Positions 1 to 64,000 of a stretch of DNA of 64,000 bases are shown in pieces. Under the pieces are notes generated by a model. The model had not been told where the DNA came from, did no database searches, and was given only the letters and a program-made list of their open reading frames with translations. Every line of letters begins with the position of its first letter. Within the stretch, counting starts at the first letter, position 1. The translations under genes were made by a program, and so were the position numbers. The stretch lies in assembly GCF_014323725.1 (NCBI RefSeq), contig NZ_JABVED010000004.1:248001-312000 (forward strand), given 5' to 3'. This DNA is from Actinokineospora xionganensis (GTDB taxonomy: Bacteria > Actinomycetota > Actinomycetes > Mycobacteriales > Pseudonocardiaceae).

Positions 1-88
1 CGATGGTGGTGGTGCGCGACCGCAGCGGGTCGCCGGATAGCTCGTCGACGCGGATGCCCTCGCGGACCGGGGAGCACGTGGTGGCCAT
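1..88 (-). CDS. N-terminal fragment of an unidentified protein, cut by window edge
   Basis: A reading frame opens with ATG at 88 on the minus strand, two bases after the stop of the preceding acyl carrier protein gene, and runs off the window after 29 codons. The visible start reads MATTCSPVREGIRVDELSG. The position right behind the carrier-protein gene makes it very likely the next member of the polyketide-type operon. Too little is visible to name a family. A ketoreductase and dehydratase are missing from the visible operon, but nothing in these residues shows that this is one. Confidence 0.5.
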   Translation of the reverse strand, partial: MATTCSPVREGIRVDELSGDPLRSRTTTI

Positions 89-90
89 GC

Positions 91-351
91 TCAGGCCGCC
101 GTCAGCTTGTCGTGCATGAGCTGGTAGGCGCGGGACAGGCAGCTGACCTGCTTGAGCTCCGACTCGCGCAGCCGGACACCGTACTTCTTCTCCAGCACCA
201 CGACGACCTCCAGGGCCATCAGCGAGTCGACCTCGAGGTCGTCGACGAACGACGCGTCGTCGGTCACGTCGTTGACGTCGACGTCGAGCACGGCGGCGAC
301 GGTGCGTCGCAGGTCTTCCTTGTCCAGCAGCGGTTCGGCGATCCTGGTCAT
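91..351 (-). CDS. Acyl carrier protein of the type II PKS-like operon
   Basis: An 86-residue acyl carrier protein that would carry the growing acyl chain on a phosphopantetheine arm for the discrete ketosynthases of this operon. The attachment site is the Ser in the motif LEVDSLMALEV near residue 43, with the usual acidic helix II after it (VVVLEKKYGV). Length is normal for a stand-alone ACP. The ATG at 351 is preceded by an AGGAGAG-like Shine-Dalgarno site. It follows the carboxylase gene by about 40 bases, the only sizeable gap in the lower part of the operon, and that gap contains a short repeat (CTGTCTA twice). The Sfp-type PPTase at 27182-27766 is an obvious candidate for activating it, which is an inference. 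Confidence 0.93.
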   Translation of the reverse strand: MTRIAEPLLDKEDLRRTVAAVLDVDVNDVTDDASFVDDLEVDSLMALEVVVVLEKKYGVRLRESELKQVSCLSRAYQLMHDKLTAA

Positions 352-392
352 CGATCTCTCCTGTCTAGAAAGGACTGTCTACTGTGACTTCT

Positions 393-1835
393 CTACAGTG
401 GAATGTTCCCGTGGTGGCCGCGGCCCGCTGGGGCCGCCGCCAGAGCTTCGGCGAGCCTGCGCCGGGTCTGGGCCGGGTCGATCACCTCGTCCACCACGCC
501 GATCGCGATGGCCCGCTCGACCCCGCCCGCGACGCGCTCGTGTTCGGCGACCAGGCCCGCGAGCAGCGCGTCGCGCTCGTGCTCCGCCGCCGCCGCGAGC
601 TTCTTGCGGTGCAGGATGCCGACGGCGGCCTTCGCGCCCATGACGGCGACTTCGGCCCCGGGCCAGGCGAACACCGTGGTCGCGCCCAGCGAGCGGCCGT
701 TCATCGCGATGTACGCGCCGCCGTAGGACTTGCGCAGCACCAGCGTCACCCGCGGCACGACGGCCTCCGCGAAGGCGTGGAGCAGCTTCGCGCCGCGGCG
801 CACCACCCCGCCCCACTCCTGGCTGACGCCGGGCAGGTAGCCGGGGACGTCGACCAGGACCAGCAGCGGCACGCCGAAGCCGTCGCACATGCGCACGAAG
901 CGGGCCGCCTTCTCCGCCGAGAGCGAGTCCAGGCAGCCGCCCTTGCGCAGCGGGTTGTTGGCGATCACGCCGACCGAGCGGCCGCCGAGACGACCGAGGC
1001 CGACGACGATGTTCGGCGCCCACTTCGCCTGCAGCTCCTCGAACACGGGCACGCCGTGGGAGTCGACATCGAGCACCCCGCGCAGAATCGGCTTCACGTC
1101 GTAGGCCCGCTGGGGCCGCTCGGGCAGCAGGGCGGACAGGTCACGCGAGTCCTGCACGCTGCTCAGGTCGAACAGTCCCGGGCGGGCGAGCAGCCCGGTG
1201 ATCCGACGGGCGCGGTCGTAGGCGTCCGACTCGTCGTCGGCGAGCACGTGGACCACGCCGGAGCGGCGGCCGTGCGCGTCGGCGCCACCGAGCCCCTCCT
1301 GGTCGATCCGCTCGCCGGTGACGCTGCGGACCACGTCCGGCCCGGTGACGAACACCCGCCCGGCCGAGGACATGATCACCACATCGGTGAGCGCCGGGCC
1401 GTACGCCGCGCCACCGGCGGCCGGGCCGAGCACCACCGACAGCTGGGGCACCTTCCCCGAGGCCCGGATCATCGCCGCGAACACCTGGCCCACGGCGTGC
1501 AGCGCGGACACGCCCTCGGCCAGTCGGGCACCGCCCGAGTGCCACACGCCCAGGACCGGGCAGCGCTCGCGGACCGCGAGGTCGATCGCCGCCACGATGT
1601 GCGCACAGCCCTCGACACCCATCGCCCCACCCATCCGGGTGGCGTCGGTGCAGTAGGCGACCACCTTCGCGCCATCGATCCGGCCGACGGCGGCGTGCAC
1701 CCCGCTCGCGTCCGCGGGGTTCAGCGGCCGCAGCGAACCTGGGTCGAGCAAGCGGGCAAGCCGGACCTCGGGATCGCGCGGATCCACATGGAGGTCGGGA
1801 AGTTCCGCTTCCCAGCGGGGAACGACGGCGGTCAT
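393..1835 (-). CDS. Acyl-CoA carboxylase, carboxyltransferase (beta) subunit
   Basis: A 480-residue carboxyltransferase of the PccB/AccD type found in actinomycetes, which moves CO2 from carboxybiotin to acetyl- or propionyl-CoA and so makes malonyl- or methylmalonyl-CoA extender units. Both halves of the crotonase-like fold are present: the N-terminal half with HSGGARLAEGV and GPAAGGAAYGPALTD, and the C-terminal half with DVPGYLPG and KSYGGAYIAMNGRSLGA. ATG at 1835 overlaps the stop of the upstream KS-like gene (ATGA), so translation is coupled. No biotin carboxylase or biotin carrier gene is visible; it must borrow the housekeeping alpha subunit, as many antibiotic-cluster copies do. Acetyl versus propionyl specificity cannot be read from the sequence by eye. 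Confidence 0.93.
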   Translation of the reverse strand: MTAVVPRWEAELPDLHVDPRDPEVRLARLLDPGSLRPLNPADASGVHAAVGRIDGAKVVAYCTDATRMGGAMGVEGCAHIVAAIDLAVRERCPVLGVWHSGGARLAEGVSALHAVGQVFAAMIRASGKVPQLSVVLGPAAGGAAYGPALTDVVIMSSAGRVFVTGPDVVRSVTGERIDQEGLGGADAHGRRSGVVHVLADDESDAYDRARRITGLLARPGLFDLSSVQDSRDLSALLPERPQRAYDVKPILRGVLDVDSHGVPVFEELQAKWAPNIVVGLGRLGGRSVGVIANNPLRKGGCLDSLSAEKAARFVRMCDGFGVPLLVLVDVPGYLPGVSQEWGGVVRRGAKLLHAFAEAVVPRVTLVLRKSYGGAYIAMNGRSLGATTVFAWPGAEVAVMGAKAAVGILHRKKLAAAAEHERDALLAGLVAEHERVAGGVERAIAIGVVDEVIDPAQTRRRLAEALAAAPAGRGHHGNIPL

Positions 1836-2944
1836 CGCCGGTCCTGCCTCGGGATGGCGCCCGGGTGGGCGAGGCGAAGCACCGCGCAGCCGACGACGCC
1901 CTCGTCCACCGCCGTGATCAGCGCGGTCCGACCCGCCGACGACGGGTCGCGCTCGGCCAGTGCCAGGATCGCCGCGACCTGCATGGCCGAGGCGGCTCCG
2001 GCGGTGTCGCCGATCACTGTGAGGTCGGGGGTGCGGACACCCACGGTGTCGCCGAGGACCTCGCGCAGCGCGTCGCGCTCGCCCGATCCGGCCGTGCCGC
2101 AGGGCGCCAGCGCCCACAGGTCGCCGACCGGCGTCCCCGCGCGCTCCAGTGCCCGGCGCACACAGGCGGCCAGGGCGGGTGCGCAGTCGTCGGTGTAGGC
2201 GCCGAACTCCACGGCGAGGACCTCGGCGAGCGCCCGCCCGGCGACCGACTCGTCGTCGGCGTGCTCGACCTGCAGCATGGCGCATCCCTCGCCGAGCACG
2301 GGCGCCTCACCTTGCCTGCCAGTGCGGTCGAGCCAGGACCGGGCGGCGGAGTACTCCTCGACGGCGCCGCACAGCGCGGTGTTCGCCCGGCCGGAGGTCA
2401 GCAGCCTGCGCGCGTAGTTCAGCGCGTGCAGCCCCGCCACCCGGCCACCGGCGACGGTCGCGTTCGGGCCGCGCAGCTTGTGCCAGATGGCGCACTGCCC
2501 GGCCGCGCAGTTCATCACGGTGTTGGGGAACCTGGCCGGGTCGACGAAGAACGGCTTCTCACCGGTGATCGAGTCGCGGGTGAAGTCCATCATGCTCTGC
2601 GCGCTGCCGGTGGTGGTCCCGAGGACGAGCGCGGCGTGGTCGCCGGTCGCGATCTCCCGCCCGCGCGGCTGGTCGTCGAGCATCCGGCCGACTGTGGCCA
2701 CGGCCAGGCCGGTGGCCCGGTCCATCGACCGGGTGCCCTTCTTGCCGAGCGCGCCCGCCGCGGTGAAGTCGGGGACCAGGCAGGCCTCGGTGTCCGGGCC
2801 CGCCCACTGCTGCTTGTCCAGCGCCCGGTTCATCACCTGCCCGGCGTGCAGGCCGTCGACGAACGCGTCGCGGCCGATTCCGAACGGGGAGACCGCGGAC
2901 CATGCGGTGATCACGGGGTTGCTCGCGACCGTCGTGGTGTTCAC
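1832..2944 (-). CDS. Ketosynthase-like protein lacking all catalytic residues (CLF-like)
   Basis: A 370-residue thiolase-fold protein recognisable as a beta-ketoacyl synthase relative (opening ASNPVITAWSAVSPFGIG), but the catalytic Cys region reads VAGGRVAGLHAL, the first His position reads APCGTAGSG instead of HGTGT, and the second reads IGDTAGAAS instead of IGHT. All three active-site residues are therefore replaced. In type II PKS such dead paralogues act as chain-length factors that pair with an active ketosynthase, and that role is inferred here. The start is GTG at 2944, with AAGGAG ten bases upstream; no ATG fits the alignment. It lies between the DsrE-like genes and the carboxylase gene, overlapping the latter by four bases. 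Confidence 0.8.
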   Translation of the reverse strand: MNTTTVASNPVITAWSAVSPFGIGRDAFVDGLHAGQVMNRALDKQQWAGPDTEACLVPDFTAAGALGKKGTRSMDRATGLAVATVGRMLDDQPRGREIATGDHAALVLGTTTGSAQSMMDFTRDSITGEKPFFVDPARFPNTVMNCAAGQCAIWHKLRGPNATVAGGRVAGLHALNYARRLLTSGRANTALCGAVEEYSAARSWLDRTGRQGEAPVLGEGCAMLQVEHADDESVAGRALAEVLAVEFGAYTDDCAPALAACVRRALERAGTPVGDLWALAPCGTAGSGERDALREVLGDTVGVRTPDLTVIGDTAGAASAMQVAAILALAERDPSSAGRTALITAVDEGVVGCAVLRLAHPGAIPRQDRR

Positions 2945-2981
2945 GGCTGACTCACTCCTTCTCGTGCGTGGTTGAACGCGG

Positions 2982-3368
2982 TCACAAAAAACACACCGTG
3001 CGGTAGTCGGGCCAGCGTCTGGCCATCTCGCCGGGGGCGGCTGCGCGGACGCCGGGAAGCAGTGCGGCCGGACCGTCCACTCCGAACTCGGCGAGGTCGG
3101 ATTCCTCCACCCACACGGCCACACCGGACTCCTGGAGCCGGATGAGGTCGCGGCGCGGATCGCTGAGGGTGTCGACCTTGCGCCCGCCCACTTCGATCGA
3201 GCCGACGTGGGCAACGGCCACCGCGTAGCTCACCGCGGGCCCGCGCAGCAGCAGATCCATCCCGCCGAGCTGGCGGTGCAGCTCGACGGCGAGGTACAGG
3301 GCGTCGAAGAACTGCTTCTCCAGGGCGCCCCGGTAGGCGCGCTCCATGATCGCAAGCGTCTCGGCCAT
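2982..3368 (-). CDS. DsrE-fold protein, third of three (single C-terminal Cys)
   Basis: A 128-residue protein that looks like a DsrE/DsrF/DsrH-family (TusBCD-fold) subunit: a short alpha/beta protein with hydrophobic strands alternating with helices (for example MDLLLRGPAVSYAV and SGVAVWVEES). Its only Cys is C126 in the C-terminal sequence TVCFL, a position that could accept a persulfide or form a mixed disulfide; that is inference. The ATG at 3368 follows directly after the stop of the neighbouring DsrE-like gene, so the three DsrE-like genes are one translational block. Known relatives form hetero-oligomers that relay sulfane sulfur in tRNA thiolation or dissimilatory sulfur oxidation. Sequence similarity here is distant, so the family call is tentative while the context supports it. 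Confidence 0.6.
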   Translation of the reverse strand: MAETLAIMERAYRGALEKQFFDALYLAVELHRQLGGMDLLLRGPAVSYAVAVAHVGSIEVGGRKVDTLSDPRRDLIRLQESGVAVWVEESDLAEFGVDGPAALLPGVRAAAPGEMARRWPDYRTVCFL

Positions 3369-3369
3369 C

Positions 3370-3777
3370 TCAGATCACCCCGAGCAGCAGGGTCTTGCCC
3401 GCCGCGGCGACGTTGTCCGCGTACTTGGCCGGGGCCCGCAGCACCACCCCTGGGAGGTGCTCGCCCGCGCCCCGGTCGTCACTGCAGAACCGGCAGCCGT
3501 ACCAGAACAGACTGTCGGGAAAGGCGTTCAGCAGCTCGGCCACCAGCGCCGTCGTCGACGGGTAGTCCACCGACCAGTCGGCGAGGTTGCGCGGCTTGCT
3601 CTCGCCGAGCGCCCGCTGGGTGAGCATCGTGGCGTAGCCGCAGGTCCACACCTGGACCCGGGCGCCCTGCCTGAGCATCGCCTGCACCAGCCGGACCGCG
3701 CTGGTCGTCGTGTCGTCGGCGTGCGGCGCGCCCATCAGGGTGATGAGCACGTCGGTCGGCGGGATCGTCCGGCCCAT
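3370..3777 (-). CDS. DsrE-fold protein, second of three (CxxC-bearing subunit)
   Basis: A 135-residue DsrE/TusD-like protein. It has the N-terminal strand-turn typical of the family (TDVLITLMGAPHADD), a Cys after strand two (VWTCGYATM, C46) and a CxxC pair (YGCRFCSDD, C95 and C98). In DsrE/TusD the conserved Cys carries the persulfide, so this would be the sulfur-carrying member of the trio, with the Cys-less first subunit and the third subunit as partners. ATG at 3777 overlaps the stop of the upstream DsrE-like gene (TGATG). It lies in the middle of the ketosynthase operon, which is unusual: sulfur-relay proteins of this fold are not a standard part of polyketide synthases. Confidence 0.7.
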   Translation of the reverse strand: MGRTIPPTDVLITLMGAPHADDTTTSAVRLVQAMLRQGARVQVWTCGYATMLTQRALGESKPRNLADWSVDYPSTTALVAELLNAFPDSLFWYGCRFCSDDRGAGEHLPGVVLRAPAKYADNVAAAGKTLLLGVI

Positions 3778-4130
3778 CAGTGCCACACCGCCCGCACGTC
3801 CGGGTCCAGCAGCCGCGCGGCGACGTCGTCCATGTCGACCCACCGCGCGCCCTCGGGCAGAGCGATCTCCGCGATACCGCGCTGCGCCGCGCCGAACCGG
3901 TCGACCCACACCTCGCCGCCGGCGTCGAGCAGGGTGACCAACTCGACCGTGCCGCCCGCCACGGCGAGCGGCGTCCCGTCGCCGAGCAGCACGACCGTGA
4001 CCGGGACACCGGTCTCGGCCAGCGCAGCGGCGTCGGCCAGGAACCGGGCCGCGCCCGGGCCGGACCACGGTCCGCGCGAGGCCACCAGCAGGTGGCCGGG
4101 CGCGGTGTCGGTCACCCCGCTCGCGCTCAT
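3777..4130 (-). CDS. DsrE-fold protein, first of three (no cysteine)
   Basis: A 117-residue alpha/beta protein with the layout of DsrE/DsrF/DsrH-like subunits: N-terminal strand HLLVASRGPW, helix, then VPVTVVLLGDG and a later GGEVWVD strand. It contains no cysteine at all, so it cannot carry a persulfide itself and would be a structural partner like TusB/DsrH in the known hetero-hexamers. ATG at 4130 overlaps the stop of the double-hotdog gene (ATGA). The assignment rests on fold pattern and on its neighbours, and is weaker than for the second subunit. An unrelated flavodoxin-like small protein cannot be excluded. Confidence 0.55.
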   Translation of the reverse strand: MSASGVTDTAPGHLLVASRGPWSGPGAARFLADAAALAETGVPVTVVLLGDGTPLAVAGGTVELVTLLDAGGEVWVDRFGAAQRGIAEIALPEGARWVDMDDVAARLLDPDVRAVWH

Positions 4131-5125
4131 GCCGGGTTCACCCGCCCGAAGGCGTCGAGGACGCGCTGGTCGAAGGGCACCAGCTTCCAGTCGCGCCGGT
4201 TCTCGATCACCGCGTAGCCGTGCGTGATCGTGCCCGTCGAGGTCTGCACCAGCCTGCCGTCGCGCACGACGTAGGTGTCCATCCTGGACCGGTAGGTGAA
4301 GTCCTTGAAGATCTCCTCGACCGTGTAAATGGTGTAGAGGTCCTCCTCCATCAGCGCCTCGTCGAGGAACTCGATCTTCGAGTGCGGCACGACGGGGATC
4401 CACCGGCGGTCGTCGAGCAGCGTCTTGATGGAGATCCCGCGGTCGGCGAGGAACAGGTCGACGACCTCCTCCATCTGCCGCAGGTAGCCCGACATCTGCA
4501 GGCGCTCGTTGTTGTGGCAGTACGGGTACGGGATGCGCCACTTCCAGCCGAAGGAGTTGCGGCCCGCGGTCAGGTGCCGCAGCACCGGGTCGTCGGCCGC
4601 GCTGGTGCCGCGACCGGCGCCGAGTTCGGTGTTGTCCAGCACGGCGACCTCGGTGCCGGGCTCCGCGGTGGCGATCCGGTCGACCACGAACCGGGCGAGG
4701 TCGGCCGGGTAGTCGTCGGTCGGCTCGATGTAGGAGTCCTTGCGCAGCGCGACAGTCACCTTGGCGGTGACGTCCTTGGTCTCGCCGCCGTCCTTGACGA
4801 TGGTGACCGCGAAGGTCAGCTTGTCCGAGCCGTCCGCGACGGTCGGGCGCACCGTGGCGATGCCGACGTCGTCGAGGTGGAAGGCGTTGAGGATGCGGGT
4901 GTCGATCGCCACGATGTCGACCCCGAGGCCGAACTCCTCGTAGAGCCGCCTGCTGGCCAGCCCGGCGGCGCGGAAGTGCTCCAGCACGGCTTCCTCGACG
5001 AGGTAGTTCACGTGCTTGAAGCCGATCCACGTGCAGATGTTGTTGCCCTCGTACCTTGGCCGCAGCGCCACCGTGGTGGGGGTGGTCAACAGCTCGTGGG
5101 TGATGGACTCGGCGACCGCGGTCAT
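4127..5125 (-). CDS. Double-hotdog acyl-ACP thioesterase-like / 4HBT-family protein
   Basis: A 332-residue protein with two hotdog repeats. The first carries the acyl-thioesterase/dehydratase-like core (RYEGNNICTWIGFKHVNYL, then a central helix VEEAVLEHF), and the second begins near residue 210 with HNNERLQMSGYLRQMEEVV and ends in a TGTITHGYAVIENR strand. Hotdog enzymes in such operons either hydrolyse acyl-ACP thioesters, perform dehydration, or remove aberrant chains. No FabZ-type HxxxxGxxP dehydratase motif is apparent, so thioesterase is preferred but not proven. The gene is flanked by four-base overlaps on both sides. If no dehydratase occurs elsewhere in the operon, this is the best candidate for double-bond formation. 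Confidence 0.7.
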   Translation of the reverse strand: MTAVAESITHELLTTPTTVALRPRYEGNNICTWIGFKHVNYLVEEAVLEHFRAAGLASRRLYEEFGLGVDIVAIDTRILNAFHLDDVGIATVRPTVADGSDKLTFAVTIVKDGGETKDVTAKVTVALRKDSYIEPTDDYPADLARFVVDRIATAEPGTEVAVLDNTELGAGRGTSAADDPVLRHLTAGRNSFGWKWRIPYPYCHNNERLQMSGYLRQMEEVVDLFLADRGISIKTLLDDRRWIPVVPHSKIEFLDEALMEEDLYTIYTVEEIFKDFTYRSRMDTYVVRDGRLVQTSTGTITHGYAVIENRRDWKLVPFDQRVLDAFGRVNPA

Positions 5126-5970
5126 CGGATGTGCTCCCCTACTGGTCGGGACCCGGACGCCGGTCGGCCTCCGGTCGGTAGTGCGCCGGCGAACTCCGCG
5201 ATGACGGCGGCGAAGTTCGCGGGCTGCTCTGACATCAGGAAGTGGCCGCAGCCGGGCAGCACCCGGGCGCGGGCGTCGGGCAGCCGGGCGGCCAGTTCGA
5301 CCGCCTCGCCGGGCAACGCGGCGAAGTCGTCTTCACCCGACAGCACCAGGCACGGCACCCGCATCGCCTCGGTGCGCAGCCACGGTGTGTCCAAATAGGT
5401 CTGGAAGAACCGGGTCCAGCCGTACGGGCCGACCTGGTCGCGCACCCGGTAGGCCATGTCCCGGCACAGCCGGTCGCTGATCCGACCCGCCGCGTGCACC
5501 CGGATGCCGTCCTCCATGATCAGGTGGAAGTCATTGAGATAGCGCGAGATGTCGGCCCACTCGAACGCCGCCGGATCGGTCCGGTAGAACGGCGAGACCA
5601 GCACCAGGCCGTGGATGCCGTAGCGGTCGAACGGGTCGAGTCCCGCGGCCAGCTCGCGGTCGAGCAGGGCGAGCAGCAGGTTGGCCGAGAAGGAGTGGGC
5701 CACGACCACGCCCGCGCCGCCCGGCACAGCGCGCAGGGCCTCGGCGACCCAGCCCGGCAGGTCGCCGCGGTCACTCCAGCCCGCGACGCCCTCGCCGCGC
5801 CACGGCAGGTCGGCCGACCAGATGTCGAGGTCGGGGTCGGCCCGCTCGACGAAGCCGTGCCACACCGTGGCGCTGTTGGCCAAGCCGTGCAGCAGCAGAA
5901 GCCGGGCGCGGTCGCCGGTGGTGTGCCTGCGCAGCACCACCGGCCGCTCGACCTCGGTCGCCAGGCTCAT
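5122..5970 (-). CDS. Alpha/beta hydrolase
   Basis: A 282-residue alpha/beta hydrolase with the oxyanion-hole motif LLLHGLANS near residue 26, a nucleophile elbow VVVAHSFSAN (Ser in AHSFS, a variant of GxSxG), an acid in VLSGEDDF and the catalytic His in PGCGHFLM. The tail of about 25 residues after the fold is Pro/Gly/Arg-rich and probably disordered. The preferred start, ATG at 5970, overlaps the stop of the KS-like gene. Membership in the operon suggests it releases or cyclises the acyl chain, or hydrolyses CoA or ACP esters; the substrate cannot be read from sequence. Confidence 0.85.
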   Translation of the reverse strand: MSLATEVERPVVLRRHTTGDRARLLLLHGLANSATVWHGFVERADPDLDIWSADLPWRGEGVAGWSDRGDLPGWVAEALRAVPGGAGVVVAHSFSANLLLALLDRELAAGLDPFDRYGIHGLVLVSPFYRTDPAAFEWADISRYLNDFHLIMEDGIRVHAAGRISDRLCRDMAYRVRDQVGPYGWTRFFQTYLDTPWLRTEAMRVPCLVLSGEDDFAALPGEAVELAARLPDARARVLPGCGHFLMSEQPANFAAVIAEFAGALPTGGRPASGSRPVGEHIR

Positions 5971-6917
5971 CACCGCACCTCGGCCCGCTGCAGCACCAGA
6001 CCGGCGGTGGCGTCGTCGTCGTCGCTGCCCGCGAGCACGTAGACCGGACCGGCCCCGCGCCCCTCGAACCAGCCGATCGTCGCGGCGCACTGCATGACGC
6101 CCAGCGCGCCCGAGGCCACGCCCCATGCCTTGGCCAGGTCGTAGCGGGGCACGCCGTCGAGGATCTCCGGCGGCACGACCGCGCCGCCGGTCTCGGGCAG
6201 TTGCAGCAGCGCGGGCACCCCACCGTCCATATCGGACAGCTGGTCGACACACTTGCGCACGCCGCCCGCCCGCGTGTAGCGGCCGACTTCGGCGTGCACC
6301 CGGGCACCCCGCTCAGCCGCGGCGTCGGCGTCCTCGAGCACCAGGCCGACCGCGCCGTCGATGGCCCGGCGACCGCCGAGGAGCTTGCGCACCGGCTCGT
6401 TGTCCGGCTCGACACCGAGCACCAGCACGCGGGTCACCCGACCCGCCGAGATCATGTTGGCCGCCCAGTACACCGCGTCGAGGCCGGATGTGGCGCCGTT
6501 GCACACCATCAGGTTCGGCCCGCGCAACCCGAAGCGGATCGCCACCGAGGTCGCGATCACGTTGCTCGAGGCGTTGGGCAGCTGCATCGGGCTGGTGCCC
6601 ATGGTGGTCTCGGCGGCGATGGTGTCGAGGGCGCCGGTGACCGTGTCGACGTTGCCGAGGTTCGAACTGGCGACCACACCGACCGAGTTGTCCGCGACGG
6701 CAAGCCCGGTCTCCGACAGCAGGCCCGCGTCCCGCAGGGCCGCGTCGGCCGCGCAGTAGCCGAGCTGGGTGGCCCGGTCCTTGTAGCGCAGGCCCTTCTT
6801 GCCGACCCGCGTCTCCGGGTTCACCGGCTCCGCGGTCCGCGCCACGGCGGTGAGCAGGCTCTGCGCCGAACTCGCCCGCGGCAGCGTGACACCGACCCCA
6901 GTGACAACGACCTTCAT
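5970..6917 (-). CDS. Second catalytically dead ketosynthase-like protein (short)
   Basis: A 315-residue ketosynthase relative, about 100 residues shorter than a working KS. It opens with the family start MKVVVTGVGVTLPRA. The Cys elbow reads VCNGATSGLDAV, where Ala or Gly lies at the nucleophile position; a Cys does occur two or three residues earlier and might be misaligned, but no HGTGT or GHT histidine motifs exist (the corresponding C-terminal part reads GVASGALGVMQC). It resembles chain-length-factor-like or KS-like proteins that modulate partner ketosynthases. ATG 6917 overlaps the upstream KS stop. Two dead and two intact KS genes in one operon suggest two heterodimeric pairs, which is an inference. 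Confidence 0.75.
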   Translation of the reverse strand: MKVVVTGVGVTLPRASSAQSLLTAVARTAEPVNPETRVGKKGLRYKDRATQLGYCAADAALRDAGLLSETGLAVADNSVGVVASSNLGNVDTVTGALDTIAAETTMGTSPMQLPNASSNVIATSVAIRFGLRGPNLMVCNGATSGLDAVYWAANMISAGRVTRVLVLGVEPDNEPVRKLLGGRRAIDGAVGLVLEDADAAAERGARVHAEVGRYTRAGGVRKCVDQLSDMDGGVPALLQLPETGGAVVPPEILDGVPRYDLAKAWGVASGALGVMQCAATIGWFEGRGAGPVYVLAGSDDDDATAGLVLQRAEVR

Positions 6918-8041
6918 CGAACAGCCTCCACGATCGCGACAGCGTTGATGCCCCCGAAGCCGAAGGCGTTGAGCTGGGCCACCGACACGTCGGCGGTGGC
7001 GGCTTCACCGAGCACGAAACGGAAGTCCGCCGCCTCGTCGACCGGGTCACTGAGCCCGACCACCGGCGGGACCACGCCCGAGCCCAGGGATTCCAGGCCC
7101 ACCACCAGGTTCATCAGCCCGGAGGCCCCGGAGGTGTGGCCGGTCATCGACTTGATGGCCGTCATCAGCGGCCCGCCCGAGTGCTCGCCGAACACCTCGG
7201 CCATGGCGGTGGCCTCGGCCTCGTCGTTGAGCAGCGTCCCGGTTCCGTGCAGCAGGACCAGGTCGATGTCCTCGGGCTTGACGCCCGCCAGTTCGTGCGA
7301 GGCGCGCATCGCGTTCGCGATGCCCGCGGGATCCGGCGCGGTGACGTGGTAGGCGTCGCAGTTGACCGAGACCGACCGCAACAGCCCCTGCGTGCGGGGG
7401 CCGGGGTGTCGCCGCAGCACGATCGCCGCCGCGCCGTCGCCCATCAGCACGCCGGTCCGGTTGCGGTCGAAGGGCCGAACCCGGTCGGGCGGCGTGGCGT
7501 GCACGCGCTCCAGCAGGCCGTGCATGCTCTCGGTCAGCACGTCGACGCCCGCCACGATCACCGTGTCCGCCGCGTCGAGGGCGAGCAGATCGCTTCCCAT
7601 GGCCAGCGCGTAGAGCGATGCCGAGCACGCGTTGGAGAAGGTGTAGGTGATCTCCGCGCCGAGCCGCTCGCGCAGTGCGGTGCCGAAGTGCAGCCGGTCG
7701 GCGCTGAAGTCCACGCCGTCGCGCCACCACAGTTCGAGCGAGCGCAGCTCGCGCAGGCCGGTGCCGACCAGGATCGGCACGTCGGTCAGGTCCTCGATGC
7801 CCGCGCCGCGGGCCGCTTCGGTGATGGCCTCGACCAGGACGCTGGTGGCCCGGCCGGGCACATCGCGGCCCGGCTCCGGCCGGTCGTCGATCTCGTAGGC
7901 GCTGCGCGCCCGGTACGGCTCGGGGTCGAACCCACGCAACGGCGCGAGCCCGGTCTGCCCCAGGCACAGGTTGGTGAACAGTTGCTCGACTCCGCGTCCG
8001 ACGCTGGCTACCGCGCCGGAGCCGGTGATGTACCAGCTCAT
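6914..8041 (-). CDS. Beta-ketoacyl-[ACP] synthase (intact catalytic triad)
   Basis: A 375-residue KAS II-type condensing enzyme that would extend an ACP-bound acyl chain by decarboxylative Claisen condensation. The triad is complete: Cys in FSNACSASLYAL, His in LLHGTGTLLND and His in SMTGHTSGAS, followed by the C-terminal FGFGGINA glycine loop. The start ATG at 8041 (MSWYITGSGAV) aligns with KS N-termini and overlaps the preceding KS stop by four bases; the longer open frame upstream is antisense-like filler. It is slightly shorter than FabF (about 410 residues). Confidence 0.92.
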   Translation of the reverse strand: MSWYITGSGAVASVGRGVEQLFTNLCLGQTGLAPLRGFDPEPYRARSAYEIDDRPEPGRDVPGRATSVLVEAITEAARGAGIEDLTDVPILVGTGLRELRSLELWWRDGVDFSADRLHFGTALRERLGAEITYTFSNACSASLYALAMGSDLLALDAADTVIVAGVDVLTESMHGLLERVHATPPDRVRPFDRNRTGVLMGDGAAAIVLRRHPGPRTQGLLRSVSVNCDAYHVTAPDPAGIANAMRASHELAGVKPEDIDLVLLHGTGTLLNDEAEATAMAEVFGEHSGGPLMTAIKSMTGHTSGASGLMNLVVGLESLGSGVVPPVVGLSDPVDEAADFRFVLGEAATADVSVAQLNAFGFGGINAVAIVEAVR

Positions 8042-9300
8042 GACATGCGCTCCTCGTACTTGCCGAGAATGACCACCGAGTTGTTGCCGCCGAAGGCGAG
8101 ACCGTTGTTCTGCACGATCTTCAGGTCGGCGGGCACCGCGTGATTCGGCACGCAGTCGACATCGCACTCCGGGTCGGTCTCGGTGTGGTTGATCGTCGGC
8201 GGGATGAAGCCTTCGGTGATGGCCAGCGCACAGGCGATCGCGGCGAGCGCGCTGGCGGCGCCCATGGTGTGCCCGATCATCGACTTGATGGAGATCGTGC
8301 GCGGCGGCTCGTCGCCGAACACGTGCCGGATCGCCCGGGACTCGGTCACGTCGTTGGCCTTGGTTCCGGTGCCGTGCGCGGAAACCAGGTCGACCTCACC
8401 CGGCTTGACGCCCGCGTTCTCCAGCGCGCGGCGCATGCACTCGGCCACGCTGTCCTGGTTGGGGGCGACCTGGTGGTAGGCGTCGCAGTTGAGCCCGTAG
8501 CCGAGGACCTCGGCGTAGATACGCGCACCCCTGGCCAGCGCCGACTCCAGGCTCTCCAGCAGGAGTATCCCGGCGCCCTCCCCAGTGAGGATGCCCTTGC
8601 GGTCCACATCGAAGGGCTGACAGCGCTCCGGCGCGATCGTGCCGAGGCGGTAGAACCCGGTGAAGGTCTTGCGGCACATCGCGTCCGCGCCGCCGCAGAG
8701 GGCGAACTCCGCCTCGCCGGAGCGGACCGCGTCGAACCCGTAGCCGATGGCGTAGTTGCCCGCCGCGCAGGCCGTGGGCAGCGTGACCGCCTCCACATCG
8801 GACAGACCCAGCTCCTGGGCGATGGCCGCGGAGAGCCTGCCCGCGGGGACCCGGCTGGTCTGCACGGGGTCCATGTGCTCGGGCCCATGGCGGACCTCGG
8901 TCTCCACGAGCTGGTCGAGGTCACGAGACTCACCGTCGGTGGTGCCCACCGAGATGACGCCGTGCCGGGCCCGCAGGTGCTCCGGGTCGAGCCCGGCGTC
9001 GCGCACCGCCATGCCCGCCGCGGCGACCGAGAACTGGGTCGCCCGACCCAGCGAGGCCGGATCAAGGGTGTGAATCCACTTGTCCGGCACGAAGTCCGCG
9101 ACTTCGCAGCCGTTGGCGTGCGCATAGCCCTCGGTGTCGAAGACGGAGATCGGCCGAGCGCCGCTGCGACCCGCGCGTAGACCGTCCACAAACTCCACCG
9201 CACCGGTGCCGATGCTGGAGAACACTCCGAGGCCGGTGACCACCACCCTGCGCCGCGGCGGTCCACTCGGGTGCCTCGCCGGGGACAAACCTGACGTCAT
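8038..9300 (-). CDS. Beta-ketoacyl-[ACP] synthase, first gene of the PKS-like operon
   Basis: A 420-residue KAS II-type ketosynthase with Cys in LPTACAAGNYA, His in SAHGTGTKAND, His in KSMIGHTMGAAS and the C-terminal AFGGNNS loop, so fully equipped for condensation. Start ATG 9300 has a good site GGAGAA a few bases upstream and fits the family start RRVVVTGLGVFSS after a short basic leader. As the promoter-proximal gene it is followed without gaps by another KS, a KS-like protein and release enzymes. FabF-like stand-alone ketosynthases of this type build linear or polyene chains as well as aromatic ones; no cyclase or aromatase is present, so a linear chain is favoured. Confidence 0.93.
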   Translation of the reverse strand: MTSGLSPARHPSGPPRRRVVVTGLGVFSSIGTGAVEFVDGLRAGRSGARPISVFDTEGYAHANGCEVADFVPDKWIHTLDPASLGRATQFSVAAAGMAVRDAGLDPEHLRARHGVISVGTTDGESRDLDQLVETEVRHGPEHMDPVQTSRVPAGRLSAAIAQELGLSDVEAVTLPTACAAGNYAIGYGFDAVRSGEAEFALCGGADAMCRKTFTGFYRLGTIAPERCQPFDVDRKGILTGEGAGILLLESLESALARGARIYAEVLGYGLNCDAYHQVAPNQDSVAECMRRALENAGVKPGEVDLVSAHGTGTKANDVTESRAIRHVFGDEPPRTISIKSMIGHTMGAASALAAIACALAITEGFIPPTINHTETDPECDVDCVPNHAVPADLKIVQNNGLAFGGNNSVVILGKYEERMS

Positions 9301-9541
9301 GACGTTCTCCGCCCGTCCGATCTTCGCGATGCCGTCTCTGTCGACACCTACTTCACCGCGATCGGCCGACGCGTTCAAGGGTGCTGCACAATGCTGCAAG
9401 CATTGACCCGCAACGGTTTCAGGAACCTGCAAGACTTCGCGCCGAACAGCGAGAAGCCGCCACCGGCGGCGCCGGGGCGGCTTCTGCGCACTCTGTCTAC
9501 TGTGGTCAGTCAGGGGGGGACACGTAGGGGAAGGACCTGTC
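9301..9541 (-). promoter_or_regulatory. Upstream region of the ketosynthase operon
   Basis: About 240 bases without a gene lie between the stop of the LuxR-type regulator and the first ketosynthase start. This must hold the operon promoter on the minus strand. I could not pick a convincing -35/-10 pair. A 12-base string, CTGTCTACTGTG at 9493-9504, recurs exactly at 375-386 just upstream of the ACP gene of the same operon. Confidence 0.45.
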
Positions 9542-10498
9542 TCAGACGAGTCCCAGTTGGACCGCGCGCACGCCCGCCTGGAACCTGCTGCGGGCCCGGA
9601 GGCCCGCCATCGCCCCGGCGACGTCGTTGCGCACGGTGCGCACGCTGACCCCGATCCGGCGCGCGATCGCGTCGTCGGTCAGGCCGTCGGCCAGCAGCCG
9701 AAGGACCATCTCGTTGCGCGCGCCACCGGACCGCGCGTCGGCGTGGACCTGCGTGTTGCCGACCTCGACACCGTTGCGCCACAACCGATCGGCGATCAGG
9801 GTGAGCGAGTCCAGGGCACGGGTGCTCTGAATCACCCCGGCGCAGCCCTCGTCGTCGTGCAGGACCGCGGTCGCGCCGTCCACCAAGGTCACACGCATCG
9901 GCACGTGGTCCACCACCCGCGGCGCCGACCACCGGACCGCCAGCCACTTCGCGTGTTCGGCGGCGGCGGGTTCCTCCAAGACCTTCGAGCTCCACACGAT
10001 GCGCAGCGTCGCGCCGCGCCGCAGGACCGCCTCGGCTACCTGGCGGGAGAACTCGAACGAGCCGGGCACGAAGGTGGGGACCAGCTGCACGACCTCACCC
10101 CGGACGGTCGCGGCCATTCGCTCCACGAAGGACGCCACGTCGTCGAGGCCCTCGAACCGCGACCGCTCACCGACGCGTCCCGCGGGGGGCTGGTTCATCG
10201 CGACGAAGCGGGCGACCTCGTCGGCGGGCGGCAGACCGTCCCGGACGGGGCCCCGGAACCGGCGCGCCACCATGGCGGGCAGGGCGAGACAGGGCTCCAC
10301 GGCCCGCAGCGCGCCCAGCTGTTCGGCGGACTCGGCGACCAGCCCCTCCCGGCTGAGGTCGTCGAGTACCGCGCTGAGCCGGTCGGTGGACCAGCCCAAC
10401 CGTCCGACCAGTTCGGTCGTCGTCCAGTGGCGTCTGCCGAGCATGGTCCGGTAAAGCAAGTCGGCGTTGGCTTCGAGTCCGATGGCGGGCGCGGTCAT
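9542..10498 (-). CDS. Transcriptional regulator: N-terminal winged helix, C-terminal LuxR HTH
   Basis: A 318-residue cytoplasmic regulator. Residues 1-70 look like a TrmB-type winged helix (TTTELVGRLGWSTDRLSAVLDDLSREGLV), the middle resembles the phospholipase-D-like sensor domain of TrmB-family proteins, and the last 65 residues hold a LuxR/GerE helix-turn-helix (LLADGLTDDAIARRIGVSVRTV). This architecture is frequent in actinomycete biosynthetic clusters and usually activates them. Both DNA-binding ends being present suggests DNA looping or effector control, not phosphorylation. The start ATG 10498 is preceded by GGGAGG at a somewhat long spacing. The gene sits immediately upstream of the ketosynthase operon on the same strand and is its likely regulator (inference). 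Confidence 0.88.
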   Translation of the reverse strand: MTAPAIGLEANADLLYRTMLGRRHWTTTELVGRLGWSTDRLSAVLDDLSREGLVAESAEQLGALRAVEPCLALPAMVARRFRGPVRDGLPPADEVARFVAMNQPPAGRVGERSRFEGLDDVASFVERMAATVRGEVVQLVPTFVPGSFEFSRQVAEAVLRRGATLRIVWSSKVLEEPAAAEHAKWLAVRWSAPRVVDHVPMRVTLVDGATAVLHDDEGCAGVIQSTRALDSLTLIADRLWRNGVEVGNTQVHADARSGGARNEMVLRLLADGLTDDAIARRIGVSVRTVRNDVAGAMAGLRARSRFQAGVRAVQLGLV

Positions 10499-10590
10499 CC
10501 GATCTCACGCCTCCCGCCATCGGTTCCTAAGTCCGAGTGGTGACTCATAACGACCCCCTCCGGGTGACTGCGGCCTCCACCGCTTTACAG

Positions 10591-10602
10591 CTGTCATGAC
10601 AG
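10591..10602. promoter_or_regulatory. Perfect 12-bp palindrome upstream of LuxR-type gene
   Basis: The sequence CTGTCATGACAG is its own reverse complement and lies about 95 bases upstream of the LuxR-type start. The flanks CTTTAC on the left and TAAAG on the right extend the symmetry if a three-base insertion is allowed. The position fits an operator for the regulator itself or for the XRE-TPR protein; which one binds is unknown. Confidence 0.5.
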
Positions 10603-10717
10603 TAAAGTCCGACCAGTCATGGTGTCAATGACGGGCCGTAAGCGTTCACCCGCCATGCCCCGATAAACGCAGGTGGATAGGGGTGCGTTAGGGGTCAACG
10701 GGGTCCGCGCGCACCCG

Positions 10718-10739
10718 GGGGTGCATTAAACAGCACCCC
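10718..10739. repeat. Inverted repeat GGGGTGC-N8-GCACCCC
   Basis: Seven-base arms at 10718-10724 and 10733-10739 enclose ATTAAACA, and a further GCACCC copy at 10711-10716 can pair with the first arm. It lies in the 525-base gene-free stretch between the XRE-TPR stop (11024) and the LuxR-type start (10498). There is no T-run on either side, so an operator or a weak terminator of the XRE-TPR gene are both possible. Nothing else in the stretch apart from the palindrome at 10591 looks like a feature. Confidence 0.35.
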
Positions 10740-11023
10740 GGCGTGTGACGACACGAACATTACTCAGGTAAACAGAGAGTTGGTCCCGCGCCCACCGGAA
10801 CCACACGGCGCGTTCAGGTTCGCGCAAAGCGCGAGCCACGGTCCGTCGGGTGGGCCGACCTCAGGCGTGCGGGCGTCCAGCCCGCGAGCGTGGGGGGTGC
10901 GACGTGGTGGTGTGACAGGGACGTGCGGTGCGACATCAGGGTGGAGGTGCGGCATTCGGCGTGCTGACGTGCCGGCCCACAGGCGTCCAGCGCGCGGTCC
11001 GGCGTGCGGGCGATCAGCTGTCG

Positions 11024-12289
11024 TCAGGCCGATCGCACGTCGTCGATCTCGCGCCAGACCTGCGCGGCCACGCGGTACGCGGCCAGTTCCTCGCAGAGGT
11101 GCGCGGCCGAACGCAGCGCGTCGACGGCCTCGTCGGTGCGGCCGAGCCGGTGCAAGGCGCGCCCACGGGCGCGCCGCAGCCGCACCAGTTCCACGCTCGG
11201 CAGTTCGTCCGGCTCGTTCTCCGACAACTCCAGCGCACGCTCGTACTCGCCGCGCGCGAGCGCGTACCGCGCCTCGATGCTGACCATCTTGGCGTGGTCG
11301 GCGGGCGAGTCGACCAGTTCCAGGGCGGCCCGCATCCAGTTCACGTACTGATCGATCTCGGCGAGTTCGGCGTCGGCGTCGAGCAGCGCCGACGCCGCGG
11401 CCCGGGCGAACCGGCCCCACTCCCGGATCGAGGTGCCAGGTTGGGCGAGCATGTCCTTGGCCTGCCGGACGTGGCGCTCGGCCAGCTCACCGGCGCCGAG
11501 CCGGGCGTAGGCGACCGACGCGGCCCAGTGCGAGCGACCGAGAACCGTCCGGCTGCCCAGCCGCTCGGCACAGGCGAGCATGCGGTCGACCAGCGGCGCG
11601 ATGTCTGCGGTGTCACCGGAATCGACCTTCACCGAGATGAGCACGCCCAAGGCCCGGACGTGCTCGCCGGTGTCGGCCAGTTCGGTGTCGGGCAGGATCG
11701 CCATGGCGCTCTCGGTGAGCCGCAGCGCCTCGGCCATGTGCCCGCAGTCGCGGGCCGCCGCCGCCTTGTCGAGGCGCAGCTTCACGATGAGTTCGGGCAC
11801 GCCGACCTGCTCCGCGACCTCGACCAGGTCGTTGAGCAGCGCGTACCGCGAATGGTGGTCCGCGCGCAGGATCAGGATGTCCTGCAGCGCGATGCCGCGC
11901 TCGAGCACCCAGGAGGGCCCGCCGTCGCGCACCGCGGAGTCGTAGGCCCGCTGGTAGCGCTCCCCCGCGTCGTCCAGGTCGCCGAAGTCGAGGGCGCTCC
12001 TGGCGAGGATGTCGAGGACGAGGGCGCGACCCGCCTCCGGGTTCTCGTCCGCGGCGGCCTTGACCGGAAGCGTGGCGTCGGCGACGAGGGCCTCGAGGTT
12101 GACGTCGAGGGCCTGCGCGATCTGCAACACCACTTCCAGCGTCGGAACCCGGGCTCCGGTCTCGAGAAGCGAGATATAGCTCGGATTGACCACGTCGCCC
12201 GCCACGTCGCGTTGCGACAGCCCGCGCTCCTGGCGCAGCTGACGCAGTCGCTGACCGAACTCAGGCTGGCGGACGCCGACGATGCTCAC
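11024..12289 (-). CDS. XRE-family regulator with TPR-like sensor domain
   Basis: A 421-residue protein with an N-terminal XRE helix-turn-helix (residues about 11-66: FGQRLRQLRQERGLSQRDVA, SYISLLETGARVPTLEVVLQIAQAL) followed by about 330 residues of alpha-helical tetratricopeptide-like repeats up to the C-terminus. The layout (HTH plus long TPR superhelix) is that of RRNPP-type receptors, which bind imported short peptides, although many actinomycete XRE-TPR proteins have no known ligand. GTG at 12289 is the only start that keeps the whole HTH, with AGAGGA eight bases upstream. A small gene for a predicted secreted peptide lies 236 bases upstream on the same strand. Its own promoter region is full of AGTCAAC repeats, consistent with autoregulation. 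Confidence 0.88.
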   Translation of the reverse strand: MSIVGVRQPEFGQRLRQLRQERGLSQRDVAGDVVNPSYISLLETGARVPTLEVVLQIAQALDVNLEALVADATLPVKAAADENPEAGRALVLDILARSALDFGDLDDAGERYQRAYDSAVRDGGPSWVLERGIALQDILILRADHHSRYALLNDLVEVAEQVGVPELIVKLRLDKAAAARDCGHMAEALRLTESAMAILPDTELADTGEHVRALGVLISVKVDSGDTADIAPLVDRMLACAERLGSRTVLGRSHWAASVAYARLGAGELAERHVRQAKDMLAQPGTSIREWGRFARAAASALLDADAELAEIDQYVNWMRAALELVDSPADHAKMVSIEARYALARGEYERALELSENEPDELPSVELVRLRRARGRALHRLGRTDEAVDALRSAAHLCEELAAYRVAAQVWREIDDVRSA

Positions 12290-12310
12290 GCAATCGATCC
12301 TCTAGTCTCA

Positions 12311-12367
12311 TGACTGGTTGCCCAGTCAACAGCTGTCTCCAGTCAACATGTTTGCCGGAAAGTCAAC
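12311..12367 (-). promoter_or_regulatory. Repeat-rich promoter/operator region of the XRE-TPR gene
   Basis: A 7-bp inverted repeat TGACTGG-TTGC-CCAGTCA (12311-12317 and 12322-12328) lies about 20 bases upstream of the GTG. The heptamer AGTCAAC occurs at 12324-12330, 12341-12347 and 12361-12367. On the minus strand these read GTTGACT, so each copy also contains a -35-like TTGACT. I cannot identify a clear -10. Repeated half-sites around a promoter suggest cooperative binding of the regulator. Confidence 0.5.
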
Positions 12368-12449
12368 GGTAGCATAACTGGAGTCGGTTCTTTACCCGCG
12401 GGCAACACCTAGGACACCACTGTCGCAGGCCTCCGTATCCGAGAACAAA

Positions 12450-12477
12450 GAGGCGGCCCGACACCGGACCGCCCCTC
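12450..12477 (-). terminator. Probable terminator of the small peptide gene
   Basis: On the minus strand a GC-rich imperfect stem (GAG-GGGCGG pairing with CCGCC-TC) is followed by TTTGTTCT. It begins about 50 bases after the stop of the small peptide gene and upstream of the XRE-TPR promoter repeats, so the two genes are probably separate transcripts. Confidence 0.45.
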
Positions 12478-12525
12478 TCGCCACCCGTCGAGTCTCCGCC
12501 CCCCGGCCACTCCGACCAGTCAAGA

Positions 12526-12753
12526 TCAGCTGTCCGACCCTTGGCCGGTGTTCTTCACGACGTTCCAGGGCCAGTCATCCGGCCCGCCAAGGAGCTGTCC
12601 GCCAGGCGCGTCGGCGGCGGCGACCGGCTGCTCGGCCGGGAGATGCGTCGCTAAACCGCCGGCGACCAGGGCTAATGCCGCGGCTACCAGGGTCTTGGCG
12701 AGCTTGTGCGTGGTCGGCAGGCTGTGCTGTGCGGTGATGTTTACTGTTGTCAT
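12526..12753 (-). CDS. Small secreted peptide precursor, possible signal for the XRE-TPR regulator
   Basis: A 75-residue frame with a classic export signal: polar N-terminus with Lys17 and Lys20, hydrophobic core TLVAAALALVAGGLA (residues 21-35), and Ala-rich cleavage options (AGGLA or AAADA). The remaining 25-40 residues are small, polar and contain DDWPWNVVK; no cysteine, no membrane anchor. The ATG at 12753 has no Shine-Dalgarno site, but TTGTGC-17 bases-TTAGAC sits so close upstream that a leaderless transcript is plausible. I do not recognise the family. It lies just upstream of an XRE-TPR gene on the same strand, the arrangement expected for a propeptide and its receptor; this pairing is inference. 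Confidence 0.65.
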   Translation of the reverse strand: MTTVNITAQHSLPTTHKLAKTLVAAALALVAGGLATHLPAEQPVAAADAPGGQLLGGPDDWPWNVVKNTGQGSDS

Positions 12754-13087
12754 GACTCAGGTCTAACGTAGTCGACGTGATCGGCACAACAGAAGGTGCA
12801 GGATCAGGCAGCCTGGCCGGAAAACGTGCGGAACGGGACACGCACTGGTTGGTGGAACATCCACCAACCTTCGCCCCCTGGTCACCTCTCGCACGGGACA
12901 CGCACCCACGGACGGCTCGGCCGACGGCCACTGTCCTCTGTGGACCGATGGTCCGCCGGTCCCTGCAGCTTGATGCAGTGGCCCACCGGCATCGCCTCCA
13001 CCGCAACATAATCGGACCCTGACCGCGTCGAACGACCGACGTCTCCGCCTCGCCGGACAAGGCGACAGAGTTCGAGGGTGGACCACA
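12754..13087. promoter_or_regulatory. Divergent control region between peptide gene and NRPS
   Basis: This stretch of 334 bases separates the minus-strand peptide gene from the plus-strand NRPS. It contains a perfect 9-bp inverted repeat GGTTGGTGG-AACAT-CCACCAACC (12847-12869) and a 13-bp direct repeat ACGGGACACGCAC at 12833-12845 and 12893-12905, exactly 60 bases apart, plus smaller dyads such as GGACC-GAT-GGTCC near 12941-12953. Short frames inside it show no protein character. The density of dyads on the NRPS side suggests operator sites for one of the cluster regulators. Confidence 0.55.
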
Positions 13088-21049
<7,962 letters not shown>

Positions 21050-21154
21050 CCGGCCATCAGCGTCGGCCCGAAGGTTCGCGACGGAAGCTCGACCTCGCTG
21101 CGGGCTGGTCTGGGAATGGCCGGACGCCTGACCGCGTCCCCGGTGGGTGAAACG

Positions 21155-21571
21155 TCAGGCGGTCGCCGCGTCGCGGGCGGTTCGGTGCCTGGAGACGAGC
21201 ATGGCGGCGGCGGCCGTGACGGTCGAGACCGCTTCGGCGATCGCGCTGATGGTCTTGTCGCCGTACCAGGCGGGCTCGTACATGTTGGGGAAGGGACCGA
21301 TCGCGCCGAGGTCGACGTACACCGATGCGACGACGGCGGCCAGCGACGCCGCGGACACGACCAGCGCGAGCGCGGTCACCGCGCGGTGGGCGGTGATGAG
21401 GACAAGGACCGCGGCGAGGGCGGCGACCGAGGCCTGGACACGGAACAGGGTGCCCTGGCTGATGTCGGCCCCGTTGGTGGCGTAGGCCTCGGCGAGGTCG
21501 AAATGGATGTAGGAGCTCACGGCCAGTCCGGCGGCGGTGAGGATTCGCAGGAACAGTCCCGGACCGAACAT
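21155..21571 (-). CDS. Small four-helix membrane protein of unknown function
   Basis: A 138-residue integral membrane protein with about four hydrophobic segments (FLRILTAAGLAVSSYIHF, then VAALAAVLVLIT, ALALVVSAASLAAVVASV and a C-terminal AIAEAVSTVTAAAAMLV) and the conserved-looking YIHFDLAEAY loop. Start ATG 21571 has GGAG six bases upstream. I do not recognise a named family. It converges with the NRPS gene and follows a cupredoxin-like fragment, a combination seen in actinomycete gene pairs of unknown role. It is probably not part of the biosynthetic pathways. Confidence 0.7.
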   Translation of the reverse strand: MFGPGLFLRILTAAGLAVSSYIHFDLAEAYATNGADISQGTLFRVQASVAALAAVLVLITAHRAVTALALVVSAASLAAVVASVYVDLGAIGPFPNMYEPAWYGDKTISAIAEAVSTVTAAAAMLVSRHRTARDAATA

Positions 21572-21641
21572 GGTGTCTCCAGGCGGGTGGGGCCGGGGCC
21601 TGCCGACGACGTCGGCAGGGAGCCGGGGCTGGTGAGCATGG

Positions 21642-21821
21642 CTATCGAACGGTGACGCGCCGGTCATGTAGCCCGTCACCAAGGTCTTCGGAGCCGAAGG
21701 ACTTGTCGATTGCCGTCACGTTGTGTTCGGCCGAGTCCTCGATCCGCCAGATCACCTTCGTCCCCACCGGCACGGTGAGCGACTGGGGCCTGAAGGTGAA
21801 CTGATCGACCCGCGCGGTCAC
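21642..21821 (-). pseudogene. Truncated cupredoxin-like gene
   Basis: A 59-residue frame starts at GTG 21821, overlapping the HNH-like stop (GTGA). It shows the N-terminal half of a plastocyanin-like domain: DQFTFRPQSLTVPVGTKVIW then EDSAEHNVTAI with the first copper-ligand-type His. The expected second half with the Cys, His and Met ligands is missing; the frame ends with GLHDRRVTVR and a stop. Another frame at this point reads GYMTGASPF, compatible with a frameshift. The fragment cannot form a copper site as it stands, so I call it a remnant, although an intact short protein is conceivable. Confidence 0.5.
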
Positions 21822-22258
21822 CGCCTGCCGGTTGCCAGGATGACGAGGAACTGGCCGCCACCCGGTTCGACGTTCGCGGTCACCGGCAGCCCCGGCACCA
21901 GCCGGGAGAACCGGTCCACCAGCCACTGCGCGGTCTCCTGCGCGTCCTGCCTGGTCGGGCAGCGGGCGACCATTTCGCGGCCCCCCTTGCGCTCCAGCCT
22001 GCCCGCGACGGTGATCAGCGGCGCGGGCTCGACCACGTGCAGGCGGTCCGGCCAGGCGATCACCACCTTGACCGCACCCTTGCGCGTGTTGCACCCGCGG
22101 TGCGCGAGCCGCTCCGCGACCTTGGCTTTCCGGTCGGCGGTGCGGCTGTCGACGCTGGGCCCCCGCGAGTCGTTCACCGACATGTCGGCGTCGACCGGCT
22201 CGTCGCACACCCAGCACCGCCAGCCATCACGCTCGGCCACTTCATCGAGGAGACTCAT
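21818..22258 (-). CDS. HNH-like zinc-binding hypothetical protein
   Basis: A 146-residue protein with a CxxC knuckle at the start (RCWVCDEPVD), an NDSRGPSVDSR stretch, a second Cys site (AHRGCNTRKGA) and a C-terminal alpha/beta part. The spacing of CxxC and the later RGCNTRKG resembles HNH-endonuclease-type folds, where H/N residues in the middle chelate metal, but the central catalytic His is not clear, so nuclease activity is uncertain. It is probably a housekeeping or genome-defence-derived hypothetical gene. The 177 bases between it and the downstream acyl-AMP ligase hold nothing I recognise. Confidence 0.65.
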   Translation of the reverse strand: MSLLDEVAERDGWRCWVCDEPVDADMSVNDSRGPSVDSRTADRKAKVAERLAHRGCNTRKGAVKVVIAWPDRLHVVEPAPLITVAGRLERKGGREMVARCPTRQDAQETAQWLVDRFSRLVPGLPVTANVEPGGGQFLVILATGRR

Positions 22259-22435
22259 CCGAGCAAACTAGCCTGCTCGTCCGCCGTCGGGCCCACCGCG
22301 CCCGGTGAGCGCCGCACCGGGCGCGGTGACCGGGAGGCCACCTCGGGCCGACGACCGGATTCAGGTCGGTCGAACCGAAGTGGCGCGTGGGCCTGCGACC
22401 GTCCACTTGGGAACGGTCAGCTCGGCCCGCGCCAG

Positions 22436-24124
22436 TCAGGGACGTGTCCAGCCATCGACGAACCGCCCGCGGGTGAGCGAGCGCTGCACCTTCCCACTGG
22501 TGGTCTTCGGGATGCTGCGGCGCGGCACCATGTGGATCGCGATCGGCGGCACGCCGGTGCGCGCGCTGACCGCGGAGCGAATCGACGCCCGCAGGGTGTC
22601 GTGGTGTTCGGCCTCAAGCTCGGTCTCGACCACCAGGTGCAGTTCCTCGGAGTCGCCGTCCTCGGCCAGGTACCCGACGGCGACGACACCGCCGAGCCGG
22701 ACACCGTGCACCGTCTCGGCGGCCTGCTCGAAGTCCGACGGGAAGTAGTTCGCGCCGCGGATGATGACGAGGTCCTTGGCGCGGCCGGTGATCCGCAGAC
22801 TGCCGTCGCGCAGGTAGCCGACGTCGCCGGTCTTCCACCAGCCCGGGCCGTCGAGGGCCTCGGCGGTCGCCCGCGGAAGGTCGAAATAGCCCACGGTGCG
22901 CGACGGCCCGCGGAACTGGATGTGGCCGATCCGGCCCTCCCCCAGTTCGGTGCCCTGGTCGTCGACGATCCGGAGGTCCGTGCCCACCACCGGGGCGCCG
23001 CAGTCGACGACCCGCAAGGCGTGGGGGCTGTCCGCCTCGACGTCGACCACGCGAGCGTCGGCCACGGCGGCTTGGCGGTCGATCGTGTCGTACCTCATCG
23101 GCTCGGCGGGTGGCGTCATGGTGATGCCCAGGACCGCCTCCGCCATCCCGTAACAAGGCACGACGACGTTCGGCCTCAGGCCCCACTTGGTGAAGCGATC
23201 CGTGAAGCGCGCGATCGTGGCGGGGTTGATCGGCTCCGCGCCGCAGAACACCATCCGCCACGACGACAGGTCGACGCCCTTGAGGTGCTCGTCCTTCACC
23301 CGGTCGGCCAGGTAGCCGTAGGCGAAGTTCGGCGCCGCGGCGGTCGTGCCGCGGAAGTGGCTCATCAGGTGCAGCCACTCCGCGGGCGCGCGCAGAAACC
23401 GCGTCGGTGGCATGACCACGCCGCCGCCGCCGGTGTAGATCGGCAACATCAGGCCGGCGACCAGGCCCATGTCGTGGTAGAGCGGCAGCCAGCTCACGCT
23501 CACGTCCTCAGCCGACCAGCCGGTGGCCAGCGCGAGCTGCTCCAGGTGGGTGATCAGGTTGCCGTGCGAGACCATGACGCCCTTGGGCGCGCCGGTCGAC
23601 CCGGAGGTGAGTTGGATGAACGCCAAGTCGCCCGGGCCGGGCAGGTGCACGGGGTGGGGCGCCACCTGCGCCGCGGCGGCCCGCGCGACCAAGGCGTCGC
23701 CGTCGATCAGGACGGTGTCCGCGAGCTCGCCCGCCGCCTCGATCATGGCCGCTGTCGTGACGATCGCGGCAGGCCGCAGGTAGCCGACCAGCTCCTTGAG
23801 TTGGCCGTCGAAGCCCGCGGTGGCGCCGAACGTGGTCGGCAGCGCCACGGAGGCCGGGGCGGCGCCGCACACCTGGGCGCCGAAGAAGGCCGCCGCGAAC
23901 GGCCACCCCGCGGGCAGACAGATCAGGATCCGGTCACCTGGTCCGACACCGTGCTCGGCGAGGATCGCCGCGCTGCGGGCCGCGAGGTCGAACACGGCGT
24001 CATAGCGCCGTGGCTCGACCCGTGCGGGCTCCGGCACCATGGTCAGCTCAGTCGTCGACCCGCTCTCGGCCAGAGCGACCAGTGCGTGGACGATGCTCTG
24101 GTGACGCGGGTGTAGTGCGGTCAT
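22436..24124 (-). CDS. Fatty-acyl-AMP ligase (FAAL-type), end of the amine/amide operon
   Basis: A 562-residue member of the ANL superfamily that adenylates a carboxylic acid and hands it to a carrier protein. Motifs: QLTSGSTGAPKGVMVSHGN for the P-loop (near residue 180), SWLPLYHDMGL which is characteristic of FAALs, YGMAEAVLGI, and the final TSGKVQRSLTR with the catalytic Lys. ATG 24124 overlaps the stop of the aminotransferase-reductase gene (ATGA), so both are coupled. With the ACP at 26847 and the reductase-aminotransferase it forms a logical set: activation of a fatty or polyketide acid, loading on ACP, reduction and amination, as in the tambjamine fatty-amine pathway (TamH). Chain length cannot be deduced. 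Confidence 0.9.
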   Translation of the reverse strand: MTALHPRHQSIVHALVALAESGSTTELTMVPEPARVEPRRYDAVFDLAARSAAILAEHGVGPGDRILICLPAGWPFAAAFFGAQVCGAAPASVALPTTFGATAGFDGQLKELVGYLRPAAIVTTAAMIEAAGELADTVLIDGDALVARAAAAQVAPHPVHLPGPGDLAFIQLTSGSTGAPKGVMVSHGNLITHLEQLALATGWSAEDVSVSWLPLYHDMGLVAGLMLPIYTGGGGVVMPPTRFLRAPAEWLHLMSHFRGTTAAAPNFAYGYLADRVKDEHLKGVDLSSWRMVFCGAEPINPATIARFTDRFTKWGLRPNVVVPCYGMAEAVLGITMTPPAEPMRYDTIDRQAAVADARVVDVEADSPHALRVVDCGAPVVGTDLRIVDDQGTELGEGRIGHIQFRGPSRTVGYFDLPRATAEALDGPGWWKTGDVGYLRDGSLRITGRAKDLVIIRGANYFPSDFEQAAETVHGVRLGGVVAVGYLAEDGDSEELHLVVETELEAEHHDTLRASIRSAVSARTGVPPIAIHMVPRRSIPKTTSGKVQRSLTRGRFVDGWTRP

Positions 24125-26850
24125 CGAATGCGCTCCTCGATTGTGTCGCTGGACCCGTTGACGAACCACGGCCGCACAGTCACGTCATCGGCGACAACGC
24201 GGGCCGGATGCAGCCCGTGCCGCGCGGCCAGATCCCGGGCGGCTTGCACGCCCGCTACGGAAAGGCCTCCGTACGAGGGACTCGGAGTCCGCGGCTCGAA
24301 GCCGAGCAGAATCGTTTCGGCCATGCACGAGTAGACGATCCCGGGCGGGAGGGTGATGCCCGGGAACCGCGGCGCCTGCCCGTCGGGAAGTTGGATCCGG
24401 CCACCGGACACCAGCGTCACGTTCGACAGGTTCGCCACCGCGGGGTGCACGTCACCCGGCACCGCGAGGTCGCAGACGAGGACGTCCCGGTCACCCGCGA
24501 GGTGGTTCGGCAGGATCACCGGGTCGGCCGAGTTGGTCGCGCTGACGACGGTCGGGCAGTCCCGCAGGGCGGCCATGTCCTCGGCGATGGAGACCTCGGT
24601 CAGGTGCGCCAGCCGCTCGGCGACGCGGGCCAGCCGACGGCCGGACCCCGGCCTGCCGACCAGCACCAGCGCCTCGCAGTGCGGGGCGATGAGTTCGGCC
24701 ATGACGGCGCCGATGTTGCCGAGGCCGCCGACGAGCCCGACCCTGCGCTCCCCTGGACCCGCCTGGGCCAGGTGCCCGCGCACCAGGTCGTAGGCGCAGG
24801 CCGCGGTCAGCGAGTTGCCCGAGGTGACCCTGACCTCGTTCTCCACCACGTCGCGCCCGGCGCCGGTGACGATCGAGGTGTAGCCGCCGAGACCGATGGC
24901 GTCGGCACCGAGCCAGAACCCGAGGTCGACGGCGTCGAGCACGGTGCGGCGCAGCCAGGCCCCGTGGCCGGCGCGCTGTCCCTCAACCGCCTGGGCCGCG
25001 GTGAACGGCACGGCCACCAGGTTGACCTCGACCGCCCGGCCGGTATCGGAGAGGATCCGCCGCTGGACGACCTCGAACGGGCCCAACTCGCCGCAGATCC
25101 GGTCGACAGCCGCCTCGCACTGGTCCTCGGACCAACTCGCCAACTCCGGCGCCAGGGCGCGCAGCGAGGTCGCGGTGTCGAGGTTCGCGAGGAACACGAC
25201 CCGGGGCACGTCCTCGTTGCGGCCGTCGCCGGGCCGCCGGTTCCCGCGCGGGTCCGGAACGTGCTGGCGCGGCCGCCAGGCGCCGGTGGCCGGCACGGTG
25301 AGGTGGCCGAGCAGCGTCGCGTAGTCACCCTTGGCCAACAGGCCCGCCGCGTCGTCGAACGCGGCGACGACCCGGTCGATGTCGGCGGACTCCAGCAGCG
25401 CGGAGGGCTGCACGCGCAGCGTTTTCGTCGCGGACAAGGTGGGGATGACGCGGACGCGGTGTTCGTGCAGCATCCTGCCCGCGATCAGGAAGCCGAGCGT
25501 CTCCGCGTCGAACACCTGCTTCAGCAGCGCGGAGTCCGGCTTGGGCAGCCTGAACTCGACACCGAGGAGCAGCCCGCGCCCGCGCACCTCGGCGATGGCC
25601 TCTGGCCAACGCTTCGCGACCTCGGTGAGCCGCTCCCGCAGCTCGGCGCCGACCTCGGCGATCCGGTCCCGGTACTGGACGGAGAGGTCAAGACCCGCCA
25701 GGGCCACCCTGGCCGACAGGTCGTCGTCGGCGAAGGTCGAGGTGTGGTGGCGCCCGAACTCCGCGATGTAGTGGTCCTCGGCGACGAGCAGCGCCGAGAT
25801 CTTGGCCAGGCCGCCGCCGAGGGACTTCGAGAGCAGGTAGTAGTCGGCGACCACGCCGGACGGCTCGGAGGCGAGAAACGTCCCGGTGCGGCCCATTCCG
25901 CACTGGATCTCGTCGAACACCAGGACCGCGCCGTGCCGGTCGGCGAGTTCGCGCAGCGCGGCGAGCGTCGCGGTCGGCACCTCCCGCACGCCTGCCTCGC
26001 CCTGGATCGGCTCGACGAAGCACGCCGCGACCGGCGAGACGTGGCGGGCGGCCGAATGCGGCACGCCCGCGGCGTCGACGGTGACCGTGTCCAGGCGCAC
26101 CCGCACGGGGTCGAGCGCGGAGACGACGGAGCGTGGGGCCCAGTCGTGCAGCCGGATCCGCTTGGGACCGTGGACGTGCAGGTCCTTCGGCACGTTGGCG
26201 CCGTGGGTCAGCGCACCGGCCGCGGAGGTCTTGCCGTGGAACGAGTCCCTGAGCGAGACGAAGATCGGCTCGGCCTTGCCCATCGCCTCCACACACGCGA
26301 TGGCCTCGGCCACCACGTCACCGCATGGCCGCCCCCGCGCGGGGCCGTCCGCGCACGGCAGGTCGTCCACACCGTCGCGCCGCAGCCCCCGCAGCGTCTG
26401 CTCGAGTTCCTCCCGCAGCGCGCCGAGCCCGCGGCTGTGCTCGACCGACGCGTGCTTCACCGCGCCCTCGACGGCGTCGGCGCCGGTGCTGCCGAACGTG
26501 ACGACGTAGCTCGCCCCGGTGGACGCGCCGACCATCGCCGAGAGCCGCTCGGCCAACTCCCCCGCCCACGGGCGGACGCTTCCCTGCGCGTTGAACGGCA
26601 ACCGCTCGTCGAGGCCGCGCCGGGCGACCTCGACAAGTGCGGGGTGGTTGTGGCCGAACAGCGAGGCCCCCGCGCCGCCGACCAGGTCCAGCACCCGCTC
26701 GCCCGTCGCCGGGTCGTCGGCGCAGGCGGGGTGCTCCAGGGTCAGGTAGTCACCCTGGCCCGCCCGGTAGGTGACATCCAGGTTGAGCGCCCGGAAGAGC
26801 CTGGCGAGTTCGGGCCGGGTGTGCCGGGCGAAGCCGTTGGGAGCGCTCAT
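24121..26850 (-). CDS. Fused class III aminotransferase / acyl-ACP reductase
   Basis: A 909-residue fusion. Residues about 1-470 are a class III PLP aminotransferase (VTFGSTGADAVEGAVKHA, FDEIQCGMGRTG, and the PLP Lys in LLSKSLGGGLAKI near 340). Residues about 520-909 resemble the long-chain acyl-ACP reductase of cyanobacteria (AAR): IGLGGYTSIVT, RVTSGNSLTAACAYDLV and a Rossmann loop GLVGGLGNIGAV near 707. Together they would reduce an acyl thioester to the aldehyde with NAD(P)H and then transaminate it to a primary amine. The same chemistry is done by the reductase-aminotransferase PigE in prodigiosin and TamH in tambjamine biosynthesis, but with a different reductase type or domain order. 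The start ATG overlaps the upstream ACP gene by four bases. Confidence 0.85.
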   Translation of the reverse strand: MSAPNGFARHTRPELARLFRALNLDVTYRAGQGDYLTLEHPACADDPATGERVLDLVGGAGASLFGHNHPALVEVARRGLDERLPFNAQGSVRPWAGELAERLSAMVGASTGASYVVTFGSTGADAVEGAVKHASVEHSRGLGALREELEQTLRGLRRDGVDDLPCADGPARGRPCGDVVAEAIACVEAMGKAEPIFVSLRDSFHGKTSAAGALTHGANVPKDLHVHGPKRIRLHDWAPRSVVSALDPVRVRLDTVTVDAAGVPHSAARHVSPVAACFVEPIQGEAGVREVPTATLAALRELADRHGAVLVFDEIQCGMGRTGTFLASEPSGVVADYYLLSKSLGGGLAKISALLVAEDHYIAEFGRHHTSTFADDDLSARVALAGLDLSVQYRDRIAEVGAELRERLTEVAKRWPEAIAEVRGRGLLLGVEFRLPKPDSALLKQVFDAETLGFLIAGRMLHEHRVRVIPTLSATKTLRVQPSALLESADIDRVVAAFDDAAGLLAKGDYATLLGHLTVPATGAWRPRQHVPDPRGNRRPGDGRNEDVPRVVFLANLDTATSLRALAPELASWSEDQCEAAVDRICGELGPFEVVQRRILSDTGRAVEVNLVAVPFTAAQAVEGQRAGHGAWLRRTVLDAVDLGFWLGADAIGLGGYTSIVTGAGRDVVENEVRVTSGNSLTAACAYDLVRGHLAQAGPGERRVGLVGGLGNIGAVMAELIAPHCEALVLVGRPGSGRRLARVAERLAHLTEVSIAEDMAALRDCPTVVSATNSADPVILPNHLAGDRDVLVCDLAVPGDVHPAVANLSNVTLVSGGRIQLPDGQAPRFPGITLPPGIVYSCMAETILLGFEPRTPSPSYGGLSVAGVQAARDLAARHGLHPARVVADDVTVRPWFVNGSSDTIEERIR

Positions 26851-27107
26851 TTCTCCGGGTGTCCTTGTCCGACCGAAACAGTCAGCGCCGCGGTGACGGT
26901 GGCCACCACGTCCCGCAGGGTCACCATCGATCCCGCCTGCTCGTCGCTGATACTCACGTCGAACCTGTCCTCCATCTCCACGATGAGGTCCACGGAGCGG
27001 ACGGAGTCGAGTCCGTAGTCCACAAGCCGGCGGTCCGGGTCGAGTTCGGGCAGTTGCAGCCGCTGACGGAACAGCTTGTCAACGACATCGAAAATGTCGC
27101 GATCCAT
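26847..27107 (-). CDS. Acyl carrier protein feeding the reductase-aminotransferase
   Basis: An 86-residue acyl carrier protein with the phosphopantetheine Ser in DYGLDSVRSVDLI near residue 36 and the usual acidic helix VEMEDRFDVSI. Start ATG 27107 has AGAGGAAG upstream; the longer frame further upstream lacks ACP character. It overlaps the reductase-aminotransferase gene by four bases, which points to that enzyme as its client, and the acyl-AMP ligase two genes downstream as its loader. The PPTase gene lies directly upstream. Confidence 0.93.
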   Translation of the reverse strand: MDRDIFDVVDKLFRQRLQLPELDPDRRLVDYGLDSVRSVDLIVEMEDRFDVSISDEQAGSMVTLRDVVATVTAALTVSVGQGHPEK

Positions 27108-27181
27108 GGATTGCTTCCTCTCACCCGACTCCACGCACACTGCTTGGCCTCTATGGGCGCGGCCGAACACGACGGACCGCG

Positions 27182-27766
27182 TCACCGCCGTATCGCCACG
27201 GCGAGCGATAGACGCGGCTCAGACCGGACCCACACCGGCACGGACACACCTCGGTAGGACGCGACGAGCGTCGCGTCTGTCTGGTCCAACTCGATCCACC
27301 AGAACAAGAACTGATCCGGCCCACCAAGGCCGCCCCCGCCACCCAGCGAGCAGAGAGCCTTGAAGGCCGCCTCCTTCGCCGCGAACAGGTCCCGCGCGCT
27401 GTACGCCCCGGCGGGCCTCAGCAGCGCGGCGCGCTCCCGGTCGCGCAGGACGAACCTGGCCACGCGGGGACTGATCACGGCGTCCTCGATGTCGACGCCC
27501 ACCGCCTCGGCACCCGGGACGACCACCGCCACGGCCACCCTGTCGGTGTGCGCGATGGCCCCGGCGAACCCTGGGGGAAACCTCGGCCTCCCATCGGGTT
27601 CACGCGGCACAACCAAGTCGGTGGACCCGGACTCGGCCAAGGCCGCCGCGACCGCGGCTCGCCCGGCCGCGGACTGCTCGTCGCGGCCGCGCGGCGGCCG
27701 CACCGGGCGCCACTGGAAGTGCGCACCCGGTGCGACCCCTTCCGGAACCGTCAGTTGGAGCGACAC
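27182..27766 (-). CDS. 4'-phosphopantetheinyl transferase (Sfp/EntD type)
   Basis: A 194-residue PPTase that converts apo carrier proteins to their holo form using CoA. The signature residues are visible: GVDIED with the magnesium-binding Asp and Glu in the middle, and FAAKEAAFKAL with the conserved Glu/Lys helix; the upstream PREPDGRPRFP and FAGAIAHT parts correspond to the P1a/P1 motifs. It is somewhat shorter than EntD or Sfp (about 210-230). The start is GTG 27766, with AGGGGACGGCG upstream. It is flanked by two ACP genes and is probably dedicated to the carrier proteins of this region, perhaps also to the NRPSs. Confidence 0.93.
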   Translation of the reverse strand: MSLQLTVPEGVAPGAHFQWRPVRPPRGRDEQSAAGRAAVAAALAESGSTDLVVPREPDGRPRFPPGFAGAIAHTDRVAVAVVVPGAEAVGVDIEDAVISPRVARFVLRDRERAALLRPAGAYSARDLFAAKEAAFKALCSLGGGGGLGGPDQFLFWWIELDQTDATLVASYRGVSVPVWVRSEPRLSLAVAIRR

Positions 27767-27775
27767 CGCCGTCCC

Positions 27776-28048
27776 CTATGCGGGCAGGGACGCGACGTGC
27801 CCGGCCAGCGAGCTGATCGAGCGCAGCGCCTCGGGCGCGACGTCGTCCTGCCACTCGAAGCCGAACTCGTCCTCCATGGCCACCAGCAGGCTCACCAGCG
27901 CGGCCGACGAGACTCCGCCCTCGCGCAGCGACACGGTGTCCGCCAGTTCGGTCACGAAACTGTCGGGGCCGAACATGTCCAGCAGGAGCGCACGGATACG
28001 CGCCCTGGCCTCGACCACCGAATCGGACTCGGCGACTGGATCAGGCAC
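27776..28048 (-). CDS. Acyl carrier protein with atypical serine motif
   Basis: A 90-residue carrier-protein-like gene. Helical pattern and acidic helix (LVAMEDEFGFEW) are those of an ACP, but the attachment motif reads REGGVSSAALVSL, where the usual DSL is replaced by VSS; Ser is still available for the phosphopantetheine arm. The GTG start at 28048 overlaps the stop of the alpha/beta hydrolase gene. It precedes the PPTase gene by nine bases. Which enzyme loads it cannot be decided; candidates are either acyl-AMP ligase or the ketosynthase line. Confidence 0.8.
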   Translation of the reverse strand: MPDPVAESDSVVEARARIRALLLDMFGPDSFVTELADTVSLREGGVSSAALVSLLVAMEDEFGFEWQDDVAPEALRSISSLAGHVASLPA

Positions 28049-28910
28049 CGGCTTCGGCTTCCGCGACGAACTTGCGGACGATCGCCTGGAAGCCCATCGC
28101 GTCGTCGAGGAAGGGCAGGTGGCCCGCGCCGGGCATGATCTCGTAGCCGCCCTTGGGAAAGTGCTCGGCCAGTTCCCGGGCACCGGTGTTGCTCAGCAGG
28201 ATGTCGTCGTCGCCGATGACGACCAGCGCCGGGCACTGGATCTGCTTGAGCAGCTCGGGGCTGGTCTCGCCGGTCAGCGCCAGGTTGAGGCCGTTGGCGA
28301 GGTCCTCCTTGGTGGACAGCGCGAGGAAGCTCTCCCGCAGGCCCAGGAAGCCGGGGGTGCCGAGTTCCTCGTTCATGTCCGCGCCGAACACCTCGGGGTA
28401 GAGGTGGTTGTACAGGGCGGCCATGCCGTGGTTCTCCAGGGTGAGCAGCCACGCGCGCTGGATCTGGCGGTGCCTGCGCATGCCCTTGGGACCCAGAGCG
28501 GGCCCGGCGAGCACGATCCCCGCCACCCGGTCGGGGTAGGTCAGCGCGATGTCACGGGCGAGGACGGTGGAGATCGAGGTGGAGACCAGGTAGGTCTTCT
28601 CGACCTGCAGGGCGTCGAGCAGGGCGATGGCGTCGGCGGCGTGCTGCGCCCAGGACGGGTAGGTCTCCGGGTGGGTCGACTGCCCGTGACCCGCGAGGTC
28701 GTAGCTGATGACGCGGTGGTCGTTGGCGAGGTCGTCGGTGAGGACACGCCACGTCGGGGTGGTCATGAAGAAGTTGTTGAGGGTGGTGACAACCGGGCCG
28801 TCACCGGTCGACTCGTAGTAGAGCTCGACGCCGTCGCGGACGCGGACCTTGAGGGTGTCCTCGCGGTACTTCAGGTCGAGCCGTTCGAGCACGTCGGAAG
28901 CTGACATCAT
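28041..28910 (-). CDS. Alpha/beta hydrolase with degenerate motifs
   Basis: A 289-residue alpha/beta hydrolase-fold protein. The oxyanion-hole HG motif is replaced by TLNNFFMTT, and the nucleophile elbow reads LVSTSISTV instead of GxSxG, although a central Ser remains. The acid is in VVIGDDDILL and the His in PGAGHLPFL. Such changes occur in C-C hydrolases, esterases and in non-hydrolytic members that catalyse cyclisation or act as lyases. ATG 28910 overlaps the stop of the flavoprotein gene. It may release a carrier-bound intermediate or perform an unusual elimination; the substrate is unknown. Confidence 0.82.
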   Translation of the reverse strand: MMSASDVLERLDLKYREDTLKVRVRDGVELYYESTGDGPVVTTLNNFFMTTPTWRVLTDDLANDHRVISYDLAGHGQSTHPETYPSWAQHAADAIALLDALQVEKTYLVSTSISTVLARDIALTYPDRVAGIVLAGPALGPKGMRRHRQIQRAWLLTLENHGMAALYNHLYPEVFGADMNEELGTPGFLGLRESFLALSTKEDLANGLNLALTGETSPELLKQIQCPALVVIGDDDILLSNTGARELAEHFPKGGYEIMPGAGHLPFLDDAMGFQAIVRKFVAEAEAGA

Positions 28911-29893
28911 CGTTCCTTTTCTGTTTCGGCGACTTCATGGCCCCGCAGGACACGGTCGAACGCGGCGACGATCTCGGCCGCCGAGGGTTCACGGGTGATC
29001 GCGGCGCAGGACAGGCCGCAGTACATGGCCATCTCCTCGACGCGCCCGGTGGTCGAGTCGGTCGGCACCGCGGCGCTGAACCGCGGCACCAGGAACGACT
29101 GGCCTCCCACGGTCGTGCGGCCGATGAAGTTCTTGGCCTGCAACGGGTTCGCCGTGACGGCGGTGGACAGCACCCGGTGCCGCCGGTTCGGCCAGCCGAT
29201 CTCGTAGACACCGGTGATCACGGTGTCGGCTCCCGAGGCGCCGATCACCGCCTGCTTGAAGTACGGATGCGCCGCCGACTCGCGCGAGACGACGAACGCC
29301 GTGCCGAGCAGCACTCCGTCGGCGCCCGCGGCCAGCGCGACGGCGGCGTCGCCGGGCGACCCGATCCCGCCGGAGGCGACGACGCACGCGTCGGGCAGCC
29401 GGTCGCGCAGCCGCGCCACCAGTTCATCGCGCGGGTCGTGGCCGAGCAGGTGTCCGCCCGCCTCGACGCCCTGGGCGATCACGACGGCGCCGCGCTCGGC
29501 GGCCCGCACGCCGTCATCGACCGTGCCGACCTGGACCACGAGGCGCCTGCCCGAGGCGGCCACGCGGTCGAACACGGCGTCCTCGGGCATGCCGAACAGC
29601 GAGACGTACACCGAGTCCGGAGTCTCACCGAGCAGCTGCTCCAGTTGCTCGGTGAGCTCGTGGGCGCCGACGACCTCGGGGATGAAGTTCACCCCGACCG
29701 GCTTGTCGGTGGCCGCGGTCAGCCGCTTCAGCATGGTGGAAAGGTGCTCGCCGACCAGCTTGTAGCCGCCGACGCAGCCCGCCGCACCCGCGTTCGACAC
29801 CGCGGCCGCGAGCTCCGGGCCGGAGACCCCGCCCATTCCCGCCAGCAGCACTCCCACCTCGACGCCGAGCGCCTCGGCCGCGGTGGTACGCAT
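28907..29893 (-). CDS. Nitronate monooxygenase-like / FabK-like FMN flavoprotein
   Basis: A 328-residue TIM-barrel FMN protein of the 2-nitropropane dioxygenase family. Features: an N-terminal GVEVGVLLAGMGGVSG loop, the FMN-phosphate region (VVASGGIGSPGDAAVALAAGADGVLLGTAF) and AAERGAVVIAQGVEAGGHLLG, where the GGH motif with His is typical of family members that act as nitronate monooxygenases or enoyl-ACP reductases. ATG 29893 overlaps the stop of the ligase gene (TGATG). Beside an AurF-like N-oxygenase, a nitronate or hydroxylamine substrate is attractive, whereas beside carrier proteins enoyl reduction is equally possible. Confidence 0.85.
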   Translation of the reverse strand: MRTTAAEALGVEVGVLLAGMGGVSGPELAAAVSNAGAAGCVGGYKLVGEHLSTMLKRLTAATDKPVGVNFIPEVVGAHELTEQLEQLLGETPDSVYVSLFGMPEDAVFDRVAASGRRLVVQVGTVDDGVRAAERGAVVIAQGVEAGGHLLGHDPRDELVARLRDRLPDACVVASGGIGSPGDAAVALAAGADGVLLGTAFVVSRESAAHPYFKQAVIGASGADTVITGVYEIGWPNRRHRVLSTAVTANPLQAKNFIGRTTVGGQSFLVPRFSAAVPTDSTTGRVEEMAMYCGLSCAAITREPSAAEIVAAFDRVLRGHEVAETEKER

Positions 29894-30720
29894 CAGCCCA
29901 GCGCCTCGACAGCGTCCAGCGCGGCGACGGCGCTGCCGAACCGGTCGGTCAGGGTGTGGATCCACCGCTCCAGGCCGAAGGCGAGACAGCTGGTGTGCGC
30001 CGTCTCCTCGCCAGCCCGGATCGAGCAGCGCTCGCCGAAGAAGTTCCGGTGGTAGTTGACCGAGCCGATCGCCAGGCCGTTGACCACGAACTCTTCCTTG
30101 ACGGGGAACAGCTTCTGCATCTTCGCCTTGCCGCTGTTCTTGTCGAAGAACGGGTCGTTGGCGACCTCGATGCCGTACTCGATGCCCAGCTCGACGAGCA
30201 GCGCGATCACGGCGTCCTTGGCCCGCGCCAGGTGCGCCTTGGCCGCGTCCTCCGGCCCGACGCACACGATCTCGCGCATCGTGAAGCCCAGCAGCCGCTG
30301 CAGACCGTTGTAGTGGTCCTCGTTGCGGAAGCAGGTTCCGACGGTCGTGCGCATGACGCCCTCGGCGGGCAGCACCGTGCCCGCGAGGTCGACGTAGATC
30401 GAGTAGCAGGCCGCGGACGGCAGCGCGAACGCGGTCGGCTCCATCACCTCCGGGACGACGCGCTCCACCGGCCGCTCCGCGCCGGCCAGCGAGGCGCTGA
30501 GCCGCGCCGGGTCCAGCCGCACCGCGGCCAGGCCCAGGTGCGGGAAGTTGTCGTAGTAGTCGAACTTGTCCAGGTCCGAGCACCTGATCAGGTGCGGGTA
30601 CCGGAACTCCGGGGCGTTCCATCCGGCCGCGAGCCGCAGGAACACCGCCTCGATCGCGCGCAACAGCCGCAGCTGGTCTCCGTCGAGCACTCGCAAGCCG
30701 TTGTCGGTCGCCGTGGTCAT
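29893..30720 (-). CDS. Amino acid:carrier-protein ligase (SerRS-like, aaCP ligase)
   Basis: A 275-residue class II aminoacyl-tRNA-synthetase-like protein without the tRNA-binding arm of SerRS. It shows motif 2 (VGTCFRNEDHYN) and motif 3 (HTSCLAFGLERW), and the zinc ligands of this family appear to be a Cys in SAACYSIY, a Glu in REIVC and a Cys in HTSCLAF. Described relatives activate glycine or alanine and load them onto a small carrier protein, not onto tRNA (Mocibob and co-workers, Bradyrhizobium and Agrobacterium). Here a carrier protein gene lies immediately upstream with a four-base overlap, exactly as in the described pairs. Gly or Ala specificity is not resolvable by eye. Confidence 0.85.
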   Translation of the reverse strand: MTTATDNGLRVLDGDQLRLLRAIEAVFLRLAAGWNAPEFRYPHLIRCSDLDKFDYYDNFPHLGLAAVRLDPARLSASLAGAERPVERVVPEVMEPTAFALPSAACYSIYVDLAGTVLPAEGVMRTTVGTCFRNEDHYNGLQRLLGFTMREIVCVGPEDAAKAHLARAKDAVIALLVELGIEYGIEVANDPFFDKNSGKAKMQKLFPVKEEFVVNGLAIGSVNYHRNFFGERCSIRAGEETAHTSCLAFGLERWIHTLTDRFGSAVAALDAVEALG

Positions 30721-30962
30721 CGCACCGCCTCCCGCGTGAAGAACCGGGCCTCGATCGCCGTCAAGGTCCGAAAGTCGTCCAGGTCGAGGTCCTCGGGGTC
30801 GATCGACTCGCCGGTGAGTTCCTCCAGCAGGAAGATGAACTCGACGAAGGCCAGCGAATTGATGGCCCGGCTGTCGATCAGGTCGAGGTCGTCGGACAGG
30901 GTGTCCATTGTGGAATTGCGCTGCAGGATGAAGTCCCGGACCGCCCGCATCTGGTCGTTCAT
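30717..30962 (-). CDS. Carrier protein partner of the aaCP ligase
   Basis: An 81-residue acyl/aminoacyl carrier protein. The attachment Ser lies in SRAINSLAFVEF, where the usual Asp before the Ser is Asn; helix II is acidic (LLEELTGESIDPEDLDL). Its start ATG 30962 overlaps the AurF-like gene and its end overlaps the aaCP ligase gene, so it is expressed as a fixed partner of the ligase. Family knowledge suggests that it carries glycine or alanine as a thioester for a later transfer reaction. The likely acceptor enzyme is the transglutaminase-like protein two genes upstream. Confidence 0.9.
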   Translation of the reverse strand: MNDQMRAVRDFILQRNSTMDTLSDDLDLIDSRAINSLAFVEFIFLLEELTGESIDPEDLDLDDFRTLTAIEARFFTREAVR

Positions 30963-31840
30963 CGCTTGACCAGTTCCCGGCCGACGCCCACTTTGGACAG
31001 GAACTTCCTGGTGCGCTTGAGGATCTGCTCGTGCGCCGCCAGCCGCGCCGGGTGTTCGAGCGCGCGCCTGCGCAGGGCCAGGGCGTCCGGGATGCCCGCG
31101 TCGCGGTATGCCGCCGGGTTGTACAGGGTGCCGATGCTGTAGGTCAGGTAGCTCTCGAGGTACTCCGCGACCAGCGGCACCTCGTCCGGGTCGCGCTTGG
31201 CCACCTGCTCCAGCAGGTTCACGAAGATCATGCGGCCGAAGGCGACGTGCCTGCTCTCGTCCTGGTGGTGCACCCGGTTGATCTCACGGGCGATGACCGG
31301 CAGGCCCATGTCCGTGGCCATGTGCGCGTTGTAGTGGTCGACGATCTCCTCGAAGATCAGGATGCGCGCGAACACGATCAGCTCGCGGGCCACCGCCGAG
31401 AGGTGCTCGACCGAGTCCGCCCGCAGCGACGGCTGCGCCGGGTAGAGTTTGCCGCCGTAGCGCAGGCAGAACTGCGCGAAGAACCACATGTGCTCGTTCT
31501 CCTCACCGATGAAGTGGTGGAGGAACTCCGAGACACCGGCGTAAGTGCGGTCATGGATGCGCATGACCACCTCGCTCAACAGCTCACGGATGCCGTGGAT
31601 GTTGAGGCTGAAGAAGTTGATCGCCTCGTACCTGGTCAAGGCGAGCTGCTGCTCGCGGGTGAGCTCGTCCCACATGGGGGTGCCCGCCAGCGTGGTGAGG
31701 CTCTCACTCATCCATGGCTTGTCCGGCTCGATGGCCTCGGGCCAGTCGAACATCGTGTACGGGTTGTAGTAGCCCGACTCGGCCATCAGCTCCAGCCGGT
31801 CCAGCGCCAGGTCGATCGGCTCGATCTCACGTACTGCCAT
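30959..31840 (-). CDS. AurF-like diiron N-oxygenase
   Basis: A 293-residue ferritin-like diiron protein. The ligands expected for the AurF/CmlI family are present in the right order: Glu in RYEAINFF (72), ExxH in EENEHMWFF (E114, H117), Glu in FEEIVDHY (164/165) and HxxxExxH in VHHQDESRHVAF (H191, E195, H198). AurF and CmlI oxidise arylamines to nitro compounds, and relatives hydroxylate amines or carbon. With a fatty-amine-forming fusion in the same operon, an alkylamine or aminoacyl-carrier substrate is plausible; that is inference. Its ATG is preceded by GGAAAGAG. The stop overlaps the carrier protein gene. Confidence 0.87.
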   Translation of the reverse strand: MAVREIEPIDLALDRLELMAESGYYNPYTMFDWPEAIEPDKPWMSESLTTLAGTPMWDELTREQQLALTRYEAINFFSLNIHGIRELLSEVVMRIHDRTYAGVSEFLHHFIGEENEHMWFFAQFCLRYGGKLYPAQPSLRADSVEHLSAVARELIVFARILIFEEIVDHYNAHMATDMGLPVIAREINRVHHQDESRHVAFGRMIFVNLLEQVAKRDPDEVPLVAEYLESYLTYSIGTLYNPAAYRDAGIPDALALRRRALEHPARLAAHEQILKRTRKFLSKVGVGRELVKR

Positions 31841-31878
31841 CTCTACTCTTTCCTACGGAGTGGCTCGACATTCCAGCG

Positions 31879-32853
31879 TCACCGCGTCGATCGGATATCC
31901 GCACGCACATGGACCGGCTCCGGTGAACCGCAGTCGTGGTAGCCGAAGGAGGCGTTACCGGAGGCGGTGGACGGGATCACCTTGTTGTAGACCGATCCCT
32001 GGCACAGTTCCTGGAAGTCGCCGGTGTCGGGCGACAGCCGGGCGGCCAGCTGGGCCTTGGCGATGTCGACGGTCTTCACCGAGCCGTCGTCATCGGTGAC
32101 CTCGACGCACGCGTGCGGCAGGTCGAGGGCCCCGCCCAGCACGCCGCAGAACCAGCCGCGCTTGGCCTCGGCCGCATAACCCGCGTCCCGGAACCGTTGC
32201 GCCAGCAGCAGACTCGCGGCGATGCAGCTGGTCGCGCCCAGCCCGTGCACCAGGTCGGGGTCGGCCTGCATGGCGATGGGGATCATCTGCCAGCGGTAGC
32301 CCGAGTCCAGGTAGTCCCGCACCAGGCGCCGCAGTCGCGGCGCGACCAGCGGCGTGCGCGCGCCGGTGGTGGTGACGGTGGCCGAGTACTCGCCGGACGA
32401 CGCCGCGCTGGGCCCGATGACCTCGTGCACCTCGACGCGCCCGCCGAAGCGTTCGACGTCGGGCGCCTCCAGCCGCCACGGCGCCTCGCCGCGACAGTCC
32501 ACACAGTCCATCCGGACCCGGAAGTCCCAAGTCTTGTCGCGCAGCAGGTCGTCCATCGACCTGGTGGCGAACCGGAACAGCATGCGGAAGGCGAGTTCGG
32601 GCTGCGTGTTCCCCTTGCCGGAGTACATGCCGAGGTTGTAGAGGTCGTTGACGTCGAAGTGCCGCACCCCGTCGCGGTCCTCGAACGGCAGGCCCGCGTC
32701 GACCAACCGGTCGAGTTCGGCCTGATCGCAGCGCAGCATCTCCCGCGCCACGGTGTCGGACTGGGTTTTGTGGGAGTACTCCGCGGGAACGAACTCGATG
32801 GAATCCGCCACCTGTTCCCAGTGCGTGCTCGCGGATGCGGCTTGCAACGACAC
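31879..32853 (-). CDS. Transglutaminase-like protein (AdmF-like amide synthase candidate)
   Basis: A 324-residue protein whose C-terminal half has a transglutaminase-type triad: Cys210 in GATSCIAASLLLAQRF, His247 in LDLPHACVEV and Asp263 in KTVDIAKA, with the usual spacing of about 37 and 16 residues. The N-terminal half has two CxxC cysteines (MDCVDCRG, C117/C120), possibly structural zinc ligands. The known biosynthetic precedent is AdmF of andrimid, a transglutaminase homologue that joins an acyl-ACP to an aminoacyl-PCP. The operon supplies both kinds of carrier proteins. GTG 32853 with AGGGAGAGGG is the start. I assign the fold with fair confidence; the peptide-bond-forming role is inferred from neighbours. 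Confidence 0.68.
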   Translation of the reverse strand: MSLQAASASTHWEQVADSIEFVPAEYSHKTQSDTVAREMLRCDQAELDRLVDAGLPFEDRDGVRHFDVNDLYNLGMYSGKGNTQPELAFRMLFRFATRSMDDLLRDKTWDFRVRMDCVDCRGEAPWRLEAPDVERFGGRVEVHEVIGPSAASSGEYSATVTTTGARTPLVAPRLRRLVRDYLDSGYRWQMIPIAMQADPDLVHGLGATSCIAASLLLAQRFRDAGYAAEAKRGWFCGVLGGALDLPHACVEVTDDDGSVKTVDIAKAQLAARLSPDTGDFQELCQGSVYNKVIPSTASGNASFGYHDCGSPEPVHVRADIRSTR

Positions 32854-33157
32854 AGTCCCTCTCCCTGGGCAGAACGAAAGCCGACGATCACTGATTCGGA
32901 CACCGGCGGCAAATGGTCCAGTTGATTACGAGAGCATTCCGTCATCCCCTATGAGACGGACCAACCGAACGATATCGACCGTACCAGCCGGACACGAAGC
33001 GGCAACAGATCAGTTCCACATGGACGCCCATGTGTTCCACATATACGAATTGGAGAAACGATTCCTCACCAGCGCGGCCGGAATGCATCCGACCAGAGAG
33101 CGGGTCGCGGCGATCTTCGCCGACCGGACCTCATCCACGCGACGGGTGCGGGTTGAT
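32854..33157. other. Gene-free stretch between two minus-strand genes
   Basis: About 300 bases with slightly lower GC than the neighbouring genes. It must carry the promoter for the transglutaminase-like gene and its operon. Short frames on both strands lack codon bias. I recognise no clear promoter or dyad. Confidence 0.4.
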
Positions 33158-33484
33158 TCAGTCCTCGTCGACGTGGCGCCCGCGGCCATCGACCACATGT
33201 GGCACGCGATGCGACCCGATGCGCTCCCGGGCGGCCCACTTGGTCGCCTCCACCGTGCTGCGGGCCAGTCCGATGGCGTCATGCAGGAGCTCGGTGTGCG
33301 AGTGGTCGCCGTTCACGCTGTCCTGCTGCGTCCGCAGCAGGGCGGCCGCGCAGTTCAGGGCGTCGCACGCGGCGCTGACCTCGGGAACGCGCCAACCGCG
33401 CGAGCCCCGCAGTTCCACGGCGAGCTTTTCGAGCAGTTCGACGGCCGACGCGAAGTCCGCGGCCGCCTCATGGGCAGTGCTCAT
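33158..33484 (-). CDS. Small hypothetical helical protein
   Basis: A 108-residue, mostly alpha-helical, cysteine-containing soluble protein (EAAADFASAVELLEKLAVEL, DALNCAAALLRTQQ, LLHDAIGLARSTVEATKWAA) ending in a charged, His/Arg/Asp-rich tail. Start ATG 33484 is preceded by an AGG-type site. I recognise no family. It lies after the terminator-like hairpin of the carbamoyltransferase gene, so it may be its own transcript. Codon use at third positions is GC-rich and consistent with a real gene. Confidence 0.55.
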   Translation of the reverse strand: MSTAHEAAADFASAVELLEKLAVELRGSRGWRVPEVSAACDALNCAAALLRTQQDSVNGDHSHTELLHDAIGLARSTVEATKWAARERIGSHRVPHVVDGRGRHVDED

Positions 33485-33514
33485 GGGCCGGACCTCATCA
33501 CCTTCCCGACCTGG

Positions 33515-33543
33515 GCTGGGACGCCGCGGCGCGGCGTCCCAGC
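33515..33543 (-). terminator. Strong hairpin behind the carbamoyltransferase gene
   Basis: Perfect 14-base arms GCTGGGACGCCGCG and CGCGGCGTCCCAGC (33515-33528, 33530-33543) lie 15 bases after the carbamoyltransferase stop. No T-run follows on the minus strand, so termination may be incomplete or the hairpin may stabilise the mRNA. Confidence 0.6.
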
Positions 33544-33558
33544 GATCCGGTCACGTGG

Positions 33559-35358
33559 TCACGCGGACTTCTCGATCTTGGTGACGAGGTGGTTGCCGAG
33601 CAGCAGGTAGTCGATCTCGGTGCCGAGGAAGCAGTTCACCGCGTCGGCCGGGGCGCAGACGATCGGCTCGCCCGCGACGTTGAACGACGTGTTGATCAGG
33701 CAGGGCACGCCCGTCAGCGAGGTGAACTCGCGCAGCAGGGCGGCCAGCCGCGGAGTCTCCTCGTCGGTGAGGGTCTGCACCCGCGAAGTGCCGTCGACGT
33801 GCACCGCGCCCTGGATCTTCTCGCGGTACTCCTCCTTCACCGGGAAGACAAAGGTCATGTAGGGCGAGGACTTCTTCTTGCCCAGCTCGAAGACCTTCGC
33901 CGCGTCCGACTCGAGCACCAGCGGCGCGAACGGCCGGAACGGCTCCCGGTGCTTGACGCGCAGGTTGATGACGTCCTTGATGTCCGAGAAGCTCGGGTTC
34001 GCCAGGATGCTGCGGTGACCGAGGGCGCGGGGACCGTGCTCCATGCGGCCCTCGAAGTAGCCGACGATGACCTTCTCGGTCAGCAGCTTGGCCACCTGGT
34101 CGACGACCTCGTCGTCGGTCAGCCTGGTCCACTCGACCTTGCCCGCGAACTCCCGCAGGGCCGTCTCGATGGCGTCTTCGTCGTACTCGGGGCCGAGGTA
34201 CGGGGTGACCGACTCGGGAGCCTTGACCTCACCCTCGGCCGCGGGGTCGTTGACCCAGGCGTAGACGGCGGCGCCGATGGCGATGCCGGTGTCGCTGGCG
34301 CCGAAGCTGACCGACATGTCCTCGAAGCGCGACTCTTCGAGCATCGGGGTGTTGTTCAGGCAGTTGAGCGCCACACCGCCCTCGAACAGCAGGTGGGGCA
34401 GGTCGGTCTTCGACTCGAGCGCGCGCAGCTGGTGGTTGGTGACGGCCAGCAGCATCTCCTGCGCCGCGGCGGACACCGTCGACTGGTATTCCAGGGTGTC
34501 CTGGAACGGGCCGAAGTGCTGCTCGAACAGCGGCTCGAAGCTGCGCGGGTTCTCCAGGTCGTGCTGCTGGCAGAGGGTGTAGCGGCCGCCATCCTCCAGC
34601 TTGACGACGTGCTCGAGGAACGGGTTGGGCGACGGCGCCTCGCCGTAGCCCGCCATGCCCATGACCTTGTACTCGTCGTTGTTCGGCACGAAGCCCAGGA
34701 AACGGGTGATCGCGGAGAACAGCATGCCGATCGAGTCGTGCGCGGTGACCATCTGGTCGTCGAACAGCTTGATCTTGCCGTCGCGGATCTCGCCGACCAC
34801 CGACGAGAACAGCTCGGCGCGGCCGTCGCTGATGAGGAACGCCGCGTCCTTCATGCCCGCGAAGTACCAGCCGGTGGTCGCGTGGGCGAGGTGGTGGGGG
34901 ACGAAGACGACCTTCTCGCGGTCGGGGGTGAAGCCGGTGCGGGCGGCGAAGTCGGCGAGGATCGCCTCCTGGCCGAGGACGTGCACGAACAACTGGCCGA
35001 TCTTGTTCAGCCTGCCCAGCTTGTCCAGCGGGGCGAGCGGCTGCATCGCCAGGTCGAACAGGGCGGCGTTGAAGACGACGTCGTTGAAGCTCCACGGGAT
35101 GGCGATCAGATCGATGTCCTCGAACTTCACGCCCGCGTGGTCGAGCACCCACTTCACCGAGTTGATCGGGAAGTCGGAGGTCTTCTTCTCCCGGTTGAGG
35201 CGCTCTTCCTCCACCGCGGCGACGAGTTCACCGTTGACCAGCAGCGACGCGCCGGCGTCGTGGCCGAGACCGTAGTGTTTCTCCTTGCCGACCGCGTCAT
35301 AGTGCTCGGCGAAGATCTCAGCGCTGCGGGAGAAACCGTTGCACCCCAAGACAATCAT
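33559..35358 (-). CDS. O-carbamoyltransferase (NodU/CmcH/TobZ family)
   Basis: A 599-residue carbamoyltransferase. The N-terminal actin-like (YrdC-independent) domain opens with MIVLGCNGFSRSAEIFAEHY, followed by HDAGASLLVNGELVAAVEEERLNR and the metal/phosphate-binding VFVPHHLAHATTGWYFAG. Further on come GVALNCLNNTPML and the C-terminal GPRALGHRSILANPS, typical of NodU/CmcH. The family uses carbamoyl phosphate and ATP to make a carbamoyl-adenylate and transfers the carbamoyl group to a hydroxyl. Start ATG 35358 has AAGGAA upstream. In a cluster making an amine or amide it implies a product with a hydroxyl group, probably introduced on an amino-acid or polyketide part. Confidence 0.93.
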   Translation of the reverse strand: MIVLGCNGFSRSAEIFAEHYDAVGKEKHYGLGHDAGASLLVNGELVAAVEEERLNREKKTSDFPINSVKWVLDHAGVKFEDIDLIAIPWSFNDVVFNAALFDLAMQPLAPLDKLGRLNKIGQLFVHVLGQEAILADFAARTGFTPDREKVVFVPHHLAHATTGWYFAGMKDAAFLISDGRAELFSSVVGEIRDGKIKLFDDQMVTAHDSIGMLFSAITRFLGFVPNNDEYKVMGMAGYGEAPSPNPFLEHVVKLEDGGRYTLCQQHDLENPRSFEPLFEQHFGPFQDTLEYQSTVSAAAQEMLLAVTNHQLRALESKTDLPHLLFEGGVALNCLNNTPMLEESRFEDMSVSFGASDTGIAIGAAVYAWVNDPAAEGEVKAPESVTPYLGPEYDEDAIETALREFAGKVEWTRLTDDEVVDQVAKLLTEKVIVGYFEGRMEHGPRALGHRSILANPSFSDIKDVINLRVKHREPFRPFAPLVLESDAAKVFELGKKKSSPYMTFVFPVKEEYREKIQGAVHVDGTSRVQTLTDEETPRLAALLREFTSLTGVPCLINTSFNVAGEPIVCAPADAVNCFLGTEIDYLLLGNHLVTKIEKSA

Positions 35359-35670
35359 GACCAATGTTCCTTCTCTGTCGCACTGGGTCGCGGGCACACT
35401 GACGGCACGGAACGCGCCGTGCGGCAAGGAGCGACGAATTCATCACGAAGATAGACTTCAGCGCACGTCAAATGGAGCGGACATACTCGATTCTAATTCC
35501 CAGCCAGGCTACCAGCACAAAACTCGCACCAGCAATGTGAGAACCACACCATTGCGGATGCAGTCCTCACGCGCGGACCGAGTTCGCAACCTTACACCGA
35601 GGGCAAAACATATATTTGCGGATAAGCGAAACGAGATCCCTTTCTGAACCACTCCGCACAAGGGGCCACC
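35359..35670. promoter_or_regulatory. Divergent promoter region, carbamoyltransferase / hydrolase
   Basis: Some 310 bases of noticeably lower GC content separate the divergent genes. An AT-rich element (ACATATATTTG, about 35609-35619) lies about 55 bases upstream of the plus-strand hydrolase. No strong dyad is evident. It probably holds promoters for both directions. Confidence 0.5.
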
Positions 35671-36639
35671 ATGCCTTTGGACCGCATCCTCCGCAACCTG
35701 ATCACCTGGCAGCGCGCGGACGGTCCGCCGACGCCGATGCGCGAACTGTCCATTGAGGACGCCCGCGCGCGGTACCTGGCGAACGCGGTCCGCCCGCGTC
35801 GCGGCCCCGCGGACACGGTCACCACCGTCGACCGGACGGTCGAGACCACGGACGGTTCGTCGATCCGGGCGAGGGTGTACCACCCGGACACGGCGCCGAG
35901 CATGTCGCTCACCTTCCTGCACGGCGGCGGCTGGGTCGTCGGCGACCTCGACAGCCACGACTGGGCCGTGCGCACCACGGCCTCGGCGCTCGGCGCGGTC
36001 GTGGTCGCCGCGGACTACCGGCGTGCGCCGGAGTTCCCGTACCCGGTCCCGCTGTACGACGCGATCGCCGTCGCGCGATGGACCGCCCAGGAGTTCCCGG
36101 GTCTCCCGCAGGTCCTCGCGGGCGACAGCGCGGGCGCGCACCTGTCGGTCGGCGTGGCGCTCGACGCGCGCGACAACGACGGCCCCCGGTTCGCGGCGAT
36201 GCTGCTGCTGTACCCGCCGACGGACCCGAGCCTGCGGCTGGCCGCGGCGGGCGAGTATCCCGAGGGTTACCTGCTGTCCGTCGACGACATGGCCCACCAC
36301 TACGACCTCTACGTCCCCGACCCGGCCCGGCGCGGCGACCCCGCGGTCGACCTGCTGAGCGCGGACCTGCGCGACCTGCCGCCCGCGGTGGTCGCCACGG
36401 CGGAGTTCGACCCGCTGCGCGACGAGGGGATCGCCTTCGCCGAGCGGTTGGCCGCCGCGGGTGTGCCCGCCAGGCAGGTGCCCGGCCCGGGACTGGTACA
36501 CGGCTACTTCCTGATGCAGGACGTCGTGCCCGCAGCGGCCAAGTGCGCCCAAGGGGTGCTCGACGAACTGACCGCGATGCTGGCCGCGCCGCATGAGGAC
36601 GCAGCCGCCGCGCGGATCGATCCGGTTCCGGGTCGCTGA
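35671..36639 (+). CDS. HSL-family esterase (alpha/beta hydrolase 3)
   Basis: A 322-residue esterase of the hormone-sensitive-lipase family. Motifs: TFLHGGGWVVGDL (HGGGW oxyanion hole), VLAGDSAGAHLSVG (GDSAG nucleophile elbow), an Asp in AEFDPLRDEG and the catalytic His in LVHGYFLMQ. ATG 35671 follows AAGGGG. It is the only plus-strand gene in this block and converges on the second acyl-AMP ligase with a shared terminator. It may cleave an ester or amide in a tailoring or self-resistance role; the substrate is unknown. Confidence 0.92.
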   Translation: MPLDRILRNLITWQRADGPPTPMRELSIEDARARYLANAVRPRRGPADTVTTVDRTVETTDGSSIRARVYHPDTAPSMSLTFLHGGGWVVGDLDSHDWAVRTTASALGAVVVAADYRRAPEFPYPVPLYDAIAVARWTAQEFPGLPQVLAGDSAGAHLSVGVALDARDNDGPRFAAMLLLYPPTDPSLRLAAAGEYPEGYLLSVDDMAHHYDLYVPDPARRGDPAVDLLSADLRDLPPAVVATAEFDPLRDEGIAFAERLAAAGVPARQVPGPGLVHGYFLMQDVVPAAAKCAQGVLDELTAMLAAPHEDAAAARIDPVPGR

Positions 36640-36643
36640 TCCG

Positions 36644-36679
36644 CGAACCGGGGGCGCTCCGGCTGCGACGCCCCCGGTT
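36644..36679. terminator. Bidirectional terminator between convergent genes
   Basis: Perfect 12-base arms GAACCGGGGGCG (36644-36655) and CGCCCCCGGTTC (36668-36679) lie between the convergent stops of the esterase (36639) and the acyl-AMP ligase (36691), so the hairpin can act in both directions. Confidence 0.75.
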
Positions 36680-36690
36680 CCGGTCGCTCG

Positions 36691-38439
36691 TCACACGCTC
36701 GCGGGTTCCCGGCGGCGCGCCCGCAGCGCTTGCACCACCCATGGTTCGTAGTCGGCGTAAACGGCTGTCAGTTCGTCGGCCAAAAGCATTCTGCGCATCG
36801 TCGCTCGCTGGATCTTGCCGCTCGTGGTTCGGCGCACCGCGGCTCGCCGCAGTAGGCCGATGCCGTCGACCGGGACGCCGAACTCACAGGCGACCGTCGC
36901 GCGGATCTGCTCCGCGAGGGCGCGCAGCCGGTCGGCGGGTGGCCGACCGTTGATCTCGTGGGTGACGATCAGGGCGTCCATCGTGGCGGCGGCCGCGCCG
37001 AGCGACACGCTGAACACCGCGCCGACCGAGCCGAGTTCGGGGTGCCGCGCCCGCAGTGTCCGCTCGATGTCCTGGGGAGCGAACGTGCGCCCGGCCACGG
37101 TCACCAGTTCGGCGCAGCGCCCGGTCACGTAGATCTCACCGTCGTACACCGCGCCGAGGTCACCGGTGCGTAGGTAGCCGTCCGCCGTCCAGGCGAACGC
37201 GTTGGCCGCGGTGTCGTTCCAGTACCCGGCGGCGACGCTGCCGCCGCGCAGACAGATCTCGCCGATCGATCCGGGCGGCAGTGGCTCGGCGGTCGTCGGA
37301 TCGGTGATCAAGACGTCGAAGGTGTGCGGCGTCCCGCAACTGACCAACCCCACGCCGCCGTCGGCGGCGACGAAGCGTTGCCGCTCAAGCATTTCGGGGT
37401 TCACTGTGATCACCTTGGGCCTGCGGTAGGCCTGACCCGAGATGTAGACCGTGGCCTCGGCCATGCCGTAGCACGTGGTCAGCACGTCGTCGCGCAGCCC
37501 GGCGGGCGCGAAGCGCTCGACGAACCGGTCGAGTGTCATGGGCCGCACGGGTTCCGCGCCGATCGCGGAGAACCGCCACCTGGACAGGTCCAGTTCGGCG
37601 ACCTGGTCGTCGGTGATCCGGGTCCGGACCAGGTCATAGGCGAAGCTGGGTCCCGCCGACGAGTGGATGTCGTACTTGTCGATCAGCCGCAGCCACTGGT
37701 GCGGGCGCTTGAGGAACGACGCGGGGCGCATCAGCACGCAGCACGTGCCGACGAGCAGGGCGGGCAGAAGCTGACCGAGCAGGCCCATGTCGTGGTACAG
37801 CGGCAGCCACCCGCCCAGCCGCGTCCGCGGGGTCAGGCGGCACATGACGCGCTGGTTCGTCACGTTGTGCAGGATGTTGCCGTGGCTGAGCATCGCACCC
37901 TTCGGCGCGCCTGTGGTGCCGGAGGTGTACTGCAGCAGCGCGAGTGCCGACCGGTCGAGTTCCTCCGGCTGCCACGCGCCCGCGTCCGGCAGGTCGCCGC
38001 CGTCGGTAGCGACCACCGGCGTCCCGAGGCCCTCGGCGTCGGCCCACTCCGCGACGGCCGAGAAGTTCTCGGAGTCGGTGAGGACAGCGCACACGCCCGC
38101 GTTCTCCGCGATGCCCTGCACCCGCGACCGCTCCTCGCGGTAGCGGCCGGGCAGCGGCGCGGGCACGGCGGCCATCCCCGCATAGAGGCAGCCGACCAAG
38201 GCCGCGACGAAGTCGACCCCGGTCGGGTAGAGCAGCAACAGCCGCTCCCCCACCGGGAACCTCGCGCGCAGCCACGCGCCGACCTTCCTCGCCTCGGCGT
38301 CGAGTCGGGCGTACGTCCACCGGGTGTCGTCGCTCTCGTCCACGTCGTGCACGACGATCACCGCCAGGTCGTCCGGCGCCGTGCGGACATGATCTCGAAT
38401 CACCGCGGCGATGCTTGTGACGTTCTGCGAATCGACCAT
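36691..38439 (-). CDS. Second fatty-acyl-AMP ligase (FAAL-type)
   Basis: A 582-residue ANL-superfamily ligase. Features: LLQYTSGTTGAPKGAMLSHGN, GWLPLYHDMGLLGQ as in FAALs, CYGMAEATVYISG, the LRTGDLGAV region and the C-terminal TTSGKIQRATMR Lys motif. The start MVDSQN (ATG 38439) has AAGGAG 11 bases upstream; the longer frame upstream lacks coding character. It probably loads a carboxylic acid onto one of the carrier proteins. Two distinct FAALs within 16 kb imply two independently activated acids. It has its own promoter region upstream and a terminator downstream, hence is a separate transcription unit. Confidence 0.92.
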   Translation of the reverse strand: MVDSQNVTSIAAVIRDHVRTAPDDLAVIVVHDVDESDDTRWTYARLDAEARKVGAWLRARFPVGERLLLLYPTGVDFVAALVGCLYAGMAAVPAPLPGRYREERSRVQGIAENAGVCAVLTDSENFSAVAEWADAEGLGTPVVATDGGDLPDAGAWQPEELDRSALALLQYTSGTTGAPKGAMLSHGNILHNVTNQRVMCRLTPRTRLGGWLPLYHDMGLLGQLLPALLVGTCCVLMRPASFLKRPHQWLRLIDKYDIHSSAGPSFAYDLVRTRITDDQVAELDLSRWRFSAIGAEPVRPMTLDRFVERFAPAGLRDDVLTTCYGMAEATVYISGQAYRRPKVITVNPEMLERQRFVAADGGVGLVSCGTPHTFDVLITDPTTAEPLPPGSIGEICLRGGSVAAGYWNDTAANAFAWTADGYLRTGDLGAVYDGEIYVTGRCAELVTVAGRTFAPQDIERTLRARHPELGSVGAVFSVSLGAAAATMDALIVTHEINGRPPADRLRALAEQIRATVACEFGVPVDGIGLLRRAAVRRTTSGKIQRATMRRMLLADELTAVYADYEPWVVQALRARRREPASV

Positions 38440-38968
38440 GGAGCTGGTTTCTCCTTCTGCCGCGCGCACGACTGGGCCTCTCCGTGAGAAGCGCCGTCCG
38501 AGAAACGCGAAAGGGATATGCATGTGCGGCGCACCGACCCCGCGCAATTCGGGGAGCGAGCGCATCGACGCCTATTTCAGCCTTCTGTCGGATGCTCTAC
38601 CTGGAGGAACATCGCCCCAGCAGAACAGTCGCATCGACTGTATTGGAGGCTAGCACGAAGTCGCTTAACGACCCGCGGGTCGCTCGACAAAGGTGCGAAT
38701 CGCGCGGAGTCGTATTAGGAACTCATCGGTAACAATTACCGACGCGAGCGGGCCGACCCGACGGTGGGACATACACCACCCGTCTGACGCAAGCACTTGA
38801 TATCGAGATCTCAACACCCGGGCAGAAGTTGCGAAACCGATCGCGCTCGCGATAGCGTGAGACACAGCCAATACTTGAGACTTGAGAAACCAGCGGCCGG
38901 GATGCGATCACAGCGCATCGCCGCACCTGCCCGCCGCCACCTGTTCTCCGCCACGACACTTCGCCAAA
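38440..38968. other. Gene-free region upstream of the second acyl-AMP ligase
   Basis: This region is about 530 bases, lower in GC, with no credible protein gene on either strand. It carries the promoter of the acyl-AMP ligase. The only structure I see is the dyad at 38763-38780. Confidence 0.45.
38763..38780. promoter_or_regulatory. Dyad GGTGG-N8-CCACC, resembles the NRPS-upstream repeat
   Basis: GGTGG GACATACA CCACC with flanking GACG/CGTC symmetry. The core GGTGG(A/G)ACAT also occurs in the perfect inverted repeat upstream of the NRPS at 12847-12869. Shared half-sites suggest a common regulator, possibly the response-regulator-like protein encoded at 39102. This is a hypothesis only. Confidence 0.35.
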
Positions 38969-39004
38969 GGGATTCGCTGCCCGCGCGGACGGGCAGCGAA
39001 TCCC
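38969..39004 (-). terminator. Rho-independent terminator of the response-regulator-like gene
   Basis: Perfect 15-base arms GGGATTCGCTGCCCG and CGGGCAGCGAATCCC with a 6-base loop lie 98 bases after the stop. On the minus strand the stem is followed by TTTGG. This is among the strongest hairpins in the window. Confidence 0.8.
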
Positions 39005-39101
39005 TGAGTCACACCATGGCGGCGCACGATCGGGAGCACAGCGACTGGGAGGTCACCGCCGGATCACGCCCGACATAATTGAACATTCAGCGAAAGCCTG
39101 C

Positions 39102-39707
39102 TCAGATCCAGTACGAGGCCCTGGCGATCCGCAGCGCGTCAATACGATTGCGGGCACCCAGCTTCGCCACCACTGACGAGAGGTAATTGCGGACCGTCCC
39201 CTCGGACAGATGCAAGCGCGACGCTATCTCGACCACGGCGTCGCCGCGGGCCACATATTCGAGCACGGACAGTTCCCTGAGTGTCAGTGGACAGTTTTCA
39301 TTGCCGAGCGCCGCGACGGTGAGTTCCGCGTCGAAAACCCGTTCGCCCTGGTACACCCGGTGGATCGCGTCGAAGAACCGGCGGGGCGGCGCGCTGCGCT
39401 GCACCATCCCGTCGACGCCGCCGGTGAAGGCCTGGCGCACGACCGACCGCGTGAACGCGGTCGCCAGCAGCAAGCTGCGGCAACCCGGCAGCGCGGCGAC
39501 TTTCTCGGCTACGGCCAGGACGCCGTCGTCGGCCCCCTCGAAGCTGACGATCACGACGTCCGGCCGATGTAACTCGGCGAGTTCCAGGGCGTCAAGACTG
39601 GTGTCGGACGCCCCTACGACGTGCATCTCGTCGCTTTGCTCCAGTAAGGCGGTAAGCGCGAAACGCGAAAGGTGCACGTCGTCGGACACCATAACATTAA
39701 TCCCCAT
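39102..39707 (-). CDS. Atypical NarL/LuxR-family response regulator (no phospho-acceptor Asp)
   Basis: A 201-residue orphan regulator. The receiver-like domain keeps the acidic pair (VSDDVHLSRFALTALL), but the place of the phosphorylated Asp reads VVIVSFEGADD, with Ser where Asp is expected. The C-terminal LuxR helix-turn-helix is intact (LTLRELSVLEYVARGDAVVEIA, then LSEGTVRNYLSSVVAKLGARNR). No histidine kinase is encoded nearby. Such pseudo-receivers in actinomycete clusters (JadR1-like, RedZ-like) respond to metabolites or to expression level, not to phosphorylation. ATG 39707 has GGGGAG six bases upstream. It likely controls the surrounding biosynthetic genes (inference). Confidence 0.85.
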   Translation of the reverse strand: MGINVMVSDDVHLSRFALTALLEQSDEMHVVGASDTSLDALELAELHRPDVVIVSFEGADDGVLAVAEKVAALPGCRSLLLATAFTRSVVRQAFTGGVDGMVQRSAPPRRFFDAIHRVYQGERVFDAELTVAALGNENCPLTLRELSVLEYVARGDAVVEIASRLHLSEGTVRNYLSSVVAKLGARNRIDALRIARASYWI

Positions 39708-40329
39708 GATTTCTCCCCTGTTACGATCCCACTATTGATCGGTAACCCACCCCTGGGACCGGATTCTACGCGTTCGATTCGACCGAGCTCAATCGCGCAC
39801 TCAGCCTAACGAACCCCCCGTCGACATTCCCCGTCATCGACGTGTCGGTTACATTCATGGCCGATTTCGGCCAATCTGGCACCTGGGTGGAAATAGTGGA
39901 CAGTAGCCCCTGATGAAACAGCGGTGGCGACAACACGGCGCCAACCGGCGATGAGCATGCGGTTTAAACCGACTCCGATGTTCGAATATTCCTCCCCCCT
40001 GCGGATAGGCAACCGAGAAAATGGACATTTCGGCGAAAACGGTCGGCCGAAGTCGCTACGCCGCCGACGAGATCCGAGCCGACGCGCGTGCCATCAATCC
40101 CCACCCCCACGGACTCCATCATGCCAAAAAGTGTGCACCGCGACCACAGCGACTTTGTGGCAGGTCACCGCGACATAATGCGTTGTACACGATCTGTTGA
40201 TTCGACGCACTCGCGCGCGAGGAACACAACCCTTCGATCGTCGGGTTTGACAATGAAGCGCGGGCCGGAACCAGGCCCGACGCCGCGCATCCCCGTTCGA
40301 ATTCCGCGAACCTGCGGACAAAAGGAAGG
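39708..40329. other. Gene-free stretch upstream of the regulator gene
   Basis: About 620 bases of comparatively AT-richer DNA without a plausible protein gene. It should contain the promoter for the regulator. A direct repeat CACCGCGAC occurs at about 40135 and 40167. No tRNA or other structured RNA is recognisable. Confidence 0.4.
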
Positions 40330-40403
40330 GGTCGCCGGCTGAGCCGGGGGGACGGCTCAACCAGCGACCTCATTCGTCGGGGCGACGCCATTGTCGCCCC
40401 GAC
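40330..40403 (-). terminator. Tandem hairpins behind the MFS gene
   Basis: Two adjacent dyads lie just after the MFS stop: perfect 11-base arms GTCGGGGCGAC and GTCGCCCCGAC (40376-40386, 40393-40403), and a near-perfect 16-base pair GGTCGCCGGCTGAGCC / GGCTCAACCAGCGACC (40330-40345, 40354-40369). No long T-run is present. They most likely form a double terminator. Confidence 0.6.
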
Positions 40404-40454
40404 ACGATTTTCGAATAGCCGCCCGACTCCACAATGGACGCGCCCGACCTGCTT

Positions 40455-41891
40455 TTATTCCGCGGCGACCGCCTTGGCGGCTTCCGGGCGGACGGCGGGG
40501 ATCACGAGCAGGGCGATGGCCGAGGCGGCCACCAGGAGGATGGCGCCGAGGGTCAGTCCCCACGCGTACCCGTCGGTCAGGGCCGCCGGGGTGGCGGTCG
40601 GACCGGTGCGGACCTGGGCGGCGGTGCCCAGGGCCGCCAGGCCGAGCGAGGCGCCGATCTGCCTGCTGCTGCTCAGCAGCCCGGACGCGGCGCCCGTCTC
40701 GGCCGGGTCGACGCCCACCGTGGCGGTGGAGACCGTCGGGCCAAGGCAGATGCCGAAGCCGATGGCGGTGATGATCGACGGGCCGAACGCGTCGGCGAAG
40801 AACGAGCCGTTCGAGTCGATCAGGCCGAACCAGAAGAACCCGACGGCGGTCACCAGGCCGCCGACGACGATCAGCGTGCGCGCCGGGACCGTCAGGCCGA
40901 GCTTGATGGCGACGACCGAGCCGATGACCACGCCGATGGCCAGCGGCAGGAACTCGACGCCGGTCAGCGCCGGGCTGGTGTCCAGAACCCGTTGCAGGTA
41001 AAGGGAGACGAAGTAGAACGACGAGGCCATCGTGGCCCCGAAGACCAGGTTGAAGATGTTGGCGCCCGCCACCGAACGGTTCGACAGCATGCCAAGGCGG
41101 ATCAGCGGGTCGCGGCTCGTGGTCTTCTCCACGTAGACGAACGCGACCAGCATGGCGACCGCGATCCCCAGCGTGGTCAGTGTGGTCGACGAGCCCCAGC
41201 CATGCTGTTCGGTGCGGACCACGCCGAACACGAGCAGGCTCATGCCCGCGGTGGCCAGCACGGCGCCCATGACGTCCGGGCGGCCGTTGCGGGCGGTCGG
41301 CGGGGTGCTGTGCACGCGCAAGGCCATGAACAGCGCGATGGCGGCCATGGGCACGCTGATGAACATGACCCAGCGCCAGCCCGCGTACTGCGTGAGCACA
41401 CCGCCGATCAGCACACCGAGCGCGCCGCCCGCGGCGTTCATCGCGCTCCAGATGCCGAAGGCCTTCACCCGCTCCTTGCCCGCGGGGAAGGTCGCGCTCA
41501 GCAGGGCCAGCGCGGCGGGCGCCAGCGCGGCGGCGCCGACGCCCTGAGCGGCGCGCGCGGCCACCAGGTGCCCGGGCTCCTGCGCGAAACCGCCCACCAG
41601 TGAGGCGATCGCGAACAGCGCGAGGCCGAACACCAGGATCTGCTTGCGCCCGAACAGATCGGCGAGCTTGCCGCCCAGCAGCAGGAGCCCACCGAAGGTG
41701 AGAGCGTAGGCGTGGATGACCCAGGTGAGGCCCACCGCGCTGAAGCCCAGGCCGGTGGCGATCTCCGGCAGGCCGACGTTCACGACCGACAGGTCGAGCG
41801 ACACCATGAACTGCACGACCGCCACCACGGCCAGGATGAGCCCCGGCTTGACGGCCTGCTGGACGTTCGATGCTTCCTTTGTTGATTCCAT
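40455..41891 (-). CDS. MFS multidrug exporter, DHA2 (EmrB/QacA) family
   Basis: A 478-residue permease with about 14 hydrophobic segments. It carries the family motif after the first helices (VNVGLPEIATGLGFS; motif A-like GGKLADLFGRKQ) and the antiporter motif C region (AMNAAGGALGVLIGGVLT). Probable role: proton-driven export of the cluster product or of a toxic precursor. Start chosen as ATG 41891; a TTG nine bases upstream is possible. It is divergent from a TetR regulator, the standard arrangement of a ligand-inducible efflux pair. The gene lies between the amide/amine cluster and the metallophore operon and could serve either. Confidence 0.93.
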   Translation of the reverse strand: MESTKEASNVQQAVKPGLILAVVAVVQFMVSLDLSVVNVGLPEIATGLGFSAVGLTWVIHAYALTFGGLLLLGGKLADLFGRKQILVFGLALFAIASLVGGFAQEPGHLVAARAAQGVGAAALAPAALALLSATFPAGKERVKAFGIWSAMNAAGGALGVLIGGVLTQYAGWRWVMFISVPMAAIALFMALRVHSTPPTARNGRPDVMGAVLATAGMSLLVFGVVRTEQHGWGSSTTLTTLGIAVAMLVAFVYVEKTTSRDPLIRLGMLSNRSVAGANIFNLVFGATMASSFYFVSLYLQRVLDTSPALTGVEFLPLAIGVVIGSVVAIKLGLTVPARTLIVVGGLVTAVGFFWFGLIDSNGSFFADAFGPSIITAIGFGICLGPTVSTATVGVDPAETGAASGLLSSSRQIGASLGLAALGTAAQVRTGPTATPAALTDGYAWGLTLGAILLVAASAIALLVIPAVRPEAAKAVAAE

Positions 41892-42036
41892 GTTGGTCAA
41901 CGCAACCCAGTCCTCTGCGCAGTGCTCCGGTCAACGGACTTTGCGAGCATGTTCCGAAAGTATCACCACCCGCGCCGGGCTGTCGAGCGGTACGGGGGGT
42001 TTTGCGGGCCGCACGGCGGAAATAGATGATGGGACG
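41892..42036. promoter_or_regulatory. Divergent MFS / TetR control region
   Basis: A 145-base spacer carries both promoters, and the operator of the TetR protein should lie here. I could not identify a clean palindrome by eye; sequence around 41959-41994 is GC-rich with partial dyads. Confidence 0.4.
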
Positions 42037-42738
42037 GTGCCAAGCCCCAACGCGAAGACCGGCCGCACCGGCAGACCGCCGGTCACCTCCCGTGCGGAGA
42101 TCCTGACCGCGGCCCGCAAGCTGATCGACCGCCACGGCTGGGAGAAGGTGACCATCCGCGCACTGGCAGGCGAGCTCGGCATCGGCGGGACGACGCTGTA
42201 CCGCCACGTCAGGGACAAGGAGGACCTGCTCCTGCTGTTGATGTCCGAGTACGCGGCCCAACTCCCGCAGCCGACGCTGCCCAGCGAACCCCGGGAACGC
42301 ATCATCGCCGCGGCCATCACGATCCGCGACGCCCTGACAGCCTGGCCGTGGGCCGCGGACGTGCTGACCACGGACGGATTCATCGGCAGGCTGGGCGATT
42401 CCGCGCTGTGGCTGGTCGAGGCCATCGTGGCGGGCGCCATCGACCACGGGTGCTCGCCGGAGCGGGCGGTCCACCTCTTCCGCGACCTCTGGTATTACAC
42501 CGTCGGCGAGGTCCTGGTCCGCGCCCACTCCTCACGCAAACACGAAAAGGTCGAACGGCCCGCGTTCACCGACCCGGGCCTGGTCGACCTCGACCCGTCC
42601 CGCACACCGCACCTGGCCGCCATCGGCGGCCGGTGGGCCGTCCTCGCGGCGCAGGACACCTACGTCCAGGGCGTTCGCGCCTTCGTCGACGGACTACTCG
42701 CTCAGGCCACCGCCGAGGCCCGTGACACCACAGGCTGA
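42037..42738 (+). CDS. TetR-family repressor of the divergent MFS gene
   Basis: A 233-residue TetR/AcrR regulator. The N-terminal HTH (VTSRAEILTAARKLIDRHGWEKVTIRALAGELGIGGTTLYRHVRDKEDL, residues about 15-60; quoted in parts: AEILTAARKL, TIRALAGELGIGGTTLYRHV) is canonical, followed by a helical ligand-binding domain resembling the tetracycline-repressor C-terminal class. The GTG at 42037 is the only start fitting the alignment. The divergent MFS pump is its likely target, induced by a pathway product. It shares a strong bidirectional terminator with the asparagine synthetase gene. Confidence 0.9.
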   Translation: MPSPNAKTGRTGRPPVTSRAEILTAARKLIDRHGWEKVTIRALAGELGIGGTTLYRHVRDKEDLLLLLMSEYAAQLPQPTLPSEPRERIIAAAITIRDALTAWPWAADVLTTDGFIGRLGDSALWLVEAIVAGAIDHGCSPERAVHLFRDLWYYTVGEVLVRAHSSRKHEKVERPAFTDPGLVDLDPSRTPHLAAIGGRWAVLAAQDTYVQGVRAFVDGLLAQATAEARDTTG

Positions 42739-42741
42739 ACG

Positions 42742-42790
42742 GCGCGGACGGTGATCCGGCCCCGGTTCCGGGCCTGATCACCGTCCGCGC
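42742..42790. terminator. Bidirectional terminator TetR / asparagine synthetase
   Basis: Perfect 15-base arms GCGCGGACGGTGATC (42742-42756) and GATCACCGTCCGCGC (42776-42790) with a loop that can fold a second small stem. It is followed by GTCGTTTTCC on the plus strand. It lies between convergent stops. Confidence 0.8.
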
Positions 42791-42802
42791 GTCGTTTTCC
42801 GG

Positions 42803-44647
42803 TCAGTCCAGGTCGAGTTCGGGTGAGTGCAGGTCCAGCCAGGCGGCGACGTCGAGCACCCGCTCCAGCCCACCGCGCACCGCGAGCGACATCCCGGCCG
42901 GGTCCGCCTCAGCGGTCTGCTTGGCCCAACCGCTGTCGATGATCGCGAACAGCGGTGCGCCGGGCTCGGCGAGCAGTTCCCTCACCTGCTCCTGCAGTCG
43001 TGCCGCGTAGCCGGGGTTCTGCGGCGACGGGTACGGGCTTTTGACGCGGTCCACCACCGAGCGCGGCAACACGGGCGCCGCGGCGTGCCGCAGCAGGCTC
43101 TTCTCCCTGCCGTCGAAGGTCTTCATCGCCCACGGCGTGTTGTAGACGTACTCGACGAGTTCGTGGTTGCAGAACGGAACGCGCACCTCAAGCCCGACCG
43201 CCATCGACAACCGGTCCTTGCGGTCGAGCAGCGACCGGACGAACCGGGTCAGGTGCAAGTGGCAGGTGATCCGCATAAGCCGGTCGAACTCGGACTCGCC
43301 GTCGAGCGGTTCCACCTCGGCGACCGCGGCGGAGTACTGGTCGGCGGTGTAGGTCGCCACGTCCAACCGCTCGCGCAGCCCCGGCTCGACGTGGTCGGTG
43401 CGGCCGGCGAGGCTCAGCGGCGGGATCACCGTCATCCACGGGAAAGTGCCGGAACGCAGCACCTGCTCGTGGAAGAACCACGGGTAGCCGCCGAACACCT
43501 CATCGGCGGACTCACCCGAAAGCGCCACCGTCGAGTGCTCGCGGATCGCCTTGAACAGCAGGTACAGCGAGTTGTCGAGGTCACCGAACCCGTTGGGGAT
43601 GTCGCGGGCGGCGACCGCCGCACGCCGCACCGCGGGGTCGGAGAGGTCGGCCGGGTCGAGCATCACGTTGTGGTGCTCGGAGTTCACGTGGCGCGCCACG
43701 TCGCGGACGAACGGCGAGTCGGGCGTGTCGCGCATCTCGTCGGGGACGAAGTTCTCCTCCTGGCCGAGGAAGTCGACCGAGAACGACCGCACCCGCTCGC
43801 CTTTGACGGCCAGCCGGTCGGCGGCGAGAGCGGTGATCGCGCTGGAGTCCAACCCGCCCGAGAGCAGCACGCAGCGGGGCACATCGGAGATCATCTGCCG
43901 TTCGACGACGCCGGTGAGCAGGTCGCGCACGCGGGCGACGGTGTCCTCGCGGCTGTCGGTGTGCTCCTGCGCGCGCAGCCGCCAGTAGGTGCGCTCCTTC
44001 ACCCCGCCGCGGTCCACGGTGATCAGGGTGCCGGGGAGTATCTCCCGCATCCCCTTGTACAGGGCCCAGCCCGGCGCCTTGGTCTGGGCGAACAGCTCCC
44101 GAAGGCCTGCTGTGTCGACAACCTTGCGCACCCCTGGGTTGGCCAGGATCGCCTTCGGCTCGGAGCCGAACAGCACGCCGTCGGGGGTCGGGTAGTAGAA
44201 CAGCGGCTTGACGCCCATGCGGTCGCGGACCAGGACCAGCTTCTGGTCGCGCCCGTCCCAGATCGCGAAGGCGTACATGCCGTCGAGGTGGTCGACGACG
44301 CTCTCGCCCCACTCAAGGTAGGCGCGCAGGACGACCTCGGTGTCGCTGTCGGTCCGGAACGTGTGCCCCTTGCCCTTCAGGCGGTCGCGCAGCTCCTGGA
44401 AGTTGTAGGACTCACCGGAGTAGACCATGGCGACCTCGCCCACCGGGGTGGTGACGGTCATCGGCTGCGCGCCACCCGGCAGGTCGATGACGGCGAGCCT
44501 GCGGTGGCCGAGTCCGACGTGCGTGCGCAGGTAGGTGCCACGCGCGTCCGGGCCGCGGCACGCCATCGTCTCGGTCATCGCATCGAGCGCGTCACCCCGG
44601 CGCGTCAGGTCGGCGTCGAACGCCACCCAGCCCGCGATCCCGCACAT
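42803..44647 (-). CDS. asnB: Glutamine-dependent asparagine synthetase-like amidotransferase
   Basis: A 614-residue AsnB-family protein. The start MCGIAGW gives the catalytic Cys2 of the N-terminal glutaminase (ATG 44647); GMYAFAIWD and the later CRGPDARGTY are typical of class II amidotransferases. The synthetase half has the PP-loop RCVLLSGGLDSSAIT and YPWFFHEQ-type region (SGESADEVFGGYPWF). It can amidate an activated carboxylate with glutamine-derived ammonia. In clusters such homologues may amidate a natural-product carboxyl group instead of making asparagine; here it is a single-gene unit between the MFS/TetR pair and the metallophore operon, so a plain metabolic role cannot be excluded. 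Confidence 0.92.
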   Translation of the reverse strand: MCGIAGWVAFDADLTRRGDALDAMTETMACRGPDARGTYLRTHVGLGHRRLAVIDLPGGAQPMTVTTPVGEVAMVYSGESYNFQELRDRLKGKGHTFRTDSDTEVVLRAYLEWGESVVDHLDGMYAFAIWDGRDQKLVLVRDRMGVKPLFYYPTPDGVLFGSEPKAILANPGVRKVVDTAGLRELFAQTKAPGWALYKGMREILPGTLITVDRGGVKERTYWRLRAQEHTDSREDTVARVRDLLTGVVERQMISDVPRCVLLSGGLDSSAITALAADRLAVKGERVRSFSVDFLGQEENFVPDEMRDTPDSPFVRDVARHVNSEHHNVMLDPADLSDPAVRRAAVAARDIPNGFGDLDNSLYLLFKAIREHSTVALSGESADEVFGGYPWFFHEQVLRSGTFPWMTVIPPLSLAGRTDHVEPGLRERLDVATYTADQYSAAVAEVEPLDGESEFDRLMRITCHLHLTRFVRSLLDRKDRLSMAVGLEVRVPFCNHELVEYVYNTPWAMKTFDGREKSLLRHAAAPVLPRSVVDRVKSPYPSPQNPGYAARLQEQVRELLAEPGAPLFAIIDSGWAKQTAEADPAGMSLAVRGGLERVLDVAAWLDLHSPELDLD

Positions 44648-44921
44648 ACGCACAACCCCATTCCCCGTAAATGGATTTCGCCCGACAACAAATCGCACAT
44701 TTATTGCCATCGTCATGTTATCCAGCGCCAACTCGGCGGGACAATATTCGTTCCACCCAGGTCCGCGTGGGTTTCTCACATCCACCCGACCCAACCGGGT
44801 CTACCTGGATACACCCGCGCGTGGCGCCCTCGATTCGACTATTTCGAACTGCGTCGCGAAGCGCACATCGTTTACCGGCGAAGAAACACGAGCACACTTA
44901 TCCGCACGGGTGAAATTCCGG

Positions 44922-46352
44922 TCACGACAGCGGGCGCAGGCGTAGTTCCTGATCCGCGGCGAGGTCGAGCAAGTCGGCGTCGTGGCTGATCAGCACGACG
45001 ACCGCACCGCCGGTCGCGACATCGCGCATCGTCCGCGTCATCGACCGCAGGTGGCGGCGGTCGACACCCGAACTGGGCTCGTCGAAGATGACGACCCGGC
45101 GCCCGCTCAGCCGGGCCGTGGCGACGACAAGGCGCTGCTGTTGGCCGCCCGACAGCGACAGCGGGTGCCGGTCCCCGCAGTGGTCGAGGTCGAGGTCGGC
45201 GAGCACCCTCGCGGCGTGGTCGGCCTGCTCGGGGGTCATGCCGAGGCGCAGTTCGGCGTCGACGCTGTCGGTGAACAACTGCCGCTGCACGTCCTGCATG
45301 ACGATCGCGGTCTCCCGCTGGCGTTGCGCGCGCGAGCGGGCCCGGCCGTCGAGCAGCACGTTGCCGCGGTGGCGCTGCAGGCCCGCGAGAACCCGGGCCA
45401 GGGTGCTCTTGCCCGCGCCGTTGGGACCGGTGACCGCGGTGATCCGGCCCGCGGGCAGGTGCGCCTCCTCGATGTCGAGGACGCGGCGGCCGCGGAAGCC
45501 GCACTGGACGCCGCGCAGCGCCACACCCGAGTCCGCCCCCGCGACCGCGTCGGTCGGTCCGGCGTCGGCGGTCTCGATGCTGGGACCGCGCGCCGCCGCC
45601 GTGGCGACCGCGGCCCGCACCGGGGCCCGCAGGCCGCGCAGTCCCTCCGCGCGCATCGTCTCGTCGGTCAGCTTCGCGATCTCCGGCCGGGTCCACTGCC
45701 TGGTGACCCGGCCGCCGTGCAGGATGACGATCCGGTCGGCGAGATCACGCAGGTAGTGCAGGCGGTGTTCCGCGATGACCAGGGTCATCCCCAGGTCCCG
45801 CAGGTGGCTCAGGACCCTGGTGAAGTCGTCCACGGCCCGCGCGGACAGGTTGGACGTCGGCTCGTCGAAGAGCAGGATGGGCGGACCGTGCGTGATCGCC
45901 GCCGCGCACGCCACCCGCTGCTGCTGGCCGCCCGACAGCTCCCGCAGCCTGCCGGTGAGCTCGTCGAGCCCGAACTCGGCGGTCACCTCGGCCACCCGAC
46001 GGCGGATCCGCTCGGACGGGGCGCCGAAGTTCTCCAGCGCGAACGCGAGTTCGGTGTCGATGGCGTCGGTGAAGAACTGGCGGCGCGGGTGCTGCAGCAC
46101 GGTCCCGGTCACCTGTCCGACCAGGGCGAGGTCGGTGATCGGCGCACCGTCGACACGGACCTCGCCTTCCAGCTTTCCCTCGTGGAACAAGGGAATCAGG
46201 CCGTTCATCAGGCGCAGCGCGGAGCTCTTGCCCGATCCGCTCGGCCCGCACAGGACCACGGTCTCGCCCCGCTCGACGCGCAGGTCGAGCCCGTCGAGCA
46301 CGGCCACGTCACCGCCCTGGTAGGTCCACCGGACGCCCGTCAACTCGATCAC
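44922..46352 (-). CDS. ECF transporter ATPase with two ABC domains (EcfA-EcfA')
   Basis: A 476-residue tandem ABC ATPase that powers an energy-coupling-factor importer. Domain 1 has Walker A GPSGSGKSSAL and signature LSGGQQQRVA followed by ILLFDEPTSNLS; domain 2 has GPNGAGKSTLA, LSLSGGQQQRLV and VIFDEPSSGVD. Fusion of both ATPases in one chain is common in actinobacterial ECF systems. The start is GTG 46352, overlapping the stop of the T-component (GTGA). It is the last gene of the metallophore operon; the 274 bases after it, up to the AsnB gene, contain nothing recognised. Confidence 0.92.
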   Translation of the reverse strand: MIELTGVRWTYQGGDVAVLDGLDLRVERGETVVLCGPSGSGKSSALRLMNGLIPLFHEGKLEGEVRVDGAPITDLALVGQVTGTVLQHPRRQFFTDAIDTELAFALENFGAPSERIRRRVAEVTAEFGLDELTGRLRELSGGQQQRVACAAAITHGPPILLFDEPTSNLSARAVDDFTRVLSHLRDLGMTLVIAEHRLHYLRDLADRIVILHGGRVTRQWTRPEIAKLTDETMRAEGLRGLRAPVRAAVATAAARGPSIETADAGPTDAVAGADSGVALRGVQCGFRGRRVLDIEEAHLPAGRITAVTGPNGAGKSTLARVLAGLQRHRGNVLLDGRARSRAQRQRETAIVMQDVQRQLFTDSVDAELRLGMTPEQADHAARVLADLDLDHCGDRHPLSLSGGQQQRLVVATARLSGRRVVIFDEPSSGVDRRHLRSMTRTMRDVATGGAVVVLISHDADLLDLAADQELRLRPLS

Positions 46353-47119
46353 AGCGCGCCCCTCCACACCACGGTCGTGGCGATGAGCACGGCTACCACG
46401 GCCACGACGGCCAGGTCGGCGCGGCCGAATCGCGGTGGGTGCATGGCCGTCGGACGCTTGCGCGCACCCAGGCCGCGCAACAGCGCCGAGGCGGACAGGT
46501 CCTCGGCCGACCGCAGGCTCGACGCCATCAGCGGCACGGTGAAGTACTCGATCGCCAGGAGGGGGTGGCGTAGCATCCCGCCGACGCCACCGAGTCCGCG
46601 CAGCCGCATGGCGTCCCACACCGCCGCCGTCTCGGCGATGATGGTCGGCATGAACCGCAGGAGCACCGCGCCGGACACGGTGAACGCCGACGGCACCCGC
46701 GCCGCCCGCAGCGCGGCGGTGAGCCTGGTCGGCGAGACGGTGCGGGCCAGGTGCGCGGCGATACCGCCGATGGCGATCAGGCGCAGCACGAACCCGGCCG
46801 TGATCGCCACGATGCCCAGGACCGGCCAGGGAGCCGCCAACGGAAGCAGGTAGTTCGCCGCGGCGGCGGCGAGGGCGGCCACCGGGATCACGACCGCCCG
46901 CCGCCAGGCCCGCTCGGTCACCGCGAGCAGCACCCCGACAACCAGCGCCGCGGGCACGAACCACAGCCCGCCGGGCGCCATGATGGTGATGCTCGCGGCC
47001 AGCAGCAGCGCGACCGCGGTGCGCGGGTCCATCGTCCAGCGCCCGGGTGTCCCGGCCGCCGCGGGCAACCCGACGTGGTGCGGCACGGCCCGCTCCGTGT
47101 GCGACCGGGCCACCGTCAC
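46349..47119 (-). CDS. ECF transporter T-component (EcfT/CbiQ family)
   Basis: A 256-residue membrane protein with about five hydrophobic helices, of the CbiQ/EcfT family that couples the S-component to the ATPase. The cytosolic coupling helices correspond to DAMRLRGLGG and SASALLRGLGAR, the two short Ala-Arg-Gly-type motifs that contact the ATPases. GTG 47119 overlaps the stop of the S-component (GTGA), and its own stop overlaps the ATPase start, so all three ECF genes are translationally coupled. Confidence 0.9.
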   Translation of the reverse strand: MTVARSHTERAVPHHVGLPAAAGTPGRWTMDPRTAVALLLAASITIMAPGGLWFVPAALVVGVLLAVTERAWRRAVVIPVAALAAAAANYLLPLAAPWPVLGIVAITAGFVLRLIAIGGIAAHLARTVSPTRLTAALRAARVPSAFTVSGAVLLRFMPTIIAETAAVWDAMRLRGLGGVGGMLRHPLLAIEYFTVPLMASSLRSAEDLSASALLRGLGARKRPTAMHPPRFGRADLAVVAVVAVLIATTVVWRGAL

Positions 47120-47733
47120 GCGATGCCCGCCTTGCGGAAGTGCTTGTCCAGCAGGCGCAGCCCCAACACGCCGCCGATCAGGCCGAAGAGGAACGTCGAC
47201 AGGTCGAAGGCGGCCAGCACGCCCGGCGACAGGAACGCGTCCAGCGCGTCGCGGTACTCCTGGCCCATCGACTGCATGTACTCGCCGGACAAGTAGTCCT
47301 CACGCGCGTAGAACATCGGCAGGAACAGCCCGGCGAACCACATGCTGAACACCGCGTAGGCCACCACGCTGAGTTTGCGCGACCGGTACCGGCCAAGCCA
47401 CAGCAGCGCTTCGGCGACGAGCGCCAGCAGCACGCCGAGGACCAGGGCGATCGCCGGGCTGCCGATCAGGAGCATGAACGCGTTGACGATCACCGCGAAC
47501 ACGGTCACCATGCCCGCGTGCTTCACCCGGGTGAGGAACAGCATGAACGGCACGCCGCCCGCGATGATGCTGACCACGATCGACACCAGTGTCGCAAGTG
47601 GACCGATGAACTCGAGCGCGTTGAGCACCCCCACCGTCGCGAGGTAGAGCGCTGCGAAGATACCGATGTTGATCAGGTCCCGGGGGCTCATCTTGACATC
47701 GAGGCGTGGCTGGGCGGTGGAATCGATGGTCAC
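47116..47733 (-). CDS. ECF transporter S-component (Trep_Strep/MptD-like)
   Basis: A 205-residue membrane protein with six predicted helices (for example LINIGIFAALYLATVG, LVSIVVSIIAGGVPFMLFL, ALVLGVLLALVAEALLWL). It resembles the Trep_Strep family of putative ECF substrate-binding components whose ligand is unknown. Placement in a metallophore operon, directly before its T and A partners, suggests that it recognises the metal-metallophore complex or a building block such as a metal ion or vitamin. GTG start at 47733. Confidence 0.8.
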   Translation of the reverse strand: MTIDSTAQPRLDVKMSPRDLINIGIFAALYLATVGVLNALEFIGPLATLVSIVVSIIAGGVPFMLFLTRVKHAGMVTVFAVIVNAFMLLIGSPAIALVLGVLLALVAEALLWLGRYRSRKLSVVAYAVFSMWFAGLFLPMFYAREDYLSGEYMQSMGQEYRDALDAFLSPGVLAAFDLSTFLFGLIGGVLGLRLLDKHFRKAGIA

Positions 47734-47784
47734 GGTGTCTCTGCTCTCGTCTTGGTATGGGAGCTCGGAGTGGAAGGAGTCAGG

Positions 47785-48594
47785 TCAGGGCGCCGACGGC
47801 CACGGGACCGCCGAGGCGCGGGCCGCCGCGGCGCGCGCGTGGGCCGTCACCAGACCGATCACCTGGTCGCGGTGGTGGTCGAGGTAGAAGTGACCACCCT
47901 CGAAGACAGTGACGTCGAACGAGCCGTCGGTGACGTCGGCCCAGCCCTGGGCCTCCCGCTCGTCGATCTCGGCGTCCCGGTCGCCGTGGAACACCGACAC
48001 CGCCGCGTCCAGGCGCGCCCCGGGCGCCATCGTGTAGGTCTCACTCAGGCGGTAGTCGTTCCTGATGATCGGCAGGTACGTCTTGATGAGCGCCTCGTTG
48101 TCCAGGACGTCGAGGTTCGTCGCCTCGGTGCGGCGCAGTTCCTCGATCAGTTCGTCGTCGTCACCGAGGTGCACGGTGCCCGGCCGGGCGAGCGCCGGGG
48201 CGGGATGCCCCGAGGCCACCAGGCGAGCCGGGGCGACTCCCATGACCGTCATGCGGCGGGCGACCTCGAACGCGGCGAGCGCGCCCATGCTGTGTCCGAA
48301 GAGGACTGTCGGCAGCGGCCGCCCGAACGGCAGGTCGCGCGCCAGCACCGCGGCGAGGTCCCGGATGGTCGACGGCAGCGGCTCGTGGAACCGGTCCTCG
48401 CGGCCCGGATACTGCACGGCCACGAACTCGAGGTCCCACGGCACCGCCGCGGTCCAGGGCTTGTAGTAGCTCGCACTGCCGCCGCCGTGCGGGAACAACA
48501 CCACTCGCGCCCGCGCGTACGGGCGGGCCGCGAGCGGGCGAAACGCGCCCGCCCGCCCGTCCCACACCGGGGAACCGCTCGTCATGGCACTCAC
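47785..48594 (-). CDS. Type II thioesterase (editing/release)
   Basis: A 269-residue alpha/beta hydrolase of the external thioesterase class: LFPHGGGSASYYKPW near residue 35, nucleophile elbow LFGHSMGALAAFE, and catalytic His in FEGGHFYLDHH. Such enzymes remove stalled or misprimed groups from NRPS carrier domains. ATG 48594 overlaps the stop of the ABC gene (ATGA). It may matter more than usual here, because the integrated thioesterase of the terminal NRPS lacks its nucleophile. Confidence 0.93.
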   Translation of the reverse strand: MSAMTSGSPVWDGRAGAFRPLAARPYARARVVLFPHGGGSASYYKPWTAAVPWDLEFVAVQYPGREDRFHEPLPSTIRDLAAVLARDLPFGRPLPTVLFGHSMGALAAFEVARRMTVMGVAPARLVASGHPAPALARPGTVHLGDDDELIEELRRTEATNLDVLDNEALIKTYLPIIRNDYRLSETYTMAPGARLDAAVSVFHGDRDAEIDEREAQGWADVTDGSFDVTVFEGGHFYLDHHRDQVIGLVTAHARAAAARASAVPWPSAP

Positions 48595-50306
48595 CCGCTC
48601 GCTGTGGACGCCGTGGAGATGTTCCAGAAGTCCGCGTAGCGGCCACCCTGGAGCAGCAACTCGTCGTGGCTGCCTTCCTCGACGATCTTGCCGCCGTCGA
48701 GGAACACGACACGGTCGGCACGGCGCACCGTGCGCATGCGGTGGGCGACGGTCACCACGGTGCGTCCCGCCATCAGCCGCTCGATCCCCTCGTGCACGGC
48801 CGCCTCGTTGACCGGGTCCAGCGACGAGGTCACCTCGTCGAGCAGGACGATCGGCGCGTCCTTGAGCAGGGCGCGGGCAATCGACACGCGCTGGCGTTCA
48901 CCACCGGAGAGCCGGGCGCCGCCCTCGCCGACGTCGGCGGACCACCCTTCGGGCAGCCGGTCGATCACCTCGTCGAGCCGGGCGGCGCTCGCCGCCGCCC
49001 GCACCTCGGCGTCCGTGGCGTCGGGCCTGCCGAGCCGCACGTTCTGCTCGATGGTGCCGTCGAAGAGGTAGACGTCCTGGAACACGATGGCGATCCGCGA
49101 CATCAGATCTTCGGTGTCCATCGAGCGCACGTCCACCCCGCCGATGCGCACCGCGCCCGCGTCCACGTCGTAGAAGCGCGCCAGGAGTTGGAGCAGCGTG
49201 CTCTTGCCCGCGCCCGACGGGCCGACGACCGCGAGCCGCTGCCCCACCGGGACAGTCAGCGAGACGTCGTCGAACACCACGCGGTCGCCGTGCTTGAAGG
49301 TGATGGAATCGAACTCGACACCGTGGCTGTCCGGGCGCACCGGTTCGGCGGGCTCGGGCAGCGGCGCGGTGCGCAGCACGGTGTCGAGGCGCTCCAGTTC
49401 GACTCGCGCGCCGCGCAGTTTGCCGCCGATGTCCGACAGCGACAGCAGCGGGTCGGCGCAGCGGGCGGCCAGCACCAGGATGCTCAGGAGCTCGGCGACG
49501 CCGATGTCGCCGCCGAGCCCGAGATACGTGCCCAGGACCAGAAGCAGCGTGAAGACGGTCTGCACCGTGACGGTCAGGCTGACCGCGCCCGGCAGCACCG
49601 CGCCGACACCGCGGCGCGACGTGCGCTCCACGTCCCGCAGGGCGTCGTCCAGCAGCCCGAAGCGCTCACCGGTCCGGCCACCCGCGCGCAGCACCGGCTG
49701 CGCCTGGATGAACTCGATGACGCGGCCCGCGGCCTCGTTGTCCCGCTCGTGGCGCTCGGCGTCGACAGCGGCGGACGAGCGCGCGGTCCACTTCTGGATC
49801 ACCGCGACGAGCGGCGCCGCGGCCAGCGCGGCCAGACCCAGCCGCCAGTCGTAGGCGATCATCACGGCGACGATCGTCAGCGGGGTCACCATCGCCGAGA
49901 TGAACGGCGACAGCAGGTGCGCGGCGACACCGAGGGCGGCGAGCAGACCCTTGCTGGCCATTGTGGACACGTCGCCGACCCGGGTGGCGTCGTACCAGCC
50001 CAGCGGCAGGCGGGCCAGGTGGTCGCCGAGCTTGTAGTACATCCCGCGCAGCATCGAGGTGCCGACCCGCATGCCGGACACGTCGCTGAGGTAGCGCAGC
50101 ACCGCGTAGACCGCGACCGCGCCCGCGAAGCCGAGCAGGTAGGGCCAGGCGTCCGCGGGGTTGGCCCCGAACAGCTTGTGCAGCACGGGGACCAGCAGCG
50201 CGTAGAGCAGACCCTCGACGATCGCGGTGACCGTCATGAGGGCGACCGTGCGGCGCATCGGTTTGGCGTACTCGTTCCCGAGCACGCGCAGCAGCAATCC
50301 GATCAT
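48591..50306 (-). CDS. ABC transporter, YbtQ/IrtB-like half
   Basis: A 571-residue half transporter: six-helix membrane domain (residues about 15-310) followed by an ABC domain with Walker A GPSGAGKSTLL, signature LSGGERQRVSIARALL, Walker B IVLLDEVTSSLD and His in TVAHRMRT. Fold is exporter-type, but the closest functional precedents in siderophore clusters (YbtP/YbtQ, IrtA/IrtB) import ferric siderophores. ATG 50306 overlaps the partner gene by four bases, indicating a heterodimer. Confidence 0.92.
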   Translation of the reverse strand: MIGLLLRVLGNEYAKPMRRTVALMTVTAIVEGLLYALLVPVLHKLFGANPADAWPYLLGFAGAVAVYAVLRYLSDVSGMRVGTSMLRGMYYKLGDHLARLPLGWYDATRVGDVSTMASKGLLAALGVAAHLLSPFISAMVTPLTIVAVMIAYDWRLGLAALAAAPLVAVIQKWTARSSAAVDAERHERDNEAAGRVIEFIQAQPVLRAGGRTGERFGLLDDALRDVERTSRRGVGAVLPGAVSLTVTVQTVFTLLLVLGTYLGLGGDIGVAELLSILVLAARCADPLLSLSDIGGKLRGARVELERLDTVLRTAPLPEPAEPVRPDSHGVEFDSITFKHGDRVVFDDVSLTVPVGQRLAVVGPSGAGKSTLLQLLARFYDVDAGAVRIGGVDVRSMDTEDLMSRIAIVFQDVYLFDGTIEQNVRLGRPDATDAEVRAAASAARLDEVIDRLPEGWSADVGEGGARLSGGERQRVSIARALLKDAPIVLLDEVTSSLDPVNEAAVHEGIERLMAGRTVVTVAHRMRTVRRADRVVFLDGGKIVEEGSHDELLLQGGRYADFWNISTASTASG

Positions 50307-52144
50307 CGGGTTTCCTCTCCTGGCACCGCGGCGCCGCTGGGCTCGACCTGGGCGACAGCCGACTGCTGCGCCTGCCAGAACGCCGCGAACTTCCCGCCGC
50401 GGGCCAGCAGGTCCTCGGGCGAGCCGCGCTCGACGATGGCGCCGTCCTCCAGCATCACCACGGTGTCGGCGTGGGCGATGGTCTCGAGCCGGTGCGCGAT
50501 GACCAGCACCGTGCGGTCGGTGCCGCGCGCGGTCAGCGCCTGGCGCACCGCGTGTTCGGTCTGCGGGTCGATGAAGGCGGTCGCCTCGTCGAGAACCAGG
50601 ACGGGCGCGTCGGCGAGCAGCGCACGGGCGATCGAGATGCGCTGCGCCTCACCGCCGGACAGCTTGACGTCCTCACCGATGATCGAGTCGTAGCCTCGCG
50701 GCAGTTCGAGCGTCCGGTCGTGGATGTTGGCCAGCCTGGCCACCCGGACGATGTCGTCGTGGTCGGCCTTGGGCACCGCGAGGGCGATGTTCTCGGCGAC
50801 CGAGGCCCGCAGCAGCCGGACGTCCTGGAAGACGAACGAGACCGTCCCGTAGAGCTCGCGGGAGCCGAGCTCGCGCAGGTCGACGCCGCCGAGCATGACG
50901 CAGCCGTGCGTCGGGTCGAAGAATCGCGGCAGAAGTTGGACCAGCGTGGACTTGCCGCTGCCCGAAGGGCCGACGAGCGCGGTGACCGTGCCCGGTTCCA
51001 GGGTCAGGTCGATTCCGCGCAGCACCTCCTGGTCGTCCTCGTAGCCGAACCGGACATCCCGCAGCTCCACCCGGTGCCCCCGCGCAACCACCGGGTTCTC
51101 CGGCTCGGGCAGCGGTTCGACGTCGAGCACCTCCTTGATGCGCCCGACCGCGCGGCCGGCGGTCTGCATGTCGTCGAAGCCGTGGCCGAGCGCCGCGATC
51201 GGCGCGGTCAGGCCCAGGCCGAGCAGCAGGAACGGCAGCAGGTCGGCCGCGGGCAGATCGCCACCGGTGATCAGCGAGGTGCCACCGATCAGCACCACCA
51301 GCAGCACGAACGGCGGCGAGAGCCACAGCTGCATCGCCGCGGCCACCACGGACATGCCGCGCACCCACTTGGAGAAGATGTCGACGAAGTCGTCGGCGGC
51401 CCGCAGGAACTTCTGGTGGGCGCGCTCGGCTCCGCCGAACGCCTTCACCACGGAGATTCCCTGCACGAATTCGACGACCGAACTGGCGATGCGGCCCATC
51501 GCCGCGTCGAAGTCCTTCTGCTCCTGGGTGCGGGCGGGCAGCATGAAGAACGGGACCATCAGCATCGCGAGCAGCACGGGAATCAGCGTGATCAGCGTGA
51601 GCCGCCAGTCGATCGAGAGCAGGTAGATCAGCGACGCCAGCGGCACCACGAACGCCGCGACGAGTTCGCCGGGCGCGTGGGCGATGAACGGATGGACGGC
51701 GGAGACGTCGTCTCCCACGACTTTCGCCAGCTCGCCGCTGCGGCGGCGGGAGAACCAGCCGATCGGGACGCGGCCCAACTGGGCGGCCAGCATCCGGCGG
51801 AAGCCGAGTTGCACCGCGCCGTCGACATAGTGGCCGAGCCCGAACGACGCGGACGTGAACACCAGCCGGACCAGCAGGCCGACCGCGCCGATGATCACGA
51901 CGGTCCAGATGTGGTCGCGGTCCACCGGCCCCGACGCCAGCAGGCCGCGTCCGATCTCGACGACCGCGAGCAGCGGCGCGAGGCCCGCGAGCGCGCCGAT
52001 GACCTGCAGGGCCACGACGACGGCGAACTTGCCTGCGAACGGGCGAAGCAGGGAACCTACCCGCGCGCCCGATGTCGCCGCGGAATCGACCTCCGGTGGC
52101 GGGGTGGCCTGCTCCCTTGCGTCAACGAGGTCGGTCACGTTCAT
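50303..52144 (-). CDS. ABC transporter, YbtP/IrtA-like half
   Basis: A 613-residue half transporter with six membrane helices (for example VVVALQVIGALAGLAPLL, VVIIGAVGLLVRLVF), then an ABC domain with Walker A GPSGSGKSTLVQ, signature LSGGEAQRISIARALL and Walker B VLVLDEATAFID. The start ATG 52144 (MNVTDLVDA) is preceded by GGGAG five bases upstream; the longer frame is ignored. The N-terminus has no FAD/siderophore-interacting domain as found in IrtA, so metal reduction must occur elsewhere. Pairs with the following ABC gene. Confidence 0.92.
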   Translation of the reverse strand: MNVTDLVDAREQATPPPEVDSAATSGARVGSLLRPFAGKFAVVVALQVIGALAGLAPLLAVVEIGRGLLASGPVDRDHIWTVVIIGAVGLLVRLVFTSASFGLGHYVDGAVQLGFRRMLAAQLGRVPIGWFSRRRSGELAKVVGDDVSAVHPFIAHAPGELVAAFVVPLASLIYLLSIDWRLTLITLIPVLLAMLMVPFFMLPARTQEQKDFDAAMGRIASSVVEFVQGISVVKAFGGAERAHQKFLRAADDFVDIFSKWVRGMSVVAAAMQLWLSPPFVLLVVLIGGTSLITGGDLPAADLLPFLLLGLGLTAPIAALGHGFDDMQTAGRAVGRIKEVLDVEPLPEPENPVVARGHRVELRDVRFGYEDDQEVLRGIDLTLEPGTVTALVGPSGSGKSTLVQLLPRFFDPTHGCVMLGGVDLRELGSRELYGTVSFVFQDVRLLRASVAENIALAVPKADHDDIVRVARLANIHDRTLELPRGYDSIIGEDVKLSGGEAQRISIARALLADAPVLVLDEATAFIDPQTEHAVRQALTARGTDRTVLVIAHRLETIAHADTVVMLEDGAIVERGSPEDLLARGGKFAAFWQAQQSAVAQVEPSGAAVPGEETR

Positions 52145-52277
52145 CGGTCTCCCACTCGATTTCGACACTCCGACGATCTTGAACTTATCGACCCCGGTCC
52201 CGGCGCGATACCACAATGCGTCGTGTTCCACCAGGGTTCTCGTACGCGCGTGGACGTACGCGCCTACGCCACCGGAC

Positions 52278-53357
52278 CTACAAGTCGGCGACAGTCAGCG
52301 GGCCGCCCGCGTCCGGCGCGGCCACGTCGGGGTAGCCGATCGCCTCGGTCAGTTCCTTCCAGGCCCGCGCGACCGCCAGGGCGCGCCTGCCGCCCCGCAG
52401 CGGATCCGCGCCCGCCTCGACCCGCGCGCGCAGGTCGTCCATCGCGGTCACCACCCCGCCACTCCACAGCTCGTCCACCGCCGTCGCCCAGGTGGGTGAC
52501 TCGGCCGGGCCGAGGTAGTCGGCGGTTCGTCCGCCGAAGTCGTCGGCCCACGATCCGTCCCCGGCCGCGACGGGGAGGAACCGGCCCACCTCGTCGGACC
52601 GGACGCGCAGCACCGGGCTCCAGATCACCGGCCCGTGGGTGTTGACCAGCGTCAGGTTGCCCGCGTCGGTGCCGATGGTGATCCGGTGCAGGAACAAGCT
52701 GGTGCTGTCGTCGCCCGCCTGCATTCGGTTCTCCACGCGCAGGGTCAGCGGCACCCCGCCGACCTGACCCTGCGCGCAGGCCAGCGGCTGGCCCGCGGAC
52801 CGCGGAACCGGGGCCAGCGACCACGGTTTGAGCCCGTCGAAGACCTCGGCCAGGATGCCGATCAGGTCGTAGGCGACCTGGACGGCGCACATCGCGTCGA
52901 CGAACACCGGTTTGCGCAGGGTCACCAGCTTCCGTGCGGCGGCGGTGAACCGGCGAACCGGCTCAAGGTGCGGGTAGAAGGTGTTCACCAGGTACTGCGA
53001 CCCGGTGCGCCGCGCCACCTTCAGGCAGTCCGCCAGCTCGGTCGGATGCACCGGATGCTCTTGCAGCACAGGGATTCCGCGTTCGAGCAGGGCCCTGGCC
53101 AACTCGGTGCCGGACCCGCCGCCCACCGCGGTCGACACGACGACGCAGGCCGCGTCGATGTCGTCGGGCAGGCTCTCGACCGAGGGATACAGCGGGACTC
53201 CGTAGTCCCGTGCGAGTGCCGTGGACCGGGCGCTGCCCCTGGCCACGATGCCCGCGAGTTCGTAGCCCTCGGCGCGAGCCAGGGCCGAGAGGTAGATCTG
53301 GCCGAAGCGCGTGCCGCACACGACAACGCGCATCGGGCGGGGCGGCTGGGTCATCAT
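52278..53357 (-). CDS. Thiazolinyl imine reductase (PchG/Irp3 family)
   Basis: A 359-residue Gfo/Idh-fold oxidoreductase with N-terminal Rossmann motif VVVCGTRFGQIYL and the family fingerprint EHPVHPTELADCLKVAR near residue 120. PchG and Irp3 reduce a carrier-bound thiazoline to a thiazolidine with NADPH during pyochelin and yersiniabactin assembly. ATG 53357 overlaps the stop of the terminal NRPS (ATGA), so it works with that protein. The 133 bases between its stop and the ABC genes contain no recognised feature. Confidence 0.92.
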   Translation of the reverse strand: MMTQPPRPMRVVVCGTRFGQIYLSALARAEGYELAGIVARGSARSTALARDYGVPLYPSVESLPDDIDAACVVVSTAVGGGSGTELARALLERGIPVLQEHPVHPTELADCLKVARRTGSQYLVNTFYPHLEPVRRFTAAARKLVTLRKPVFVDAMCAVQVAYDLIGILAEVFDGLKPWSLAPVPRSAGQPLACAQGQVGGVPLTLRVENRMQAGDDSTSLFLHRITIGTDAGNLTLVNTHGPVIWSPVLRVRSDEVGRFLPVAAGDGSWADDFGGRTADYLGPAESPTWATAVDELWSGGVVTAMDDLRARVEAGADPLRGGRRALAVARAWKELTEAIGYPDVAAPDAGGPLTVADL

Positions 53358-56300
53358 CGGCCCGTCAACGCCGTCGAGATCGCGTCCGCGGTCCTGGACA
53401 CGTTGGGCCGCTGAAGGCAGGTGACGTGATCACCGGGCACGTCCACAACAGTCACGTCGCCAAGGCACAGTTCGCTCCAGAACTCCGTTGTGTCCTTTTC
53501 GGACTCGGTGGGCCGGAGCAGCGTGAGGTCGTCGGCGTAGGGCGCGGGGTCGTAGCAGGCCACCGCCTCGGCGGTGTGCGAGAGCACCGACCCGCTCTCC
53601 CCCGCATCCTGGCCCGCGGTGCCGGACAGGATGGTCAGCCGTGCCGTCGCGTCCGCCTCGCCGAGCGCCCTGGCCAGTTCCAGCGCGATCGGACCGCCGA
53701 GGCCGTATCCGATGACCTCCACCTCGCCGAAGCCCGCGGCCAGCACCTCGCGCGCGTATCCCCCGGCCAGCGTCTCGATGAGCTCCGCCGCGGCGATGCC
53801 GAGGTAGCCGTCGGCGTCGGGCGCGGTGAGTCCCAACAGCGGCCCGGCGCCGGTGAGGCCTTCGATCAGTTCCTGGTAAGCGGCAAGGGTTCCCGTGCCG
53901 TCGTGCACGAGCAGGCGCACCGGACCGGTCCCCTCCATCACGAGCGGGACAAGCGCCTGCCGCGCCGGCACCGCGCCGGGCGTCGCCACCGGTTCCGCCG
54001 CGGCGCCGGACTGCAGCCACTTGCCCAGCCCGGACACCGTGGGCGTGTCCAGCAGGGCGCGCAGCAACACGTCGAACGCGATCCGCGCGGCAGCGGGGAC
54101 GCGCTCGCGCACCTGCCCGACGAACTGCGCGGCGAGCAGCGAGTTTCCGCCCGCGTCGAAGAATCCCTTGGTGCGGCTGGGAACCGGACCGCCGAGCACT
54201 TCGACCCACAGCTGCGCGATGCGCTCCTCGACACCCGGGTGCGGCGGCTCGGCGGGTTCCCCGCCAGGAACAGTCGACCCGGCCGACGCGGGCGTCGAGT
54301 CGAGCAGCCGCTTGCGGTCCACCTTGCCGTTCGCGGTGAGCGGTAGGGCGTCAACCACCTGTACCCGCGCGGGAACCATGTGGCCGGGCAGGCGCTGGGC
54401 CACCCAGCCGACCAGATCCAGCGGGTCGACCGGCTCGCCCGGCCGGGCGGGGATCACGAACGAGACCAGCGCCCGCTCGAACGCGTCGCGGCCCGCCGCC
54501 AGCACCACGCAGGTGCCCACGTCCGGATGCTCGCCGAGCACCGCCTCGATCTCGCCGAGTTCGATCCGGTGGCCGCGGATCTTGACCTGCTGGTCGGCGC
54601 GGCCGAGGAACTCGATCTCGCCGTTGGGCAGGTACCGGCCGAGGTCGCCGGTGCGGTAGAGCCGCTCGCCGGTGTCCGGGTGCGCGAAGAAGCGCTCGGC
54701 GCTGCGCTCGGCGTCGTTGAGGTAGCCGTCGGCCAGGCCCGCGCCCGCGATGTAGAGGTCGCCGGGGACCAACTCCGGCCGGTCGCGCAGCGCGGAGTCG
54801 AGCACGTGGAAGCGCTGGTTCGCCAGCGGCAGGCCGTAGGGGATGCTGCGCCAGTGCGGCTCGACGGTCGTGATCCGGTGGTAGTTCGACCAGATCGCCG
54901 CCTCCGTGGCGCCGCCGAGACTGATCAGTTCGGCGTCCGGCACGTGCCGTCCGGCGTGCGCGGGCAGCGACAACGGGATCCAGTCGCCGGACAGCAGGGC
55001 CAGGCGCAGCGTGGGCAGCGCGACGGGCTCGACGTCGAGGTAGTGCATCAGCATCTGCAGCTGCGCGGGCACCGAGTTCCACAGCGTCACACCGTGCTCG
55101 GCGACCACCGCGGCCCAGTGCGACGGATCGCCGCGCCGGGTCGCGTCGGGCAGCACCAGGGCGGCGCCGAGGGCGGGCGGGCCGAACAGGTCGTAGACGG
55201 ACAGGTCGAAGCTCAGCGCCGCCAGGCCCAGCACCCGGTCCGCCGCGCCGACGGCGAAGCGCGCGTTGATGTCGTGCACGGTGTTCGCCGCGGCCTCGTG
55301 GCTGATCATCACGCCCTTGGGCGTGCCGGTCGATCCCGAGGTGTGCATGACATAGGCGAGTTCGCTCGCGGCCACTCGGGGCGGCTCGGGCAGTTCGGCG
55401 ACCGGGATCGGCCGCACGTCGGTGACGTCGACCGCGTGAACGCCCGGCGGCGGCGCGTCGGCCGCGGCGGCATCTGGGGATTCCGCCACCACCACGAACT
55501 TCGCCCCAGCGGCGGTCAGGATGCCGTCGCGGCGCACCCGGGGCTGGCCCAGGTCGACCGGGACGTACACCCCGCCCGCGAGCAGCACGCCGAGAACGCC
55601 GACCACCTGGGCCCGCGACTTGTCGACCAGGACGCCGACGAAGTCCCCCGGCGCGCACCCGGCGGCGCGCAGCCGCTCGGCCACCGCGGCCGCCCTGCCC
55701 AGCCACTCGCCGTAGGTCATCGACCCGGTCGCGTCGATCACCGCGACCCGGTCGGGGAACTCGCGCCCGTAGGCCATGAGCGGCTCGTGCAGCAGGCCGC
55801 CCGGGGTAGACGCCTCGGTCGCGTTCGCCTCGGCCCGACGGGCCCGCTGCGACTCGGGCAAGGGCTGCGGGTCGACCGCCGACCACGTCGCGTCCGAGGC
55901 CGCCAGCCCATGCAGGAGCCCGACGAACGCGGCGAACATGTCGTCGACCAGGCCGTCGGGGAAGATCCCCTCGCGCACGTCCCAGTTCATGTCGAGGCCG
56001 CCGAGCTGGTCGCCCACCTGGCAGTCGATCCACACCTGCGGGGTCTGGCTGATCCCGTACACCGGGCGCGCCTTGCGACCCGCCGCCGAGGCCGTCTCGC
56101 CGCCGACGCCGATGCTGCCCGTGAACACCACCGCAAGCGCGGTCGCCGCGTCGCGGCCACGGCGCCTGGCGAGTTCGCGCAGCACCTCCACACCGCTGAA
56201 CAGCCGGTGGTCGAGGTCGTCGAAGACGCGTTCGCCGATGGCGCGGGCGCGGTCGGCGAAGCTCGCCCTGCCCTCGAGGTCCACGGCGAGCACGCTCAGC

Positions 56301-57400
56301 GAGGTGAAGTCGCCGAGCATCCGGTCGACCCGCGGGTGCAGCGGAATCCGGTTGAGCACGGGCAAGCCGAGGCAGAAGCGCTCGCCCCCGCTCCAGCGGC
56401 CGATCGTCTCGGCGAACGCCGCGAGAACCGCGTTCGCCGCGGTGATCCCGTGCCCGCCCGCGCGCTCCTTCAGCGCCTGCCACACCCGACTGTCCACAGT
56501 GGTGCTCAGCCTGCGGAACAACGGGGGCGCTGTCGCCGGGTCGTGGTCGTCACGGGTCGGCAGAGCGGGCGCGCCGGGCAGGTCGTCGAGGCGCTTCATC
56601 CAGTACTCGCGGTCGCGGGTGTGCCGCGGGGTGTCGCGCAGCCGCTTCTCCGCCAGGACATAGTCGCGGAAGCTCGCGTCGAGCGCGGGCAGTTCGCAGT
56701 CGGGCCGCTGATAGCGGCGGTCCAGTTCGGACAGCAGCAGCCGGATGCTGATCCAGTCCAGGGCCATGAAGTCCACCGAGACGTGCAGCACGCTGCGGTC
56801 GTCGGCGCGGGTCAGGCGCAGCTCGTACATCGGGCGCACGCCCGCGGGGTGCACCTGGTGGGAGATCTCGTCCCGGACAGCGTCGATCGCCCGCAGCACC
56901 GCCTCCGCCGGCGCGCCGCGCAGGTCGGCGACGGGGATGCGGGTGTCGGCGAGGTCGGGCAGGACGCGCTGGGTGCCGTCCTCGCCGATGACCACCCGCA
57001 GCGCGTCGTGCCTGCGCACCAGGCTGTCCCACGCCCGCTGGAACCGCTCGGGGTCCAGGTCGGCCGGGTACTCAAACTCCTCGTAGATGTGGCAGGAGAC
57101 GCCGCCGTAGGCGAACGCCCCGTTGCGGCCGAACAGGTACGCGGACTGGACATCGGTCAGCGGGAACGGCTCCAGCCGCGCCTCCGGGTCGTCCTGCCAC
57201 AGCGACTCGCCCGCGGCGGGCCGCGCGCTCGGCTGCCCCTCGGGCAGCACGGTGAGCAGGTCGGCCTTGAGGCTGCGCAACTTCGCCTTGCGCTCCTCGG
57301 TCATGGCGCCGCGGGAAGCGCGAAACCTCAGCTGCCCTTCCTCGCGCCACAGCTCGATCCCGGCCGCGCCGAGTTCCTCGATCAGTTCCCCCGCGCTCAA
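53354..57400 (-). CDS. NRPS: docking-Cy-A(Cys)-PCP-TE, terminal metallophore synthetase
   Basis: A 1348-residue NRPS, PchF-like in position. Residues 1-55 are a TubC-type N-terminal docking domain (ELIEELGAAGIELWREEGQL). The heterocyclisation domain has DxxxxDxxS as DFMALDWIS near 213. The adenylation pocket reads DLYNLSLIWK, a cysteine code. The carrier Ser is in DAGGNSLLAAQ near 1086. The C-terminal thioesterase-like domain has its nucleophile elbow changed to VIGYGLGGPIA near 1232: Gly stands where Ser is expected, while the His motif GDHVTCL remains. No methyltransferase is inserted. The start is TTG 57400, overlapping the upstream stop (TTGA), with GAGGAGGG five bases before. Confidence 0.93.
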   Translation of the reverse strand: MSAGELIEELGAAGIELWREEGQLRFRASRGAMTEERKAKLRSLKADLLTVLPEGQPSARPAAGESLWQDDPEARLEPFPLTDVQSAYLFGRNGAFAYGGVSCHIYEEFEYPADLDPERFQRAWDSLVRRHDALRVVIGEDGTQRVLPDLADTRIPVADLRGAPAEAVLRAIDAVRDEISHQVHPAGVRPMYELRLTRADDRSVLHVSVDFMALDWISIRLLLSELDRRYQRPDCELPALDASFRDYVLAEKRLRDTPRHTRDREYWMKRLDDLPGAPALPTRDDHDPATAPPLFRRLSTTVDSRVWQALKERAGGHGITAANAVLAAFAETIGRWSGGERFCLGLPVLNRIPLHPRVDRMLGDFTSLSVLAVDLEGRASFADRARAIGERVFDDLDHRLFSGVEVLRELARRRGRDAATALAVVFTGSIGVGGETASAAGRKARPVYGISQTPQVWIDCQVGDQLGGLDMNWDVREGIFPDGLVDDMFAAFVGLLHGLAASDATWSAVDPQPLPESQRARRAEANATEASTPGGLLHEPLMAYGREFPDRVAVIDATGSMTYGEWLGRAAAVAERLRAAGCAPGDFVGVLVDKSRAQVVGVLGVLLAGGVYVPVDLGQPRVRRDGILTAAGAKFVVVAESPDAAAADAPPPGVHAVDVTDVRPIPVAELPEPPRVAASELAYVMHTSGSTGTPKGVMISHEAAANTVHDINARFAVGAADRVLGLAALSFDLSVYDLFGPPALGAALVLPDATRRGDPSHWAAVVAEHGVTLWNSVPAQLQMLMHYLDVEPVALPTLRLALLSGDWIPLSLPAHAGRHVPDAELISLGGATEAAIWSNYHRITTVEPHWRSIPYGLPLANQRFHVLDSALRDRPELVPGDLYIAGAGLADGYLNDAERSAERFFAHPDTGERLYRTGDLGRYLPNGEIEFLGRADQQVKIRGHRIELGEIEAVLGEHPDVGTCVVLAAGRDAFERALVSFVIPARPGEPVDPLDLVGWVAQRLPGHMVPARVQVVDALPLTANGKVDRKRLLDSTPASAGSTVPGGEPAEPPHPGVEERIAQLWVEVLGGPVPSRTKGFFDAGGNSLLAAQFVGQVRERVPAAARIAFDVLLRALLDTPTVSGLGKWLQSGAAAEPVATPGAVPARQALVPLVMEGTGPVRLLVHDGTGTLAAYQELIEGLTGAGPLLGLTAPDADGYLGIAAAELIETLAGGYAREVLAAGFGEVEVIGYGLGGPIALELARALGEADATARLTILSGTAGQDAGESGSVLSHTAEAVACYDPAPYADDLTLLRPTESEKDTTEFWSELCLGDVTVVDVPGDHVTCLQRPNVSRTADAISTALTGR

Positions 57401-60400
57401 AGCGAACCCTCCTCGATGTCCTCGGCCGCGGTGGCGGACGCGTCGATCAACGCGCTCAGGCCCGCGACCGTCGGCGTGCGCATGACCTCGCGCATCGGCA
57501 CGTCGACGCCGTGCTCCCCGCGCACCTCGGCGACGAAGCGGGTGGCGAGCAGGCTGTCGCCGCCGAGCCGGAAGAAGTTCTCGTCGCGGCCGACCGAGTC
57601 GAGCCCGAGCAGCTTCATCCACAGCTGGGCGACGAACTCCTCGGTCGTGCCGCGCGGCGGGTCGCCCACGTCGCGCGGCCGGTCGACGGACTGTTCGAGC
57701 GCGGTGAGGATCCGTCCGCGATCGACTTTGCCGTTCGCGCTGAGCGGGAGCACCGGCAGCACCGCGAGGTGCGCGGGCACCATGTGCTCGGGCAGGCGGC
57801 CGACCGCCTGCCGGCGAAGGGCGGCCAGGTCGACTCCGCGCGCCGACACCGGCCGGTCCGCGGTCAGCAGGATCTCGCCGGTGCGCTCCGCGCGCAGCAC
57901 CTGGATGTCGCCGAATCCGGCATCGGTGAGGGCCTGGGTCCAGCGCCGCGGGCCGTGCAGCCAGCCCGTGCCGTGCGCGCCGTCCTCGAACCGGCCCGCC
58001 CGCGCCTCCAGCGGCAACGCGGTGATCAACGCCAGCGGCGTCGGGTAGGCGCGTTCGAGCAGGTAGAGCCTGCCGCCGGGGGCGAGCAGCACAGCCATCG
58101 TGGCCGCGGCAACGTCCGGGTCGGGCATCCGGTGCAGCACGTTGTCGGCGACGACGGCGGCGAAGGCGTGGACGTGCTGCTCGGCGATCGCCTCGGGTCC
58201 CTGCGGCGACACCCGCGTGCGGTGCCCCTGCTCGGCCAGCAGCATCTCGGCCTTGGCCAGGGCGGGCGCCGAGGAGCCGAGCAGGGTGTACTCGACCGCG
58301 TCGGAGGCCAGTTCGGTGAGCACCCGCGCGGCGCCGTTGCCGCCCGTCACCGCCCACTGCGCCACCGCGCCGGACCGGCCGCGTAGGTCCGCGCCGATGG
58401 CCTTGAGGCAGTCGGCCGTCGCGGGCATCAGGTCGTTGAGCGCTTCCGGGGCCAGCACCGGATCGTCGAGCAGCGCGGTGGCGTCGGCGCCACCGGAGAC
58501 GATCCCGGTGAACAGCGGCACCGCCCACTGCAGCGCGGTCGCGACGGCCGCGAACGGCGTGCCGACGGCCGATTCGCGCACCTGCTTGATCCACGCCTGG
58601 TCCGTGACCTCGGCCCACCGGGGACCCTGCGTGCGGGCGGCACCCGTGCGGCGCACCACCGCACGCTGGGCGAGGTAGCCGAGCCAGATGTCCAGGACAG
58701 GGCGCTGCTGCGCGCACACGGGCAGCGCGGCGGCGGGCCCGTCGACCAGCGGCGCGACGACACCCGCGAGCAGTGCCTCCACCAGTTGGTGCTCCAGCGG
58801 GTTCGCCTCGGCGTCCGCGACGGGCGGCAGGAACTCGCTGCCCGCGGCGGCTGGGCGGTCTCCGTCCTGGTGGCCGCGCTCCCCCGCCGCCGAACGCTCG
58901 GTCACGGCGGCGACGACCCCGCGGCGGCCCTCGGTGACCACCACCGCGACGGCCTGGGCCACCTCGGCGTCGGCCTGCAGGCAGGACTCGATCTCGCCGA
59001 GCTCCACCCGAAATCCATTGATCTTGACCTGGTGATCGAGGCGGCCGAGGAACTCGAGGTTGCCGTCGGGCCAGTAACGGCCGAGGTCACCGGTGCGGTA
59101 CCAGCGCTCGCCGTCGACGACCGGGAACCGCGCGGCGGTCAGTTCGGCGTCGCCTCGGTAGCCGAGCGCGACACCGACGCCGCCGATCCACAGCTCGCCG
59201 GGCACCCAGTCCGGGCAGTCGCGGCCGCGGCCGTCGACGACGCGGAACTTCTGGTTCTTCAGGGGCTTGCCGTACGGGATCGATCGCCAGCCATCCTCGA
59301 CCGCGGCGACGTCGAACGAGTTCGACCAGATCGCGGCCTCGGTGGCGCCGCCCGCGGCGACGAACCGGCACCGACCGCTGGTCGCCTCGGCCAGCCGCGC
59401 CGGCAAGTCGAGCCCGATCCAGTCACCGGAGAGCAGCGCGACGCGCATCGACTCGGGCAGCGGCTTGCCCTCCGCCGCGATCAGCACCATGTCGAGCAGG
59501 GCGGGAACCGTGTTCCAGATGGACACCGAATGCCGGTGGCACAGCGCCAGCCACTCGGCGGCGTCGCGCCGACCGGCCTCGGAGACCAACACGGCAGCGC
59601 CGCCCGCCGCGAGCGGGCCGAAGATGTCGTACACCGACAGGTCGAAGTCGAGGGCGGACACCGCCAGCACCCGATCGTGCGCCTCGACGCCGAACCGCTC
59701 GTTGATGTCCTCGACGGTGTTGACGCTGGCGCGGTGGCTCAGCTCCACGCCCTTCGGCAGACCGGTGGAGCCCGAGGTGAAGATCACGTAGGCGGGGTCG
59801 TCCGGCTCGGCGGGCACCGGAGCGCTCAGCGGGGCCTCGGCCAGTGCGGCCTCGATCAGGACCACCTCGACGCCCGTTTCGGCCGACTCCAGCTGACCGG
59901 TGCCGTCGAGGATCACCTTGGCGCCGCTCAACTCCAGGATGCGCGCGCGCCGCTCGGCCGGCTGGTCGACGCCGATCGGGACGTACGCCGCACCGGCGGC
60001 GAGCACGCCGAGGACCGCCGCGATCTGCCGGTCGCCCTTCGGCGCGACCACCGCGACATACGAGCCGCGGCCGATACCGCGTCGCGACAGGGCGCCCGCG
60101 ACGGCCAGCGCTTGCCGAGCGAGTTCGTCGTGCGCCAGTGACTCGTCATCGCCCCACAGCAACGCGGGCAGGCCCGCCCGCGCCTCCGAGTGCTCGAAGA
60201 ACGCGGTGTGCAGCAGGTTGTCGGTCAGCTCTCGGGTGTCGGAGTTGACCTCGGCGCGCACCGCGCGCTGCGCAGCGGGCAGCGCGAGCTCCGGCAGGGC
60301 GTCCCACGACCCGACGAGCAGCGACCGCACCAGCGCCTCGTAGGCCGCGATCATCGTGTCGAGCACGTCGGCGGGGAAGAGCTCCTCGACCGCGTCCCAC

Positions 60401-61896
60401 ACGAGGCGGACGTTGTTGTCGCAGGTGCGGTAGATCTGCTGGTCGAGCCAGATCTGCGGGGTCTGCGAGATCATCCACGAGACGTCGCCGAAGCGGTCGG
60501 CCCACTCGTCGGGGATCAGCGGGGCGGACAGGTCGTAGGAGAACACGACCGGCGCGGTGCGGGGCGCGTCGACGTCGGCGCGGGCGAGATCGCGCAGCAC
60601 GTCGACACCGGTGTAGGCGGCGTGCCCGATGTCGGAATGCAGCTGCCGCTGCACGTCGCGCGCGCAGTCGGCGAAGCTCTCGCCCGCCAGCTTGACCTCC
60701 ACCAGCACCAGGCCGGAGAAGTCGCCGATCAGCCTGCCGATCTCGGGGTGCGCGGCGAGGTCGCGGTCGAACAGCGGCAGGCTGAGCAGGAAGTGATCGT
60801 CCCCGCTCCACCGGGACAGGACCAGCGAGTAGGCGGTGGCCAGCACCGCGGCGGGCGTCAGGCCCGCCTCGCCGCAGCGTCGCTCGAGCGCGACCCACTC
60901 GTCCGCGCTCAACTCCCAGTGCCTGCGCACGAACTTGTGCTTGGTGACGGTTTCCGGGTCGACGGCGAGCGGCAGCTTCGGGCCGCCGGGTAGCGACGGC
61001 ACGCGCCGCTGCCAGTACGGGCGCGCCCGCTCGCGGTCGGCCTCGCGGGTCGCGGCCTGGTCGGCCTGGTACTGGCCGAAGGTGTAGGTGAGCTCGGGCA
61101 GCCCGTCGGGGTCGTCGTACAACGCGACCAGTTCGACCAGGATCACCCGGAAGCTGGCCAGGTCGGCGGCGACGAGGTCGATGTTGAGGTGCAGCCGGTC
61201 GACTCCGCCGGGAAGCCGCGTCAGCGAGACGTCGATGACCTCGCCCTCGTCGACGCGCAGCCACCGGTGGGACAGCTTGTCGCGCACCGCGAGCGCGGAC
61301 GCCTCGGCCCGCTCGGGCGTCTGGTCGCGCCAGTCGTTGACCGTCAGGCCCGGCCACGGCGACTCGGGGAGGATGTGGTGCATCGCGTCTTCGCTGAACC
61401 GCGCCCGCAGCATGGGATGGCGCTCGATGAGCGCGCGCACCGCGGCCTCAAGGCGCTGGGGCTCAAGCTCCGGCACGTCGAACTCGATGTAGTTGTGGCA
61501 GCCGATCCCGCCGAGGGCCTGGTGGTCGGCGCGGCCGAACAAATAAGCCTGCTGCACCGGCGTCAGCGGGAACGTGCTCAGCGGAGCGCTCGCGGCGGCG
61601 GGCTCTGGTTCCGGTTCGGGGGCCGCGGGTTCAGCGGTGATCGCGAACTCGGCCCACGCCGACAGCCGGGGGTCGGCGGACAGCTGCGCGAAGGTGACCT
61701 CGGAGCGCGCGCCGTTGAGCCGCTGGGTCAGCCGCATCAGGTCCATCGACTGCAGACCGAGTTCGAAGAGGTTGGTCTCGTCGTCCTCCGGGGTCAGCTC
61801 GATGCCGAGGACGCCGGACACCGTCTCGCGCAGTGCGTCGCGATCAGCCGCGGCGGTCACGCCCGCCGACCCCGATTCGTGGTTCTCCGGTGACAT
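57397..61896 (-). CDS. NRPS: ArCP-Cy-A(Cys, inserted MT-like)-PCP, first metallophore synthetase
   Basis: A 1499-residue NRPS like PchE/HMWP2. The N-terminal aryl carrier protein has Ser in FELGLQSMDLMRL near 49. The heterocyclisation domain shows DxxxxDxxS as DLVAADLAS near 240. The adenylation pocket reads DLYNLSAIWK, a cysteine code. Between core motifs A8 and A10 (about 1000-1345) a methyltransferase-like domain of some 350 residues is inserted; its SAM loop reads AVTGGNGAARVL, degenerate, so it may be the epimerase-type MT known from PchE rather than a methylase. The PCP Ser is in LGGDSLLATRF near 1445. The ATG at 61896 has AAGGGAG seven bases upstream; ATG 61923 is an alternative. No aryl-AMP ligase is encoded nearby. 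Confidence 0.93.
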   Translation of the reverse strand: MSPENHESGSAGVTAAADRDALRETVSGVLGIELTPEDDETNLFELGLQSMDLMRLTQRLNGARSEVTFAQLSADPRLSAWAEFAITAEPAAPEPEPEPAAASAPLSTFPLTPVQQAYLFGRADHQALGGIGCHNYIEFDVPELEPQRLEAAVRALIERHPMLRARFSEDAMHHILPESPWPGLTVNDWRDQTPERAEASALAVRDKLSHRWLRVDEGEVIDVSLTRLPGGVDRLHLNIDLVAADLASFRVILVELVALYDDPDGLPELTYTFGQYQADQAATREADRERARPYWQRRVPSLPGGPKLPLAVDPETVTKHKFVRRHWELSADEWVALERRCGEAGLTPAAVLATAYSLVLSRWSGDDHFLLSLPLFDRDLAAHPEIGRLIGDFSGLVLVEVKLAGESFADCARDVQRQLHSDIGHAAYTGVDVLRDLARADVDAPRTAPVVFSYDLSAPLIPDEWADRFGDVSWMISQTPQIWLDQQIYRTCDNNVRLVWDAVEELFPADVLDTMIAAYEALVRSLLVGSWDALPELALPAAQRAVRAEVNSDTRELTDNLLHTAFFEHSEARAGLPALLWGDDESLAHDELARQALAVAGALSRRGIGRGSYVAVVAPKGDRQIAAVLGVLAAGAAYVPIGVDQPAERRARILELSGAKVILDGTGQLESAETGVEVVLIEAALAEAPLSAPVPAEPDDPAYVIFTSGSTGLPKGVELSHRASVNTVEDINERFGVEAHDRVLAVSALDFDLSVYDIFGPLAAGGAAVLVSEAGRRDAAEWLALCHRHSVSIWNTVPALLDMVLIAAEGKPLPESMRVALLSGDWIGLDLPARLAEATSGRCRFVAAGGATEAAIWSNSFDVAAVEDGWRSIPYGKPLKNQKFRVVDGRGRDCPDWVPGELWIGGVGVALGYRGDAELTAARFPVVDGERWYRTGDLGRYWPDGNLEFLGRLDHQVKINGFRVELGEIESCLQADAEVAQAVAVVVTEGRRGVVAAVTERSAAGERGHQDGDRPAAAGSEFLPPVADAEANPLEHQLVEALLAGVVAPLVDGPAAALPVCAQQRPVLDIWLGYLAQRAVVRRTGAARTQGPRWAEVTDQAWIKQVRESAVGTPFAAVATALQWAVPLFTGIVSGGADATALLDDPVLAPEALNDLMPATADCLKAIGADLRGRSGAVAQWAVTGGNGAARVLTELASDAVEYTLLGSSAPALAKAEMLLAEQGHRTRVSPQGPEAIAEQHVHAFAAVVADNVLHRMPDPDVAAATMAVLLAPGGRLYLLERAYPTPLALITALPLEARAGRFEDGAHGTGWLHGPRRWTQALTDAGFGDIQVLRAERTGEILLTADRPVSARGVDLAALRRQAVGRLPEHMVPAHLAVLPVLPLSANGKVDRGRILTALEQSVDRPRDVGDPPRGTTEEFVAQLWMKLLGLDSVGRDENFFRLGGDSLLATRFVAEVRGEHGVDVPMREVMRTPTVAGLSALIDASATAAEDIEEGSL

Positions 61897-62872
61897 TTCC
61901 AAGCTCCCTTGCGCGCTGTCCATCGATGCCCCTGCCGTGAAGATCACGAATACCGTCTGTTGTGGACCCCTCAGACACCTCGACGCCGTGTGGGGCGCGC
62001 CGTTTTTCCCTACGCCCCAAGAGCTTGGCGGTCGCGTCGCCGAGTTCCGTGCCCGGCCGACCGAGGTCGTAGGCCAAGTCGAAGTGGTTGCGGGACCGGG
62101 CGACCAGGTCGGTGACGTCGCCGCCGAGGGCGCGGACGGCGTGGACGAACTCCCGCTGCTGTCTGCCGAATTCGTCGGTCTCGTGCTCCCCCCGCGCCAC
62201 CACGAGCGGCGGCAGCGCCGGACCGAGGTGGTGCGTCGGGCTGCACGCGCGCGCGGTGGCGGTGTCCAGTCCGAGTGGCGCGTTGACGTAGGTGCGCGCC
62301 ACGGGTTCGAGGTCGTACACCCCGCTGAGCAGGATCGCGCCCGCCACCGCGTCCACGGCACGGGTCCCGGTCCGCCGCCAGCCCACCTCGTCGAGCAACG
62401 CCATGGCGATCAGGTGCGCACCCGCCGAGCAGCCCGCGAGGTAGACCGATCCGGGCTTGCCGGGCAGGTGGTCGAGATTGGCGCAGATCCAGCGAATGCC
62501 GCCCGCCGCCATGGCGATGATCTCGGGCAGGGTGTATGCCGGAGCGAGTCCGTACCCGAGCGCCGCGACCGACACCCCGGCGGGCACCAGGTCGGGCGCC
62601 ATGAACGCCGACTCGTTCTTGCTGACCTCCTGCCAGTACCCGCCGTGGACGAACACCAGCAACGGCCCACCCGGATCCCGAGCCGGGAATAGGTCGAACG
62701 ACTCCTCCGGCCTCTGTCCATATCGGACGCCGACCTCGACGTCGAGCCGCTCCCGCGCCGCCGCGCTCCGCTGCGCGTACTCGGTCATGTAAACGGTGAT
62801 GTCGGGGACGCACGAACTCGGCGAATACTGGGTGTCCAGGGTTTCCTGGTCGTACGAAAGGTAGATCGTCAC
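61844..62872 (-). CDS. Arylformamidase (kynurenine formamidase)-like hydrolase
   Basis: A 342-residue alpha/beta hydrolase with the HGGYW motif (VFVHGGYWQEVSKNE) and the nucleophile elbow LAGCSAGAHLIAM typical of kynurenine formamidases, followed by an Asp/Glu in VVARGEHETDEFG and the catalytic His in RNHFDLAYD. These enzymes hydrolyse N-formylkynurenine. The last 60 residues after the fold are Arg/Gly-rich and unusual in length. The GTG at 62872 is chosen because GGAAGG lies five bases upstream; GTG 62884 is an alternative. It overlaps the NRPS gene by about 50 bases, and a tryptophan halogenase gene lies upstream, so a tryptophan-derived starter is implied. Confidence 0.85.
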   Translation of the reverse strand: MTIYLSYDQETLDTQYSPSSCVPDITVYMTEYAQRSAAARERLDVEVGVRYGQRPEESFDLFPARDPGGPLLVFVHGGYWQEVSKNESAFMAPDLVPAGVSVAALGYGLAPAYTLPEIIAMAAGGIRWICANLDHLPGKPGSVYLAGCSAGAHLIAMALLDEVGWRRTGTRAVDAVAGAILLSGVYDLEPVARTYVNAPLGLDTATARACSPTHHLGPALPPLVVARGEHETDEFGRQQREFVHAVRALGGDVTDLVARSRNHFDLAYDLGRPGTELGDATAKLLGRREKRRAPHGVEVSEGSTTDGIRDLHGRGIDGQRARELGNVTGEPRIGVGGRDRRG

Positions 62873-62897
62873 GTGACCTTCCACCGGTCGGTCGCGG

Positions 62898-62935
62898 GCC
62901 GGGGCCGGATCCCGCGGCTGCGGTCCGGCCCCGGC
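62898..62935 (-). terminator. Terminator-like hairpin after the halogenase gene
   Basis: Perfect 12-base arms GCCGGGGCCGGA (62898-62909) and TCCGGCCCCGGC (62924-62935) lie between the halogenase stop (62950) and the formamidase start (62872). There is no long T-run. No IdeR/DmdR-like iron box or Zur box is recognisable in the remaining bases of this 77-base gap, so metal control of the downstream operon would have to act elsewhere. Confidence 0.6.
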
Positions 62936-62949
62936 GAACGCACGCGGGG

Positions 62950-64000
62950 CTACTTGGCGTTGGCGCGCATGGCGGCGAAGAACTCGTTCTGGCTCGGCAG
63001 TTCCTGAACCAGCTTGTCCGCCTTCTGGCGAATGCGGTCGAACTCGACCTGCGCGGCGGTCGGGTCGGCCAGGTCCAGCGCCGGGGAGTGCTTGACCTCG
63101 ATGCCCCCCGCGCCGAGCAGGATGCAGTTGTAGGAGTACGGCGGCAGGCCGTGGTAGTACGGGTAGACCGACTCCGAGTCAGGCACCTTGTGCTTCCAGA
63201 TCTCGATGCGCTCGGCGAGCGCGTCCGGGATCTTGCGCGTCTTGGTGTCCTTCCAGTACCGGTTGTCGGCCCGCTTCGCGCCGACGTAGTGCAGGCACAG
63301 GAACTCGCGGACACCCTCCATCACGTGCTCGATCGAGCGGTTGTACGCGTCGCGGCGCACGTCGTCGTCGCGGCCGCCCGGGAAGTACCGGACGATCTGC
63401 TCGATGGCGTGGTGGATGAAGAAGATGCCGGTCGACTCCAGGGGCTCGACGAAGCCGCTGGCCAGCCCGATCCCGACGACGTTGTTCACCCAGGAGCGCT
63501 CACTGCGGCCGATGCGCATCTTGATGTGGTTGGCCTGGACGTCGGCGGCCTCGGGGCCGACGAACTCGCGCAGCGTCTTCTCGGCCTCCTCGGCCGAGAG
63601 GTACTCGTCGGCGTAGACGTATCCGGTGCCGATCCGGCTGATCAGCGGGATCGTCCAGATCCAGCCCGCGTCCTGGGCGGTCGCGGTGGTGCACGGCCGG
63701 ATCGCCTTGCGCTCCATGTCCATCGGGACCTGCAGGGCGACCGCGCTGTTGTTGGGCAGGGTGTCCTGAAAGGACACGAACGGCTCACCGAGGGCCTGCT
63801 TCAGCAGCAGCGCGCGGAAACCGGTGCAGTCGATGTACAGGTCGCCGGAGAGCGTGCCGTTCTCGGCGGTGTTCACGTGCGAGACGAAACCCTGGTGGTC
63901 CAACGCGACATCGACGACGTTGTCGGTGATGTGCTTGACACCGCGGTCGGTGCCGTATTTCGTCAGGAACTTCGCCAGCAGGTGGGCCTCGAAGTGGTAG
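62950..64000 (-). CDS. FAD-dependent tryptophan halogenase, C-terminal part
   Basis: The reading frame enters at the window edge (YHFEAHLLAKFLTKYGTDRG) and ends at 62950, giving about 350 residues of a flavin-dependent tryptophan halogenase. Visible family marks: GLYIDCTGFRALLL (here GDLYIDCTGFRA), the WxWxIP motif as GWIWTIPL, and VEPLESTGIFFIH, whose Glu corresponds to the catalytic Glu of PrnA. The FAD-binding GxGxxG and the catalytic Lys lie outside the window. It probably chlorinates tryptophan, which fits the neighbouring formamidase and an intended halogenated kynurenine or anthranilate. A dedicated flavin reductase is not visible. Confidence 0.93.
   Translation of the reverse strand, partial: YHFEAHLLAKFLTKYGTDRGVKHITDNVVDVALDHQGFVSHVNTAENGTLSGDLYIDCTGFRALLLKQALGEPFVSFQDTLPNNSAVALQVPMDMERKAIRPCTTATAQDAGWIWTIPLISRIGTGYVYADEYLSAEEAEKTLREFVGPEAADVQANHIKMRIGRSERSWVNNVVGIGLASGFVEPLESTGIFFIHHAIEQIVRYFPGGRDDDVRRDAYNRSIEHVMEGVREFLCLHYVGAKRADNRYWKDTKTRKIPDALAERIEIWKHKVPDSESVYPYYHGLPPYSYNCILLGAGGIEVKHSPALDLADPTAAQVEFDRIRQKADKLVQELPSQNEFFAAMRANAK

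Follow-up and report, generated by a model that had tools for sequence, protein, structure and literature searches.

Gene content of the locus

The window analysed here, a 64,000-nt stretch of a contig from Actinokineospora xionganensis, contains eleven tightly coupled genes that run as an operon from a transglutaminase-like gene (TG) to a fatty acyl-AMP ligase gene (FAAL1), with intergenic gaps of −8 to +74 nt. These genes and the neighbours considered below are as follows.

22436-24124, minus: fatty acyl-AMP ligase, FAAL1 (AMP-binding, 1.5e-59)
24121-26850, minus: aminotransferase (N-terminal) fused to an acyl-ACP/thioester reductase (C-terminal), the fusion enzyme (Aminotran_3, 7.8e-55)
26847-27107, minus: acyl carrier protein of the fatty branch, ACP1 (PP-binding, 4.7e-11)
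27182-27766, minus: 4'-phosphopantetheinyl transferase, PPTase (4PPT_N, ACPS)
27776-28048, minus: third carrier protein, CP3 (gene family c7; PRK07081, 2.1e-8, under cut-off)
28041-28910, minus: alpha/beta hydrolase, possible acyltransferase or thioesterase (Abhydrolase_1, 1.8e-21)
28907-29893, minus: nitronate monooxygenase/FabK-like flavoenzyme, NMO (PF03060, 4.1e-34)
29893-30720, minus: amino acid:carrier protein ligase, class II aaRS-like (PF00587, 1.1e-07)
30717-30962, minus: carrier for the activated amino acid, CP2 (PP-binding, 0.0029, under the Pfam cut-off)
30959-31840, minus: AurF-like diiron N-oxygenase (PF11583, 1.4e-34)
31879-32853, minus: transglutaminase-like putative acyltransferase, TG (triad alignment, predicted fold)
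33559-35358, minus: O-carbamoyltransferase (PF16861, 6.8e-68; PF02543, 1.7e-33)
35671-36639, plus: HSL-type esterase/hydrolase, ABH3 (PF07859, 1.9e-54)
36691-38439, minus: second fatty acyl-AMP ligase, FAAL2 (AMP-binding, 4.9e-67; FAAL models)
39102-39707, minus: LuxR-type regulator (GerE, 8.2e-16)
47785-62361, minus: thiazoline-type NRPS cluster, "pyochelin-like" in our own labelling (thioesterase, two ABC exporters, Irp3-like reductase, two NRPSs)

Family searches recovered the genes listed in the first-pass annotation, which had overlooked one carrier protein, CP3. The one operon that it described holds for the eleven coupled genes but excludes the carbamoyltransferase, whose gene ends 705 nt upstream of TG and is followed by a gene on the plus strand (35671-36639). 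The frames 35509-36594 and 33010-33282 (minus) were judged spurious by content and frame composition, as was the 5' part of a longer frame, 28907-30622, of which 28907-29893 is the NMO gene. The LuxR-type regulator is a frequent neighbour of the cassette described below, with copies of 64-78% identity in 11 of the 25 close loci.

Carbamoyltransferase, esterase and FAAL2 form a trio that is kept beside the cassette in loci L085 and L086 and partially in L087, and both S. scabiei and S. tagetis have FAAL2 beside FAAL1. The O-carbamoyltransferase of the earlier description is thus real and linked in several other genomes, but it stands outside the eleven-gene operon. That no match to it appeared across 57 locus stretches had suggested a gene specific to this strain, a view overturned by the synteny of the trio elsewhere.

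Two putative carrier-based branches in one operon

The FAAL and ACP pair of the fatty branch is present as annotated, and fatty acyl-AMP ligase models are among the best matches of FAAL1, all of them under their curated cut-offs. The C-terminal part of the fusion enzyme matches the N-terminal part of structure 4ppm (titled Aminotransferase), which we take to be PigE, at 2.8e-16, the N-terminal part of the PigE model at 3.5e-31 and the acyl-ACP reductase 6jzq at 1e-3. Residues K342 and C793 are conserved in all 13 aligned copies. Like PigE of prodigiosin biosynthesis, the protein combines an aminotransferase with thioester/acyl reductase domains, an arrangement also found in TamH of the tambjamines, but the domain order is swapped and the scores fall far under the PigE cut-off. 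The joining of a class III aminotransferase to a reductase domain supports the amine formation predicted for it.

The second branch begins with the ligase, which matches the Bradyrhizobium ligase 3mey at 1.3e-22, or at 1.8e-38 with a seven-row profile. Homology over the catalytic core, together with the adjoining cognate stand-alone carrier CP2, identifies it as an amino acid:carrier protein ligase and bears out the aminoacyl-carrier logic proposed earlier. Precedent and ligase homology make glycine its candidate substrate. PPTase and CP3 were each matched in 23 of the 25 close loci; the stretches of L032 and L049 stop short of PPTase, and CP3 is absent from L028, whose stretch spans its place, and from L049, which stops before it. 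The hydrolase, with conserved S112, D234, D236 and H264, is found in 24/25, L049 again stopping short.

For the AurF-like protein, the family assignment, the fold and a conserved ligand motif together identify an AurF/CmlI-type diiron N-oxygenase adjoining a carrier. AurF and CmlI are the top fold matches of its predicted model (pLDDT 90; E 9e-5), and E72, E114, H117, E165, E195 and H198 are conserved along with H191. These are likely six metal ligands plus an extra histidine, a signature of N-oxygenases in which the extra histidine is a described feature (PMC12154687, in excerpt).

TG carries the intact Cys-His-Asp set noted in the first-pass annotation, with C210, H247 and D263 invariant across all 50 rows of alignment A3, the window protein among them. 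Transglut_core matches 14 of those rows, and the window TG is not one of the 14. The predicted model (pLDDT 91) matches 3isr at E 1e-6 with a low TM, N-acyltransferases and GdmF are weak fold matches, and full-length fold matches are weak (TM 0.26-0.38). The triad within the core fold, with a fold match that is significant at low TM, places the protein in the transglutaminase-like superfamily; one annotated close-group record that we examined labels its gene "hypothetical protein". The pairing of TG with a carrier, also claimed earlier, extends to seven loci that lack AurF (L054, L056, L058, L063-L065 and L067), five of which have an AMP-binding ligase gene nearby in place of the aaRS-like ligase.

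A conserved core and its exchangeable partners

TG, the AurF-like oxygenase, CP2, the ligase and NMO are kept together in 25/25 close loci. The first-pass annotation had suggested mining genomes for the same gene set; the fusion is seen in just 12 of the 25 close loci. Fusion enzyme and ACP1 were not found in the other 13 stretches, two of which (L032, L049) stop short of their place. An amino acid (PLP) decarboxylase gene takes the place of the fusion in L031 and L034, and also in the plasmid locus L090; L041, L043, L046 and L051 have a PKS/NRPS partner by shared gene families (Pfam on L046 only), L039 has KS and AT genes, and six loci have no assigned amine source within the stretches covered. 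The decarboxylase loci L031 and L034 lie inside the fatty-amine clade, with support of 0.976 with L036/L044 and 0.998 with L035. Since the fusion occurs in 12 loci and a decarboxylase or PKS/NRPS genes in others, the core is best described as a plug-in cassette.

This partner swapping bears on how TG would act. In the manner of AdmF, as the earlier annotation had it, TG would acylate the amino group of aminoacyl-CP2 with the fatty chain carried by ACP1, and a terminal amine would be made later by the fusion. Both carrier systems are present and the triad is intact, but TG, CP2 and ligase are retained in the 13 close loci without a detected fusion or ACP1 (two of which stop early), and a decarboxylase replaces the fusion in two of them, so that we consider this route quite improbable. 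Because the fusion was not detected in those loci and a decarboxylase stands in for it in some, it is more likely that the direction is reversed, and that TG passes an acyl unit derived from glycine, and carried by CP2, to a free amine. The acceptor could instead be CP3, water or a different thiol.

What the analysis establishes is the identity of the genes, the conservation of their catalytic residues, the joint retention of the core, the exchange of partners and the synteny of the trio, and on this we build a pathway for the core. We give nearly an even chance to a reading in which the core, lacking a condensation domain of its own, acts as a transferable cassette: it converts carrier-bound glycine to an oxidised C2 acyl unit and passes this on to an amine. 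The ligase (29893-30720) would charge CP2 with glycine (or alanine), the AurF-like enzyme would oxidise the amino group to a nitronate, and NMO would release nitrite to leave glyoxylyl-CP2. The acyl group would then move onto Cys210 of TG and from there onto a free amine. At this locus the acceptor would be a fatty amine, for which FAAL1 would charge ACP1 with a fatty acid and the fusion would take it through the aldehyde to the amine, and the carbamoyltransferase-esterase-FAAL2 trio would then modify or lengthen the product. Substrate identity, step order, the TG reaction and the parts played by CP3 and the hydrolase are all what we infer here, and the product may be an N-alkyl glyoxylamide or a reduced or carbamoylated derivative of it.

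The oxidative steps have a precedent. Work by He & Ryan in 2021 is said to have shown carrier-bound glycine being converted to a nitronate that is then either methylated or denitrified, with enteromycin carboxamide and cryptic denitrification cassettes as examples, and NMO reportedly belongs to the non-methylating branch. The AurF-like and nitronate-type enzymes of the first-pass annotation are both present, and the pair appears to fit this known sequence by analogy, rather than a loose redox tailoring. NMO is restricted to the close group (25/25 close, 0/32 distant loci), a distribution that seems to parallel the published methylation-or-denitrification split; of the 11 distant AurF loci, four (L052, L055, L068 and L071) have a methyltransferase gene close to the ligase, a partial count from the seven whose neighbours were scanned.

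The best solved relatives of NMO, a FabK enzyme and a putative nitroalkane dioxygenase, score equally, and the FabK model TIGR03151 leads, under its cut-off; the sequence therefore does not prove denitrification. If the NMO-like protein were non-denitrifying, perhaps a FabK-like reductase, the nitrogen would be kept and the transferred unit would be a nitroacetyl, oxime or hydroxamate-type group, as in akazaoxime/enteromycin-type metabolites, which retain nitrogen (PMC9967187, in excerpt). Against this stands the restriction of NMO to the close loci, parallel to the published bifurcation, and we regard nitrogen retention as unlikely. Nitrite would be liberated if AurF and NMO work on carrier-bound glycine, and this nitrite could itself be what is wanted, for N-N or nitroso chemistry, with the C2 acyl group a waste cleared by TG or the hydrolase. 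Some AMP-binding enzymes, CreM and Tri17 among them, are nitrite-using diazotases. Yet no nitrite-using enzyme was seen among the eight cassette genes, and the top-scoring models for FAAL1 and FAAL2, from a set that included no diazotase, are of the FAAL type. We consider a nitrite supply very improbable.

Linked NRPS genes and related systems

None of the eleven operon genes gave a condensation-domain match in family searches, but the window has such domains in NRPSs at 13088-21049 and 53354-62361, and the thiazoline-type cluster lies 20 kb from TG. Within the locus stretches, condensation-domain matches occur in three of the 12 fatty-amine loci and in the four PKS/NRPS loci. The nine fatty-amine loci without one had seemed to speak against any NRPS involvement, a view weakened by linked NRPS genes further out. 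The operon itself is free of condensation domains, but roughly half of the cassette genomes that were searched have a linked thiazoline-type NRPS cluster, so that a strictly condensation-free pathway is not secured.

The cassette unit might be joined to, or tailor, whatever the linked thiazoline-type NRPS makes, in which case the whole pathway would include condensation or cyclisation domains. Of 21 cassette genomes, 10 have a relative of the window's Irp3-like reductase (E <= 1e-40), and in nine of these it shares a contig with TG at a distance of about 14-47 kb; genome G784, without a reductase match, has related NRPS genes adjoining FAAL1, and an AsnS gene of the window has a counterpart in S. 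kobensis (82%) and in G784 (55%). Eleven of the 21 genomes, however, carry the cassette without the reductase, and the S. tagetis cassette has no NRPS relative in the flanks examined. The linked reductase copy in G792 is a second-best match, the copies in G793 are on other contigs, some of the cassette genomes are closely related (three of the Micromonospora group), and two independent co-located pathways would give the same picture. We therefore hold such a hybrid to be rather unlikely.

Within the titles and abstract openings of the open-licence literature, no paper was recognised as describing the present gene combination. The glycine nitronate pathways (He & Ryan 2021) share the carrier-bound glycine, a diiron oxygenase that forms a nitronate and, reportedly, an NMO in the non-methylating branch. 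The present system may differ from them in that a stand-alone aaRS-like ligase would activate glycine, and in its TG, its hydrolase, CP3 and PPTase and an amine module that can be exchanged. Andrimid AdmF-type amide synthases share the transglutaminase-like triad, the carrier-bound donor and the lack of a condensation domain, whereas the acceptor proposed here is a free amine. The Bradyrhizobium/Agrobacterium systems pair a stand-alone carrier with a ligase homologous to 3mey/4h2w, and a linked uncharacterised ORF in them is predicted to be the amide ligase; the neighbours named in the excerpt of that account (Iyer et al., PMC2922099) are a Rossmann redox enzyme, a glycosidase and liposaccharide genes, not AurF or NMO, and that excerpt covers just the ligase-carrier idea rather than the present gene set. 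Azoxy pathways of the valanimycin/azodyrecin type likewise join an alkylamine, an amino acid and a ferritin-like enzyme, but we set them aside because they employ aminoacyl-tRNA, according to the excerpt of PMC9379638, where an aminoacyl carrier protein would serve here. By Pfam family names, from a set with no dedicated Vlm model, none of the operon genes is given as VlmA, VlmO or VlmH.

A broader reading, which we offer tentatively and with some doubt, is that an unnamed family of TG-like acyltransferases, working with stand-alone carriers, supplies free amines with glycine that has been N-oxidised or denitrified. Actinomycetes would combine the same eight cassette genes with backbones of the fatty-amine, decarboxylated-amino-acid and PKS/NRPS types, at this locus together with O-carbamoylation and beside a thiazoline metallophore-type cluster, to make a new class of C2-capped amines. 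If this is true, a condensation-free enzyme would couple carrier-bound oxidised glycine to varied amines, the chemistry of glycine denitrification would gain a purpose, and the cassette would be a compact, portable tool for acylation. The 25 close loci would then mark a recognisable group of undiscovered metabolites.

Gene layout

Eleven head-to-tail genes occupy the minus strand from 32853 to 22436, with intergenic gaps of −8 to +74 nt. Reading from 32853, they encode a transglutaminase-like protein (TG), an AurF-like protein, the carrier protein CP2, an aaRS-like aminoacyl-carrier ligase, an NMO-like protein, an alpha/beta hydrolase, CP3 and a PPTase, which we call the cassette, followed to 22436 by a fatty-amine module of ACP1, an aminotransferase/reductase fusion and FAAL1. 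The gene set of the first-pass annotation is real and richer than described, CP3 having been overlooked. The fusion (24121-26850) combines its PigE-type domains the other way round, with the aminotransferase N-terminal to the reductase. The tight spacing fits the proposed operon, but the carbamoyltransferase that had been included in it lies 705 nt upstream of TG. No promoter- or terminator-like consensus site was found in this interval, by a scan that misses some actinomycete promoter types. Beyond the carbamoyltransferase come, in order, the esterase, FAAL2 and a LuxR regulator.

27776-28048, minus strand, CP3
33559-35358, carbamoyltransferase
35671-36639, plus strand, esterase
36691-38439, FAAL2
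39102-39707, LuxR regulator

TG, the AurF-like protein and the ligase

The window TG has no Pfam match and no sequence match to a solved structure. In an alignment of 50 rows, comprising this protein and 49 of 57 related loci from a contig scan (L032, L037, L046, L047, L049, L076, L081 and L083 excluded), Transglut_core matches 14 rows and Transglut_core3 nine, and C210, H247 and D263 are invariant throughout. The AlphaFold2 model (mean pLDDT 91) gave three Foldseek matches at E ≤ 0.001, all chains of the putative cysteine protease 3isr, at low TM-scores (0.26-0.38); arylamine N-acyltransferases and the amide synthase GdmF are among the weaker matches (E 0.05-0.5). On the invariant triad, the Transglut_core matches and the 3isr fold match, the earlier call of a transglutaminase fold with an intact Cys-His-Asp set is upheld, and TG stands as a putative acyltransferase only.

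The AurF-like model (pLDDT 90) has AurF and CmlI as top fold matches (E 9e-5, TM 0.57-0.68). By motif rather than superposition, the six ligands that PMC12154687 lists for such N-oxygenases correspond to E72, E114, H117, E165, E195 and H198, and the additional histidine to H191; each of these seven residues recurs in 97% or more of 37 sequences. A search with the ligase hit a Bradyrhizobium amino acid:carrier protein ligase (1.3e-22). Nonomuraea soli has two tandem ligases within its cassette (L039:12101-13787; 80% and 64% identical), one possibly loading CP2 and the other CP3.

Distribution of TG and the cassette

Within the order, 10 of 397 genomes have a TG match, counting that of the window; none of the seven same-genus genomes in that search does. 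A phylum-wide draw gave three of 396, one being the window's own and the other two scoring ~4e-4 (20-21 bits), with one internal stop each. The contig scan, restricted by one peptide pattern, yielded 57 TG loci, 25 close (TG 65-78% identical) and 32 distant. Every close locus has AurF, CP2, ligase and NMO; the alpha/beta hydrolase is present in 24, the PPTase and CP3 in 23 each. Four of these five absences fall at contig ends (three in L049, one in L032), and that of CP3 in L028 does not.

Among the distant loci, 11 have AurF, CP2 and ligase, two CP2 and ligase without AurF, five only CP2 of the three, with an AMP-binding ligase gene nearby, and one the ligase alone; the other 13, eleven of them Actinomadura, lack all three. 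These eleven Actinomadura relatives (within L072-L084) show no matching carrier or ligase in the stretch examined; TG neighbors a flavin-monooxygenase-like gene in L079 and a kinase/LuxR-like gene in L084. On a Mycobacterium intracellulare subsp. chimaera plasmid (L091, NZ_CP015269.1), a distant TG (28%) adjoins an alpha/beta hydrolase, amid annotated carrier proteins, an adenylation protein and a chlorinating enzyme.

No distant locus has an NMO match at 1e-5, and a methyltransferase gene lies near the ligase in four of the 11 distant AurF loci (neighbors scanned at seven of the 11); in L059 the gene following the ligase encodes a PPTase. This pattern, NMO at the close loci and a methyltransferase near the ligase at some distant ones, agrees with a reported split of glycine nitronate pathways, in which carrier-bound glycine is oxidized to a nitronate and then either methylated or denitrified, the latter branch reportedly employing an NMO. 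The earlier interpretation, in which TG joins an acyl group to a carrier-bound amino acid, was right in spirit, but the likelier coupling is of a glycine-derived acyl group to an amine, with the enzymatic order being our inference.

Linked genes and exchangeable partners

The carbamoyltransferase has no match in the stretches examined around the 57 loci. In S. scabiei (L085) and S. tagetis (L086), its trio with esterase and FAAL2 sits just past FAAL1 in the window's relative order and orientation, and in S. daqingensis (L087) FAAL1 is followed by esterase and carbamoyltransferase. Nine of 21 cassette genomes searched contain a carbamoyltransferase 70-74% identical to it, at 11-13 kb from TG in these three species, ~32, ~40 and 350 kb in G784, G789 and G786, and on a different contig in G780, G781 and G790. 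Given this partial occurrence and these varying distances, carbamoylation, originally proposed as part of the pathway, accompanies it in some strains rather than in all.

A thiazoline-type NRPS cluster at 47785-62361 comprises a thioesterase, two ABC exporters, an Irp3-like reductase and two NRPSs. Relatives of the reductase (E ≤ 1e-40) occur in 10 of 21 cassette genomes, at 15 places in total. Nine have a copy on the TG contig, at ~14, 27, 29, 32, 36, 40, 42, 42 and 47 kb start to start, which is the best match in eight and second-best in G792; G793 has none on its 54-kb TG contig. The remaining second copies are on other contigs (G783, G785, G786, G793). By inspection, such proximity in genomes of 4-10 Mb looks far beyond chance, although some genomes are close kin. 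Where the reductase is missing, NRPS relatives adjoin FAAL1 in G784, and relatives of both ABC exporters (73-74%) lie near FAAL1 in S. lucensis. This linkage may reflect a hybrid product, a shared need for transport or regulation, or an inherited island. The cassette as read would join its units without a condensation domain, but linkage to the NRPS reductase in nine genomes is the chief result against a strictly condensation-free pathway.

An asparagine-synthase-like gene, a double-ATPase ABC protein and a Trep_Strep membrane protein (42803-47730), with possible roles in amidation and transport, have counterparts (82%, 68% and 70%) beside the cassette in Saccharopolyspora kobensis. A large NRPS on the opposite strand (13088-21049) points towards FAAL1; Saccharomonospora sp. 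NB11 (L042) has partial matches to it (38%, 52%) close to its own cassette.

The core recurs throughout the close group, the fusion enzyme in only 12 of the 25 loci, besides the window. Elsewhere, an amino acid decarboxylase gene is found (L031, L034 and a plasmid of Streptomyces sp. NBC_01431, L090), adjoined by an amino acid permease in L031 and L090, or PKS/NRPS genes (L041, L043, L046, L051), or KS and AT genes (L039). Six loci have no assigned partner in the stretches examined (L029, L032, L037, L040, L048, L049), with L032, L037 and L049 on contigs shorter than 14 kb. LytB/IspH-like and NsdA-like genes follow the cassette in L040 and L048, where other loci carry an amine module. A tree built on five cassette proteins, sampling the window and 24 of the 25 close loci, places the decarboxylase loci L031 and L034 inside a fatty-amine clade. 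Our reading, for which three decarboxylase cases are few, is of one building-block cassette joined to different amines.
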